Assembly: GCA_910589415.1 (NCBI GenBank)
Contig: OU342635.1
Coordinates: 15,500,001-15,564,000 of the forward strand
From: Malachius bipustulatus
Lineage: Eukaryota > Arthropoda > Insecta > Coleoptera > Melyridae
Reading direction: 5' to 3'
Length of the DNA: 64,000 nucleotides
In this document: piece after piece, positions 1 through 64,000 of the stretch
Layout: each line of letters starts with the position of its first letter
Position numbering within the stretch: position 1 is the first letter of the stretch
The notes under the pieces: model-generated
The model's database searches: none
What the model saw: the letters and a program-made list of their open reading frames with translations, nothing else
Told to the model about the DNA's origin: nothing
Made by a program: the position numbers and the translations under genes

Positions 1-380
1 TTTTTGTTGTTGTTACTGTAATGAAGTCATGAATTTTTGACTTCATTTTAGTTAGTCAGCTGCCTCCAATAATGGCTTTCATTCATTATAAAAATCATCA
101 AGATCGCTTCATGCATTTCATCCATAATAAAATCATGCTAATTAATAATTTCTCAAATCATTTATCAGTTTTTTATGCACAGGCCGTATTTTAAGCGAGC
201 TGAATCGAGGCAGTTGACTACAATTTCGGAAGCCACATCGCTGATACCAGCACTATCACCGGGGACAAAAACGAAATAAACCTTTTTTATGCTCCGTGGC
301 CTGCCTGAAAAACGGCAGATAATTAGTTTGGGAGATACGGCAACCGTATAAAATGAGCGACATTTTTGAATGAAGATTTA
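1..380. other. unannotated AT-rich sequence
   Basis: No open frame with coding character and no repeat was recognised here. It may be the upstream part of the repeat-rich segment that follows. Confidence 0.3.
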
Positions 381-595
381 ATTCCGATCCGACGTTTGTA
401 CGAGTAAAACCTGGTGTATGAATTCCGATCAGACGTTAGTTTGAGTAGGTACTTAGTGAAAAATTCCGATCCGGTGTTATTTCGACGAACAGTAATAGAA
501 AACTTCCGATCCGACGTTAGTTTTGAGTAGGCAGTACCTAGTGGTTAGAGATTCCGATTCAACGTAGTTTCAGTAGTGAATAGTTCACCGGGATA
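381..595. repeat. 41-bp minisatellite, about five copies
   Basis: The motif ATTCCGATCCGACGTTAG recurs with diverged spacers at 381, 422, 463, 503 and 551, giving periods of 41, 41, 40 and 48 bp. Each unit usually continues with a GAGTAGGTACCTAGTG-like stretch. Copies are diverged but clearly collinear. An echo (ATTCCGAGCTGATC) appears at 660. Short tandem arrays of this sort are common inside LTRs, which would fit the possible LTR scar downstream, but the array itself proves nothing about origin. Confidence 0.75.
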
Positions 596-779
596 GTGTC
601 CCCGAGATACCGATATTTGGACCATAGAAAGTGCCAGGTTCCGAACTAGATTCTTTCCGCATTCCGAGCTGATCACCCCTTCGCTCCCGTATTAGAGGTA
701 GGTGATATTTTCATACCCGTCATAAGATTTACATTTTCGCATTTGGTTGTGACACGGCCACCTTGAACAACCCTTCTCA

Positions 780-1045
780 AGCATCCCTTTTTACCGCACC
801 CGCTCCTAACCCTCGCTGTAGTAACAAAGGCCCCGTTATTGTCGTGAGATTGCTGACCCGGCGGAGACAGGGGGTAATCTCGCGGCGGCAGCGTGGCCTG
901 GTAGTAGTTAACAGCCCATCGGTACCCGTCTTCCGCTGGAGTAACAAAGGCTTCGTCATTTTCGTAAGATTGCTGACCCTGCGGAGACAGGGGGTAATCT
1001 TGCGGTGGCGGCGTGGCCCGGTACTCGTTAAACACAGCACGCCGA
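780..1045. repeat. GC-rich tandem duplication, 120-bp unit x2
   Basis: Two copies of a 120-bp unit lie head to tail in a local GC-rich island, with units starting near 1023 and 903 when read on the minus strand. Because 120 is divisible by three, all frames stay open for a while on both strands. The longest minus frame reads as a Pro/Gln/Tyr-rich peptide with two 40-residue repeats (core PPPQDYPLSPQGQQS and PPRDYPLSPPGQQS). Differences between the copies are not concentrated at third codon positions, so selection on a protein is not evident. It could be a low-complexity exon or just a duplicated non-coding segment. Confidence 0.55.
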
Positions 1046-1199
1046 TCCTCTCCTCCGCACCTACAGTAAATCAACAACAGCGCGGCCTCACCGCACCTAC
1101 CCGGTTTTCCATTCTGGAACACACTAAGGCGCGCACGTACCTACCAGGGATCAATACGAATCACTAATAAGGCCGACATTTGATATCACCCCGTCGATC

Positions 1200-1659
1200 G
1201 CGTCTCGCTGTCCGCCGCTTTGCTTTGCACCCATAGTCGTCTTCATAGCTATTTGTGTTAATTTATCTAAATTTCGAGACACCTTCTTTTATTTTTTTTC
1301 TTTCATCAAATGTAAATTGTTTTTCTTTGCAATAAAATTTAATTTGAACTCACGTCCTGCTCCTCAATTACTATCTCCACCGACCGTGAACCCCGAACTA
1401 CTCACGATAGACAACTTGACTCAACGGGAGCGCCACGTAAGCCGCAAGGAGCGCCTAAAGACCGCCCCTCTGCGTCCCTATAGTTTTGGTGATAACCTCG
1501 TCTGACCCCTGGCAGTTTCCGTCTTCTCCATTGAGTTACCCTGGACAAGGATACGACTAACGTATCAATTGTGCGATAACCCAGGTCAGCGGGAAAACGA
1601 ATTGGTGAGTCATTTCCCCAAGGGAGTAAACCCTTTTATAAAAATCTGGCGCCCGAGCA
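1200..1659 (+). mobile_element. possible LTR-retrotransposon scar (U5 and primer-binding-site-like motif)
   Basis: A poly(A)-signal-like AATAAA at about 1331 is followed by a GC-richer stretch and then TGGCGCCCGAGCA at 1647. The first ten bases of that motif match the primer-binding site used by lysine-tRNA-primed retroelements, and the neighbouring bases match in part. No paired LTR, no terminal CA directly before the site, and no gag or pol were found. The call rests on one short motif and could be chance. Confidence 0.15.
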
Positions 1660-1707
1660 ATCCGTCCGATTCCGGCCAGTTTCCCGGATATCCGGGGTTG
1701 TCGTCAC

Positions 1708-1735
1708 ATTACTATTATTATTACTATTATTACTT
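1708..1735. repeat. (ATT)n microsatellite
   Basis: A short imperfect run of ACTATTATT units. No further structure was seen. Confidence 0.7.
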
Positions 1736-1739
1736 TGAT

Positions 1740-2600
1740 TCTCATAACCTCAAGTCGGAATAAAATAATATCTAGAATCAATGCGAGAAGAGGTGAGTCA
1801 CAGCCTTAGCACTCCGAGAGCACAGTGAAAAAAACATTCTGGTTGATGGAATAAAAAAAAATAGAAGGTAAGTAGGTTTTTCAATTAAAATTATTTTCCT
1901 AAATCTAAATAAAATTTTCTTTATCTTTATCCTACTATCCCCACCATAATAAAATTATTCTCATAACACATACCTACACACTTAATGAAATCAATAGTCG
2001 ATTTTTCTTTTTCATAGCCATAAAACAGTGTTGTGTACATATTTTATATTAATGATTTTAACTAATAAATGGGTAAGTCACTACTTAATACATAATGTGT
2101 ATATGAAAAAAAAAACTTCAGGAGTGGTGACAGTGATTTAATTAAATGATAACAAAATAATGAGTAGGTGTTTTCAGACCTCCTACTATATAGGAACTAT
2201 AGTTATTTCATTATGTAACGTTTGTTTACGATGGATAAATAGCGCGTTGGTGATCCATGATCTATTATTTTCCTTTTTTATACTTCATTATTTTGAAAAA
2301 CTATAGCTTCTGAAAACTGTTGAAAACTAGGTATGATGGGAAACGGTCTACAATAATTTAAAAAATAATTTATCGCGAGATTTATCGCTCATTTTGAAAC
2401 AATTACATTAAAAATATTCTTACATAAGTTTTTGCGACAATGTAAGATAAATAAAGGACTGGTTGCTATTTCTAGTGGATGGAACGCAAATATATTATAA
2501 CTGCTCCTGTATCTTGTAGCATCACCACCTCATTTTATTAAAAAGTGTTCGTAAACTTGAAGTAACAGCCCAAATTATGTGACCATTATTATTTTACCAG
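1740..2600. other. AT-rich intergenic or intronic sequence
   Basis: No repeat structure or coding region was supported. The last bases before 2601 (TTATTATTTTACCAG) look like a splice acceptor for the candidate exon that follows. Confidence 0.3.
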
Positions 2601-2855
2601 GTTTATTTAAGGGAGAAAATGAAAGGCGTGACAACACGCCAGCTTCAGAATGTTCCGAGAAAGCAGTCTCGACTCTCGACCAGACTTTCGGGATTACGAA
2701 AAGAAAGCCGATCTGAAAATTCACGACATGAGTATTCGAACAGCGGACGGAGCCGTAATAAAAATCTTTGTGATGGCTTGGAAAACTTGTACTTCTCCCG
2801 AATGATACTAGATAGAACTACTTGAATGTAAATAAAATGGAAAGCCAGAGACCGG
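2601..2855 (+). CDS. candidate 3'-terminal exon of an unknown gene
   Basis: A pyrimidine-rich TTATTATTTTACCAG acceptor precedes a stretch that is less AT-rich than its surroundings and ends with AATAAA at about 2830. Two frames are open from the acceptor. One gives about 74 residues, basic and Ser/Arg-rich, and stops at 2825. The other gives an acidic peptide (GENERRDNTPASECSEK) and stops near 2718. I cannot tell which is used, and no domain is recognisable. Any upstream exons would lie before 2600 or outside the window. The downstream border is set by the polyadenylation-like signal. It may equally be a chance acceptor in non-coding DNA. Confidence 0.25.
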
Positions 2856-2910
2856 GCAGTCTACATTGGAATATCATAAAGTTTTTTATTATTATTTTTA
2901 TATTATGGTA

Positions 2911-3741
2911 GAGGGTGCCCAGAAATAACACGTACCTAGAAAAGGAGTTGATTCTACATAAAAAATAAGACTTTTCCTATAAGCTTATTTATATGCACAG
3001 ACGAACCTACCGTTTTGAGAATATATCAGGGTGTCGAAAAAATATTTTTTTGTAGTTTTTGGCCAATATCTCGAGAACCGTATGAGGTACAATGTTCAGC
3101 TCTTATACACACTATGTGTTCATTAATCCCCTTGTTTTCACTGTAAAATAAAACTTAAAAAAATTGAGTGGCCTTGATTTGAGTACTTTGTGGTTTTCAA
3201 CCCCCCCCCCCCCCCCTAACTTTTACGGCACTAGGATCAATACGATTTTAAGAAGCCCATTAGAACCTCCCATGTTTTCTACACCAAATAGGTACTCTTG
3301 GTAAACAGTTCTAAAATTAACGGTTTCCGAAAAACATTGGCACTTACGATGAGAAACTCCCTTTGGATGTTTCAAAACATTGTACCGGAACAAGAAGGGC
3401 AAAGGAACTTCGTTCAATCCTAAAATCCCCGCCACTGGCATGTAATAATGAAAAAAATTGTTATTAAAAGGTAGCTAAAATATTAATGATATGACATGTA
3501 CCGACATCAATGTATAGTACATGTCATCAATGACAAAACATGCACGAAAGCTGAGTTCTGTATCTCAAACGGTTCGTGAGATATCGTCAAAAAACTGGAA
3601 ATATTACATTTTTTTGACACCCCCTGTATCTCGTATCTCAAACGGTATGTCTGGGCATAAAAGTTTATGGGGAAAAAGTCTAGTTTTTTATGTAGAATTA
3701 CCTTCTCTTCTAGGTAACTGCTATTTATGGACATGCACCTG
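2911..3741. mobile_element. imperfect palindromic foldback element with CAGGGTG-type ends
   Basis: The outer ends read GAGGGTGCCCAGAAATAA on the left and, inverted, CAGGTGCATGTCCATAAA on the right, each next to TA. Arms of roughly 200 bp are inverted copies of each other, for example TTGATTCTACATAAAAAA on the left against TTTTTTATGTAGAATTACC on the right. The left arm contains a C17 run at about 3206. No transposase frame is present. TA flanks and the CAGGGTG terminus fit a non-autonomous Tc1/mariner-type element. Confidence 0.65.
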
Positions 3742-3985
3742 TATTTTCACTTTTTTTTTCTTTACGTTTTATAATTCTTATATTTTTATATTAATATTTA
3801 TAAATTTATAAGATATAAATATACAAACTAGTACTGTTTGTAATTTTTAGAATTATTCAACGAATCCAAGAAAAAGACAATTTTTGAATTAACTCGCTAC
3901 CATTCCTGTCTGTCTGCGCAAATATTGCAATCGATTTTAAACTAACTTCTCGAAGAGCTAGAGACTAGAAACTCTGAACATTTAT

Positions 3986-6131
3986 AGTGGGGTGGATCTA
4001 AATTTCAGAACGATACTATTTTTTTTATTTTTTTATTTCGGTCAACTTAGTGGACCACTCTTGCTCTATAGCCGATTAGGCGCAAGTTTCGGAGGTGGGA
4101 CGGGGGAGAAAACCAGATATAAAAACGAAGGGAAACGGATTTTTTGCCCCTAGGTTAGCTCATAGTCGTACCAAAAAAAAAAAAATTCTGGCAAAAAAAA
4201 CGAGATCTCGCGAGAGCGCACAACCTGCTTGTGTGGCGCAATTTCGAATCCGCCCATTCCCCATCAAAATATCACCGTTTTAATTCTTAGTATTTTGTTT
4301 TCTTGTAAAAACGGGGGTCACCAAGATTAACCAACGGAGTTGGTGGCATAATTCATGTGGAAGCAATAAGTTTACAGGGGCGAAAAAATTCACTCCAGTA
4401 AATTCATCTTTCCCAAGGGTTTCGGCTAATTTTGCGCGGATCTGTGTATTAAGAGTCGGGAGGGGGGGAGGGGGGGGGGGGGAAACCTAAAACACACGGA
4501 ATCGGACATAACTCCCAGAGTTTTTGTCCTATATCGCAAAGCAAAAAAAATTAATTTTCTTGGATTGATTCAGCCTATCGATTAATATTTTTTTCCCAAA
4601 AAATACACAAATGGCAGCGAAATCAAACAATTGATTTTTTTAGTTTTTATCATGAAGGGAGAGGGTGCGAAAATCTAATAAGAATGCTTTTTACACTTGC
4701 AGTTTAAACTGAGTAGGTAGGTGTAGAGTTATGAACAAGTGAAAATCGCTCTATTTCATTTTGAAATATCAATTGAAACGAATTTCAAGAATACAAAATC
4801 AAACGAAACTTCCCGTTTCGTTCGAACCTGTTGCTTCTTTCGTACGAAAAGTACGCTCGTATGAACTCGGGGATAACCCTCCAGGTTGTGCACCCTGGCG
4901 AGATCTCGGTTTTTACCGTAATTTCATTTTGTAAAACGACTCACAGCTAGCCTAGGGACAAAAAAAGTTTCACCCTTATACCTGGTTTACCCCCCCCCCA
5001 CTCCACCTCCTAGACTTGCGTCAAATCGGCTATACAGGGTGCACCATGTATCCTTCTCTATATTGCTATCTCCTAACGCTAACAGATACAGGATCGGTTA
5101 AACAAATCCAAAGGAGCGCAATTTTGTGGCCATCTCGATTCCGTCGAGACATACAAGATATCTGTGACCGTTCCTGAAATATCCTGAAAAAACTGAAAAA
5201 ACGAGATTTCTTATTTTTGCCATATCTCTTTTATTATTGGAGATTAATGAATAATTTTTTGTGGGCTTACATAAGTCGGCAAGAGCTACCCATCTGACAT
5301 TTCAAAAAATTTCAAAGCCGACTAGGTCCCAGAATTTTCATAGTCAACTTTCGTTTTTCTTATGGCCACCATAGTGTTTTTTTATGTTGTTCGGTATAAA
5401 AGAAATCATAAAAACTAAAAATTGTTAAACTTCAAAAAATAAATAAAAAAAAATTTTCTTCTTCTTTTTTCTTTACAAAAAAGACACATTTTTAGACCAA
5501 ATTTCATAGATAAATTAAAAAAAAACATAAGGCAAGCACTATTTCGGCGTATTTTACAAATGTTGACGTTTTTCGACGATTTTTATTAGGTTTTTCTTTG
5601 AAATATCAAGAATAAAAATTTAAAAAATTTTTTTTTGAAGTTTATTAATTTTTGGTTTCCATTATTTTTTTCATATCGAACGACATAAAAAAATAATATG
5701 GCGGCCATAAGAAAAACGAAAGTTGACTGTGAAAACTCTTGGATATAGTAGGCCTTGAAAATTTTTGAAATGTCAGATGGATAGCTCTTAACGGCTTATG
5801 TAAGCCTACAAAAAATTATTTATTAATTTCCAATAATAAAAAAGATATGAGGAAAATAAGAAATCTCGATTTTTCAGTTTTTTCAGGATATTTCAGGAAC
5901 TGTCACACATATCTTGCATGTTTTGACGAATTCAAGATGGCCACAAAACTGCGCATCTTTTCTCTAATTTAACCGACCCTGTATCTTTTAGCGTTCAGGA
6001 GATAGCAATATAGAGAAGGATACATGGTGCACCCTGTATAACACTATATCCACCAAGTTGACCGAAACAAAAAAACAAACAAAAAACGAGTGTCGTTTTT
6101 GGATGTTTTTTACGCTAGATTTACCCCACTA
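3986..6131. mobile_element. large foldback element, interrupted by a second foldback
   Basis: The left arm (about 3986-4265) is inverted in the right arm, which is split into 4860-5033 and 6039-6131. Matching blocks include ATTTCGGTCAACTTAGTGGA near 4037 against the inverse of CCACCAAGTTGACCGAAA near 6050, and a GAGATCTCGC block near 4203 against GCGAGATCTCG near 4898. The split is exactly where the element at 5035-6036 sits, so that element inserted later. The centre holds a poly-G run near 4459-4482. No coding region was seen. Confidence 0.7.
5035..6036. mobile_element. 1-kb palindromic foldback (CAGGGTGCACCATG family)
   Basis: Both ends are the same sequence inverted: CAGGGTGCACCATGTATCC at the left and its complement at the right, each flanked by TA. 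The inversion continues through nearly the whole 1 kb, so the element can fold into a long imperfect hairpin. The AT-rich interior has no open frame. Related full copies lie at 15535-16532 and 37593-41235, and partial ones near 8106-9645, 30900-31773 and 59568-59710. TA duplication and terminus suggest a non-autonomous Tc1/mariner-type transposon. Confidence 0.85.
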
Positions 6132-7850
6132 ACAGCTCAGAACTGATTGACAATTCAATACTAACTCGCTTTGTTGTCTGTTCATCAGTTTGTCTGCAGT
6201 AGAAATACACATGTGCAAAAACTAAAGGTATAAAATAATGTTTAACAGTGAACAGTGGTAAAAAAATACTTGTCAGGGAAAGAAAATTTGTAAAAATTAA
6301 ATACTTATAAGATTTAAAACGATAAACGTGTGGCGCGTGCAATGGATAATAGTAAGGTATGGGAGAGAGTAAAGTTGACTTAAACTAGGAAGTCGCTAAG
6401 ATGCGCCCCACGTTAATCGTTTACAATCTTAAGCGTATTTCCATAAAAATCGCGCGATTGTAAAACATTTATACCACTATTCCGTAATCCGTATAGGTAA
6501 TGAACGTGCTAAATAGAAAAGCTTGATTAATAGGCAATTTTAGCACTATTATCGTTGAGCAAATGTGGTGAATAGATTCTGGTAACAAACTGGTCAAAGA
6601 ATATTAACATTTAACGGTATTGCCTTGATATCCGCTAGCCGGTGAAGACCCGCGGTAGTAGTTCTTGTATTGTGCAGAGTTGAGTTGATGAACAATGACG
6701 GAAACCGCCATCGAGTTTGTCTCACGATAGAGGTCAAAAGCTTATGCAAACACAGTTAATCGCTGGATTTTCTTATAAAAATCTATTCCTCGACTAGTTT
6801 TCAGTTTGCACTCTTCGCACATAATTCACACTACACCTGAGGTACCTACTGTAATATCAGTTCTCACTCATATCTTCCCAGATAAATGTATATTGTAAAT
6901 ACACTAATAAATGTACCTTATTACCTACTTATTATAGAAACAAAAAATCATATCTCAGAGTATAAACTAATTAAAAAAATAAAAAAACAATGCTTTTTAA
7001 TGAGGTGAATCGCATTATATCCAGCAGGTATTACGTATAACAAGGAAGAATTGTATTTTTAATAGAAAGTATATGTAATCACTAATCATGAAGCAAACGT
7101 ACCTAATTTAGATTCTTTGGCGAGTAATGGTTCGTTTTATTACTTCACGCCAGAATATCCTATATAAATCCTCATTAATACCAGTAAGGACTTGTTATCT
7201 ATAAAATTAGCTTAGTAAGCGCAAAAATAGAATTTTACAAAACGTAAAGCTTTCTAATCTTGAAATGAAGGTAACTAATCACTCTAGTTAGAACGTAACA
7301 ACAACGTATAGCAAGATACGAATTTTCCGAAACTCCACGTTTTGTTATTTTTTATTGTTCTGTTCGAAGGGATAACAGAGCAGACACTGACCGAGCACAC
7401 AAGAACCGGCGATGAGTCACCTCACCTCTCACCCTATCCCTTTAAATAATATGCATGACATGCATCCCTTTGATAACTAAAACTAAAACCAACTAAAGGG
7501 TAAGGGTGTCGACATGAAGACCAGGAGAGGGGAGGATGCAATATAATATAAATTACGTAATATTATACTATGTACGCTTTTATGTACCTATGTATCTCAC
7601 TTTTGCACAAACCAGATTTTTTTAATGGCCCCCGTGAACCGGGATTAGGACCGAGTTTTACTCGTAATTAATTACTTGAATCACTTTTGGATCTGTCCGA
7701 CATGTAGACTCTCTGACTAAAATTATTTTGGACTCGCTTTGGGAACGCTTTCTATAGAACAAACGAATTTTTGAACGTTATTTCGAGTCTTTAATAAACA
7801 GATTAAATTGTGTCGTGCTTCGTCTACAGGGTACCCGTTTTTAGGGGTCT
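6132..7850. other. unannotated AT-rich sequence
   Basis: No convincing exon, repeat or palindrome was found in this stretch. Confidence 0.3.
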
Positions 7851-7870
7851 CGGTTATCTTGACGAGAACC

Positions 7871-8075
7871 TCAGGGTCGAAATAACGTGCAGTAACTGAT
7901 GTTACTATAAGAAAGCAATTTCGAGAAACGGCAAGAGGAAATTTACGTTTGGAGGAACATTTTTACTGATGGAGAAGCGGCAAAAAATGTTCCTCCAGGC
8001 GTAAGTTTTTGATGGCTGTTTTTCCGAAATTGCTTTTTTAGTAATGTCAGTTACGGCACGCTATTTCGGCCCTGA
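7871..8075. repeat. inverted repeat, arms of about 92 bp
   Basis: Left arm 7871-7963 and right arm 7984-8075 are inverted copies with a loop of about 20 bp. Outer ends are TCAGGGTCGAAATA and its near complement TATTTCGGCCCTGA. Parts of the arms (GAAAGCAATTTCG, TTTGGAGGAACATTTT) resemble the hairpin at 11601-11731, so the two are probably distant members of one family. Confidence 0.65.
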
Positions 8076-8224
8076 AGTTTAAGTAGGTTTACTCGTTGCT
8101 GATATGTATATCTTACTCGAAAAACTGAAAATCTAAATTTCTTATTTTAGCCACATCTTTTTTATTATTGAAAATTAATTAATATTTGTAGATTTACCCA
8201 AGTCTTCAAGAGTAAATCCGTCAA

Positions 8225-9060
8225 AATTTTATTAAAAAGGGAAGTTTATGGTGGAAATAACAGTGTAGAAAAACAAGAAATACCTAACTGAAAATAAGTG
8301 GAAATAATGAAAATTATGTGGAAATATGTAGTGGAAATATTGTGAAAATAATGTGGAAATAGTAGAAATAACGTGGAAGTGGTAGACGTAAAGCAGAAAT
8401 ATTTTGCGAGAGGGTGTTCTATTGTGGGAATAACATGAAAATAGTGTAGAAAAACGAGAAATAACTTAAAATGAGTGGAAATAGTGGCATTAATGTGAAA
8501 ATAGTGGAAATAATATGTAAATAGGTGGAAATAATGTGGAAATAGTAGAAATAATGTAAAAATGGTGGAAATAATGTTCCAACGTGGAAGTAGTGGACAT
8601 AAAACCGAAATATTTTGCGAGAGGGTGCTCAGTCGTGGAGATAATTGTACACTATGTTGTAAATAACATCAAAATAGTGTAGAAAACCAGCAAATAACTT
8701 AAAATGAGTGTAAATAGTGGCATTAATGTGGAAATAGTGAAAATAATATGTAAATAGTGGAAATATTTCGAAAATAGTGGAAATAATGTGGAAATAGTGG
8801 GAATAACGTAGAAGTAGTGGACCTAAGGCATAAATTTTTTGCGATCGATCATCAATCACTCGTGGAAATAATTTTACACGATGATGGTAATAAATAACAT
8901 GCAATAGTGCAGAAAAACAGGACATAACTTAAAATGAGTGGAAAACCTGACTACAGCGGAAATAAATGAGAATAGCGTGGAAATAACTGGAAATAATTGA
9001 AAATAGTGCAAATAAAATGGAAGTATGTAGTTGAAAGTACATATTATGTGGAAGTGTCAT
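8225..9060. repeat. GTGGAAATAAT satellite with a higher-order period of about 215 bp
   Basis: A 12-13 bp motif close to GTGGAAATAATG is repeated dozens of times. On top of it lies a longer period marked by TATTTTGCGAGAGGGTG at about 8401 and 8612 and a decayed copy near 8835. Between the markers the same order of variants recurs (GTGTAGAAAAAC, ATAACTTAAAATGAGTGG, TAGTGGCATTAATG). Confidence 0.8.
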
Positions 9061-9153
9061 AGAGTGAAACGCAATTCGTGTATGACGATGTACACCTACA
9101 AAATATGATTCATTTTAATAATAAAAAAGATATACCTGAAATAAGGGAAAAAA

Positions 9154-9568
9154 AATTCGCGAGTTCTAAGGCTCATCACTAATCTCATGGCAAATGCAGA
9201 GAAAAACACAAATGGACGGCTATTTAGCTCTTGTTGGAGCTCATCTCATCACATCAGCATGCCACATCCTTCCTTAATTCCCTATCTTTTGCATAAGATC
9301 GTTGCTTACTTATACAGAAAATTCACCCGGAATTACGGGATCTATAATCAGTAGCGACACCTGTGTTGGTGAGCGTAACCACCAACAGTATAGGATCAAC
9401 TTTTTGGAGACGATAACCATTTGTACAGGCAAAAGTGTCAGACTGACCAGTCTTCTGTGTGACTTTGCTAATAGAAAATAATAATGGCCATCCATGCCTT
9501 CTGCAGCGTTTTTCTCTGTATTTGGTACGAGATCAGTGATGAGAGTGACTTCTAGAGCTCACGAATTT
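9154..9568. repeat. inverted repeat nested in a foldback arm
   Basis: GCGAGTTCTAAGGCTCATCA at 9158 and TGATGAGAGTGACTTCTAG near 9537 are inverted matches. The match continues inward through GCAGAGAAAAACAC against GCGTTTTTCTCTG. Arms are about 60 bp with a spacer of about 300 bp. It interrupts the right arm of the surrounding foldback. Confidence 0.5.
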
Positions 9569-9645
9569 TCTGTTTATTATTCATTTAATATTTTGCTTCT
9601 ACATTTTTCAGTATTTTCAAGATATTTCAGCAACGTCAAAAGCTA

Positions 9646-10700
9646 TCCTAAATTCCCTTTGAAAACAACGCAAAAATACGCAACTTTAATTCGTGTCTCA
9701 TAAATCGAGAGCCACTGCCCGAATTGCGATACCTCCATCCAGTATACCAATCCGAGGTCGCTAATATTTCTCTTTCCTCCTAGGAAGGCTGTCTTGAATG
9801 CCAAGGATGGCTGCCTTGAATGCCAAGGATCGCCACCACGGTCCGACAATTATTGTTTATAAAATGGAAACTTCTTTCTGGCATTCAAAATAAGTTTACT
9901 GAACTATTGGTACCTATAAAATTTTAAAACCATAAAACGCAGAACGACATGGGTGGAAGAGTTTTTTTTGTTATTGTTTTTTTCGTAAGCTCTGTAAATT
10001 ATGTCCATAATAAAAGGTTCTTCCTTACTGTTTATCCTGTTTATCATAGCTATTATGCAGTTTTTTGTAGACGATAACGATTAACCATTGTACCATTGAC
10101 ATTTTACCCACAGAAGGTTTCTAAACAGCATATCAGCATAACATGTTTGACATTGAATTAAGAGACAGGTAAACTGCCGAGGTAATAATATCACTGCTAT
10201 GTTTGGACTACGCGGATTGAATCTTTTTATTCTTGTTTGTATGTCTTTAAAATGTGGATAAAAATATGGGTAAACCTACTGCGATCACCGCGTATGATTC
10301 CGAGCCGGTATTTATGGTTACTACTTATGCATCAAGGACGAAATGTTACGTTGTACACCGCATCGGTACCATTAATTAATAATTTTACTTGCTAATATTG
10401 GCGGTTGGTATAGTAACTAAATTTTGGAAGTTAAAAATATTATTTCCTGCAACTAAATTTTGTAAACCCATCTATCAGTCCAAAATATATTATCTTCTGT
10501 GATTGTATACTTGTCAGGATGGCTCAAATAAATCTTTTGGCCTCCTCAGATGAGCTGATATTTGACAACAGCCGGCCAAATAATTGTTAAAAGTTAACGT
10601 ATCTCGTTAATGATTAACTTTTTTATTGCACAACGTAGGGCTGAATAAGTCGAGCCCAACAGTAGTTAAATAAATAGGGTGATAATTTAAAAAGGACAAG
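9646..10700. other. unannotated sequence with a small direct duplication
   Basis: Apart from a 22-bp direct duplication (CTTGAATGCCAAGGAT, twice near 9791-9829), nothing recognisable was found. Confidence 0.3.
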
Positions 10701-10704
10701 CCGT

Positions 10705-11597
10705 GAATATCTTTGAAAAAGCCAACAATCGAAAATTGCCGAGACATGACAATTTTTGCTTGGAGGGGGATACTTCTTGACGTACAACTGACATGTCCAT
10801 CGCTCACCCCCTATCCCCCAACAATTACCCCTAAAAAATCTTACATGCTATGACCCACCTTGTGATACCTCAGTTGAAAGCAAATTTCATTAGTAATTCA
10901 GCAGTGCTTTCTTTTTTTTTTCTTTTTTTTTCTTATTTTTTAGGGAGTTAGAGTCTAGATTTTGTCATTAAGTGAGATTCAAAGGAAAGAATGAACTTTT
11001 GAAAGAAATTACAATTTACTAATAACTGCAGAAGTTGTATAATAATAGTAGAGACGATTTTCTTCTACACTTATCAATTATACGTCGTAGTAAGTCCATC
11101 GGATTGAGTGGTTTAATTTTGAAGACAATCGACTTGAGGTGACCCCAAAGAAAAAAATAGAGCCTTGTTATGTCTGGTGATCACGGAGGCTGTAGTCCTC
11201 GTCTGCCAAGCCATCGATTGGGGAAACTCTGACGCTGGTTTTCAACTTCCGCAGTTATTAGTTCATTATAATTTCTGCCAAAATTTGTTTTTCTCTGAAT
11301 CTCACATGACAGAATCACGGCACTCACTTCCTAAAAAAATAAATAATTAAGAAAAAATAAATGAAAATAAATAATTATTAAAACGAAAAAAAATACTGAA
11401 TTAATTACTAATCAAATTTCTTTTTAAATGAGGTATCATAAGGTGGGTCATTCCTCCTAAGATTTTTTTAGGGGTAGTTGATGGTGGCAAGGGGGTGACT
11501 GATGCACACGTCAGTTGTACGATCAAAAGTGTCCCCCTCCAAACAAAAATTCACGTGCCTCGGCAATTTTCGATTGGTGGCTTTTTCCCACAAAATT
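10705..11597. mobile_element. imperfect foldback, arms of about 190 bp or more
   Basis: The left arm (10712-10902) and right arm (11398-11592) are inverted copies: AATCGAAAATTGCCGAG against CTCGGCAATTTTCGATTGG, and TGACCCACCTTGTGATACCT against AGGTATCATAAGGTGGGTCA. The inversion continues inward (AATAACTGCAGAAG against CTTCCGCAGTTATT) to a centre near 11130. No coding sequence was seen. The terminal motif is unclear, so the superfamily is unknown. Confidence 0.6.
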
Positions 11598-11600
11598 AAT

Positions 11601-11731
11601 GGCAGCAACTGACATTACTAAAAAAGCCATTTCGGAGAAGCGGCAAGCAGAAACCTATGTTTGGAGGAAAATTTTCTGCTTGCCGCTACTTCGAAATGGC
11701 TTTTTTTAGTAATTTCAGCTACGCTACTGCC
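11601..11731. repeat. strong hairpin, arms of about 55 bp
   Basis: GGCAGCAACTGACATTACTA at the left pairs with the inverse TAGTAATTTCAGCTACGCTA at the right. The match continues through GCCATTTCGGAGAAGCGGC against GCCGCTACTTCGAAATGGC, leaving a loop of about 18 bases. It lies directly beside the foldback at 10705-11597 and resembles the inverted repeat at 7871-8075. Confidence 0.75.
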
Positions 11732-14139
11732 AACAATTTTGATCTGGAGCGTGCAAATAATATTGTCACATCTTGATCGATCGAACCTAATGATCATGCA
11801 TCCTGACAAGGGGGAGATTTTTTGAGGTGATTAGGCGTCATGTTCATCGCTCAACATTTAGCGCTACGAGACGCTTTTAGGCACTACAACGATTGCTCAC
11901 ATAAAAAAATGGCAACAGTGTACGTAACGACTTTATTACAGTTTTTGCGACAGAGGTAAAAAAAAGATATTCGATCAGAAAAAATTTCAACCCCCTTTAA
12001 TAATCGACTCGTTAAATAGGTGTATGCAAAATGTGAAACAATATCAGGGATAAAAATTGGTAGAACTCGTTAACCTTTTTTCCCTTTTTTCATTTAAGTT
12101 TTTTTTATTATAACAAAATAATTAAAATTCAACTTGATAATTTAAATTTTTAAATCTGCAAGGCGTTGACGGTCGAAAACTCGCATTCAAGCTCCCACAT
12201 GATACTACACTTACTAGGATGGATGACAGAAGAAAAAACTTCTTCGCCAATGAACGCAAGATTGAAGTCTGAATATTTAAATTCACTCTTCAATACTTCA
12301 ATCACATCTTGAATTTAAGGGATGAAATCATGTACATATCTGGGTAAATATTGCTCGTGCGTGAAAAATGATCATTACAAAATTGTCAAGGACGATGTAT
12401 CCAACAACTTTTGCTCTTCCTTTTTCAGTAATTTCCTATTTGTTCAAAAGTTTTTAAAAAATTTTCAACAATCACGCTTTGCATTGGGGTGGAAACGGTT
12501 TATTTACTTTTTCTACAATAAAACGGTCAATCGGTGGCGAAAATAGGTTATGACAAAAGTTGTAGCTTTTGAGTTTTCCTATAAAATAAGTGTCTTAAAA
12601 AAATTCGATCGAATGAATGGTACGAATATGGAGGGCGCCAAAATTGACCAATATTTTTTGAAAATTTTTAATTTAGAGCAATACCTCTCTATTTGATGTT
12701 AGATTCACGGACATTGGCACCTTAGATGGATGAAAGAGACAGCAGCAGTTGGAAAACTGGTTAAGACTGATTGCGCCGATAAATTGGACGATACATGAAG
12801 GATTTAGCCATTACTGTTATTCAGGCCTAGAATTCAAAACATTATTATTAATTATGCGAGATATTTAATTAATTTAATTAATAATTCCAATCTGCAAAAA
12901 AGAAACAATTTTTTCGCAAAAAGTGCGAGTCAGGGAAATTTTGATTCGTCAATTTCATTTCTTATTTCTGCAGTGTAGGTAGGTAATCAGACTAATTCAG
13001 TGGTTAAAAAAAACCTCAATGTTAATTCTTCTAAAACAGAACCTGTCTCTATTTTAGCTCCAATCAACCTTTGCGAATCATTCTGAAGGAAAGTAATTAC
13101 GGACAACGATGTAACACCAGAAAATCTATTTAGAAGTCGGTGATCGACCTAGGACGACAATACGAAGTGTGTTCACCTTGAATGTGCATTATTTAGATCG
13201 GCACTGTAGGTTTAAAAATAGGTTTCGTAACTACATGTTATTATGTAGGTAGGCTACTAAATGGTATAGAACAGTATATGGTAGTCCTGGGTACATAGCT
13301 ACATAGTACATAGATGCGTTATATATAGAACATACAACGTGCAGAATGAATGGCATGTAATGTATTAAATTTTAGATAACGATCCAAAGCCCCACTACTT
13401 ATTTACGACAATTATTATTATTGTCAATCTCTGTATGTGTATATGAATGAGTACTTAGTATAAACGAGACGGAAGTTTTGACGGGAGGAACCGTTCTCTT
13501 GTAACATTATTATTGCAATCAAGTATTACACAATTTTATTATGAAAATTTTCACTTTTGCTATTATACTAGAAAGGTAGGTATAGGTAGGCGGATATTTA
13601 CTATGCATTTTATTACGCTGCTGAAAGCATCTGTTATAGGAATTGTTAACAAATCCAATTAATTTCGTTACCATCGAGCCTCGCATTTCCTACTTCTTGG
13701 AAAATTATTAAAATAATTTTCTTATCTTGTTCTTTTACTTTTACCTTTTACTACTTTACCATAATGGATTTGTAGAGTTTAATGATTATACTACTACAGG
13801 TAGCAGGAAAGTCGCAATGATACCAAAGAAGTACTTGATGGTGATGGACACTTGTTTCATTAACCTTTTCTGACCTTTCAATAACAACTTTTAAAATCAC
13901 AGTAAAATAGATCGATAAGAGTTCATCAATCTCTGCATATCTACCATATTTCTCTAGATCTGTTTAGGTACCTACGTCATCTGGCAATTTTTCAAAAAAC
14001 AAAATGTGATATAAAAATTCACCGTTCTGGATATAGAATAGACCTACGCGGCTCCGTTTCGCAATTCAAACCAACAAATCAACATTCTTGCATCCAGCCT
14101 ATCAATAATAGATCAAAGATACCGGGAGAGGTAGCTATA
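11732..14139. other. unannotated AT-rich sequence
   Basis: No exon, RNA gene or repeat family was supported. Short open frames here lack coding character. Confidence 0.3.
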
Positions 14140-14600
14140 CATATGCATGCCGAACCAAAACAAATCTCCTCGCTCGCTAAAAGTCTCTCGACACGCCGGA
14201 ATACGGAATACGTCAAACGGCACAATGACTGAAGGCTAAAATTATCACATGACACAGATAAAACGAACAGCAGTCGGAATCGAGCAAAGCACGATTGGAG
14301 ACTGGAAAATCGGAAAACGGGAAGAACAAGAACGCGCGAGGAGGTTCACGGTTATTGCGGGAAACCCGTGCGATCACCGCCGCCGCGCTCCTACCTCCCA
14401 AACACCGCTGGCCGCGTCCCAACACTGGACTGCTGAGACTGGAGAAATACCGGCTCCAAGTCGGCCTTCGACACCGACGTACGAGTAAGACACGGGGATG
14501 CCGCTACGAGACAGGTCGACGTGTGGATGGACTTTCGCCCGCCAGATCGACCGTAACCGCGGCTTGTGGAAGCGAGAAGGTAGAAATGCAAACGAACAGG
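14140..14600 (+). promoter_or_regulatory. CpG- and GC-rich island, candidate first exon
   Basis: This is one of very few CpG-rich stretches in the window. On the plus strand an ATG at 14249 opens 79 codons that run to a strong donor-like GA|GTAAGA at 14484, and the stop codon is formed by the donor itself, as expected when an exon is read into an intron. The predicted peptide has no recognised domain. The minus strand is also open, so strand and coding status are uncertain. It could be a promoter with a 5' untranslated exon. Confidence 0.25.
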
Positions 14601-14608
14601 TGTCCTCT

Positions 14609-14650
14609 TAATACCACTACCACTACCATTACCACTACCACCACTTCACC
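14609..14650. repeat. (CCACTA)n-like microsatellite
   Basis: Repeated ACCACTACC units just downstream of the CpG-rich island. Confidence 0.7.
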
Positions 14651-15085
14651 TGGAGTAGTAGTATACGTAGGTATACTATACGTTTCTACCTATGTGGGTT
14701 GAAAATAATTTAGAATGGTTTCGGTAGTTTTGGCCGGAAGTACATATACTAAATAACCATCCCAAGGAGCAAAAATTGTAGGAAATATTAGGTTAATTTG
14801 TCCAAGACAATTTCTTATGGTCAGATTTACCAAGAATGTTAAAAATTGGGTTTTGCATAGGGCTATTTAACCATATTGTTTACCTATTTCTAACTTCACA
14901 GTTAGAAAAGCCAATAACAATGCAGCAGTCTATAATTAGTAAATTATGGTTGGCCCTATACTTATTTTCCCAAGAGAAAAAAAATCATGAGATTAAAAAA
15001 ATTACACTGAGAAAAATTAGCAAAAAGTAGAAATTTCAAAAAGGCCACCTCTTTGGCCACCTGTAAATAGTATATTGTGAAACAA

Positions 15086-15185
15086 GTGCGGAAAAGAGAA
15101 AATTTCTCACGAGTGTGAAACAATTGTGACACGAGACGAAGTCGAGTGTCACAATTCACACGAGTGTGAAATTTCTTTTCCGCAC
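15086..15185. repeat. 100-bp nearly perfect palindrome
   Basis: GTGCGGAAAAGAGAAAATTT at the left end matches, inverted, AAATTTCTTTTCCGCAC at the right end. The inner arms CGAGTGTGAAACAATTGTGA and TCACAATTCACACGAGTG continue to a centre at ACGAGACGAAGTCGAGTG. It lies immediately 3' of the recombinase-like frame on the minus strand and may belong to the same element. Confidence 0.8.
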
Positions 15186-15227
15186 GTGATACACACAGTA
15201 CTTTTCCTACGACCACAATTTAACAGA

Positions 15228-15437
15228 TTAATTATTTAACAAATTTAACACATAAATTATTTTTTCTGACAATGCTCTGCTTTTATGACCTTTTCTCCAA
15301 TTTATGAAATGTTTATAAGCAGATTCGTATTTTTCTCTCGAAACTACAGGTAGCAAATTCAAAGAACACAAACCTGCTTGTTTTCTGACTTCAGGTGGTG
15401 TATTTTCTGCTTCAGATTCAGAGGAATTACAATCCAT
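15228..15437 (-). pseudogene. N-terminal fragment of a Crypton-like tyrosine recombinase protein
   Basis: A 69-codon frame starts with ATG at 15437. After an acidic N-terminus (MDCNSSESEAE) it contains LLPVVSREKYESAYKHF and INWRKGHKSRALSEK. This matches from memory the SAM-like N-terminal domain of Crypton-derived tyrosine recombinases of arthropods, which typically read LLPEKSREKY...F..W...SFSEN. The family is several hundred residues long with catalytic R-H-R-Y residues in the C-terminal half. Here the frame stops soon after the first helix bundle, so it is truncated and cannot be active. Immediately downstream is the palindrome at 15086-15185. No database search was possible. Confidence 0.45.
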
Positions 15438-15534
15438 TATAATGATAGGTACCTAACTAAAGATTATTTTTTCAGACTACCTAGGTAGATATTATTTTCA
15501 ATTCTACCAATGACTTTTTAATATTACTATTATA

Positions 15535-16532
15535 CAGGGTGCACCATGTATCCTTCTCTATATTGCTATCTCCTGAACGCTAAGAGATACAGGTTCGGTT
15601 AAATTAGAGAAAAGATGCGCAGTTTTGTGGCCATCTCGAATTCGTCAAGACATGCAAGATATCTGTGACCGTTCCTGAAATATCATGAAAAAACTGAAAA
15701 ATCGAGATTTCTTATTTTCGTCATATCTTTTTTATTATTGGAAATTAATCAATAATTTTTTGTAGGCTTACATAAGCCGTTAAGAGCTATTCATCTGACA
15801 TTTCAAAAATTTTCAAGGCCTACTAGATCAAAGAGTTTTCACAGTCAACTTTCGTTTTTCTTATGGCCGCCATATTATCTTTTATATCTTTCGATTTGAA
15901 AAAAATAATGGAAACCAAAAATTAATAAACTTCAAAAAAAAAATTTCAAAATTTTATTCTTCTTTTTTCAAAGAAAAACCTAAAAAAAATCATCGAAAAA
16001 CGTCAACATTTGTAAAATACGCCGAAATAGTGCTTGCCTTATGGGTTTTTAATTTATCTGTGAAATTCGGTCTAAAAATGTGTCTTTTTTGTAAAGAAAA
16101 AAGAAGAATGAAATTTTTTTAAATTCATTTATTGAAGTTAAACAATTTTTAGTTTTTATGGTTTTTTTTATACCGAACAACATAAAAAAGCAATATGGTG
16201 GCCATAAGAAAAACGAAAGTTGACTATGAAAATCCTGGGATCTAGTCGGCTTTGAAAATTTTTGAAATATCAGATGGGTAGCCCTTGCTGACTTATGTAA
16301 GCCCACCAAAAATTATTTATTAATCTCCAATAATAAAAAAGATATGGAAAAAATAAGAAATCTGGATTTTTCAGTTTTTTCAGGATATTTCAGGAACGGT
16401 CACATATATCTTGTATGTCTCGACGGAATCGAGATGGCCACAAAATTGCGCTCCTTTGGACTTGTTTAACCGACCCTGTATCTGTTAGCGTTAGGAGATA
16501 GCAATATAGAGAAGGATATATGGTGCACCCTG
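15535..16532. mobile_element. 1-kb palindromic foldback (CAGGGTGCACCATG family)
   Basis: A near-identical relative of the element at 5035-6036, with the same CAGGGTGCACCATGTATCC ends in inverted orientation, TA on both sides and arms inverted over almost the full length. The copies differ by scattered substitutions and small indels, so both are old but intact in structure. No transposase. Confidence 0.85.
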
Positions 16533-17487
16533 TATACTGTTAAATCATTGAATTCTACCGACAAGACAATATTATTATTATTTATTATTAGACTCCGTAT
16601 AAACTAAAAATAAGTGACGTGAGCGTGGAGACGTGGTAGATAATAACAATGATTTAAGAGAAGTTAGTATATCATTGATATGCAACTTCTACACAACGCA
16701 GGCGCTGTGCGTCGTCGATGGAAGTTAGTAGAGGTGTGCGAGTTATTTTCACGATCACGTTCGTGAATTTGATTTGAACGCTATACTAATGCTGTTAATC
16801 AACTCGTAAATTTTAATAATTACTGCCACAAGAGAATAATGAGTATATTTTATAGTCTTGTCGGGTTCTATGTTATCCCATTTGTGTTTATTTTATTACC
16901 TTGAAGCTTTAAATGAATAGTTATTCCATTAACAATAAGTAACAGTTGAGTTCTCAGTTACCGTCCATCACTATTGTTTACATTAAAACTGTACGGAAAC
17001 GATTTTTGGCTATGCGTTATGTCACTTTGTCGCACAGTTTTGGATACGTGAGAAATCTGCTAGTTTGCGCACAAAAAACGATGCGCAAAGTAGTGTTTTC
17101 TATAGTGGTTGTAGGAAAAATTAATTTCTTTCATTACTGACATTACATTTGGTGAATATCTAAATTTTACCGTTGCCTAACTTTTCCGTAAAACTCTTTA
17201 TAATTTTCAAAATATGTACCACGTTTTTTTATATTGAAGTTTAGATAAACGCCATTTTCTCTGGAACTAAAATTCACACCGCGGATCGATCTAGTGTGCT
17301 CATATTTAATCTCTGAAAAGCACAAACTTATGACAAAAAATTTCAAAAAAAAAAATAAAAAATTATTTTTTAATTATATGGTGCGAATTTTTTGGCGGGC
17401 TCATACTACAATTATTAATAATTTGTTACTGCTCTTACAACAAAGTATAACATTGGAAATCGTCAAAGAGGTAGACATTATAATATA
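16533..17487. other. unannotated AT-rich sequence
   Basis: Between two foldbacks. No coding or structured element was recognised. Confidence 0.3.
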
Positions 17488-17787
17488 CAGGGTGTTTGCT
17501 AAAGGACAGCCGAAGTGAAACGTCATTAAAAAAAATTGTATTTAAAGCATAAAACAAAGAATAACTTTTTTTCAAGATCAGGCCTCGTTTGGGAAATAAT
17601 TCCAAAATTGTTGTTCAGTTACTATAAAAAACATAAGTATTTGTTAGCAGTCCTAGTTTTACATTTTCGGAAATATTTCCTAAACGAGGCCCTCATCTTG
17701 AAAAAGAGTTAGGTACTCTCTTTTATGCTTAAAATACGATTTTTTACATGATGTTCGATTTTAGCTGTCCAGTTACCAAACACCCTG
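17488..17787. mobile_element. 300-bp foldback MITE with CAGGGTGTTTG ends
   Basis: The ends CAGGGTGTTTGCTAAAGGAC and the inverse of GTCCAGTTACCAAACACCCTG are flanked by TA. Arms of about 130 bp are inverted around a centre near 17640, for example TTCAAGATCAGGCCTCGTTT against AAACGAGGCCCTCATCTTGAA. Non-autonomous Tc1/mariner-type. Confidence 0.85.
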
Positions 17788-18156
17788 TATACTGTGAAAT
17801 AATGATGTAACACTTTTCGAATCTGAAAAATTGCCTAAAATGCACCGTTTTCAAGATATCGGGTGTCAAACTTTTATAAAAAATATGATAATTTATTTTG
17901 TGTTTTAGAAACCGCAAGATTTTTTTGAGATGTATGTAAGACACCCATGCGTTAGGACGAGATACAGTGTGGTTTTTATGTTTAAAAATTAATGAATGAG
18001 ACCAAAAGCAAGGCAGTATAAAATAATGCAATTACCTTGATGGAGAAAGGGCCAGTCGCTTGAATTCGCTGCTTTGCTTTGCTGTTGCTGCGTCGATGAT
18101 ATGGCGAATCACTTTAATTACCGGTTAATGAGACGAGAGTCATCCAGTCAGCCAAT

Positions 18157-18359
18157 ATTATAAAGGCTCCTTAGGCTAACGGGCAGATTTCTGTGCTCGT
18201 TTTTGAAGCTAATATCGACGTCAAATGACTTTTATTAACATTTTTGTAATTACTTTCATGTCAAGAATGGATAAATTAAAAAAAAATCAACTTAGACTCG
18301 ATACCTTCTCCAGAAATGGCCACAGAAATCTGCCCGTTAACTTAATGAGCCTTTATAAT
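18157..18359. mobile_element. MITE of about 200 bp with 38-bp terminal inverted repeats
   Basis: TATAAAGGCTCCTTAGGCTA at the left is inverted in TTAACTTAATGAGCCTTTATA at the right, with the inner part CGGGCAGATTTCTGTG against CACAGAAATCTGCCCG perfectly conserved. Flanking TA suggests a TA target. The interior is AT-rich and non-coding. Confidence 0.75.
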
Positions 18360-18393
18360 ACCCGCTGTTAGTTTAATTAAAGTATTTTATTTA

Positions 18394-18598
18394 GGGTAAT
18401 CCTATAGAAGAGGTACTTCAGATTAAGATAGTCAGGTTAGGTATTTTTTCCCTTGCCCTTACTGCTTTTTCTATGTCATCTAAATTTTATATTTTGCTTA
18501 CTATAAAATTTAGATGACATAGAAAAAGTCGTAAGGGTAAGGGAAAAAATACCTAACCTGACTATCCTAATCTGATGTACCACTTCTATAAGATTACC
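18394..18598. repeat. long near-perfect hairpin, arms of about 97 bp, loop of about 10 bp
   Basis: The left arm (18394-18490) and right arm (18501-18598) are inverted with few mismatches, including GTCAGGTTAGGTATTTTTTC against GAAAAAATACCTAACCTGAC and CTATGTCATCTAAATTTTAT against its complement. A transcript through it on either strand would form an extended duplex. It could be a young foldback MITE or a source of small RNAs. The inverted arms are less decayed than those of most foldbacks in this window. Confidence 0.85.
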
Positions 18599-18752
18599 TA
18601 TTTTAGGTTGAGTTTTAGTTGAGTAATATTCACGAAGGGCCGTAATGGACACCGACTTGAATGAGCAAGATTTCACTGCCGATCTTGATTTCTTCGAATC
18701 TGGTATGGAAGAGACTTTCTGTCGCGTCCAGACGTGTGAACGCTTTTCTTCG
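18594..18752 (-). CDS. weak candidate internal exon
   Basis: On the minus strand a Ser/Lys-rich open stretch (core SIPDSKKSRSA) lies between a poor acceptor near 18750 and a donor-like AG|GTAATC at about 18594. The phase does not join directly to the CAP-Gly exon at 23976-24106 without another exon. The acceptor lacks a good pyrimidine tract. It is kept only as a lead. Confidence 0.15.
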
Positions 18753-19090
18753 TGAAACCTACTGTCCTTGCTTATAATTTTGAATTTTATGAAAAGATGA
18801 TGCTTGTTATATGCAACCAACTTTTTGTGTACGAGTTCGGACCCTACAGTATGCGAAAAATTCAAAGACTGAAATGTCCACCAGGGGCGAAGATACTGGT
18901 GAATGAATTTTGGATTTTTCACTTTCGCAGCTAACTATACATCTACTTACTCAAAAAACGAAAAATATACCAATCTTTATAAACACCAAAATCTCAAAAA
19001 CGCAGCTTCCAATCAAAATTTTGCAAGAGTTATTTTTCCCTACATTGAACGTTGAATTGATTTTTTTCAAAATTAGAAAAATATCCAGTG
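18753..19090. other. unannotated sequence
   Basis: Nothing recognisable. Confidence 0.3.
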
Positions 19091-19700
19091 GGTAGAAGGG
19101 GGCGGTCCACTGAGATAAAAGTAGTTCATCTTGACCGCCTGTCGTGATACGGCGCCAGTAACGAAATAGCCTGTCGGGGACACAAACAGGAGGGAGGCAG
19201 TGATTTTATAAGTGGGGCTTGGATACCGACTGAATGGAAGCGCCCCTGGATGGAGCGTTGGCCCACCTACCGGAGCGTGTGGGACGTATCGCTTGGCCGC
19301 AACACGATTTCCGTATACACCTTCTGTTACTCCTGGTCTCCTAGTACCGTTGTGGCGTTTATAGGGAAATTTTCGATCATAAAAGGGAAAGTTCGACAGC
19401 TAACTTTCACAACTAATTTGTCACAGTGTCTGACATTTGCTTCTAACTGTAATGTTCCAGAAATAGAACATTCGGACTCTGGAGGGACATTCGGGAGTTG
19501 GTTAAGGTGTGCGCGATATATCAAGGCAATCGTGGTGTTATAGACAGTGTTTTATGGAAGCAGTAATAGTAGTGACACCAAAATTGAACGTGTAAATTAG
19601 TATAAGTAGTGTTAGTGTGAATTGTAAAGCGAATAATAAAGTAATAATTAATTCAGTTAATTGGTTTTCCAAATTATCGTCATACCCACAAAAGGGAAAC
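19091..19700. other. GC-richer island of unknown nature
   Basis: A clear rise in GC and CpG content against the surroundings, with short open frames on both strands but no domain. The composition recalls an LTR plus leader or a 5' untranslated exon. No terminal repeats or primer-binding site were found to support the former. Confidence 0.3.
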
Positions 19701-20670
19701 ACGTAAAAATATTCTCGGTATAAGTACATGTTGATTAGATTAATAGGAAAACGAAAATTTCAAATTTTTGGGTTACGAGGGATTATAATAACGTGATTAT
19801 AGTTATTAGGAGTTTCTGGCTTATTTTAGTCTAGTGAAACTCCTGTATAAGTGGGACTCATCTCTGGGACTCTATTTCACAATAATATTAGTTCATTAAT
19901 TATATGGGAAGAATACTTCCACGCCAACGGTGATTGACGAAAAGAAGGTCAGGTACCCATCAAGAGTTCGAAGCGGCTTAAAAAGAGATAAGCTACATAC
20001 ATACTTGAAAATCTTGAAATGCATTATTTTTTGTCGCTCTAGTGGCAAGTGGCCCCTCTCTCGTCATTCGATTTCAGAATTACTCAGTTTAGTACGTAAA
20101 TCAGAGATAAATCTTACTTAAGTAGTTAGTTTAAGTGATGGAAATAAAATTTTTGACCTAATTGGTCGAACTGAGGTGAATTTAACATAAAATGCTACTT
20201 GAGATGCTTGACATTTCAGCATGGTAAAAGAGACTTCCTATTTGCGAAATGAGATGCTTTAAAGTTTTGTTTCTGTGTTCATCGAAATGAAACGTCCCTA
20301 GATTTTCATCGAGATAATCACAAATTTCAGCTGATTGATATTCGTGGTTAACTGGAAGCATATTTTAGTCAAAAAATTGTCAAAAACGAATGTTCACGTC
20401 CATAAATCCAAATGAACTGAAAAATTAGTCACGGCAATGCAAGTAAACAAATAATTACAAGAAGGGGTGAACAATGAACATTGGAACAGTTTATGATGTC
20501 TCCCCCTACTGTGAGGGTCTTATTACTCTCCTTGTTCACCTTTTTGGAACGGTGTGTAACGATATCCGAGGATCTCGTTATAAAAACAGGCAGGAAGTAT
20601 AATAGCACAGTTTTTCTAGAACCGATTAAAGCGGGTTTTATCGAAGCGATGACGGTTTATCAGTGGCCAG
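19701..20670. other. unannotated sequence
   Basis: No supported feature. A 63-codon plus-strand frame from 19930 has no recognised domain. Confidence 0.3.
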
Positions 20671-20675
20671 TTAGC

Positions 20676-20806
20676 TATAATAGAAGGCGGCCAGTCAGTC
20701 AGCCTGTGCTGGTGCTGGTAGTTCGGATCCGCGAGTTGACGGGAGAAGGAGTCACAACAACTCCGAGCGCGCTGATCGACGTCCCTGCCTCCCTCCTACC
20801 TACCCG
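20676..20806 (+). promoter_or_regulatory. candidate core promoter and first exon
   Basis: TATAATA at 20676 is followed by overlapping arthropod initiator motifs TCAGTC at 20695 and 20699, and a GGATC downstream-promoter-like motif at 20725. A donor-like CCCG|GTGAAA lies at about 20807. Local GC content is raised. The TATA to initiator spacing (about 21-25 bases) is slightly short. No coding region was tied to it. Confidence 0.2.
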
Positions 20807-20809
20807 GTG

Positions 20810-22227
20810 AAATGAGCCGGTAGGAACCGTCCTCGCTTAGTCGAATTAGCAGAATCCGCGGGGCATCCGTACCAGTTTGTACTGGAGCGTAATTGTAATT
20901 GTTGCCTAATTGAACGTTTTAGTAACAATACACTTTTTATTACCCTGATCGATCTTTCAAAGTTTCGACTGAAAATACAGAAAATAATTAAAGTTAAAGA
21001 AAAATTCGCTTGAACTTGTTACAAAGAGAAAAATCTACTTTCAGTGAGCACCAATTGCAAGATCATTTTAAGATTTTCATTTTTTTAATGCGCCTACTTA
21101 TTTTCAAACTTCTTAAGAAATGAATTCAGATAAATACATTTTGGTTGTTTATTTGGTCCATTTTTTAATTCGATTGCTGCAATAGGTACATAATTGAATT
21201 TTGCATATTTATTTAACCTCTCTTCCTTTGGTGCACAATAATAATTAACATCACAACAACATAAAGTAGATGACGCGAATAAATTAAACCGAAGCCTTGA
21301 GCTAACATTAAATTTGTCAAAGGATTACATAATAGTTACAAGGAACAAATAAAAAGTAAGGAGTAACTTAAGATATCACGCTTATGTCTGCGGACAGCAG
21401 ATAAAAATAGAATATAAGAGCTCTTAAAATAAAAATAAATTAAAGAAACCACTCTCTGGAGTTAATTAGAACTTTGTTAGCCGAAAGGTTGTTTGATAAT
21501 TAATAACTATCGCTTGCTGGGAATGATTATGATTGATCACCTGCATTTTCGATCGGTCTAAAATAAATATTTTCAAGAGATTGTTCAACGAGATTGTTGT
21601 ACATTTTTGTTAAATGTACCGAAATGAATGCATTAATTGGTTGTAACGACAAAGATTATTTAATTATCTTTCACGTCGAGACCAATTAACTCTTCAACGT
21701 AACTCCCCCTAATTTTTTTTATAAGCAAAGATGACAGGCCTCTACTAGTTAAAATAAGTAGGCGTGGGCGGTGTCTTTTATTGTTACTAAATATACGCTC
21801 AACAGATGTGCGTGACCTACAAAAAAAACTTTCAAACGATTTTATCGAAGAGCAGAATTCACACCTGAGGTTTTATTCAACAGTTACGGGGACAGAAAAA
21901 TCAGATACCTACAGGAAACTCATATTTTTGGACTTTTTTGACTTCATTAATGATTAAAACGAAGATTTCTGAAAATGCTAGGCGCAAAAAGTATCGTCAA
22001 AAATAACAATCAGGACTCCACTATTCTATTTCTTTTTTTTTTAAATAATATAACAAGTAAAATTTTAAAAATATACATAAAAAATAAAAATTAATAACAA
22101 AAAAAAAGTACATGGCGAACTTATAAAAGGACTTGAACTTAAAAAGGTATTTGCGTCCATAATTGGGATAACAGAACCCTCAAGTCATGAAAAGTGAGTG
22201 GCAACGGAACATGTTATGCCCATTTAG
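20810..22227. other. unannotated AT-rich sequence
   Basis: No exon, transposon end or tandem repeat was supported. Confidence 0.3.
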
Positions 22228-23465
22228 GGCTTGTTACAAAATAAAAGGTGTTCGAACAGGAATCCGTTTGGAGTAGGCCCTGACAGCAAAGAGGTTTGTC
22301 GTAACTTAATCCACTTCTTACAACTGACAACTCTTGATTTTGTTAGGTTAGGTATAATTACAGTTGTAATTGTAATTACAACAATTAATTCATTTAAGAG
22401 ATGAGTGAAGTGCGCTCCACTATTCTGGACAGATTTTAATACACGGTTTCTCACTCCACTAAGGGCACTCTGTAGCAATTCAGGTGATTCTTTATTTCGA
22501 TGAACTTCTCGATTCTGTGTCGTAATTCCGCCAAATCATTTTGATGGAAGGCCTTAAAACGAAGCCAGATGGCCTCGGCTGGCCATTTGATGGCTGTATT
22601 ACGACTAATAAGTCGATCGTCAAAGTGCTCCCTCAATAAATCGAGCGTTTCGATAGTGAAATGGGGTCGTGCACCTTCCTGCTGAAAGTATCATTCGGCC
22701 AGTTCGTCGTAATGCCGCTGGTTCATACACGACTGAAGAATTTTTTCCCTGTAACGCACAACATTTATGTCGTTATGGAAAAGGGTAGCCCTTTTTTTTA
22801 GATTTTCAGCAAAATATGATCAGTAATTTTGGGAATTGGCATATCCCGATCTTCGAAATCACACTTCATCGGTGAAAAAAACTTGCTGAAAACTTCTTCG
22901 TTATGTTGTAAGTTTTGGGAAAACCATCGACAAAAATTTAATCGCTCAGGAATGTCTCGCGGTAGCAACTCTTGCACCATCATCACTCGATAAGGATAAA
23001 AGATAAAAGTGATCACTTTTCCGAAGTAGCCTGTGGCAGGTTCCTACAGAAACATCAATATGCTAAGCTAGATGAGGAACTGATGTGTGAGGATCGTTTT
23101 GTATATTATTGCGAGCAATTTCCACCTTTCCTTCTGTACGTCTCTTTGGGCTACCAGTTACTGTTCTGACAATATTTCCTGTCTCTCGAAAATTTGCAAT
23201 ATATCGCTTAATTGTCAGAGCATTCTAGAGTCCCAGCTCCCCAAAGACATTAACTCTACAATACAAGTGGATTGGAAACGAGTGCTGCTGGTTTTCTCTT
23301 TTTTTAACGACTAGAAGCATAGAACTCCATTAACCGCTTCTCAAAAATTCTGGAGAGCCACCGCAACACCAGGATACTCCTCTCGGAACTCAATTAGGTA
23401 GTTTTCTATCGAGTACGCCCAAAATTGCATCATTTTATTTCCATTAAGACAGTTATTTTCAACTA
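22228..23465 (-). pseudogene. mariner-like (IS630-Tc1-mariner) transposase pseudogene
   Basis: Read on the minus strand across several frames, transposase blocks appear in the right order. They are a helical N-terminal part near 23460-23330, a helix-turn-helix region (LTIKRYIANFRETGNIV, about 23220-23165) and the linker QELLPRDIPERLNFCRWF (about 22990-22920). Then come the first catalytic block FFTDEV with the start of GYANSQNY (about 22885-22840), the second block FQQEGARPHF (22658-22687), a WP motif with a decayed tail, and the C-terminal VRNRVLKSV..NSGAHF (about 22460-22400). In this family the second block normally carries Asp (QDGA); here it is Glu. Multiple frameshifts and stops make it dead. 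Terminal inverted repeats were not identified. Confidence 0.75.
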
Positions 23466-23975
23466 TTGAAGTTTTTTGCTCTAACGTGAACGCCACTTTT
23501 GGCTTTTATTGATGGTTGTATAGAAGGATAGGTTGGTTGTATAAAAGGATAGGAATTACGATTCGATAAATTAATTAATTATCAAGTGCCAATGATAATA
23601 TCAAGACGTAATATAAATCAATTACAAATAATAAAGTTCAAGTAAACTTGACGAAGTTGTCAGATTATTACATGGCGTTCCTACCCTCCTTAAAAGTTTA
23701 TCACATGGCGATCGTATCATTTCCATTTATCACAGTAAAATAATGTTTGGATGGTGGGGGTGGAAGGGGGTTTTACACCTCAAGCGACTAGATCATCAAG
23801 GACCCCCTTTCGTCATGTAGGTATACTAATCGCAGTGAACTGATATCAGAAAGACGTTCCCAATAGCAAAACCCAAAAGAAAATTGTGACAAATTATCAT
23901 TTAAAAATTAAAAAAATAAAATAAAAACAATGCGATAATGTAAACGAAAATATCGCACCAATTTTGCGTACTCAC
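23466..23975. other. intronic sequence of the CAP-Gly gene
   Basis: It follows the donor GTGAGT of the 131-nt exon on the minus strand. Nothing else was recognised except a TTGGTTGTATAAAAGGATAG duplication near 23515-23550. Confidence 0.4.
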
Positions 23976-24106
23976 CAGGTATCTTCTTTTGCTGAGCCTG
24001 GGCGTGGGCGTGGGAGCCACTTAAATCACTAATGGAACTGTGCACGCTGCTGCCAATGTTACTCTGACTTTTCGGAGATGTAATCGCTCTTTGACGAATT
24101 CGACGC
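23976..24106 (-). CDS. CAP-Gly gene, 131-nt exon downstream of the large exon
   Basis: On the minus strand an acceptor TTTTTCCGTTTCAG precedes base 24106 and a donor G|GTGAGTACGC follows base 23976. The single G at its start completes the ACG codon left open by the large exon (27730-30266). The exon then reads 43 codons without a stop: an Arg-rich start (TRRIRQRAITSPKSQ), a Ser-rich middle (NIGSSVHSSISDLSG) and a His/Ala/Gln stretch (SHAHAQAQQKK), leaving one base for the next exon. Excellent splice sites and exact phase agreement make this a solid call. No domain is recognisable. The following exon was not found in the window with confidence. Confidence 0.8.
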
Positions 24107-24439
24107 CTGAAACGGAAAAATTCAAGTCATAAAAATAATAACAAAAAATCACAGGAGAGCAAGTGTACTTGAGCGACGTCAGTTATCTCAAATTCATTTT
24201 TGTACCAGGATTAAGAATCGAATTTGACACTTTTTCCCCTTACAAGAAATGCCACCATGTTACCCCTTAGGTGGTGAACGTATAAGAGCCGGACAAGCTC
24301 TCCTTAGAATGTCAAGAGTAAGAAACAAAAGTGGACAGCTTGTCATTCAGGACCAACCCTATGTGGCTGTGAGAAGCTCGTAACACTACCAAAAGACAGA
24401 ATCACGGAACTGTCTACGAAAAAGGAATGAAAGAAGACT

Positions 24440-25210
24440 TTCAACTACACTGTCAAAGAAGGTACGATTAAATGGTACACAGACGACTCCAAAACCGTCG
24501 AGGGAACAAGGGCAGGAGTCTGTGAATCGAACACCAAGTACTCCAAACCTATGGAGAACATCCCCAACCATACTTCAAGCGAAACTACACGCAATAGAAG
24601 TATGTGTCCAAATAAACCTTGACAGAAACTACGAAAACAGAGAAATTGAAATATTGCCGGATATCAGCTCCAAATATTGCATCAGCTCCAAAATGGCTTG
24701 TGAGTTGGGAGTGCCTAGAAAAACTCAATGAATTAGGCAAGAAAAATGAAATTCACCTCAAAGAGATACCGGGTCATAAAAATGAACGTGTCCACTCATT
24801 GGCAAGAAAAAGAGCATCAACATTCTTTATAGGATCAGACTTATTGTGTTGCTTCGAAGACACATTTTTCAAGGCAGAACTCCAAAAGGAAGAAGAAAAA
24901 CTGAGAGAAATCGATTGGAGGAACCTCTCAAGGTTGAGACAAGCCAAAGAACTCGTCGGAAATTTCAACCGAGAGAGAACGAATATACTCCTCAATTTTA
25001 GTAAGGAACGTCTCAGAGCACTGACGAGTGACGGGATTCCCGAAGGGACCTTGTCAAGAAACATTCAAGGAACATCTGAGGACGTTAGGCTTAGGCAGAG
25101 AAAAGAACGGTGTCTGCAGATTTCAAAGAAAGGGAGAGGGGGCTCGTCATTTGCTGCTATGCGACGACGCTTTAGAACTGAAAAGAAGAAACGCCACTCT
25201 GATTTAAAAG
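24440..25210 (+). pseudogene. RNase H domain relic of an R1/I/Jockey-group LINE
   Basis: Translations in shifting frames show RNase H blocks in order: KWYTDDSKTVEGTRAGV (first catalytic Asp), LQAKLHAIEVCVQINLDRNY (catalytic Glu), WECLEKLNELGKKN, PGHKNERVHSLARK, then FNRERTNILLNFSKERLR. After them come GRE..GVCRFQ and RHLLLCDDALELKRRN, which fit the Cys/His tail typical of the C-terminus of such LINEs. Frameshifts and stops occur throughout. It lies in the intron between the two CAP-Gly exons, in the opposite orientation. Similar, separate RNase H relics occur at 49554-50145. Confidence 0.75.
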
Positions 25211-25216
25211 CTGATA

Positions 25217-25244
25217 GTTTCCTAGGTAACTGTTCCTAGGAAAC
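25217..25244. repeat. perfect 10-bp-stem hairpin
   Basis: GTTTCCTAGG, loop TAACTGTT, CCTAGGAAAC. It lies at the 3' end of the LINE relic and could be part of its 3' UTR. Confidence 0.6.
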
Positions 25245-26035
25245 TTGATCGTTTCCAAAGAAACTGTATTTTTTTAAGGATATCATAATTTATTGTCAAA
25301 GTATCGTTGAAATATGCTTTGCACGTTGTATTTCGTTACCTTTTCTATGCAACATGGTATATATAATTTGATCATTCCGAGGATAATTATTCTTAAAAAT
25401 TAATAATGATAGAAGATGGAATTTGTGGAACTTCGAATATTCCTATTAAAATTGGTATTTTAAATAGTTCTTGTCGTAGAACTGTTAAATCATGGATTCA
25501 ACAGTTACGTGACCACCGTGGTAGTTTACGCCGATAACAGCAGACGACACCATTTACCATTTTCCATCATCGTTTCTATGCACGCTGCATGCATAAGACC
25601 CGTTTCATTTTTAATATTTATGCATGCCAATAAAAAAAAGATTAAAACGACCTGGATATGGACTTAAATAATTAAAAACAATAATTTCCGATAAGAAAAA
25701 AGCGAACGAGCAACCACTTTCAGCATCGAACGGTAATCCTTTCGAAGCCGGAAATCGCGTTTTGATAGGCATAATGATTGATCATTGCTTTAAAACTATT
25801 AAAAATGTAAAGTCAATATTGGAATATTCCCGGAATATTCTCTCTTTCTCTCTCTTTGAAATCGCGACAATGACTGGAGACGGTAACACCTTTTGTTCTA
25901 AACTTACCACGTTCTAAATTTACCACGTAAAGTTGGTTGCATACAACGAACCTCGTCTTTATTCAAAATCATAAGGGCAAGGGCAGTAATAATGCAATAC
26001 CATCCTATCCTTTTCCCCTTATCCTATCTCTCTCT
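25245..26035. other. intronic sequence, no feature recognised
   Basis: Lies between the two CAP-Gly exons. A short CT-rich tract at 25842-25856 is the only structure seen. Confidence 0.35.
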
Positions 26036-26313
26036 CTCTCGCATCCCCCTGGACAACGGAGAAGAAATTAGCTCTCTTCTCTTTCAACTTTCACCACGAA
26101 AGGTCGGTCTACTCTACTCAAGACTCTCTTCCTTCTTCAACTCTCGCTCGTGTCGTGTCTCAACGAAAACTCTCTCTCGTGCTTCGCGAACATTTCAAAA
26201 ATAAAGATAATTAACCGCTCTCTTCACCGATAATTAAAGCAAGTGAACTCAAGCAATCCAGTGCAAGAACACCAGAAGGACGACTTCAAGCCACCCGCAC
26301 CTATACACTCACC
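26036..26313 (+). promoter_or_regulatory. candidate 5' untranslated exon antisense to the CAP-Gly gene
   Basis: A (TC)n tract at 26028-26041 leads into a CpG-containing, pyrimidine-rich stretch that ends in a good donor, CACCAG|GTAATT at 26313. The composition resembles an insect first exon with a TCT-rich initiator zone. There is no long frame, so it would be untranslated. It lies within the intron between 24106 and 27730 on the opposite strand. Start, strand and even exon status are inference. Confidence 0.25.
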
Positions 26314-27297
26314 AGGTAATTTGCATTTTCTTTACTGCCTTTGCTTGGTATTTTCAATTCTAAAGAACAAAGAAACGGTTCACCTTTTATGCTGCCGTAT
26401 CTAGAAAATCTGCCATTGGTAATTTTTAGTTTTGTGGTAGTAGTTTTTTGAAACCATAAACAACAAATAACTACAAAGAAGGTGAAAATAGAGGCATCGA
26501 CGTTTCGCTATAATTTCAGCTCATCGATCTTCCATATCATGCAAGAAAATACAAGAGGAAGTGTGTCGAAGAAAGTAAATCTACAATATAGTCAGATAAT
26601 CATCAGAAGCATCGTGGATTACATGGCGTATTGCCATTTAGCTCTGACAATCTATCGAAATAGCAACTAATTGCTTTTGCAATCAGCATGTTTCTAAGAG
26701 AATCTTACTTTTTACCATGTTTGGCACCCTCTTTTCTTGGTGTTCTAGGTTGATATGGCAGACTGACGAGTTGAAAATTTAGCCAAATATCACGGTCTCT
26801 GCCTTCACCAGATCATTCGAGGATGTATCATTAGGAGAAATTTACAGAGAAAATTCAGAAAACAATTTTAAAATTACCGATTCCCAGAAAACGGTGACAA
26901 CTTTATCGTTTTTGTCCAACACGAAACATGGCAGCTCCAGCCAGAGACATGATGAAATAAAAAGTTCTTGCTTCAAAAAAAGCCGACCTGACCTGGACTT
27001 GGCCTGAGACCATGTTGATACACTTTGGCTTTAAAAAAGAAGCTACACAGGGTTACATGATGGTGTGAACGTTGGGAAAAATTGGGAGAAATTTTTCAGA
27101 AAAAATCGATATTGTCCAAGGATTTTTTAATGATCGACGCTCTCCCACTCAATCCATGCGACAAAACAGCATGCATACCGCTGACAAGTGAGAGCGACCC
27201 CCACCTCTCTGCCTCCGTCCCACCTCATTCAATCGCCTCTCAAAATCAAGAAGTTATTTCCGCCTTCTTCATGATCCATAAAAGCGACTACCCCCGT
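26314..27297. other. intronic sequence, no feature recognised
   Basis: No coding or repeat structure was supported. From about 27130 GC content rises and short frames appear on both strands without domains. Confidence 0.3.
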
Positions 27298-27318
27298 GGG
27301 AGTGGGAGTGGGCGTGGG
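27298..27318 (+). promoter_or_regulatory. canonical G-quadruplex motif
   Basis: Four GGG tracts separated by three-base loops (AGT, AGT, CGT). It sits in the CAP-Gly intron about 410 bp below the end of the large exon, on the strand opposite to that gene. Whether it folds or acts in regulation is unknown. Confidence 0.55.
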
Positions 27319-27729
27319 AGTGGAACTCCCCAAGCCAGCTTCCCAAGTCACAAACTCAGTCATTTCGTAGAAATGACTAATATCCAACCAAAACAAGCCA
27401 TGAGCCGAGCCCCCCGAACCTGCCATCGCCATGGCGGGTGACTTGGAAAGTTACGAAGCAGGGGCAGAGCTTCGAATCCTATCCAAAAAGACTTATTATG
27501 GTATTTACAAATTATAATTTCTTTTTAAGTGAATTGGGAATCACAGCCCTCCATATTTAAAAAGTAATCTTTGTTTTGGGCTTTCAAGTCCTTCTTTTGC
27601 TAAGGGCTTTGCCCAGCTTTAATTACACGGTGATCAAGTAATTTCGAAATTATTCAGGGTATTCCTTGAAGCAGAATTAATGTGTTAGAAGAAAAGAAAA
27701 AGAAATGCAGTAGTAAAAAATATACTCAC

Positions 27730-30266
27730 GTTTTAGCTACAGTAGACTTTTCACTCGTCGTCTGTCTAGGAATCAACTTCCTATCGATTTGTCTTTGGCT
27801 GTTCGAAGGTGTTACGTTATAGACTTTCGATTTGACGTCTTTCAAGTTAGTTTTCAGATCGGTTTTCGAGATCTTATTCATCACAGCGTCCCATCGGCTC
27901 GTGGGTTTCTTTAGGCTGCTTCCTTTATTATTCGCACTAGGTTCAATCATGGCCTTTACTTTAGATGTGACTTCCTTTTTCGGCAGTTTGTATTTCTTCA
28001 GCGGGGACTCGTCTTTAGAAACGTGTCTCGGAGACAAAACACTGGAAGGACTAGAAGCCACCGTAGAAGGACTCGGCGCGTTTCGTTTTTTAGGATTATC
28101 CTTCTTTTCTACCTCCTCGACTGCAGACTTTTTCACGATATCGACCACGTTATTTTGAGAGTTCTCAGATATCGTTTTTGAAGACGTGTCCGACGGAGAG
28201 ATGTCAATGTTAGGTGGCGGTAGAACGATGTCATCGGCTCTTGTATTGTTCATCTCAAGATCCGTGAAAATACCGCTCGAATCCATGTTCTCTCTGTTAT
28301 TAACGTAAATATCGGCGGCCGCCTGTGGATCGACTCCATAAAGAGTGCCGTCTATGACTTGAGCTCTCCTGTCACCTCTCAAAGGATTCTCTTCATGATT
28401 ATCAGCATCACTTTCTGTGTAGAAATCTGAATCAGTCATGGGATCCTGTCGTCGAGGTTGGGGCCTAGGTATGGGTCTCCTAGTCAATGGAGAATTATCT
28501 GCGCCTCTACTGGCCGGTCTCGACATTTCTCCGTCTCCCTGATATCCAGTATCCAAGCTGGTGATACTGGTGATACTGGTGATGAAACTATTTGTAGTTT
28601 TATTATTAACTTTGACCGCGGCAGCTTTGGAGTTGTTCGATTCTATTATCGGCATAGGATCTAATGGAAGATCTTCAGGAGAAGGTGTTTGCTCTAAGCG
28701 ATTTAAATTGTATTCGTTACACTTATCAGCAGTGTCTAAAGGTAATTCCATATTCACAGTGGTGTCAGTTTTTAGGGTGAGGTTTGAAAGCAGTTGCTCG
28801 TCGATAATGCCGAAACTGTAGTCCGTCACATTGCTTGGACTCGGCAGTTCTGATTTTAGTTCGAATTCGTGAAGGATCTGCTCGGTGTCCTTTTCTTTGA
28901 TAACGTTGTCGTTCTTGCTAGGATTTTCTTGAACCGAAAGTGTCGATGGCTTCAGTTTCACTTCTCTTTCCGACGCTTCTTCCAGTTTGATGCGGATGTA
29001 ATCGGTGTTTGAAATTTTATTCGTGAAGAAATTCATATCTTCAATTATCTGATCGGGCGTTAAAATGCCCAAGCTTTCATCAAAATCCAAGGAATCCCTT
29101 TTGTTACTCTCATCTTCATTGAATTCGCTGTTTATATTTAGACTAGAAAATTTCTTATTGCTGATAATAAAAGATTGCGAACTGGAAAAACGTATGTCTT
29201 GGCCACTTTTAGAATTTGCGCCTATAATATTAGAAGGGACATCACATTTTTCGCTGGTGGTTCCAGTTAATGTTGAAGTTGAATTAGTTGCGGATGAAGA
29301 TGGTGTGGTTACTATAATTTTATCTGAATCGTTCGATTTGTTGCTTGGAATTGCAACAGTAAGACTCTTACTTGCAATAGTAGTAGTAGTATTTGAAGAT
29401 TGATTGGAATTAGTAAAATTTAAATCACTTCGTATTGTGTCAGAAAATTTATTTTCGATGTTAATCTGTTTATTGTCTGGTACAATATCGATTATCTCCT
29501 TCTGATTTTTATGGGGGTAACTTTGAAATTTTGTTTTCAATAATGAACTTTCAACTTCTTTTTCGTTCAAACATGAATCAATAACATTACTCGAATATAT
29601 AAGTGGAGAGCTAGTAAACTCTGTAGCTGTCTGAATCAAACAACCTTCTCTATCTTGGTTTTGGTTACTTTTAAAAGAAGCCGAAAATGCCACAGGAAAA
29701 AAATTATCTCTTACTTTCGAACTAGTATTATTTACAGAATCTTCGATTGTATCTTTTTTCGTTTTATGACTCGGCTCGACGCAGAACTGCTTCTGATCCA
29801 GGAAAGTCTGTATACCTTTCAGTTTCTTCAGACTATTGGCAAACCTATCTTCCTCATCGTCGGAGTCATCTTTCACGCCCCGCTTGGAATTGTTCTCTAT
29901 AAACAATATACTAAAAGGCCCGGAAGCAACATCTTCCAAAGAATTATTCTCTAGTACGACCTTGCTGAACGGCGCCATCTGTCCTCGATTCGGTGGACAA
30001 CAGAAGTACCGCACACCTTTGACGTAGCCATCGTGAGTACCGGTGGTACTGCCGGTTAGTTCGATGCCGCACCAGATACCCGGAGCGAAGTGAACGTTAC
30101 CGATGTACCGGAGGATGCCTTCTTTGCCCGCTAGATGGACCTTGCAGCCTAGCACGACTTCGGAGAGTGGAGACGAGGTGGTCGTCGATGATATCGATTT
30201 GGGTTTCGAATATTGAGAAGGTTGGGGTATCCTGCTTCCAAATGTTGGAATTCGGGAGGGACCCGT
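27730..30266 (-). CDS. CAP-Gly domain protein, 2.5-kb exon (partial gene)
   Basis: The acceptor TTTAATTTCAG precedes base 30266 and the donor AC|GTGAGTATA follows base 27730, giving 845 codons plus two bases. Residues 1-36 are a basic, Ser/Pro-rich lead (TGPSRIPTFGSRIPQP). Residues about 37-107 form a CAP-Gly domain: GCKVHLAGKEGILRYIG, FAPGIWCGIEL, GTHDGYVKGVRYFCCPP, SKVVLEN. CAP-Gly domains bind C-terminal EEY/F tails of tubulin and EB proteins through the GKNDG loop, which here reads GTHDG. The rest is a Ser/Thr/Asn-rich linker, an acidic patch near residue 609 (TDSDFYTESDAD) and a basic Ser-Pro-rich tail. It therefore resembles CLIP-type microtubule plus-end linkers. There is no methionine start in the exon, so it continues from an upstream exon. 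Its 3' partner is 23976-24106. Exact orthology is not certain. Confidence 0.9.
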
Positions 30267-30899
30267 CTGAAATTAAAGAAAAAAAATTAAAATAATAATC
30301 ACAACTCAAAAAAATATTTTTCGTAACTCTTTGAAGCTAAAAGTTTTTGGTATCCAAAAAATAGATTTGATGGCAATGGAACATGCGGGCGGGGAATATT
30401 TGAAAGGACTTTAGTCAGCCTCTTCACAAAAAATTTCTTGCTATCTTTGCCATCAATAAAGTTTAAAAAATTCCAAAGACATTTTAATTAAAAAAAAAAA
30501 AAAATTATCGCAAAAAAACAGAAAAACGAAAATTGAAAATGTGTACTAGCAATTAATAATAGACACATCCTATTATTTATTTATGAGGGTTATTACTGAG
30601 GCAGTGAGCATGAAATATTTATTCAGCCTCAGTTAAGAGTACCGAGAAAATATCTATTATTAACAGATTATCTACTCCAGTTAAAATTTTCACTTCAGGA
30701 ATTTATGATTTCGATTTCTTGACACTCCCACAAAGTCTCTAGTTTTGTTACAATTTGTGAGCGGTGATCCAATGCCCCGCTATTAAGGCCCATAAAAGAC
30801 GTCAAGACATCATGAAAGGATGGTTCAGTGCAAGAAAAAGGTTATTTTTTTCGGACCGCTACCATATGTAACTGTGCAATACACAAATAACATCGTATA
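30267..30899. other. upstream intron of the CAP-Gly gene
   Basis: Begins with the acceptor of the large exon read on the minus strand. No upstream coding exon was recognised between here and the end of the window. Confidence 0.4.
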
Positions 30900-31773
30900 C
30901 AGGGTGTTTCTTATTTCAGAACTCTCCAAGGTATCTCTTAAACGCGAAGAGTTAAATTTAAAAAAAGTTGCTCTATTTTGTGTCCATCTCGAATCCGTCA
31001 AGATATAGAAGATATCTGTGACCGTTCCTGAAATATCCTGAAATAACTGAAAAATCAAGATTTCTTATTTTTGTCATAACTCTCTTTATTTTTGGAAATT
31101 AATAAATCATTTCTGAAGGCTTATTAAAAAAAATATCGGTCACAATAGCCAAGCTGCTAGAGTTTCGGTCAAACGATCTCTAAAGTGCAGCATGACTTTT
31201 CTTGGTCAGTACTTAGATGGGTGACCAAAATTATAGTGGTAAATAAAAAAGTTCCGTGACCGATCGTGCTCCGGGAGGTACGTTAAAAAGGGGGTCCCGG
31301 CTGCTTCACAGCAGTCGTTAAGTTACGTCAGAGGCCCTTGAGGCTACTTGAAAACTTCTGACACTTGGGCTTTACCACAGCCATAAGATATTTATTTTTT
31401 TATTTATTAAAAAAAAACACATTAAAAAAATACCGTATTTATCACCGAATGACGTCGTGTGACTTCGCAATATGACGTCGTGACATTGCTTGACTTATGA
31501 TTATTTATGACATTCGGTTGAAGAAAATTTTTTTTTTCGAAAAAAGAATAAATTTTGAAGATTTTTTTTTAAATGTTTGGTTTCCCTAATTTTAACCATA
31601 CAAAAAATATTTATTAAGCAATTTTCGATTTTTTTTTCAAGATATTATTCCACAAACGGTCATAGGTTGGCGGATTCGAGATGGCCACAAAATAGAGCAA
31701 CTTTTTTCTAATTCAACTGACCCTGTATCTCATAGCGTTTACCCATGGTGAGCTTTGAAATAAGGGACACCTG
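30900..31773. mobile_element. foldback of the CAGGGTG group carrying a SINE
   Basis: The left end CAGGGTGTTTCTTATTTC is inverted in GAAATAAGGGACACCTG at the right. Inner arms match those of the 5.0-kb family (GAATCCGTCAAGATATAG against the inverse of GGCGGATTCGAGATGGCC; GACCGTTCCTGAAATATC). The right end is mutated. It is interrupted by the 5S-derived SINE at 31134-31398. Confidence 0.7.
31134..31398 (+). mobile_element. 5S rRNA-derived SINE (SINE3 type)
   Basis: The 5' part carries the internal promoter region of 5S rRNA: AAAGTGCAGCATGAC resembles box A with the intermediate element, and GGTCAGTACTTAGATGGG with GTGACC is box C, matching the highly conserved GGTTAGTACTTGGATGGG of 5S genes. 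A non-5S body follows (GACCGATCGTGCTCCGGGAG, GGGGGTCCCGGCTGCTTC), then an AT-rich tail. It is flanked by TTATTAAAAAAAA at about 31121-31133 and a near copy at 31399-31411, which looks like a target-site duplication. Such SINEs are transcribed by RNA polymerase III and mobilised by a partner LINE. A truncated second copy is at 53217-53385. Confidence 0.8.
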
Positions 31774-31800
31774 TTTTTACTATTGTTGTTTTAATTTATA

Positions 31801-33003
31801 CAGGGTGTATCATAAATACACCGACAAACTTTTAGGAGTAGTAGGGTGCGTGAAAACAAACAATTTTTCCTCATAAACATTTGTCCAAAAACGCTTAGTT
31901 TTTTGAGATACAGGGTGTTAAAATTTATCAAAAATGTCATTTTGTTATTAATAGCTAAAAAAAGCTCTCATTTTAATGAAATTTTGAGAGTTTGTTAAGC
32001 CTTCTTTTGAAATCATCACAGTTTCAGACAATATCTCAGGGTACACACGGTTAGGTACGACCTTTTGAGTATTGCTGAAAATGCACCCAGTACTTTTTTG
32101 CAATTTTAATTATTTTTTAGATAAAGCAACTAAGAACACAGCTTTACTTGTACTTGATGTTTTTGCGTATCTTGCTTCGTTTTCTCAAAGGATGTCGAAA
32201 AATTGATTTTAGTTTTAATGATTTTATTTAATCAATTTTTAAACACGCTTTAAAGCGGCTTCGATTTTTTTCTCAAGAAAGAAGTAAGATAAGAAAACAA
32301 TTATTCAAGAGACAAAAATAACTTGTATTTCAGCTGCGCAATCTGAAAAAATATTGAAATTTTAAAAAAGTCAGTGGCGTACATTTTTTTTTTGCAATAA
32401 TATTAGTGAGGATGAAAAAAGTTTTAACACTTAAGGTGTTTATAAATGAAGCACATGAACGTGTAAATGAAACATAAATATAAAAAAAATTCAAATAACT
32501 TTTTTTGAATGTCATTTATTAAACAGGTTTTTCAACACCATTTGTATCTCGGTTAAAAAATTGCTTTCGAAAAAAAAATTATTTCCTAATATTTTAGCTT
32601 TATCTGCAAGCCCTTCAATTTATGGTACTTTTAAACTATTAAATAAATATAATAAAAATTAAAAAATGTAAAAAACACTACATTTGAATTTTTATCGAAA
32701 GGTATAGTTGGACCAGAGATATAACGAAACGACTTCTGTCATTTTATCAATTTTTGGATTATTGAAATATTGTTGAAGTCATAAAATATGACAGTTTAAC
32801 AATTAGATTTTTTCGTTATATCTCTTGGTCGACAATATATTATACGTCCTATCGAAATTTTATAATGACATATACTTCATTTAGAAACACCTTGTATATC
32901 TCGAAAACGAAGTGTTTTGGACAAATGTTTTTGAGAAAAAGTGTTTCTTTTAATGCCCCCCACTACCCATAAAAGTTTGTCGGTATATTTTTGATACACC
33001 CTG
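31801..33003. mobile_element. 1.2-kb palindromic foldback with CAGGGTGTATC ends
   Basis: Ends CAGGGTGTATCATAAATACA and the inverse of TTTTTGATACACCCTG, both flanked by TA. Arms are inverted: CCGACAAACTTTTA against AAAAGTTTGTCGG, and AACATTTGTCCAAAACGC-like blocks on both sides. No transposase frame. Non-autonomous Tc1/mariner-type. Confidence 0.8.
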
Positions 33004-33899
33004 TATATTTTGGGTTATGTAATATGAAGCCCCGAAAGAATGTTAGATAACGTGCATTATTTTCAGTTTCAACAAAGGACGAACAAGTGCCCTCGATACA
33101 ATACGTTACCTATATGGAAAAAATATATATATTTTTTATTTTCTACTAATTAACTAGGAATCCAATCATTAATTATTATCATATTGAAATTCACAGAGCA
33201 AAGAAACACGCTCTAATGAGTTACCATTACGATTAGAGGCTACAAAAATTGATGTAAATTTGTGTTGACAACTAAAAAAAATTGCCGCATTTTTTATGAC
33301 CTGGTAATTTTAACTCAATGGTTGAGTTCACTATACCATACCATACCACCTTTAGCACATCTACGTAAAGGTTTAATTTGTTTTTTTCTATTATTACGTG
33401 TAATAATCAAAAACATTCGGGCATGCATTTGAATATCTTATTACAGAGACAAAATAAAATTTAAAAAAAAAAGAAAAAACATACCAAAAGTTTTCCTGAT
33501 TTATTATTTCATTTTAACCAATCACATGGATTAATTTAGTACAGTAATTATTATGATTTCGGTAATACACAATCGACTGTACTGTTACAGTAACTTCAAT
33601 AATAGGTAACGCATTAAATAACTGTTGTCTTAAATTTATTTGGTTAAGGAATGAAATGCGGTCGTTTTCATAGTAACGAATTTCAGTGTTATAAATACAA
33701 ACAAATCAAGCGGTCTATTAATTAAATGAGTTAATAACAATATTATCGTATCCATTTTTTATTTTGTTCGACCATATACATAATCAAAAAAATCAAAACC
33801 TTCCCCTAAGAGTTTTGGATAGATGGGCTTACATAATATTTGAGAATGTTTTCTTGTGATTTAATTCGATTGCCGGTTCCTTTTACAGTACGAATTGGA
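33004..33899. other. unannotated AT-rich sequence
   Basis: Between two mobile elements. Nothing recognised. Confidence 0.3.
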
Positions 33900-33930
33900 A
33901 ACCTTTCACACAGTATGAGGTGAAACTAAA

Positions 33931-33977
33931 GACATGGACGGTACCGTTTCGACCTTATTTGAACTAATCAGCATGTC
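33931..33977 (-). ncRNA. hammerhead ribozyme motif, left copy (core mutated)
   Basis: On the minus strand helix I is GACATG with CATGTC (six pairs). The core reads CTGATTA in place of CTGATGA, helix II is the weak GTTC/GGTC around AAATAA, and GAAA is intact. Helix III is ACG/CGT closed by GTAC, and the cleavage triplet is GTC at 33939-33937. The G-to-T change in the core should abolish activity, but helix III is perfect here. Confidence 0.65.
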
Positions 33978-34228
33978 ACAATCAGTAACTACACACTACA
34001 CGCTTGTAGCGACTTGCGACTTTGTAGAGAAACAGATGTGTATCATAATCGACTCTTGTATAATTTAGAGACGCCACTGACTTTGACTCAAACACAGAGA
34101 ACTGAGTTACACTTTGATCACTATTATAAGTACACCTACGTACATGTATTATTTAAAGCTTAGTTATTTAAATATTAGTTCCAAACTTGGCATAGGTAAT
34201 ATGTGTAGTGTCTATTCCTGACTGGTGT

Positions 34229-34275
34229 GAAATGCTGATGAGTCCAAATAAGGACGAAACGGTACCCTCCATTTC
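34229..34275 (+). ncRNA. hammerhead ribozyme motif, right copy (core intact)
   Basis: Helix I is GAAATG (34229-34234) with CATTTC (34270-34275), six pairs. The core CTGATGA lies at 34235, helix II is GTCC/GGAC capped by AAATAA, and the conserved GAAA is at 34256. Helix III is ACG...CCT capped by GTAC, with one C-C mismatch, and predicted cleavage is after C34269 (CTC). All core residues are canonical. Helix I differs from the left copy by a paired A-T for C-G change, which keeps pairing. Activity may be reduced by the helix III mismatch. Confidence 0.75.
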
Positions 34276-34308
34276 TTCAGTTTCACCTCGCATTCTATGC
34301 GAAAGTGT

Positions 34309-34988
34309 AAGTAAATTTGGTAACTCTATAAATTACGTTTTAGAAAATAATAGGATATAATATGGTTTACAAATTTACAAACGCGAACTTTTTCCAAAGC
34401 GTGTCTAAATAACGTTCTCTTTTTTTTGCTCATACGATTTATGTTTTTTGGGATGCTTAAGCCGAGTTTGAAGTTTGCTAACAAAAATTCCTGGAACGTT
34501 TATTTTTTCGGTTTCTTGCTCATAATTTCGAAACTATCGATTTTGCGAAAAGACCATTTGAACAAAGTTAAAATAAACACAATTTACTACTAATTTATAG
34601 TTTTTGACCACGGGACCAACAAACAAGTAGTGTGGATCTAGAGCAAGTTGAAAATCGACGAAATTTTACTACTCTGCAAAACAAAATAGCGTCTTTCGTC
34701 GGTTTTCTGAAAATAACTCATAATTTACGCATGCATTTCTCGTAAATATATGTACAAATTGAAAGAGCACTCCTATAGATAGAGGTACATAAGTCTCCAA
34801 CAGTCGCCCGCAAGAGCACTTCCTTTCGAATGACCGTAACAAAAACCGTCGTATCAATCTCCTCTGGGAAAAAAACTGCATGACGACTGGCAGTATGGCA
34901 TCATGCATCGCGGATCACCCACCCCACCCTCAAACATCACCTAGTCCAAGAGAAAATACAGGCACCTTAAAATAAGAGACCAACTTAG
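34309..34988. other. unannotated sequence
   Basis: No supported feature. Confidence 0.3.
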
Positions 34989-35210
34989 GTCCGGTTGCAC
35001 GAACGTAATTAAAAATCTTTCAAATAATTACTGATTTCAAACTGCAAAATTTGAAAATTTGGTGAATATTTTTAACGATCTATAATTTTTTATTGGTAAT
35101 AATTAACTCTTCCATATAAGAAAATAGAACTTACTTTCAGCAATATCGGGGTATTTTAAAATTGGTGATTATCTGACAGATTTTTAATTATTACGTTCGT
35201 GCAACCGGCC
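34989..35210. mobile_element. MITE of about 220 bp with CCGGTTGCACGAACG ends
   Basis: Terminal inverted repeats of about 27 bp: CCGGTTGCACGAACGTAATT at the left and the inverse of TTATTACGTTCGTGCAACCGG at the right, followed on both sides by AAAAATCT-like sequence. The interior is AT-rich and non-coding. The superfamily was not determined. Confidence 0.8.
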
Positions 35211-36345
35211 ATTAGTGTTCAAAGACCCTGTGACCAACTTGGAGGATCTCGTGGAAGCTGCAAAAATGTTTTTCTTTTCAAACAACCGACTTAATCAAAA
35301 CATTAAAATCCTTGTAGGTAATAAATTTGCCAATAATAAATTTTGTCGAATGTTTGAGTGAAATACCTACCATGTATAGGTACCATGAAAGTGCTGTTTT
35401 ATTATTTCTTAATCTTAAATATTATATTAATCTTTAGTTAGAATAATTTTAACGTAAAAGTAAACTAAATATTAATTTTCTATTCACTTTTCGAAATTAC
35501 CTTTAATATTAGATTTTAATGATACCTGAGATAACAATTCTTGACTGCAGACACTCATGACTCAACACATGTGAAAATGTCGATGTGAGTTTGAGAAATG
35601 GTTAATGGAGACACAAAATGAGGATATTATTACTGGAAACGAAAATTTTGAAGCTACTTTCTTTTTGACACTGACATTCAGAAATTTCTGCACACCACAA
35701 TGCCGTTTTTTATTTTCTTATTATTATGCTAATTATTATTTAAATTCATATTGTTTGACATTAATAGAATATTTATACCGCCTGGAAACTTTTAAGTGCA
35801 AATTTAGATTTGTGCAATAATATTTATTATCCCCAGGTTTAGATTTAGAGAAAAATAAAAATAAACGGAAAATAATTTTTGACAATAAAGATTTGTATTT
35901 AACGAGCCAATTTCAGTTAAAACACTTCACTAATAATGTTTGCTGGAAATTAATAAATTTGCTGGAAACGCAGGTAGGTACATACAAATACACATCAGAA
36001 GACGGAGATTTGCTTCGGAACAAATCTCCATGGACAACGGCAAAACAGCCCGGAATCAACTATGATTTCAAACTAACAGTAGCTAATCAAGTAAGGTACA
36101 TTTTATCCATTGCCAGAAGTCATTCCAATAATATTTTATTCTACAGATATAAGCCTGGAGAATATACTATTCACACATAATAACTGAATTTGCATGTTAA
36201 ATCCCTATGACCCACTTACAAATTTCCACCCTGTATGTTACTATAATAGGACTAGAAGACATCTTGAGCATTTGAGCAATTGACGCTTGCTCCACAAATC
36301 TACTAGGTAGCGTCTCGCGTCAGTGCGCGTAAATCCTTTAACCTA
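35211..36345. other. unannotated sequence
   Basis: A 95-codon plus-strand frame (35893-36180) has no recognised domain or splice context. An isolated CACCCTGTATG at about 36228 is the scar of one CAGGGTG-type terminus. Confidence 0.3.
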
Positions 36346-36651
36346 CAGTTCTGTTCAAATAAAACTGGGACAGTTTTAATTTTCTAGTTTAAATGTGGCT
36401 TTTAAATAGAACAATGTTTCCATAGTTTCTACCTGGTGCCCATGCTGTCAGCAAAGATGACATTCAATTTTTTTTGCCTAAAAATTTAAACTAAGTACAT
36501 AAAATAAAAAATTAATTTCTCATTTTGATTCCTAATGAATAATTATTTTTACCTCTTGCTACATGAATCAATTATTATGATAAATTTTGTTTTGTCAATA
36601 CACAAACACAACACAACAAAAAGTTGTCCCAGTTCTATTTGAACACAACTG
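36346..36651. mobile_element. 306-bp MITE with Tc1-like CAGTTNTGTTCAAAT ends
   Basis: CAGTTCTGTTCAAATAAAAC at the left is inverted in GTTCTATTTGAACACAACTG at the right, and ACTGGGACA against TGTCCCAGT extends the repeat. TA flanks both ends. CAGT at the tip and the TA duplication are typical of Tc1-like transposons. Confidence 0.85.
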
Positions 36652-37879
36652 TACGTTCTATCCATGCATCTTCCATCTAACATAAAACGAACGCCGAATT
36701 GATGACACGAGCTAGAAACATGAGACACGACGAATTATGGGACTAATGTTAATAAGAAGAATAATATAGTAAAAACGTAGAGCCAAGAGCGAGAGTGGGA
36801 TCCTCGAACTTGTGCCCTTGTGGGCTAGACGCTTGTTGAAAAACTAGATATATTATTTCTGTCATAATTGTCATAATTTCACGTCAATAATCAGTATTAT
36901 GTCATATTTTGACAATGTCAAAAGCTATTACTGTACTAGTACAATAATAATGAAAAAATTGTTCCTAGTAAATTCACAGAAAAATAAGATAATATACAGT
37001 GTGTGTCACAGGCATGGTACACCCCCTTTTTTTTGACTGAATTTTTTCTCACATCCGGTTTTTCCGGAAATGTTACCAACTTTTTATTTTTAAATGGGAC
37101 ATCCTATATATTATTAAATTTTTGGATTCTATACATTTGTACGAATCCAACAATACCACATAAGTACCATTTTAAATGTCAAATTTGTTTTTATTCAATT
37201 TTTTATTTCTCAATTATTATGTGCCATGACTTAGTGGTTGTGTTCGTCAGAGATGCAAAATGGGTACACCGAAATGTTCCTTATTAAGAGTACTAGGAGA
37301 TGGTACCTCGGTACCAATATGGTACCATTTGAAAAAAATGAATCCAGCTCAAAAAATCATTCCGGTGCGCATAATTTATGCATAAATCACTCAATTTAGT
37401 ACTTTGAACAATAATTCGATTTTTCTAGCATTAGATGATCCAATTGGAGTAAAACGAAATAGTCATGGCACAGTATAATTGAGAAATGAGAAATAAAAAA
37501 TTAAACAAAAACAAATTTGACATTTAAAATGGTACTTATGTGGTATTGTTGGATTCGTACAAATGTATAGAATCCAAAAATTTAATAATATACAGGGTGC
37601 ACCATGTATCCTTCTCTATATTGCTATCTCCTGAACGCTAAGAGATATACAGGGTCGGTTGAATTAGAGAAAATATGCGCAGTTTTGTGGCCGTCTCGAA
37701 TTCGTCAAAACATGCAAGATATCTGTGAACGTTCCTGAAATATCCTGAAAAAACTGAAAAATCGAGATTTCTTATTTTCGTCATATCTTTCTTATTTTTG
37801 AAAATTTATAAATAATTTTTTGTAGGCTTACATAAGCCGTTAAGAGCTATCCATCTGACATTTTTGTCTGACATCTGAC

Positions 37880-38410
37880 ATCAGTATTTTTTATACAGAT
37901 GATATAGAAAACAAGATATTGATATTTAACAGCGCACTACTTAATTTATTTCATACGCATATGCCACTAAAATGGGTAAAGGTCGATGGTGCGCCTACTC
38001 CTTGGATAACAGATAACATTAGATTACTTATCACAGTGAGAGAGAATGCTAAGTTGAAATATAGACGGTCTAGATCTCCTACTGACTGGACTGCTTATAA
38101 GGAGCTTCGTAATTTTACCAATATAAGTATTAGAAGAGAGAAAAAAGCATATTTCAGCTACAAATTGAGGGATAGACGATTGCGTTCGGTTTACAGGGAG
38201 TTGAAATATTTAGGTGTTGGAACTAGGGATAGGGGTGCGGTTCCAGAACAGCTGAGTAATGTTGAACTTATAAGTGATCACTTTGTCGGCGGCATGCCAG
38301 GTTCCATCTATGGTGGTAATGGTGATGATGCAGATAGGGCAGATATTAATGAGAGGTATATGGGGCTGGTAGGAGGATCAATGGTGGAGGGGTTTTTTCC
38401 TTTGTTTTAA
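37880..38410 (+). pseudogene. LINE ORF2 linker region upstream of reverse transcriptase
   Basis: An open stretch with features of the segment between the endonuclease and reverse transcriptase of CR1/Jockey-type LINEs: ALLNLFHTHMPLKWVKV, PWITDNIRLL, then a basic helix with REKKAYFSYKLRDRRLR. The endonuclease itself is absent. The frame runs into a stop at 38410 after a run of six T, and coding continues in another frame from about 38411, so one frameshift separates the parts. Confidence 0.7.
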
Positions 38411-39951
38411 CAGAGAGAGAGACAATACTTGGCATGCTTCAGGCCATCAGGACGGGCTCTGTGGGTTGCGATGAGATTAGCATTCGCATGCTTAGAACTA
38501 GTTGTCCGTATATTCTCGACCATATCACTAATATAGTAAACTCTTGTTTATTGCAAAATTATTTTCCAACGGCATGGAGGCAGGCTCTTGTGTTGCCCCT
38601 GCCCAAGATATCACAGCCGACTGAATACACTCATCTCAGACCAATTAGTATTCTCCCAGTTCTCTCGAAAGTCCTGGAGAGGAATATGTACAACCAAATA
38701 CGGACGTATCTAGAAGAGAATAATTTGCTTCCTGACGTGCAGTCTGGTTTTAGACCTAATCACAGTTGCCTGACTGCCTTAAGTAGTGTTAGTGACGACA
38801 TATTGCGTGCTACGGAGGAGGGTAAAGTGACCGTACTGGTGCTGCTTGATTTTTCCAGGGCATTCGATACAATTAATCATGATATTATGATTAGAATACT
38901 CAGACATATGTCGTTTAGTGAGGATGCTTGTGGATTAATCGACAGCTATTTACGAGGACGTTCACAGAGGGTAAGACTGGGCGAAGATACGTCCACGCCT
39001 CGTTATCTTGAGAGTGGTGTCCCCCAGGGCTCCATACTTGGACCACTGTTGTTCACGATCTATACCTCTGGAATGTGCGACGTGGTGAAGTACTGTAAAA
39101 TTCACATGTATGCTGACGACACACAATTGTACTTATCCTGTGATCCATCAGAGATTCATGTGGCTGTTGAAAAACTTAATTCCGATTTGGACTCTATCTT
39201 TCGATTTTCCGCGTCTCATTGCCTTAAACTCAATCCAGATAAATCGACATTGTTGCTGTTTGGGAGTGGGGTATACTGCGAGAGAATTAGAAACAATGTT
39301 AAACTCACAGTTAACGATACCGAATTAAAAATTAGCACGGAAGCGAGAAATCTGGGATTAATAATGGATAACTCATTTAGATACAGGAAACATGTTGACA
39401 TATGCCTGCGTAAGGCATATGCGAATCTACGTTTATTATATCCACATAGGTCTTTCATACCGCAAAAGTTAAAGTTACAGCTCTGTGAAACTTTAGTTCT
39501 GTCGCAGTTTATGTATTGCTCGCCAGTGTTTTCTCCCTGCCTGGATTCGAAAACTATGTATAAAATACAAAGGGTTCAAAATGCTTGCTTGCGCTTTTCC
39601 TATGGAGTCAGAAAATATCAGCATATATCACCCAAACTGAGAGAGGCGGGATGGCTTAACATGAAGAAGTATCGCTTTAAGTACTACCAGGCTTGTTTTT
39701 ATCACAGAATAATTGATGCTCAAACACCCGCATATTTGAGTGATAGAATTAAATACAGAACAGACATTCACAACATTAATATACGTAGAAGACATGTTAT
39801 ATCGCTCCCAAAATACAGACTGGCGATTTTCGAAAGGTCTTTTACATTCAATGTTTATAAAGTATATAATGAACTGCCTGAGTGTATTAAGAAATTAAAG
39901 ATCAGCAGCTTCAAAAGAGCAGTTCATGATCATTATCTTAGTCTGCAATGA
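38411..39951 (+). pseudogene. LINE reverse transcriptase (CR1/Jockey group), nearly complete domain
   Basis: A 505-codon frame holds reverse-transcriptase blocks in order: GSVGCDEISIRML; PLPKISQPTEYTHLRPIS; QSGFRPNHSCLTAL; motif A LLDFSRAFDTINHD; SGVPQGSILGPLLF (motif B); motif C MYADDTQLYL; then LKLNPDKSTLLLFG. The C-terminal thumb region ends with YNELPECIKKLKISSFKR, typical of the group. The catalytic Asp residues are all present, so the domain looks intact. The element as a whole is 5' truncated and frameshifted upstream. It has no RNase H. The YADDTQLY motif and tail favour CR1-like over Jockey proper, but the clade is an inference. Confidence 0.85.
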
Positions 39952-40466
39952 CGAATGTCCATTGGTCTTGGAATTCTGATTTGTCTTGTTAATTTTGTTG
40001 TCGTATGGCTCTTGCTATTGTCGCTCAATGATAATTTTTTTACTTAAGAATGAAAGTGAAGGGTTCTTGCTGATGTTTTTGGTGGTTGCAAAGAGGGAGG
40101 TAATGCTAATTCTAGGCATTATAATGATAGGAATCCGTAAATTTATTTATTAATGTGTTTTTTTTTATTGTCCACTGCTGTGACTTGTACACCTGTATTC
40201 AATGTACTTAGATTCAAAGTTGCTACTGTTTTCTTAGTCTGATGTCAAATAGGTTTTGTATTGTTTTTTTTTGTATGATTTCTTTACCTTTAGATCTAAC
40301 TTAGCTCGTTAAGTAGGTTTAGCGAATATATTCACGGGGGTTAAGTGGTAGATCAGCTTGAGCTTATAATAATGCTCAAGTTGAACTTCGCCTCTTAGTT
40401 TGCCGTCACTACTGTAGTGTATGTAATACTTTGCTGATATTGTAAGTATGATGGCAAATAAAGGTG

Positions 40467-40502
<36 letters not shown>

Positions 40503-41421
40503 TCAAAAATTTTCAAAGCCTACTAGATCCAAGAGATTCCACAGTCAACTTTCGTTTTTTTTATGGCCGCCATATTATTTTTTTATGTCTTCGATATGAA
40601 AAAAATAATGGAAACCAAAAATTAATAAACTTCAAAAAATAAATTTAAAAATTTTTTATTCTTCTTTTTTCAAAGTAAAACCTAAAAAAAAATCGTCGAA
40701 AAACGTCAACATTTGTAAAATACGCCGAAATAGTGCTTGCTTTATGGTTTTTTAATTTATCTATGAATTTCGGTCAAAAAAAGTGTTTTTTTTTGTAAAG
40801 AAAAAAGAAGAATAAAAATTTTTTTAATTTATTTTTTGAAGTTTAACAATTTTTTGTTTTTATGATTTTTTTATATCGAACAACATAAAAATACAATATG
40901 GTGGCTATAAGAAAAACGAAAGTTGACTATGAAAATTCTGGGATCTAGTCGGCTTTGAAAATTTTTGAAATGTCAGATGGGTAGCTCTTGCCGACTTATG
41001 TAAGCCTACAAAAAATTATTCATTAATCTCCAATAATAAAAAAGATATGACGAAAATAAGAAATCTCGATTTTTCAGTTTTTTCAGGATATTTCAGGAAC
41101 GGTCACAGATATCTTGTATGTCTCTACGGAATCGAGATGGCCACAAAATTGCGCTCCTTTGGACTTGTTTAACCGACCCTGTATCTGTTAGCGTTAGGAG
41201 ATAGCAATATAGAGAAGGATACATGGTGCACCCTGTATAGGGTGTCCCATTTAAAAATAAAAAGTTGGTAACATTTCCGGAAAAACCGGATGTGAGAAAA
41301 AATTCAATTTTCTGCTAAAAAGTGCGCTCTATCGAGAATATGCGACGTACCAAATTTCAAAAAATTATCTCCAAAAATAAAGAAAAAAAAAGGGGGTGTA
41401 CCATGCCTGTGACACACACTG

Positions 41422-42739
41422 CATATGGATAATTATATTGTGTTTTTTTTTATATTTTTTTATATTGATTGCAAAATAAATATTTGGTTTGTGTATCAAG
41501 AGTGGACGCTTTTTTAGGGTTCAAGGATTTCGATGTCAAAATGCGCAAATATGAAGACGTGCAATTATTACCGTCACGCGTTCCTAATGGTATTGTCAGT
41601 TAATTGCCTTTACTGATAAAGATAACTTTCAGGTCGTTTTAACTGTTCAAGGTGCGGAAGAAAATGACTGACTTTTTATTTCAACGAGTTCCCAAGGAAT
41701 AAATAAATGATTCCGACAATATCAAGTGAGTGCACCTAGAACATGACAGCTAATTACAGGATTTACAGGATGTTATAGCCGCCAAGTCTGTCCGTAAATT
41801 CCAAACGGTATTTCCAAGACTTTTATAAAACCGATTTGATAATATGAACTCTGATTTGTATGAAATAATAGTATCATTTAGTTTCATTAATATTATTATT
41901 AAATTCATATAGTTAGAATAAGTAGCTAAACGAACTGCTGTTTTAGTTACATAAATATGTACATAATATTATTACATATATACATAGATTATATACCTAC
42001 CTACTGTGGTATCATGAGAATAATAATAACCGAAGCATTATTAACTCTAATTGCCAAGACCAAGAGCTACAGGTTAATGAGTAGATTATTTAGATTTTTA
42101 CATATTACCATAATCATACCTCTAATTACTTTTCCAACACTTTTTTCCGTGAGCGCACTCTGACTACCAGCATAGGTCGGTTTCGCATGAACTTTATAGT
42201 TGAGTAAAGTTGTATTTACAGAAAATTCAAATAGATATTCCTTGATTAAATTTAAGATGGGGGGGGGGAGGTAGGATTACGGAAAAAACGACTTGAAATT
42301 AAAAAACTTAAAAATTTACAATAAAAAAATAGGTAGATACAATCAAAAAGTATTAAGTTTGCGTTTAAATTTCTGAGAGAAATAATTTTACAATTCCAAA
42401 AAAAACTGGGCCGCTTCACAGTTTTAATTTATTTTTTAAATATATTTTTTATTAAAATTTTGGAATATAAAATTTATGCTATTTTTTTGGAATGTTCTGG
42501 ATTTTAGTATACATTTTTGATTTTGCATTGATAAAGAACTTCCCTCTGGGTCATAAAAAAGGAATGATAGGTAATTTCTCTCATTTCAAATGAAAAATGT
42601 TGGAATAAAATAATTGAAATTCACTGTCTGGCAATTGTTTATCATTTTTTGGTTATTAGGTAGCTAGTTGTTACTGTGATAGACTGAAAACTGAAAGCCA
42701 AAATATTCCAAAAATTGTACTCGGTTTTAAAAAAAAATA
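41422..42739. other. unannotated AT-rich sequence
   Basis: No supported feature. Confidence 0.3.
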
Positions 42740-43936
42740 CTATACCTTTTCAATGTCAATTTCAGAAAAGGTTATCTCTATTTCAGAATAAGTCCAATCA
42801 AATTCAGAAAACGTAAAATCAAATACAGAAAAGGTAACTTCAATTTCAGAAGATCATATTTAAAGGTCTTCCTGTGAATAAATTATTTTCTATAAATGGA
42901 TTTAGTTTACTATAGGTGCATAATAAGCTAATATTTATAATTTTTTCGGTGTGATGTATGTTTCTTTATAGGTACTGTGTAACGGTGATGACCCTTTTAA
43001 TAATTTGGATTAAACGCTTATATGAAAATACACTTTATTGTATTTTACATAAAGTTTAAACACTTTGAATAATATGGAATTGATGCTACTATAAATAAAA
43101 AAAACATTTATCTAAAAGTAAAACACCTACGCTTATAAAAATGTTTCCTAAATTGAAATTACTTGTTCTCAAATTGTTTTTACTTTTACTGAATTTGACT
43201 TCACCTATTCTGAATCTGAGTTTACTTTTCTGAAATTGAAATTACGGTAACTATATGTATACATCCGCGTCTCCTACGTTTCATCAATTTTTTCGGGACC
43301 GAGGAGCGAAATAGGGGTACTAGGTGGGTAAGATGCTAAAAACAGCCATTGCAAAGTAATATTAAGGTCACAACTAAAAAAAGGCCTCCTTGACACTACG
43401 GTAGAATTTCTATTTTTTTCTTCACTTTCAGGGCAAGGAATATCTTCGAGATTAACAGTAGCACGGTTTTTATTTTGAATTTTGCATATATTTTGAATTT
43501 TGTTTTCCAAAAATGGTAACATCAATCCCTGTGGTCTTTTCACGATATGAAAAAGCGGATATAATGGAAGTACGTGACTGTATACGTTTCGAAGCGTTTG
43601 GCATTGTCCTCAAGTGGTTACATCCCAGACTAGACGTATTTAATCATCGCATCTGCCAGATCCGTACTTTAATAATTGCACTCTCAAAATCGGTTTTTAA
43701 TGCCGTTTTGTTGCATTCCCTTTCATTTTCAAAGCAAATGAATACCTTCCTGGTGTTACTATAGGTATGTTCATAGTGAAACTGTAGGAGACGCGGATGT
43801 ATACAATGACCCAAATTACTTTTTCTGAATCTGATCTAACTATTCTGAAATTGAAGTTCCTTTTACTGAAGTGAATTTTACTTTTTCTGAAATAATAGGT
43901 GTTACTCTTTCTGAAATTAACGTTGAAAAGGTATAC
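42740..43936. mobile_element. foldback whose arms are arrays of TTTCAGAAAAGT-like iterons, with a nested MITE
   Basis: The ends ATACCTTTTCAATGTCAATT and the inverse of AATTAACGTTGAAAAGGTAT are inverted. Within both arms a TTTCAGAAAAAGTAA-like motif recurs about every 20-25 bp (left arm 42760-42860; right arm 43140-43250 and 43805-43935). The MITE at 43262-43799 interrupts the right part. No frame was recognised. Confidence 0.7.
43262..43799. mobile_element. 538-bp MITE with CATCCGCGTCTCCTAC ends
   Basis: CATCCGCGTCTCCTACGTTT at the left and the inverse of GTAGGAGACGCGGATG at the right, each bordered by TA. The interior carries short frames on both strands without known domains. It interrupts the iteron-rich foldback, whose repeats resume on both sides. 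Confidence 0.85.
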
Positions 43937-44589
43937 ATGGGCCGTTTTTTGTGCACCTGAGTGTACATTCGGCCATTGCGATTGCGAGAAACAGCGCTCA
44001 GCGCTGCCAGTTCGATTTTCGAGTTAAGCCGGGTGATATCAGCGCGTTTCTTATTCTGTAGCGTTTTAGTTTATTTTTCGGGTTCGATAGTGGACATGTT
44101 CTGGGATGAGACTTCCAGAAAGGGCGATAATCTTATCATAACGTTATGAGATGCGGCTAAAAATTTTCCCAAATGAAATTTTCCAGAAAATTTTCATACA
44201 TAACGGTTATTGTAACGAATACAGTTTTAATAACCAGCTAGATAACAAATAAGACACATTAACATAACAAAAAGACCTCCAAGAATCCCGTCGTTATTGT
44301 ATTGTATAAGTAAACTACCGCCATTGTCATTGAAAAAATGTCCAGCAGTCTGGGAATGGTAGTGGTGTCGAGTGGTAGTGGCAGTTCTTCATCGGAGAAC
44401 AGGTTAGTTCTGAAGCAATATCTGAGCATTCGACGGATTATCTCGTGGTTGATGCACATACACACATTGCAGCAGTGTGTTCAGTTCGAGTCGGTTTTTT
44501 TCAAAAAGAGGAGACTATTCAAAACAGAATGGTCTTGATGATAAACCCATAGGAATAATAATTTCTAAGTATTATCAAGTACCCGCATA
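43937..44589. other. unannotated sequence
   Basis: Nothing recognised. Confidence 0.3.
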
Positions 44590-45448
44590 CAGTGTGTGTC
44601 ACAGGCATGGTAATACCTTTTTTTTTCTTTTTTTTTGAGATAATTTTTTGAAGTTTCGTACGTCGCATATTCTGCGTAGAGCGCACTTTTTAGCAGAAAA
44701 TTGAATTTTTTCCCACATCCGGTTTTTCCGGACATGTTACCAACTTTTTATTTTTAAAAGGGACATCCTATATATTATTATATTTTTAGATTCTATACAT
44801 TTGTACGAATCGAACAATACCACATAATAAGTACCATTTTAAATGTCAAATTTGTTTTTATTTAATTTTTTATTTCTCATTTCTCAATTATTATACTGTG
44901 CCATGACTATTTCGTTTTACTCCAATTGGATCATCTAATGCTAGAAAAATCGAATTTTTGTTCAAAGTACTAAATTAAGTGATTTATGGATAAATTATGC
45001 GCACCGGAATGCTTTTTTGAGCTGGATTCATATTTTTCAAATGGTACCATATTGGTACCCAGGTACCCCATTTACTAGTACTCTTAATAAGGGACATTTT
45101 GGTGTACCCATTTTGCATCTGTGACGAACACAACTGAAGTCATGGCACACTATAATAATTGAGAAATAAAAAATTAAATAAAAACAAATTTGACATTTAA
45201 AATGGTACTTATGTGATATTGTTGGATTCGTACAAACGTATAGAATCAAAAAATATAATAATATATAGGGTGTCCCATTTAAAAATAAAAAGTTGGTAAC
45301 ATTTCCGGAAAAACCGGATGTGGGAAAAGATTCAATTTTCTGCTAAAAAGTGCGCTCTATCGAGAATATGCGACGTACCAAATTTCAAAAAATTATCTCA
45401 AAAAATAAAGGAAAAAAGGAGTGTGTACCATGCCTGTGACACACACTG
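44590..45448. mobile_element. foldback with CAGTGTGTGTCACAGG ends
   Basis: An uninterrupted relative of the outer element at 36997-41421. CAGTGTGTGTCACAGGCATG at the left is inverted in CATGCCTGTGACACACACTG at the right, with TA on both sides. Inner blocks AACTTTTTATTTTTAAA and GTACGAATCGAACAATACCA are mirrored. The centre near 45040 contains GGTACC palindromes. Confidence 0.8.
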
Positions 45449-45460
45449 TATTTAATTATA

Positions 45461-46574
45461 CAGGGTGTCCCATAATATGTGGGCAATCTCCCGGATTTGG
45501 GTAAATTTCGTAAAAATCAATGAAAAAATAGCTATAAAATTAATTCCTCAGAGACACCCCTACAAAGATATTAGCTGTTGAAGTTGAGGGTTGAAAATCA
45601 ACTTTTTGCAATAACTTTTTTATTTCTTGACCGATTTTGATAATTTTTGGTTTTATTTTCTATTAGAAAACAATAAAAATAATAATTTTACAGTTTTTTA
45701 AGGTTAATTTTCTTTTTATTTGATAATTTCTACATCAAAAATGTATCTTTATTTATTTCGATAGAGCGAACCGTTATCGAGATAAACGTCCTTCTAATAG
45801 GTGACGCGTCGCAGGAACTTTCTAAATTTCAAGTAAATTTTAACAAGATGGCTGACCTTTGACAGTAAATTGAGCAGGAAACAAAACAAAAACTTAATTA
45901 AATACACGTCAAATAGTGTCAAAGTTTTCATTTCATGCAGATTCAATTCTAACTGATTTTAAAATGAGTTACACAAATGCTGAATACGCAGAAAATCAGT
46001 TAGAATTGAATCTGCATGAAATGAAATCTTTGACACTGGCATGTATGTAATTAAGTTTTTGTTTTGTTTCCTGCTCAATTTACTGTCACAGGCCAGCCAT
46101 CTTGTTAAAATTTACTTGAAATTTGGAAAGTTCCTGCGGCGCATCACCTATTAGAAGGACGTTTATCTCGATAACGGTTCGCTCTATCGAAATAAATAAA
46201 GATACATTTTTGATGTAGAAATTATCAAATAAAAAGAAAATTAACCTTAAAAAACTGTAAAATTATTATTTTTATTGTTTTCTTTCAAGTGAATGAGGGG
46301 GTTATGCCATCCCGAGGTCTATGTATGTGCTACCAAAGATTATGAAACACTATTCTAAACAGTCCAAAATAATACAAAATAAAACCAAAAATTATCAAAA
46401 TCGGTCAAGAAATAAAAAAGTTATTGCACAAAATTTATTTTCAACCCTCAACTTCAACAGCTAATATCTTTGTAGGGGTGTCTCTGAGGAATTAATTTTA
46501 TAGCTATTTTTTCATTTATTTTTACGAAATTTACCCAAATCCGGGAGATTGCCCACATATTATGGGACACCCTG
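45461..46574. mobile_element. 1.1-kb near-perfect palindrome with a transposase start codon in its loop
   Basis: CAGGGTGTCCCATAATATGT and its inverse form the ends, flanked by TA. The arms are about 500 bp and strongly conserved. Only about 30 bases separate them, and these contain ATG at 45964 opening MSYTNAEYAE. That string matches the conserved N-terminus of DUF4817-bearing mariner-like transposases (consensus YTNxEYADM). The arms would then be the 5' terminus and 5' UTR of such a transposon. The right arm carries an insertion of about 90 bp at 46287-46378. Confidence 0.85.
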
Positions 46575-47379
46575 TATAAACTGAATAAAACGTTTTGTTT
46601 TGTTGAAGATTTTTTTAATTTTTAGAGCGAAATTTCATCAGATTAAGAATTAATTAAGAACTATCGAACTTTTGTACCACCACGATAAATTCAATAGTAA
46701 CGTTTCATTATGACGACGTAAAGCTGAAGTCTCATAAGCCGAAGGTAGTAATTATTATACCCATTATTAGCGTATTATTATTGTAAAATGAAGTCATGAG
46801 GAAAGCAAATAATATATACAGATACATAATGTTACGATAAATAATGTAAGTACTTGCATTAAACGTTTCACCGTTACGCGTTTATGTATTTACCTTAAAC
46901 ACCGATAAATCCAAAGCTAGTGGTAATAATGATACCGTCAATATCAATTATTTTATCAGACGAAAGGTAAAGGTAATGAAATGATGATTGAGCAAGTATT
47001 TCTTGCGCCTTGGGCATAATAATAAATAGTTCAACTAACCTGGATGCGATCCAGTAAGCAAAAATAAAAATTAGTCCGGTTCACAAGCAATCTCTTTATT
47101 GGAACTTCCGTCATCGCCGTAAATTACCAATAATTAACGGTCTTCATATTGATGTGATTTTCTATACAGCCACCGACCGTAAAGTATTTGTTGATAAACA
47201 TAGACTGAGTTTGTGACATATTTAATATCCTTACCTTCAGCTGATTTCAATTAAAACACAAGCGTAATTTCAAAATAAGTAACAACATTCTCAACAATGA
47301 TGAGTCGCGGCCTCGACAGAAGTGCGGCAGAAGAACGCTGATTAAGAACAACTACGCTTAGTCAGCATAAAATAAAGTG
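46575..47379. other. unannotated sequence
   Basis: Nothing recognised. Confidence 0.3.
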
Positions 47380-48490
47380 CGATGGAAGAGTCGCCAAAAG
47401 ATGTTGCTCTTCTAGAACTGCCGTGAATGTTATCAAATGATACTGTTCGGGAAGGTCAAACGGAAATGAACCCAAAATCTTAAAAGCCGAAGAAAGACCA
47501 CAAGAGCTACAGATCGTATAAGCCTACTCCCAGTCCCAAGCAGAAAGAGTGAAAAGAGTCATTCTGAAAAAAATGCAACAGGCAAACGTGTTGCTGCTCT
47601 TAAAATGTCACGAATTTTCTCAAAGGATAATGTTCGGAAAGGTCAAACGGAGATGAACCCAAAATCTTAAAAGCCGAAGAAAGACCACAAGAGCTACAGA
47701 TCGTATAAGCCTACTCCCAGTCCTGAGAAAAAAGAGTAGAAAGAGTCATTCTGAAAAGAATGCAACAGGAAATCGTGTTGTTGCTCCAGAACTGCCGCGA
47801 ATGTTCTCAGAGGATAATGTTCGGAAAGGTCAAACGGAGATGAACCAAAAATCTTAAAAACCGAAGAAAGACCACAAGAGCTACAGATCGTATAAGCCTA
47901 CTCCCCCAGGCCCGAGCAAAAAGAGTAGAAAGAGTCATTCTGAAAGGAATGTAACAGGAAATCGTGTTGCTGCTCTAGAACCGCCGCGAATGTTCTCAAA
48001 GGATAATGTTCGGAAAGGTCAAACGGAGATGAACCAAAAATCTTAAAAGCCGAAGAAAGACCACAAGAGCTACAGATCATATGAGCCTACTCCCAGTCCC
48101 GAGCAAAAAGAGTGAAAAGAGTCATTCTGAAAAGAATGCAACAGGCAAACGTGCTGCTGGTCTTAAACTGCCACGAATAATAAAAATAAAATAATAATGT
48201 TCGGAAAGGTCAAACGGAGGTGAACCAAAAATCTTAAAAACAGAAGAAAGGCCCCAAGAGCTACAGATCGTATAAGCCTACTCCCAGCCCCGAGAAAAAA
48301 GAGCAGAAAGAGTCATTCTGAAAATAATGTAACAGGAAATCGTGTTGCTGCTCCAGAACTGCCGCGAATGTTCTCAAAGGATAATGTTCGGGGAGGTCAA
48401 ACGGAGATGGACCCAAAAAAATCTGGAAAACCATAGAAAGATCCGAAGCGCTACAAATCGTAAACCTACTCCACCATTGAGCAAAAGTGG
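47380..48490 (+). repeat. 187-bp tandem repeat, six copies, derived from a LINE reverse transcriptase
   Basis: GGTCAAACGG marks each unit at 47454, 47641, 47828, 48017, 48208 and 48395, giving periods of 187, 187, 189, 191 and 187. Units are about 90% alike. Each contains a decayed reverse-transcriptase block: TDRISLLPVPSK in one frame and KRVILKRMQQ in another, matching YRPISLLPVLSK..E.VI..RM of Jockey-type LINEs. The array runs directly into the next block of the same enzyme (QFGFRSQHSASEQ). The period is not a multiple of three, so it is not a coding repeat. Confidence 0.8.
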
Positions 48491-48499
48491 TCAAAAGAG

Positions 48500-48840
48500 T
48501 CATTCACCAATTCGGTTTCAGAAGTCAACACTCTGCGTCTGAACAACGTGAGCGACCACCTTAACAAATCGATCTCGACAGGCGCCATATTCGTTAATTG
48601 CCGCCGAAAAAGCGTTCGACAAGGTTTGGCATCAAGGTCTAATCTACAAAATGAAACAAAAAGAAAATATTACACCAGGATCGAGAACACCAAATCCACG
48701 ACAACAAAAACAGAAACACTCGCATTTCGGCCCAGCCTTCTACAACAACTACACAACCGACCTTCCAAAATTCAAACGATGTCAACGCCCAGTTTACGAA
48801 CGACATGGCGATTCTCCTCCGATGGAAAAATGAAAATTGT
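48500..48840 (+). pseudogene. Jockey-type reverse transcriptase fragment
   Basis: Immediately after the tandem array, HQFGFRSQHSASEQ (reverse-transcriptase block 2) and, after a frameshift, AAEKAFDKVWHQGLIYKM (motif A, catalytic Asp) are readable. Beyond about 48660 the match fades to a vague NDMAILLRWK. It is severely decayed. Confidence 0.7.
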
Positions 48841-49553
48841 AAGAAAAGCCCTCCAAACAGGCCAAATTAACCCAAAACAACCAAAGGATGCACCAGAGAT
48901 CTAAGGCTATGCAACGCAACGGCAGGCTCAGTTCTAAAAAAGCAGTTCCTAACAATTTTTCACAATAATTATTGAAAAATTTTCCGAAAATTTTGTAACT
49001 TATACCTATAAATAATAATAATAATCGTAATTTTACAGCTAAGCTCTAAAATTAAACTCATTAGTTTATTTGTTGACTTAAATATTTTACAGCCTTGGTA
49101 GTCGTAAAAGTCGTCTTATTGCTGTAAGTATACATACGCACAAAACTAAGGTGTTCCCAGTTAAAACAATTTATTATAATAATCAAATAGAGAACGGACC
49201 TGTACACAAATATAAATTTTAAGGTGTAATAAATCTAGCCACAGAAAAAGATGAACAGTTTTATAGGTATATCAAGAGAAACTTGAGAGAATAGAAACCT
49301 TGACATTATACGTAAAACATCAAGCAAACTTATACAGGGTGAGTCAAACGAAGCGAATGGATTATTCGGAAAATTTTAGACTTCAAAAATCATCAAATTC
49401 TCTTTGCAAAGCAAACCCACAAAAAAAAATATATTTTTTTTTTGGTAATTGTCAACAGTTTGGAACTTTTTTAAGAAAGCAAATTATTTTCCACACTTTC
49501 TGCAATAGAAGAAACCGTCATTATGATATTTTATTGCAAAATCAAAAAAATTT
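48841..49553. other. unannotated sequence with one isolated transposon terminus
   Basis: Probably the 3' remains of the LINE above, followed by AT-rich sequence. A single TACAGGGTGAGTCAAACG at 49333 looks like a CAGGGTG-type end without a partner. Confidence 0.3.
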
Positions 49554-50145
49554 GAAAAAGCTGAGTAAACACCGGCTGAGATGGGCAGTTGGACTTCTAA
49601 CAGGACACTGCCCACTAATAAAACGTGGATCCTTTTGGACAGAAAACCTGACACAAAAGGCCAATAACTAATTTTCCTCATGGGAAAAAACCTAAGGGAG
49701 AAAATAGTGCAACTTCAATGCAGACCTTACCTAGGCCTAACTGGGTTGCTGTTCAAGCGACTAGGTGGGTAAAGGGCAGAGGGAGCAGAGAAGATGTAAC
49801 TGAAAAAGCTGAGTAAACACCGACTGAGATGGGCAATTGGACTTCTAACAGGACACTGCCCACTAATTACACCTCTCAATAATAGGAGTGAAAAATATAA
49901 CAGGATAACAGGAGATGCGGGGAGGGGGAGGAAACCCCATACCACCTAATATGTGAATGCCCAGCACTATAGAGGGAACTAGACTTCTAGTATTTGGGAC
50001 CGAAATGGCAGAACCAAAAGAAATAGAACAAGCACCCATTGGACTCATACTGAAATACTTTCGGGAGATGGGACCGATGAGATAATTATCCAAAGGGGTA
50101 CAATAAGCGCAAGCTTCAGTACAAGGGCTTTGAACCTACCCTAGA
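49554..50145 (+). pseudogene. RNase H C-terminal relics of an R1/I/Jockey-group LINE, duplicated block
   Basis: A 60-bp block encoding LSKHRLRWAVGLLTGHCPL occurs twice, at 49554-49614 and 49803-49863, nearly identical. After the second copy come CGEGEETPYHLICECPAL (the Cys/His motif at the end of such RNase H domains) and EIEQAPIGLILKYFREMG, then a stop and about 50 bp of 3' UTR that ends in the (TAA)n run. Frameshifts separate the blocks. The first copy loses similarity quickly after GHCPL. Confidence 0.75.
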
Positions 50146-50146
50146 A

Positions 50147-50207
<61 letters not shown>

Positions 50208-50208
50208 G
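50146..50208. repeat. (TAA)n tract, about 20 units
   Basis: It forms the 3' tail of the RNase H-type LINE relic and the 5' flank of the R4/Dong-like element. Confidence 0.9.
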
Positions 50209-51150
50209 GACGCGAGTTGGATCAGAGAGGAGGAAAAACATACACAAAACATCACAGACGTGCAATTCAGCGAGATTACACCACGAGACATAAGCGATAC
50301 AATCAAAAACATTCATAACTGGAAGGCACCCGGGATAGACAACATCCATAACTTCTGGTACAAGAAGTTCACATGCCTACATCCGAAACTGGCCGCACAT
50401 TTTACAGATATCCTCAATAATCCGCAGAACACACCTGCATTCTTTACACAGGGCATCACATATATGATGCCAAAAAACAATAATACAGAAAACCCTACAC
50501 AATACAGACCAATAACATGTCTCCCAACAATTTACAAAATTCTGACTTCAAACATAACAAACAAAATATACTCTCATCTGGAAAACAATAACGCACTCAC
50601 AGAACAGCAGAAGGGATGCCGCAGAAACCACATGGGATGCAAGGAACAACTCCTTATCGACTCAGTGGTTCTGCGTCAGGCACATAGACAACATAGACAA
50701 TTAAACATGGCATACATAGATTACAAAAAAGCATTTGACAGCACACCACATACTTGGCTGATACACATATTAAACATTTACAAAATTCACCCCACGCTCA
50801 TCGCCTTCCTCGAGAACATTATGACACACTGGAGAACTACACTACGTCTTACGCTCAATAAAACAACTATAACTACAGAAGAAATACCTATACGTCGAGG
50901 CATATTCCAGGGGGACTCATTGAGTCCACTGTGGTTTTGCCTTGCCTTGAATCCACTCTCAAACATGCTGAATAATTCAAATTATGGATTCAACATAAGA
51001 GACAACAAAACAACACACTATACTCTGTCGCATCTGCTATACATGGATGATATAAAACTATACGCATCCACACAAACACAGCTGCAACATCTGCTGAAAA
51101 TTACACACACATTCTCACAGGACATACATATGGAGTTTGGAGAAATGTAA
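50209..51150 (+). pseudogene. R4/Dong-like reverse transcriptase, N-terminal part
   Basis: Blocks in order: NWKAPGIDNIHNFWYKK; RPITCLPTIYKIL; LTEQQKGCRRNHMGCKEQLL, a signature of the R2/R4 group; motif A MAYIDYKKAFDSTPH; motif B RRGIFQGDSLSPLWFCLALN; motif C LLYMDDIKLYA, with the MDD form typical of R4 and Dong. Catalytic Asp residues are present. The frame ends at 51150 soon after motif C by a small indel, and the protein resumes in another frame from about 51132. Confidence 0.85.
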
Positions 51151-52576
51151 AACTCTCAACATCGAAAAAGGAACTCTGGTGGCAGGTGAATTCGCTCTTG
51201 AAAATGGCGACAAGATTGAATCCATGGAAGAGGGCGAGGTATATAAATATCTTGGTTTCCAGCAGGCCAAGCTCACAGAACATACACAAATAAAACAAAC
51301 ACTAAGAAAAACGTACATAAACAGACTAAACCAAATATTAAAAACAAAACTGAATGCCAAAAACACAATAAAAGCAATAAACACATACGCTGTACCGACA
51401 CTAACATACTCGTTTGGAGTTATACAATGGACACAGACAGACTTAGAAGACCTCCAGAGGAAAACCCGAACAACACTCACAAGACACAAACAACATCATC
51501 CTAAATCAGCCACAGAAAGGCTGACTCTACCTAGAGAGATGGGGGGAAGAGGCCTTATTGACATACCCAATCTGCACCACAAACAGATAAATAATCTTCG
51601 AGAGTTCTTTCACGCAAAACAAACCACGTCCAAACTACACAAAGCCGTAAATATCGCAGACAGAAACAACACACCTTTAAACCTACATAACAAAAACTTG
51701 GAGCTACACATAACAGATAATAATACAAAACAGCAGTCGTGGACCCAGAAGGAACTCCATGGGAGACACCCCCATGAGCTGAGCCAGAACCATGTCGACA
51801 AACAGGCGTCGAACAAGTGGCTTAGTTGTGGGAACCTTTTTGGGGAGACCGAAGGGTTCATGATTGCTATACAGGATCAAACAATAAATACTAAAAACTA
51901 CAGAAAACATATACTCAAGGACACCACAATCACAGACGATACATGCAGAAAATGTCATTTATCACAGGAAACAATACAACACATTACAGCTGGATGCAGA
52001 ATACTTACACAAACCGACTATCTACATAGACACAACCAGGTGGCGAACATTATACATCAAAAACTCGCAGCTCAGTACAAACTCATCGACATGTATACAC
52101 CATATTACAAATACAACCCGCAAACAGTATTAGAAAATAGCACTCACAAATTATACTATGACAGAGCCATCATCACAGACAAAACAATTCATCATAACAG
52201 ACCAGACATCACATTAATAGACAAAGAAAACAAAAATACATATATAATAGATATAGCGATACCCAATACATACAACTTGCAGAAAACGGACACCGAAAAA
52301 CATACAAAATACATAGATCTAGCACAGGAGGTGCGACGCCTCTGGAGGATGGACAGGGTAGTCATCGTACCGATAGTCTTGTCCTCTACAGGGGTTGTAC
52401 CATATACACTACATAAAAGCTTACAGACACTCAAAATGCACAAAAATACGTACATAGAACTACAGAAAGCCACAATAATAAGTACATGTCACATCGTTAG
52501 AAAATTTCTGTACGCAGACATACAAATAGATGAACATCCGACACATTTAACAGAATTGACACAACACACAAACTAA
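51132..52576 (+). pseudogene. R4/Dong-like ORF, C-terminal part with restriction-like endonuclease
   Basis: It continues the reverse transcriptase with SLEKCKTLNIEKG and YKYLGFQQAK, then LPREMGGRGLIDI. A CCHC motif follows: CRKCHLSQETIQHITAGC. After it come YLHRHNQVANIIHQKLA and the endonuclease core NRPDITLIDK...YIIDIAIPN with KYIDLAQEVRRLW. The RPD and D-A-x-P residues correspond to the catalytic site of restriction-like endonucleases that give site-specific LINEs their target choice. Apart from the frame break near 51140 this part is intact for 479 codons, so the copy is fairly young. Confidence 0.85.
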
Positions 52577-52683
52577 ACACATGTAGCAGAACTTCTATGG
52601 CGACCTTGTCTTGGTGATAGCCCGACATGGTTGCTTGCCGCCGGGAGATGAGACCCGAGATGCTACATATATGCAGAAGAAAT

Positions 52684-52701
52684 AATAATAATAATAATAA
52701 T
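52684..52701. repeat. (TAA)n tract at the 3' end of the R4/Dong-like LINE
   Basis: Six units. Together with the tract at 50146 it brackets the element. Confidence 0.9.
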
Positions 52702-53216
52702 AGTTCGTTGCAAGCATTCCTTATTTAAAGCAATACCTCGCGTGTAAAGTCGTACACCACGGCTTTTAGGTGACCCCTAGCAAAATAATCCAATTCCAGG
52801 GATTGAGATTGGCGAACGAGGTGGCCACGCCACTGGACCTTCACCAGGAATTCTTACATTTGGGTAGTTGTTGGGTAAGCGTCCAATCCATGGGTGGTAA
52901 TAATTTTCGTCCAACCACTATGCCATACCTACTTGACTGCCATAATGAGGAGGTGCACCATCCAACTGTATCCAGTTATCTCTTCGTAATAATGGAACAT
53001 CTTCAAGAACATGGTGCAGAGAATTTTCCAGAAAATCATAAAATAAGTTTCCATTTAAACGAGGAGGCAAAATATGCGGTCCGCAGAGATTATCACTTAT
53101 AAATACCCGGTCACACATTTACACTAAACTCTTGTTGAAACGTAGATTGCCTGATGCACCGAGCATTAACTGAATAAAAATAATAAATAAAAATAATACA
53201 ATAATCATATTGTATG

Positions 53217-53385
53217 GCTGTGGTAAAGCCCAAGTGTCAGAAGTTTTCAAGTAGCCTCAAGGGCCTCTGACATAACTTAACGACTGCTGTGAAGCAGCTG
53301 CGGGACCCCCTTTTTTACGTACCTCCCGGAGCACGATCGGTCACGGAACTTTTTTTTTACCACTATAATTTTGGTCACTGAACAT
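53217..53385 (-). mobile_element. 5'-truncated copy of the 5S-derived SINE
   Basis: On the minus strand it matches the body and 3' end of the SINE at 31134-31398: ACCGATCGTGCTCCGGGAGG, GGGGGTCCCGCAGCTGCTTC, GGGCTTTACCACAGCCATA. It starts at the end of box C (GTGACCAAAATTATAG), so the 5S-derived promoter is missing and it should be transcriptionally dead. Confidence 0.8.
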
Positions 53386-54740
53386 TAACCCCCGAAATAG
53401 AGGTTAATTTTAAAGATAAAAAATTGAAACTTTGAGGATTTGTGTAATTAATATAGGACCATATAATGACATAATCAGATTAATTATTTTTTTTTAGTTG
53501 AGCCATCAGCGATAAAAAACTGTAATTTGGTGTTAATGTGACCAAAATAAATTCTATATTTCTTTAATACATCGATAGAAATCGATTAAGAAAATCAAAA
53601 TCGCTTAAAAGAAATATCAAAAAACTAATTACAAGCCTTTAATTAAATAAAATATACAAAATATGGAAATGACAGCTAGAATGATTGATTTATGGAAGCA
53701 ATAAAACTACCAGGATTTTGAAGGGCTGATATAGCACAAATGTTAAGTAAACATATCCTAAGTAAACATTCATAATAGAAGCCCCATTCGAGTTCAATGG
53801 CACATTCTTCTGACTGCTTTGAAGATTATTTATGGTAGGTACCTACCCTCATTAGATTTGTCACTTTTATTGCTCTACCATATATCAATCATTTTACCTG
53901 TCATTTCCATATTTTAAGTATTTTATTTAATTAAAGGCTTGTAATTAGGTTTTTGATATTTATTTTCATGGATTTTGAGTTTATTAATCGATTTCTATCG
54001 GTGTATTAAAGAAAAATCGAATTTATTTTGGTCACATTAACACCAAATTACAGTTTTTTATCGCTGATGGCTCAACTAAAAAAAAATAATTAATTTGATT
54101 ATGCCATTGTGTGGTCATATACAGGGTGTTCTACAAGCTCTATGACAAACTTTGACAGATGGTAGGTTGCTTGATTTTAAACATATTTTTTTTAATAAAC
54201 ATGGGTCCGATTCGTTTTTGTTTAGAAGTTACAAGCATTTAAAAAATCGTAATTTTTCAAGTTCAAGGCCCTGTAAAAGGAAAACGGTTCAAGATAGAGA
54301 AAAACGGCTTACATGTCCCTATTTTAACTTTTCATGTACTATCCAATGATGTAGATGAAATGTTTATACAGGGTGATAAAAAATTTGAAAAAATCTGAGA
54401 TTTCTCCACATTTAAAAAAATCAAAGAAAGTACAAATGTTTCTATACCATAGGATAGTCCATAAAAAGTTAAAATAGGGACATGTAAGTCGTTTTTCTCT
54501 ATCTTGAACCGTTTTCCTTTTACAGGGCCTTGAACTTGAAAAATTACGATTTTTTAAATGCTTGTAACTTCTAAACAAAAACGAATCGGACCCATGTTTA
54601 TTAAAAAAAATATGTTTAAAATCAAGCAACCTACCATCTGTCAAAGTTTGTCATAGAGCTTGTAGAACACCCTGTATTAATTACACAAATCCTCAAAGTT
54701 TCAATTTTTTATCTTTAAAATTAACCTCTATTTCGGGGGT
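53386..54740. mobile_element. foldback with CCCCCGAAATAGAGG ends, split by another foldback
   Basis: The left end CCCCCGAAATAGAGGTTAAT is inverted in ATTAACCTCTATTTCGGGGG at the right. Arms of about 300 bp match in inverted orientation (GATAAAAAATTGAAACTTTG; TTGAGCCATCAGCGATAAAA). The right arm is interrupted by the element at 54122-54674. It lies inside the mariner-like pseudogene. Confidence 0.8.
54122..54674. mobile_element. 553-bp foldback with CAGGGTGTTCTACAAG ends
   Basis: CAGGGTGTTCTACAAGCTCT and its inverse form the ends, flanked by TA. Arms of about 200 bp are almost identical, so this is among the youngest foldbacks here. The spacer contains an isolated ATACAGGGTGATAAAAAA, another end of the same type. 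Confidence 0.9.
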
Positions 54741-55140
54741 GGACATAAGTGATGGACCACCCGGTACTCCAAACATGAAGATTGTGATAATTTACAACGC
54801 AAATTGTCCATAATCACGTGTCCATAATATCTTTTGCAAAAATTGTGGATCTATTTCCACCGAATCCAAAACCCAATTACAAAAGTTGAGACGTTTTTCA
54901 GCATCTCCTGGCAGCAAAACTTGAACAGGTTGGAAATGAAAAGCCCTTCGATGATCTCGCCTGAGTGATCTTAGTACAGTCGACTGAGAGGAATTGAGCT
55001 GCTGGGCTGCTCGACGTGTGCTTATTTGGGTTGTCATCAAAAGGCCGAAAAAACACGAACGTCATTTCTTGGTTGTGCATTACGATTTTGTTCATTGTAA
55101 TGTAAACCATTTCCGAAAAACGACGATGCACTTCTTATGA

Positions 55141-57760
55141 AAAGTTGTGAATTCGGAACTATTCTATTAGGAAAGCGTCTCGTGAATCAACATTTTCGTT
55201 CTTGCCAACATCAAAACAGCTTCTACTATCACTAATAAACGTTACTCAATGAACTAGTGACAACAATTTTGGCTACGTCAGTTTACACATTTCTGTTTCA
55301 ATTTTTGTTTTCCAAGGCTTGCTGTGTGTAGCCCTAATAATATTATCCATGAAATTGGTAGTTACATTGCCCTGAATTTTCTTAAATAACTCAAGAACGA
55401 AGCAATTTTCTTAAGAGACAAAAAAGTTTTGTAATTCATCATTTCAGGGAATAATTGCCCTGTGTAGTTGTATAATTTTTTTTTTGTGTAACTTAGAGCA
55501 AACATAAAAAAAATGCATTTCGAAGAGAGCTAGAAGACTCAAACTTTGGAAGGTCATGACAGGTTCAAAATGGATGTAAGCTGCGTGTATTTAGTCTAAA
55601 TCGGATAAGCGGTTCAAGTAGTGAGAAAAAAACTAGAAAATAATTTTTAATCCTACCACGATTTTTGTTTCCATGTCGCATTCGAGGGACAGAAACAGCT
55701 TCTCGTTACAATTTTTTAAGAGCTTCAGATTTTTCATTTTATAAAAGCGAGCGTCAACAAACTATCAACTATTTAGAATATTATTGAAAAAAAAAATTAA
55801 TTAGAAATTAAAAATTCATCTTTAACTGGTTTTTGCAATGTGATTTGTAAACCTTTCTGAGCAAAGATTGTTATGAAAAATGAAGATTTAATAGCCAAAA
55901 ACGTCGTTTAATAGCCTTTATAAAAAATATACATAAATACAAAGAGTATTTTTTTATTTGGAAGCAAAAAAGACCAGACAGAAATTTAATTTGCTACATA
56001 ATTTATAGCGACTTTGTATAATTAATTTCATACCTGTTTTAGGTTATATTCCATCAATTAAATTTTGAATATTCATTGAACACAAACAACACTTCCACAT
56101 AATAACTAAACTTTTCGACACAAAATTTGAAATTTCAAATCCATTTCAATAACAAACTCAAAAAATTGATGCAGTAACGACTTTCTAGATTGTCATTATA
56201 AGTACATTTAGGGAAAAAATTAAACATTTTCATTTATTTTGTACAATGTTGGTAAAGTGGAAAACTCTCTAGATAAAATAAACGAGGCCCAACTATCATT
56301 CATTTCTTATCATACCTATCACTTGTTTGCAACGTTCGTTTATATCAAGCTGAATATGGAAAAATTTAACCTGTTTCTGGTTTGACATTCAAACATATGA
56401 AAATGTAAATCAATAGGATCTTTATGAGAAAAAAACCACAGCGACCACCACCTCGCTCGATTATCTCGCATCAATTTTTCGAAATTCGGTTTATGCAATT
56501 CAATTCAACAAAGATTACGCAAGTGCAATTCAACCACCAAGTATTTATTTTTTTATTTTGCAATAAGTAGATATATTTATATGATAGATATGTAAATACT
56601 TTTGTAATAAGGTTTCCCTCGTAACACTAAACTACGTGTATGTGTGTACATATCATTAACCTTGATATTTTGCCAGGTGAAATAGTTGAGTTATATGTTT
56701 CCTTGCCTTGCATGGAATCAATTTTTTTGTTTACACATAACTTTATAAGCGTGTATTAGATAATTAAATTTATTGTTTTTGCATCAATATTAGATATAGA
56801 CTCTTAATCAGACGATTGAACCAACTATAATAGCTACCGCAACATTCAAATATTTTGCATATTCACAAATTGTACCAGAACCAGATCGATTATCTAATAT
56901 TTTTGCATAATTTTCGCGGCATAATGTTTTCATAATATAATGAAACATATCGAAGTAGGTTGTTTGAAGAGTTGAATTATTGTCTTATCATCCTTATTAG
57001 AGCTATCGAATAATTTATTTAAACGATTTTAAAGAACGTCAACAAGATTCTCACACGTCCGTCAGAATTAACGGTTATTATGGATGCGACGAATTCATTA
57101 TGAAACCCACGCCCAGTTTATATGGGCCGATTAAGACACCTACATCTAGTTAATGTGTCACTGGGTACAGTTCTCATGATTCCAAAATTAAGTCTGATAC
57201 TTTTTCGTGATTAGATTTTCATTACAGATTTAAACGGAACAGTTGCAGTAATCATTAGAACTACCTACAATTTATTATTTAATCAAACATCAGTAAATAT
57301 TTACTGATGATAATATTTAGCGAGAAAAAGTCCCTTACCTTCTTGAATATGAATGAAAATAATCACTCGAGATTTGAAGCATGAAGCAACAATTGTAAAT
57401 TGGTGATTGTTCTGTTAATTTAAATTTTAGTATACCGCAAAATAATTCTTCATGTTTAATTGTGTATTCTTCAGAGCGCAACTAGCAGAGAATTTATTTT
57501 TTAGTACTAGATACATATCTACCTCTTTACATTCATGATATTCCGTTAATCCGAGCGTTAACCTATAACCTCACATAACATACTCATAGAAAGGCACTCC
57601 TTATCATCTACCCTTAATAATGGGTGCATGTCTCTGTCCCAATTACAATTAAATTCACTTTTTTTAGAAAAGATTTAATATTTTCAATGTGATTTAAAGG
57701 GCAACATTTTATGCGTGAGGCCTTAGAAAACTCCCACAAGTTGCATGTCATAAGACCCAT
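55141..57760. other. unannotated AT-rich sequence
   Basis: No exon, RNA gene or repeat was supported over 2.6 kb. Confidence 0.3.
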
Positions 57761-57763
57761 CCC

Positions 57764-59155
57764 AGAACCAGGTAACAGAGACACATGATTATAACGTCAT
57801 ATTGTGGTGATAATTGGTCGCTGACATCAGCAACCTAAAAGCGACGTCGAAAACACGTCGTTCAAGCACATGATATCTCACGTAATCAAAGACAACCAAT
57901 AAGAGACGACAAAAAGACGTAAATTGATCCCCATTTTAGAGCTTCGCCATCTTGTGTTGGTAGATACATTGTACTCGTGAGTCTCAAACAGAGCGAAACA
58001 GGTGTCTACAATTTCCACCTCTACTCACAGTACAACATCTTACAATGACCAGTAGGTCTTTACCTAGTTCTATAAACACCGGGGGGCTCTAAGTGCTCTT
58101 TATTTTGATTTCACTTTATAAAACTCCACAGGTCGCATGTCATAGAATCGCACCCCAGGTAGCAGAGACACGTGATTATAACGTCATATTTTGGTGATAA
58201 TTGGTTGCTGATGTCAGCGACCAATTATCGCTGACATCAGCAACTTATAATTGACGTCGAAAACACGTCGTTCAAGTATGTACCTGATATCTTACGTAAT
58301 TAAAGACAACCAATAGGAGACGTCAAAAAGACGTAAATTGATTCCAATTTTAGGACGTCGTCATTTTTTTTACATTTTTTTACAAAGATTAGTTAGTGTA
58401 CCGAGCTTCGTGAAGTGAGCCGGAAAAACTCAGGAAAACCAGATTGCTATAGCGCATTCGATTGACCATCGTTTAACCACGTTTGACCACCCAATAATAT
58501 CGTTTGACCACCTTTTGTTTTTGTCATTTTTTCTTCGTCATTACGACGTCGTTCTCAGGTTACTAAATTCGTCATTCCAAGTCGAGAAAAAAAAACTTCA
58601 ATACTTTTAATGCAACTTGTAGGTTATGACGTCATATTTTGTTGATAATCCGTCTCTGACGTCAGCAAACTTATAAGTGACGTCGAAAACACGTTGTTAA
58701 AGTACCTACCTAATTTCTCATGTAATTGAAGACAACACAGGAGATGTCAAAAAGACGTATTGATCTCCATTTTAGGATGTCTCCCATTTTTAGTCGTTTT
58801 TGTCACTTTCATAAAAAATTAAAACGTCATTTTAACGTCATAAATACACTTTAAACTTGGTAAGTCTAAGTATACGAAACTCGGGTAATAATATTTTTTA
58901 TTGCTCGAAACAAGTCAAATAAAGAAACCGAGACTAGAACTACAAATCTTCGTTCGTGGAATGAAAACCTATTATATTTGTAATAGGTTTAACGTCGTTT
59001 TTGACGTGATTTATACGTGAATAAATGACTTTGATCTTGATTGATGACATTTCTTCGTCATTACGACGTCGTTTTCACGTCACTAAATTCGTGAATCGAC
59101 GTCTAACAACACCAAAAACTGACGTCATAGTGACGTTGCTCGGCTGCCTGGGGCA
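57764..59155. repeat. three diverged repeats rich in ACGTC palindromes, possibly a DNA transposon
   Basis: A block of about 200 bp recurs in direct orientation near 57795, 58165 and 58625. It contains TATAACGTCATATT, GGTGATAATTGG, GACGTCGAAAACACGTCGTT, AAGACAACCAATA and AAAAAGACGTAAATTGAT. TGACGTCA-like octamers are frequent. The outer ends CCCCAGGTAGCAGAG (58145) and, inverted, CGGCTGCCTGGGG (59143-59155) could be terminal inverted repeats, and CCAGGTAACAGAG at 57769 is a third copy of the tip. No coding region was seen. Confidence 0.65.
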
Positions 59156-60590
59156 TGATCGCAGTGACCAGTTTTGACGCGATATGAGAGGTATTAGACG
59201 GTTCTAAAATCTCTCTTGCGATTTGCCGTCAAGAACTACTGACGGGCGTAACTGAATAAAGGAATTGAAATTGAATGATCGCAATAAACCGTGATTTGTA
59301 TACGTTCAGCTTCACCCTAACCTATGACGTCATTTGCGAAGCAATCGCTCGTACAGCCTAGTTATTATAATCTCAACAATTGAAAATCCTGACTCAATTT
59401 TCCTTGAAAATAGTTCCTGTTCGATTTTTCTTGAAAATAGTTCCTGTACGCCCATCACTAAGGCAATCTCGAATGCCATCAGAAAATTTAAACAGAAAAT
59501 TTAAATCATTGGGCGTAAAAACTTATTGAAACATAAAATAAAAAAGAAGCTATATAGAAAAATTGTCGATTTTTAGTTTTTCGGGATATTTCAGGAATGG
59601 TCACAGATACATATAATATTTTGAATATCTTATACTTGAATATATTGACAGATTCGAGATGGTCGTCATAAAAAAGTGCATTTTTTCTGTTTTCTTTTCC
59701 AACCGGTTTTACACCACACTTGCGTATTATAGAATGGTATGAGTATAGTGAGTGGTGAATGAAATTATATATGGGACACGAAATAAGCGAAAAAGTCGAG
59801 AGAAAAGTTCAACTGAATTCTTCAGCCTGCGTGATGATCATTAGTTTTCACCTATGTACTATACATGTACCTCTAGCTCATATACTCGTAATCTCTCAAC
59901 AACGAAATAACCCTGAAGGTACCAAGTGAAAGCAAAGAAATCTAACACTAACACTGTAGACACGACTCATTCATCAGATAATATCACCGTAATTAAATTT
60001 ATTTATGTTGCTAATTTCTAAACATCGAATAAGCGACCATTATTTTATTAGTTTATTATTACATCCTGGACGATATTTATAAAAAGCGATGCATTGTTGT
60101 GGAAGCAAGCAATAAGTAACGTAAGTACGAAGAAATAACTATTACGTAGTCCTTTACTTATAGGTATATTATGTACTTACTATTCATTAGCACTGGAAGT
60201 AAATACAGTGAGGAAGAAAAGTATGGAATAAATTAAACACACCATTAAACACATAATAAATATAAACACTGATTAAAATATATCCGTCTCAACTCAAGTC
60301 GAGTAAAAAACCACAGGAAGTGTATTAAAAAAAACATTAACATATAAATATGATTTTTGAAGTCACATTGTAATTTATTAATTTCACCTTCACCTCAGTA
60401 ACTTTAGAAACATCAACATGTTGATCAAAAACTCAACGCTTCGCTGCGCTCGCCCTATTACTACTATAGAGCTATAAACAAAAAAATTTAGAGAGCCTTT
60501 TTAGAGAGTTTCCACTCCTTCTAATTTGGATTATGAAAGATCCTTCCTTATCGACCGCCTACACCTTTCTGTGTCAAGCGGTTTGATCTG
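59156..60590. other. unannotated sequence with a foldback-arm fragment
   Basis: A fragment at 59568-59710 (GATATTTCAGGAATGGTCAC, GATTCGAGATGGTCG) is one arm of the 5.0-kb foldback family. The remainder has no recognised feature. Confidence 0.4.
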
Positions 60591-60597
60591 AAGCTTG

Positions 60598-60620
60598 ATA
60601 GGTGAGTCAGTCACCTATCG
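60598..60620. repeat. short perfect inverted repeat
   Basis: GATAGGTGA, spacer GTCAG, TCACCTATC. A 9-bp stem with a 5-base loop. Function unknown. Confidence 0.5.
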
Positions 60621-60929
60621 ATTTTATATAAATTATTATTGTAGCTCAATATAAAAAATTATAGCTCAGAGCTAAACCAGAGCACTCTTCCCTGCACGGA
60701 ACTAGAACTACCATAAAAAATTAAAATCATAGTTTTATTAGATGAGACAAATTAGATGGGACACCTATATAAAGCAGGTGAAAAAAATAATTTTATTTCA
60801 ACAATAATATAATATGTCCTAGAATGCTTCGTTTTCGAGATACAGGGTGGGTGTGTTGCAAATTTTAAAAAGATAACAGTTTCGGGTATAAAACTCGTGT
60901 AAAGTTGAGGTATAGTTTATTCCATTATA

Positions 60930-61789
60930 CAGGGTGTCCCAGACTTAATTGACCAGGCCATATCTCATATACAGGTTGAGATAATCGAGCCGAATAAAAG
61001 GCATATTATTATAATTTTTCAAGCTGTATAACATGACAGCATGAAAACAACCCCCACTCCAACATCCCCTAAGTTGCAGCCCCCACCCTTAAAAAAATGA
61101 ATAGCACCCTGTATATATTTTTGTATATTCAAAACCAGTATTCGATTCTCTATTCAGATGATTTTTCAGATTCAAAATTGGTTCAGAAATAAAATAACCA
61201 AGAAAAAGTTCATCAAGGTGGTCATGACTTTTTATCTTAACTTTACCTGAATGACTTTAGCTGCCAAAATTTATCAATATTTTGGTCATAGTTTTTAATT
61301 AGCAGGTCACAGTCATCATTAAGGTTCATGATAAAGTGCTTTATCTCTTGTTTTATTTTTTTAAATTTCCCAACAAATCAGAATTATCAAATAAATTGTT
61401 TGGACTTTAATTATAATAATAACTATCACCTGCCTGTTAAAAACTATGAATAAATTTTGACAGCAAAAGTCATCCAGAGAAAGTTAAGATAAAAAGTCAT
61501 GACCACCTTGATGAACTTTTTCTTGGTTATTTCTGAACCAATTTTGAATCTGAAAAATCATCTGAATAGAGAATCGAATACTGGTTTTGAATATACAAAA
61601 ATATATACAGGGTGCTATTCATTTTTTTAAGGGTGGGGGCTGCAACTTAGGGGATGTTGGAGTGGGGGTTGTTTTCATGCTGTCATGTTATACAGCTTGA
61701 AAAATTATAATAATATGCCTTTTATTCGGCTCGATTATCTCAACCTGTATATGAGATATGGCCTGGTCAATTAAGTCTGGGACACCCTG
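60930..61789. mobile_element. 860-bp foldback with CAGGGTGTCCCAGACTTAA ends
   Basis: CAGGGTGTCCCAGACTTAAT and its inverse are flanked by TA. Arms of about 310 bp are nearly identical (GGCCATATCTCATATACAGG; AAAAAGTTCATCAAGGTGG), with a spacer of about 150 bp. An internal ATACAGGGTGCTATTCATTT appears in both arms, so the arm itself contains an older terminus. No transposase. Confidence 0.9.
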
Positions 61790-63030
61790 TATAAGGAAAC
61801 TCGTACATTTTATTGCCATTATTAAGCTGTCCACAGATTACCCCTTAACAATAGAAAAGAATGTAAATAAACACCTGGATCCCAGACTTGCTGAAGCCGA
61901 TCAGGGTCGTATTGTAACGTTTACCCTCCGGGCCCGTTGCTCTTTCGCGAAAAGCAACTGTGATCGTCTATTTACCCCTATTAGGACCGCTGTGTTTTTC
62001 TTTCGTTGTGATTACCGTGGTTACCCTGCTCGTTGATTGAGGTATGCCAGGATTACTATGGCCGAAACGGATGCGCAAAAGGACCTACTATGACTCATTG
62101 TATCTCGGTTGATTGGGATTTCTTTCGAAAAAGCGGGGAAATTAACTGAGACTTGTTGTTGACGGTGGACTTTCTATCAGGTATCTAAAAGCGAATGATG
62201 AGCGAGAGAATTCGTTTGCAAGCGCGTATAATGGTGAAGGGCGAGATGGACTGTGATTTTGCATCGAGAGTACAAAACAATGGAAAGCGAATGCTGGATC
62301 CTTTCCATGCATTTTTCAAACTCCAATCCAATTCGGATTCCACTCTTTTGCTGTCTATGGATTGTGATGAGCTTTTGGCTATTGTCGTTTATTAATTCGC
62401 TTTATTAAATTTTCATTATCATGGGTGGAATACCTGGCGACTTGCTATTGTCTTATGATTGGAACTATTGTCTAATTCATGATTTCACAAATCTTCCACC
62501 CGGTCTGTATCTAGGTCATCCTATTCTTCTAATCGGTGCGAGGCGCTTTTATAAAGGCATCTGGCGATGCTTTACCCTTGCTGTTGCCTCTCCTTTCGAT
62601 GTTTAAAAGTGCTGGAATCTGGAATGTTACCAGCTAGAGCGATTTCTATTTTATGAATATCTAATACGCTGACTTCAATATTTCATTGGATTTTATGGCG
62701 CGTAGTTGCGTTTTAATTTCCTAACAATTTTACCTTTAGGTATTTACGTACCTATTCTTGCACTATTTGCTTTTTCGGTTTGGGTTGATTTAACGAGGGA
62801 GATGGAAATAATTTCCTTATCATCCTACCTAGGTGCGATCCATTTCACCTAAGGTTTAAACATCGTTTCGTTTCTACAAAAACGGCTGGAGTAGAATATG
62901 TGTTCTGAATTTTACATATTATTATTTAGACTTCATTTAGATTTTTTTGGTCTATTTCTTAATAAAAAAAAATACACTATTTAGGACGACGTCACTTAGG
63001 GTAAAGGTAAAGGGTAAAAATGGCTAAATT
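61790..63030. other. slightly GC-richer sequence with short frames
   Basis: Three plus-strand frames of 60-90 codons (61758, 62195, 62421) lie here without recognised domains, starts or splice context. GC content is higher between 61850 and 62600 than around it. The nature is unknown. Confidence 0.3.
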
Positions 63031-63039
63031 TCGATAACC

Positions 63040-63870
63040 GATGACGAGAGCTAGAAGCAGCTCGAAAATCCCATTGAAGGTTCGAAAATAGCTCGAAATT
63101 CCTGAGCTTTTCATTTTTTCCGTGAGTACGTAAACTCCAAATTTACCTACATATATCAAATCCTAGCACAAAAAGAGCATTTTTTTTTTGATTTCATGAA
63201 AAATTACGAGAGCTAGAAACAGCTCGAAGATCCCATTGAAGAGCTCGAAAAGAGCTCAAAGTTCCTGTGCTTTTCGTTTTTTCCGGGAGAACGTACTTTC
63301 CAAATTTAGGTCATATCCTAGCACGAAAAAGCGGTTTGTTTTCGATTTTCTGGAAAATGGCGAGAGCTAGAAACAGCTCGAAAATCCCATTGGAGAATTC
63401 AAAAATAGCTCGAAATTCCTGAGCTTTTCATTTTTTCCGGGAGTACGTAAATTCCAAATTTACCTATATCGAATCCTAGCACAAAAAACACTTTTTTTTC
63501 GATATCATGAAAAATGACGAGAGCTAGAAACAGCGCGAAGATCCCATTGAGTAACTCGAAAATAGCTCAAAGTTCCTGTGCTTTTCGTTTTTTTTTTTTC
63601 GGAAGAACGTAAGTTTCCAAATTCAGGTCAAATCGTAGCACGTAAAAGCGACTTTTTCGATTTTCTGTAAAATGAACCGAGGTAGAGACAGCTCGAAGAT
63701 CCCATTGAAGAGCTCGAAAATGGCTCGAAGTCCTGTGCTGTTTGGGTTTCTCTACAGATTCAAAATTCAAAAAGATTGTCAAGATTTGGCATTACAAAAA
63801 TTTTCTGATTTTCCGGAAAACGCTGAAAGCTTGAGACAGCTCGAAAATACCATTGATGAAAATACTTGAA
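63040..63870. repeat. 157-bp satellite in an alternating A-B arrangement
   Basis: CGAGAGCTAGAAACAGCTCG-like starts occur at 63045, 63207, 63361, 63518, 63678 and about 63830 (periods about 162, 154, 157, 160 and 152). Monomers 1 and 3 share GAAATTCCTGAGCTTTTCAT, while 2 and 4 share AAAGTTCCTGTGCTTTTCGT and a following GAGAACGTA-type block, so the array alternates two monomer types with a dimer period of about 316 bp. The last copies are decayed. Confidence 0.85.
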
Positions 63871-64000
63871 ATAGCTCAAATACTTTTTTTTTCTAAAATC
63901 CACGGGCAATGAATTCAGTGACAAAGATAGGAAGGGAAAAGTTGGAAAAATCGGTTCAAATTTACACGAGTCATTATAACCGAAAACTGTTATATTATGA

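Follow-up and report, generated by a model that had tools for sequence, protein, structure and literature searches.

The systems closest to the element described here are the Penelope-like elements and the animal non-LTR retrozymes. A typical Penelope structure comprises two direct pLTRs and an adjacent inverted pLTR, with head-to-head being the arrangement seen most often, for which self-priming on an antisense template was suggested; a 31-bp tail is optional on one inverted pLTR, and target duplications span 8-10 bp (9 bp in one example) (PMC3846280). For a Penelope-type protein, cutting and extension of both strands are reported, together with an internal start of reverse transcription that explains the tails (PMC11167929). 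Penelope elements have been proposed, as merely likely or possible candidates, to be the helpers of animal retrozymes (PMC7761336, PMC11722881).

In a 64-kb stretch of DNA from the beetle Malachius bipustulatus (hereafter, the window), we analyzed a locus that is best read as one old insertion of a non-coding, non-autonomous retroelement with a single type I hammerhead per unit. This element and its family share with Penelope-like elements that have inverted pLTRs the head-to-head arms, variable 5' truncation, an optional tail of about 31 nt, short target duplications, tandem copies and a hammerhead in the terminal-repeat region (PMC3846280, PMC11167929). Unlike Penelope-like elements, however, the window element encodes neither a reverse transcriptase nor an endonuclease, and, unlike the minimal Penelope hammerhead, the family ribozyme forms three pairs in helix III and possesses an outer helix I. 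With animal non-LTR retrozymes, the family shares small size, lack of coding capacity, a type I hammerhead whose short helix III is capped by a palindromic tetraloop, dispersal and some head-to-tail junctions (PMC7229834). It is, like a retrozyme, a small non-coding repeat with a type I hammerhead, but it does not form direct tandem units of 170-400 nt, each with its own hammerhead: the unit is about 530-550 nt, compared with the 170-400 nt of animal retrozymes (PMC7229834), no two hammerheads stand in direct tandem in the 40 family loci, and head-to-head pairs are frequent, whereas the main text of PMC7229834 nowhere uses the word 'inverted'. The features of the locus, in window coordinates, are the following.

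33835-34001, minus strand: left unit copy, 3' part (profile columns 305-484; nhmmer E 2.1e-39), holding the minus hammerhead and forming, with its 3' end, the outer boundary of the insertion on the left
33903-34001, no strand: left arm of the inverted repeat (partner 34203-34305; 82.7% identity, 104 columns)
33931-33977, minus strand: hammerhead with G8->U, U.U in helix II and a perfect helix III; predicted inactive; HH9 20.5 bits over 33916-33989
34005-34161, minus strand: left unit copy, 5' part (columns 71-251; nhmmer E 2.5e-28)
34162-34176, no strand: head-to-head junction, where copies of opposite orientation meet, exact point uncertain (positions 1763-1777 of locus L001)
34169-34308, plus strand: right unit copy (columns 274-408; nhmmer E 2.8e-41), holding the plus hammerhead
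34203-34305, no strand: right arm of the inverted repeat (partner 33903-34001; 82.7% identity, 104 columns)
34229-34275, plus strand: hammerhead with an intact core and C.C in helix III; predicted cleavage after C34269; HH9 25.2 bits over 34217-34291

The left copy has the segment between its 5' and 3' parts missing or replaced, and the right copy is 5'-truncated and, beyond 34308, 3'-truncated or decayed; the two copies lie head-to-head, in the orientation of a Penelope-type insertion, and the inverted arms are 201 nt apart. An earlier, sequence-only reading had delimited an inverted-repeat element at 33900-34308; its arms are present, but the element is larger, with unit homology extending over 33835-34308. 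Flanking repeats of 9 nt or longer are not seen at the window copy. The interval 30500-37800, which surrounds the element, holds no long frame, and a Pfam search of the 10 larger open reading frames of the window returned RVT_1 twice and GIY-YIG not at all. The same reading had taken the element to be non-autonomous, which is supported, and the element bears hammerheads and is present in multiple copies.

Both 47-nt hammerhead segments are found at the positions originally assigned to them. The plus copy (34229-34275) reads GAAATG / CTGATGA / GTCC-AAATAA-GGAC / GAAA / CGGTACCCT / C34269 / CATTTC, and the minus copy (33977-33931) reads GACATG / CTGATTA / GTTC-AAATAA-GGTC / GAAA / CGGTACCGT / C33937 / CATGTC, the predicted site corresponding to cleavage in the latter being after C33937. 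The type I core (CUGANGA, GAA(A), NUH) is present in the plus copy and broken at G8 in the minus copy, in which the core substitution G8->U is accompanied by a U.U mismatch in helix II. Thus, the plus core is canonical, the minus core broken and the minus helix III perfect, as had been described, but helix III of the plus copy is not intact, carrying C.C at 15.2/16.2, a pair that is C-G in the majority of family copies. Helix I does differ on both sides between the copies (GACATG/CATGTC vs. GAAATG/CATTTC), and it is in the plus copy that both sides are altered relative to the family. G8C and C3G are named as hammerhead mutants (PMC11167929). The minus copy is predicted to be inactive, such that the plus copy could be the only one at this locus still able to cleave; self-cleavage from both strands, as envisaged for this locus, is not supported, the minus copy lacking G8.

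We assessed the significance of these motifs in 64-kb windows generated at random with matching first-order composition. A strict layout (canonical core, four of four pairs in helix II and six of six in helix I, with no requirement on helix III) was found in 1 of 400 such windows and a looser hammerhead layout in 94 of 400; the core pattern occurred once in the window vs. 0.11 expected. The outcome of the Rfam comparison was divided. A scan of the 64-kb window at the gathering threshold gave no match, whereas in positions 33800-34500 taken alone (701 bases), Hammerhead_HH9 matched the plus strand at 25.2 bits (E = 7e-4) and the minus strand at 20.5 bits (E = 0.023), both below the gathering score of 52. 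Among the 20 family loci scanned, 14 had a hammerhead match with an E value of 0.1 or better, and two passed the Hammerhead_1 cut-off of 34 bits, namely L009 (37.2 bits, despite a core broken by C3->A) and L041 (35.1 bits, core intact). The motifs resemble Rfam Hammerhead_1 (RF00163) and Hammerhead_HH9 (RF02275) in core, helix order and cleavage site, but differ from these models in that the window copies score below gathering and only 2 of 20 family loci reach the Hammerhead_1 score. The recurrence of hammerhead matches in the other genomic copies settles the reality of the motifs: both are genuine.

Core integrity and covariation were counted in an alignment of 31 of the 36 copies then collected, i.e. 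from loci other than L031-L041; it omits L011, L024 and one arm each of L015 and L026, all irregular near the core, as well as the duplicate L019. The core was intact in 15 of the 31 aligned copies, and L030 was the only one that combined an intact core with every pair. Cells in which both sides of a pair had changed numbered 3, compared with 0.85 expected by shuffling (p = 0.045). In the tool's own count, 2 pairs had changed on both sides, a value as high being reached in 140 of 500 shuffles, the 3 cells were matched in 45 of 500, and the covariation score was equalled in 36 of 500. Given these shuffle counts, the compensatory change in helix I is real but constitutes weak evidence of selection, and covariation as a proof of selection was dropped.

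A search of the 544-Mb genome (52 contigs, the window being C13:15500001-15564000) with 33900-34308 as the query started from 1140 first-look candidates, scored 40 and yielded at least 107 matches; 30 loci from this search and 11 further listed places, after removal of L019 (the same place as L025), make up the 40 loci. In the hammerhead sense, the unit consists of 485 profile columns and a longer 3' end of about 47 nt, with the core at column 335. At head-to-tail junctions in L015, L024 and L031, the long 3' end runs into the 5' start, from which the unit length of about 530-550 nt follows. The majority motif of the aligned copies is CUGAUGA-GUCC-AAAUAA-GGAC-GAAA-CGGUACCGU-C, and most of them have helix I GACAUG/CAUGUC and an outer helix CUGA/UCAG. 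The mean divergence of copies from the majority is 8.5% over 62 matched stretches, so that the family is old. The exact motif patterns had no match in viral contigs or in bacterial and archaeal genomes. In coding content, the family has short frames only, with a stub of about 36-40 codons in many copies. At 34238-34360 of the plus strand and in many family copies, the AUG within the core CUGAUGA opens this frame of about 36-40 codons, MSPNKDETVPS... In an Anolis Penelope element, the open reading frame begins at stem II (PMC11167929), and, by analogy, the short frame that starts in the core may be the leftover of an ORF start. A near-perfect long hairpin in L037 (2758-2846; 44.9 bits to a microRNA family with a cut-off of 90) is probably a MITE.

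When the unit profile was run on the 40 loci, neighboring copies within 200 nt were head-to-head in 14 cases, tail-to-tail in none and on the same strand in 6, in a sample that is possibly enriched for head-to-head loci, the family query itself being head-to-head. The inner junctions of all 14 pairs are distinct, with the paired inner 5' ends lying 26-422 columns apart, indicating that each pair arose separately. In 9 of the 14 pairs, both outer ends are at the common 3' end (column 480 or beyond), and in 12, the copies abut, with less than 30 nt of gap or overlap. Of the 40 loci, more than half have no inverted partner, and the extent of 5' truncation varies. The hammerhead region is present in both arms of at most 7 of the 14 pairs (L001, L004, L009, L012, L026, L039 and, in part, L015), and at least 7 have one arm without it (L002, L005, L021, L023, L036, L037 and L038).

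Target duplications were found around the head-to-head pairs L005 (11 bp, with tails of 36 and 3 nt beyond the profile end), L036 (12 bp, tails of 3 and 37 nt) and L038 (13 bp, tails of 24 and -1 nt), and around L027, a single copy (14 bp); of the two arms in each of L005 and L036, one extends about 34 nt further than the other. In the 1718 cross-locus controls, exact flanking repeats of 11 or more had a frequency of 0.9%; repeats of this length are lacking at most of the 42 clusters (a number inferred from the 1718 ordered cross pairs). In an earlier pass with narrower flanks, duplications were seen in L005 and L027 only. Paired arms are not more alike than random copies, contrary to one of our suppositions: the identity is 85.1% within the 9 of 14 head-to-head pairs that share 50 or more columns vs. 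85.5% in 1521 other copy pairs. With a decay of about 8.5% per copy, the source identity of the arms is hidden.

A Pfam GIY-YIG search of the same genome produced 775 candidates, of which 150 were scored, many of them in tandem arrays of about 3.3 kb with frames of more than 800 aa; one open reading frame (L076) carries both RVT_1 and GIY-YIG domains. Among the neighbors within 4 kb in the 150 scored of 775, 18 were head-to-head, 1 was tail-to-tail and 44 were on the same strand, in a census that is free of orientation bias because the query is a single domain. The head-to-head arrangement, which the sequence-only reading did not recognize, is therefore not a new one: 18 of the 19 opposite-strand GIY-YIG neighbors in this genome show it, and head-to-head inverted terminal repeats were already described for Penelope elements (PMC3846280). 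A literature search that did not extend to the main papers on Penelope hammerheads found no report of hammerheads in inverted arms; among the papers compared for both terms, PMC3846280 alone uses 'inverted pLTR', and it never uses 'hammerhead'. An apparent single tandem array of Penelope-type units of about 3.33 kb, mostly with 833-aa frames, occupies positions 3382-82839 of a contig of 84,009 bases (C11), and changes orientation, minus first and then plus, in the interval of 20 to 26 kb; the contig may represent the end of an array or a fragment of the assembly.

Four of 30 GIY-YIG loci (L068-L071) contain the hammerhead-like motif GTTGTC-CTGATGA-TGGGCTAACCCCC-GAAA-CCGGTT-GACAAG, which in L069 and L070 is present on both strands. 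Rfam gave no score to this minimal motif in L068-L071, its helix II does not pair at the base, and a second, more stringent scan for hammerheads was negative in 14 Penelope-type loci, including L068-L071; a long-looped match in L061, from a looser scan, was taken as chance. End repeats were checked in L069 and L070, chosen for their motifs on both strands. These two loci are inverted duplications of 953 bp and about 1.12 kb, with arms 99.6% identical, flanked by 12-bp duplications and with tails of 32/-2 and -1/31 nt, the longer arm exceeding its partner by 34 nt in L069 and 32 nt in L070. An open frame of L069 encodes GIY-YIG (E = 5.4e-8), and L070 was retrieved by the same Pfam GIY-YIG search, above its cut-off. 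Thus, L069 and L070 are young insertions that share a signature with the old hammerhead family, in which L005 and L036 match them and L038 does so less exactly. The relation in mechanism to Penelope elements that had been surmised is supported by this shared signature.

We consider it probable, with good though incomplete confidence, that the unit of about 530-550 nt was inserted by Penelope-type machinery and that the paired inverted ribozymes are a by-product; the machinery would most likely be a telomerase-like reverse transcriptase with a GIY-YIG endonuclease. Insertion would begin with a staggered cut of about 11-13 bp, as suggested by the target duplications of the relatives (there is none at the window locus). 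Reverse transcription would then be primed on each of the two broken ends, starting within the 3' region of an element RNA in either case, and the observed end positions point to two start sites about 34 nt apart, at which the enzyme would initiate. Both cDNAs would end at variable upstream points, as seen in the variable inner junctions, and would presumably be joined 5' end to 5' end. The product would be a head-to-head pair in which both strands carry a hammerhead if both cDNAs reach it, as they do in no more than 7 of the 14 pairs; the paired ribozymes would be a by-product because a hammerhead comes to lie on each strand whenever both cDNAs are long enough. Separate priming on each side and the identity of the acting protein are what we infer from these structures. 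By analogy with retrozymes, the hammerhead's own role would probably be the processing of multimeric transcripts. Under self-priming, the two inner 5' ends are expected to coincide; they do not, and two-sided priming fits better.

Among the alternatives, twin-priming inversion fares best, although we regard it as unlikely. Here, copying of a single multimeric RNA would start at either end of the break, and the inverted piece would derive from the upstream part of that RNA; L023 is a good fit (unit columns 86-161 inverted beside 146-483), L021 fits in part, and the head-to-tail unit junctions suggest that multimeric templates exist, but 9 of the 14 pairs terminate on both outer sides in the same 3' end and have arms that overlap in unit coordinates. 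Common 3' outer ends and overlapping arms call for two RNAs, or for priming at two unit 3' ends within one multimer. Two independent insertions of the same repeat that came to lie head to head by chance are improbable. The arms of a pair being no more alike than other copies would be expected in that case, but the orientation bias is 14 to 0 (to which the query may contribute), the junctions abut in 12 of the 14 pairs, a single duplication encloses the whole pair in L005, L036 and L038, and the arms of the young Penelope-type pairs L069 and L070 are 99.6% alike. Our initial view was a fixed palindrome with one decayed arm, abandoned once the junctions were seen to differ. A fold-back or MITE-type DNA transposon, mobilized as a fixed palindrome whose arms each bear a hammerhead, would account for inverted arms and target duplications, both of which are present; nevertheless, it is highly improbable given that 14 of 14 inner junctions differ, contrary to the amplification of a fixed palindromic structure as a unit, that more than half of the 40 loci are unpaired, that 5' truncation is variable and that one arm is about 34 nt longer in L005 and L036. 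Equally improbable is the view of the sequence-only reading that the element is selected for self-cleaving ribozymes on both strands: both window arms retain the motif, helix I changed on both sides and the compensated cells exceed expectation (3 vs. 0.85), but the minus core is broken at the window, the core is intact in only 15 of 31 copies and the hammerhead region is missing from an arm in at least 7 of 14 pairs.

Insertion by Penelope-type machinery raises the question of the helper. The unit profile matched none of the 35 GIY-YIG loci checked, in a further difference from Penelope-like elements; the anticipated autonomous relative, with a Penelope-type reverse transcriptase and the window hammerhead, was thus not found among these loci. 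An old Penelope-type family with 149 matches, mostly with short or stop-bearing frames, was also present. A fragment of it lies directly upstream of the unit in L025, and another lies near the unit, in the opposite orientation, in L008; this proximity could be explained by chance and is a lead only. As proof of kinship, it was dropped, being confined to two loci, and in the relic endonuclease loci L081 and L082, the unit is absent within about 1.4 and 1.2 kb downstream. L081 has a readable motif that we take to be that of the endonuclease, on which Pfam is silent; Pfam found no domain in the L025 fragment, the L008 fragment or the L081 relic, and a homologue search with the L025 fragment found none.

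Other features of the window are of different kinds. A large open frame on the minus strand (27726-30272) encodes a CAP-Gly domain (Pfam E = 5.9e-19) and is CLIP/restin-like, its best matches being 59-61% identical over about half its length (Zophobas 61%, Tenebrio 60%). These and further named relatives are beetle proteins, which on its own makes a beetle host very probable. Two broken retrotransposon regions with reverse transcriptase domains, which we take to be of the non-LTR type, lie on the plus strand at 37859-39951 and 50134-52576. Long inverted repeats occur at 60920-61799, 45665-46283, 54119-54677 and 5031-16536, for example, 273 nt with 99% complementarity and a family of about 490 nt at several places, and MITE-like elements seem to be dense in the window. 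Short direct tandem arrays of retrozyme-like size are present at 47342-48369 and 63041-63867, with periods of about 187-191 and 148-163 bp; a hammerhead scan of the whole window found none in these arrays.

Taken together, the finding is real, the earlier reading was too strong, and the Penelope-type insertion is the interesting part. A non-coding hammerhead family and two young GIY-YIG-bearing insertions have a signature in common, namely, a duplication of 11-12 bp, head-to-head arms and one arm about 33 nt longer, which lends structural support to the link between retrozymes and Penelope helpers. More speculatively, and at somewhat less than even probability in our estimate, retrozyme-like, ribozyme-bearing non-coding elements would be parasites of Penelope elements, with double-ended target-primed reverse transcription as the insertion mode of the two: RNA ends would be primed on either side of a single staggered cut, one at a 'short' and the other at a 'long' internal start, the cDNAs being joined head to head. 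If this is true, double-ended priming would account for the long-puzzling inverted repeats of Penelope elements as well as for the tail on only one side, and the helper of retrozymes would be identified. The mechanism of head-to-head Penelope insertion thereby becomes testable, with many natural junctions to measure.
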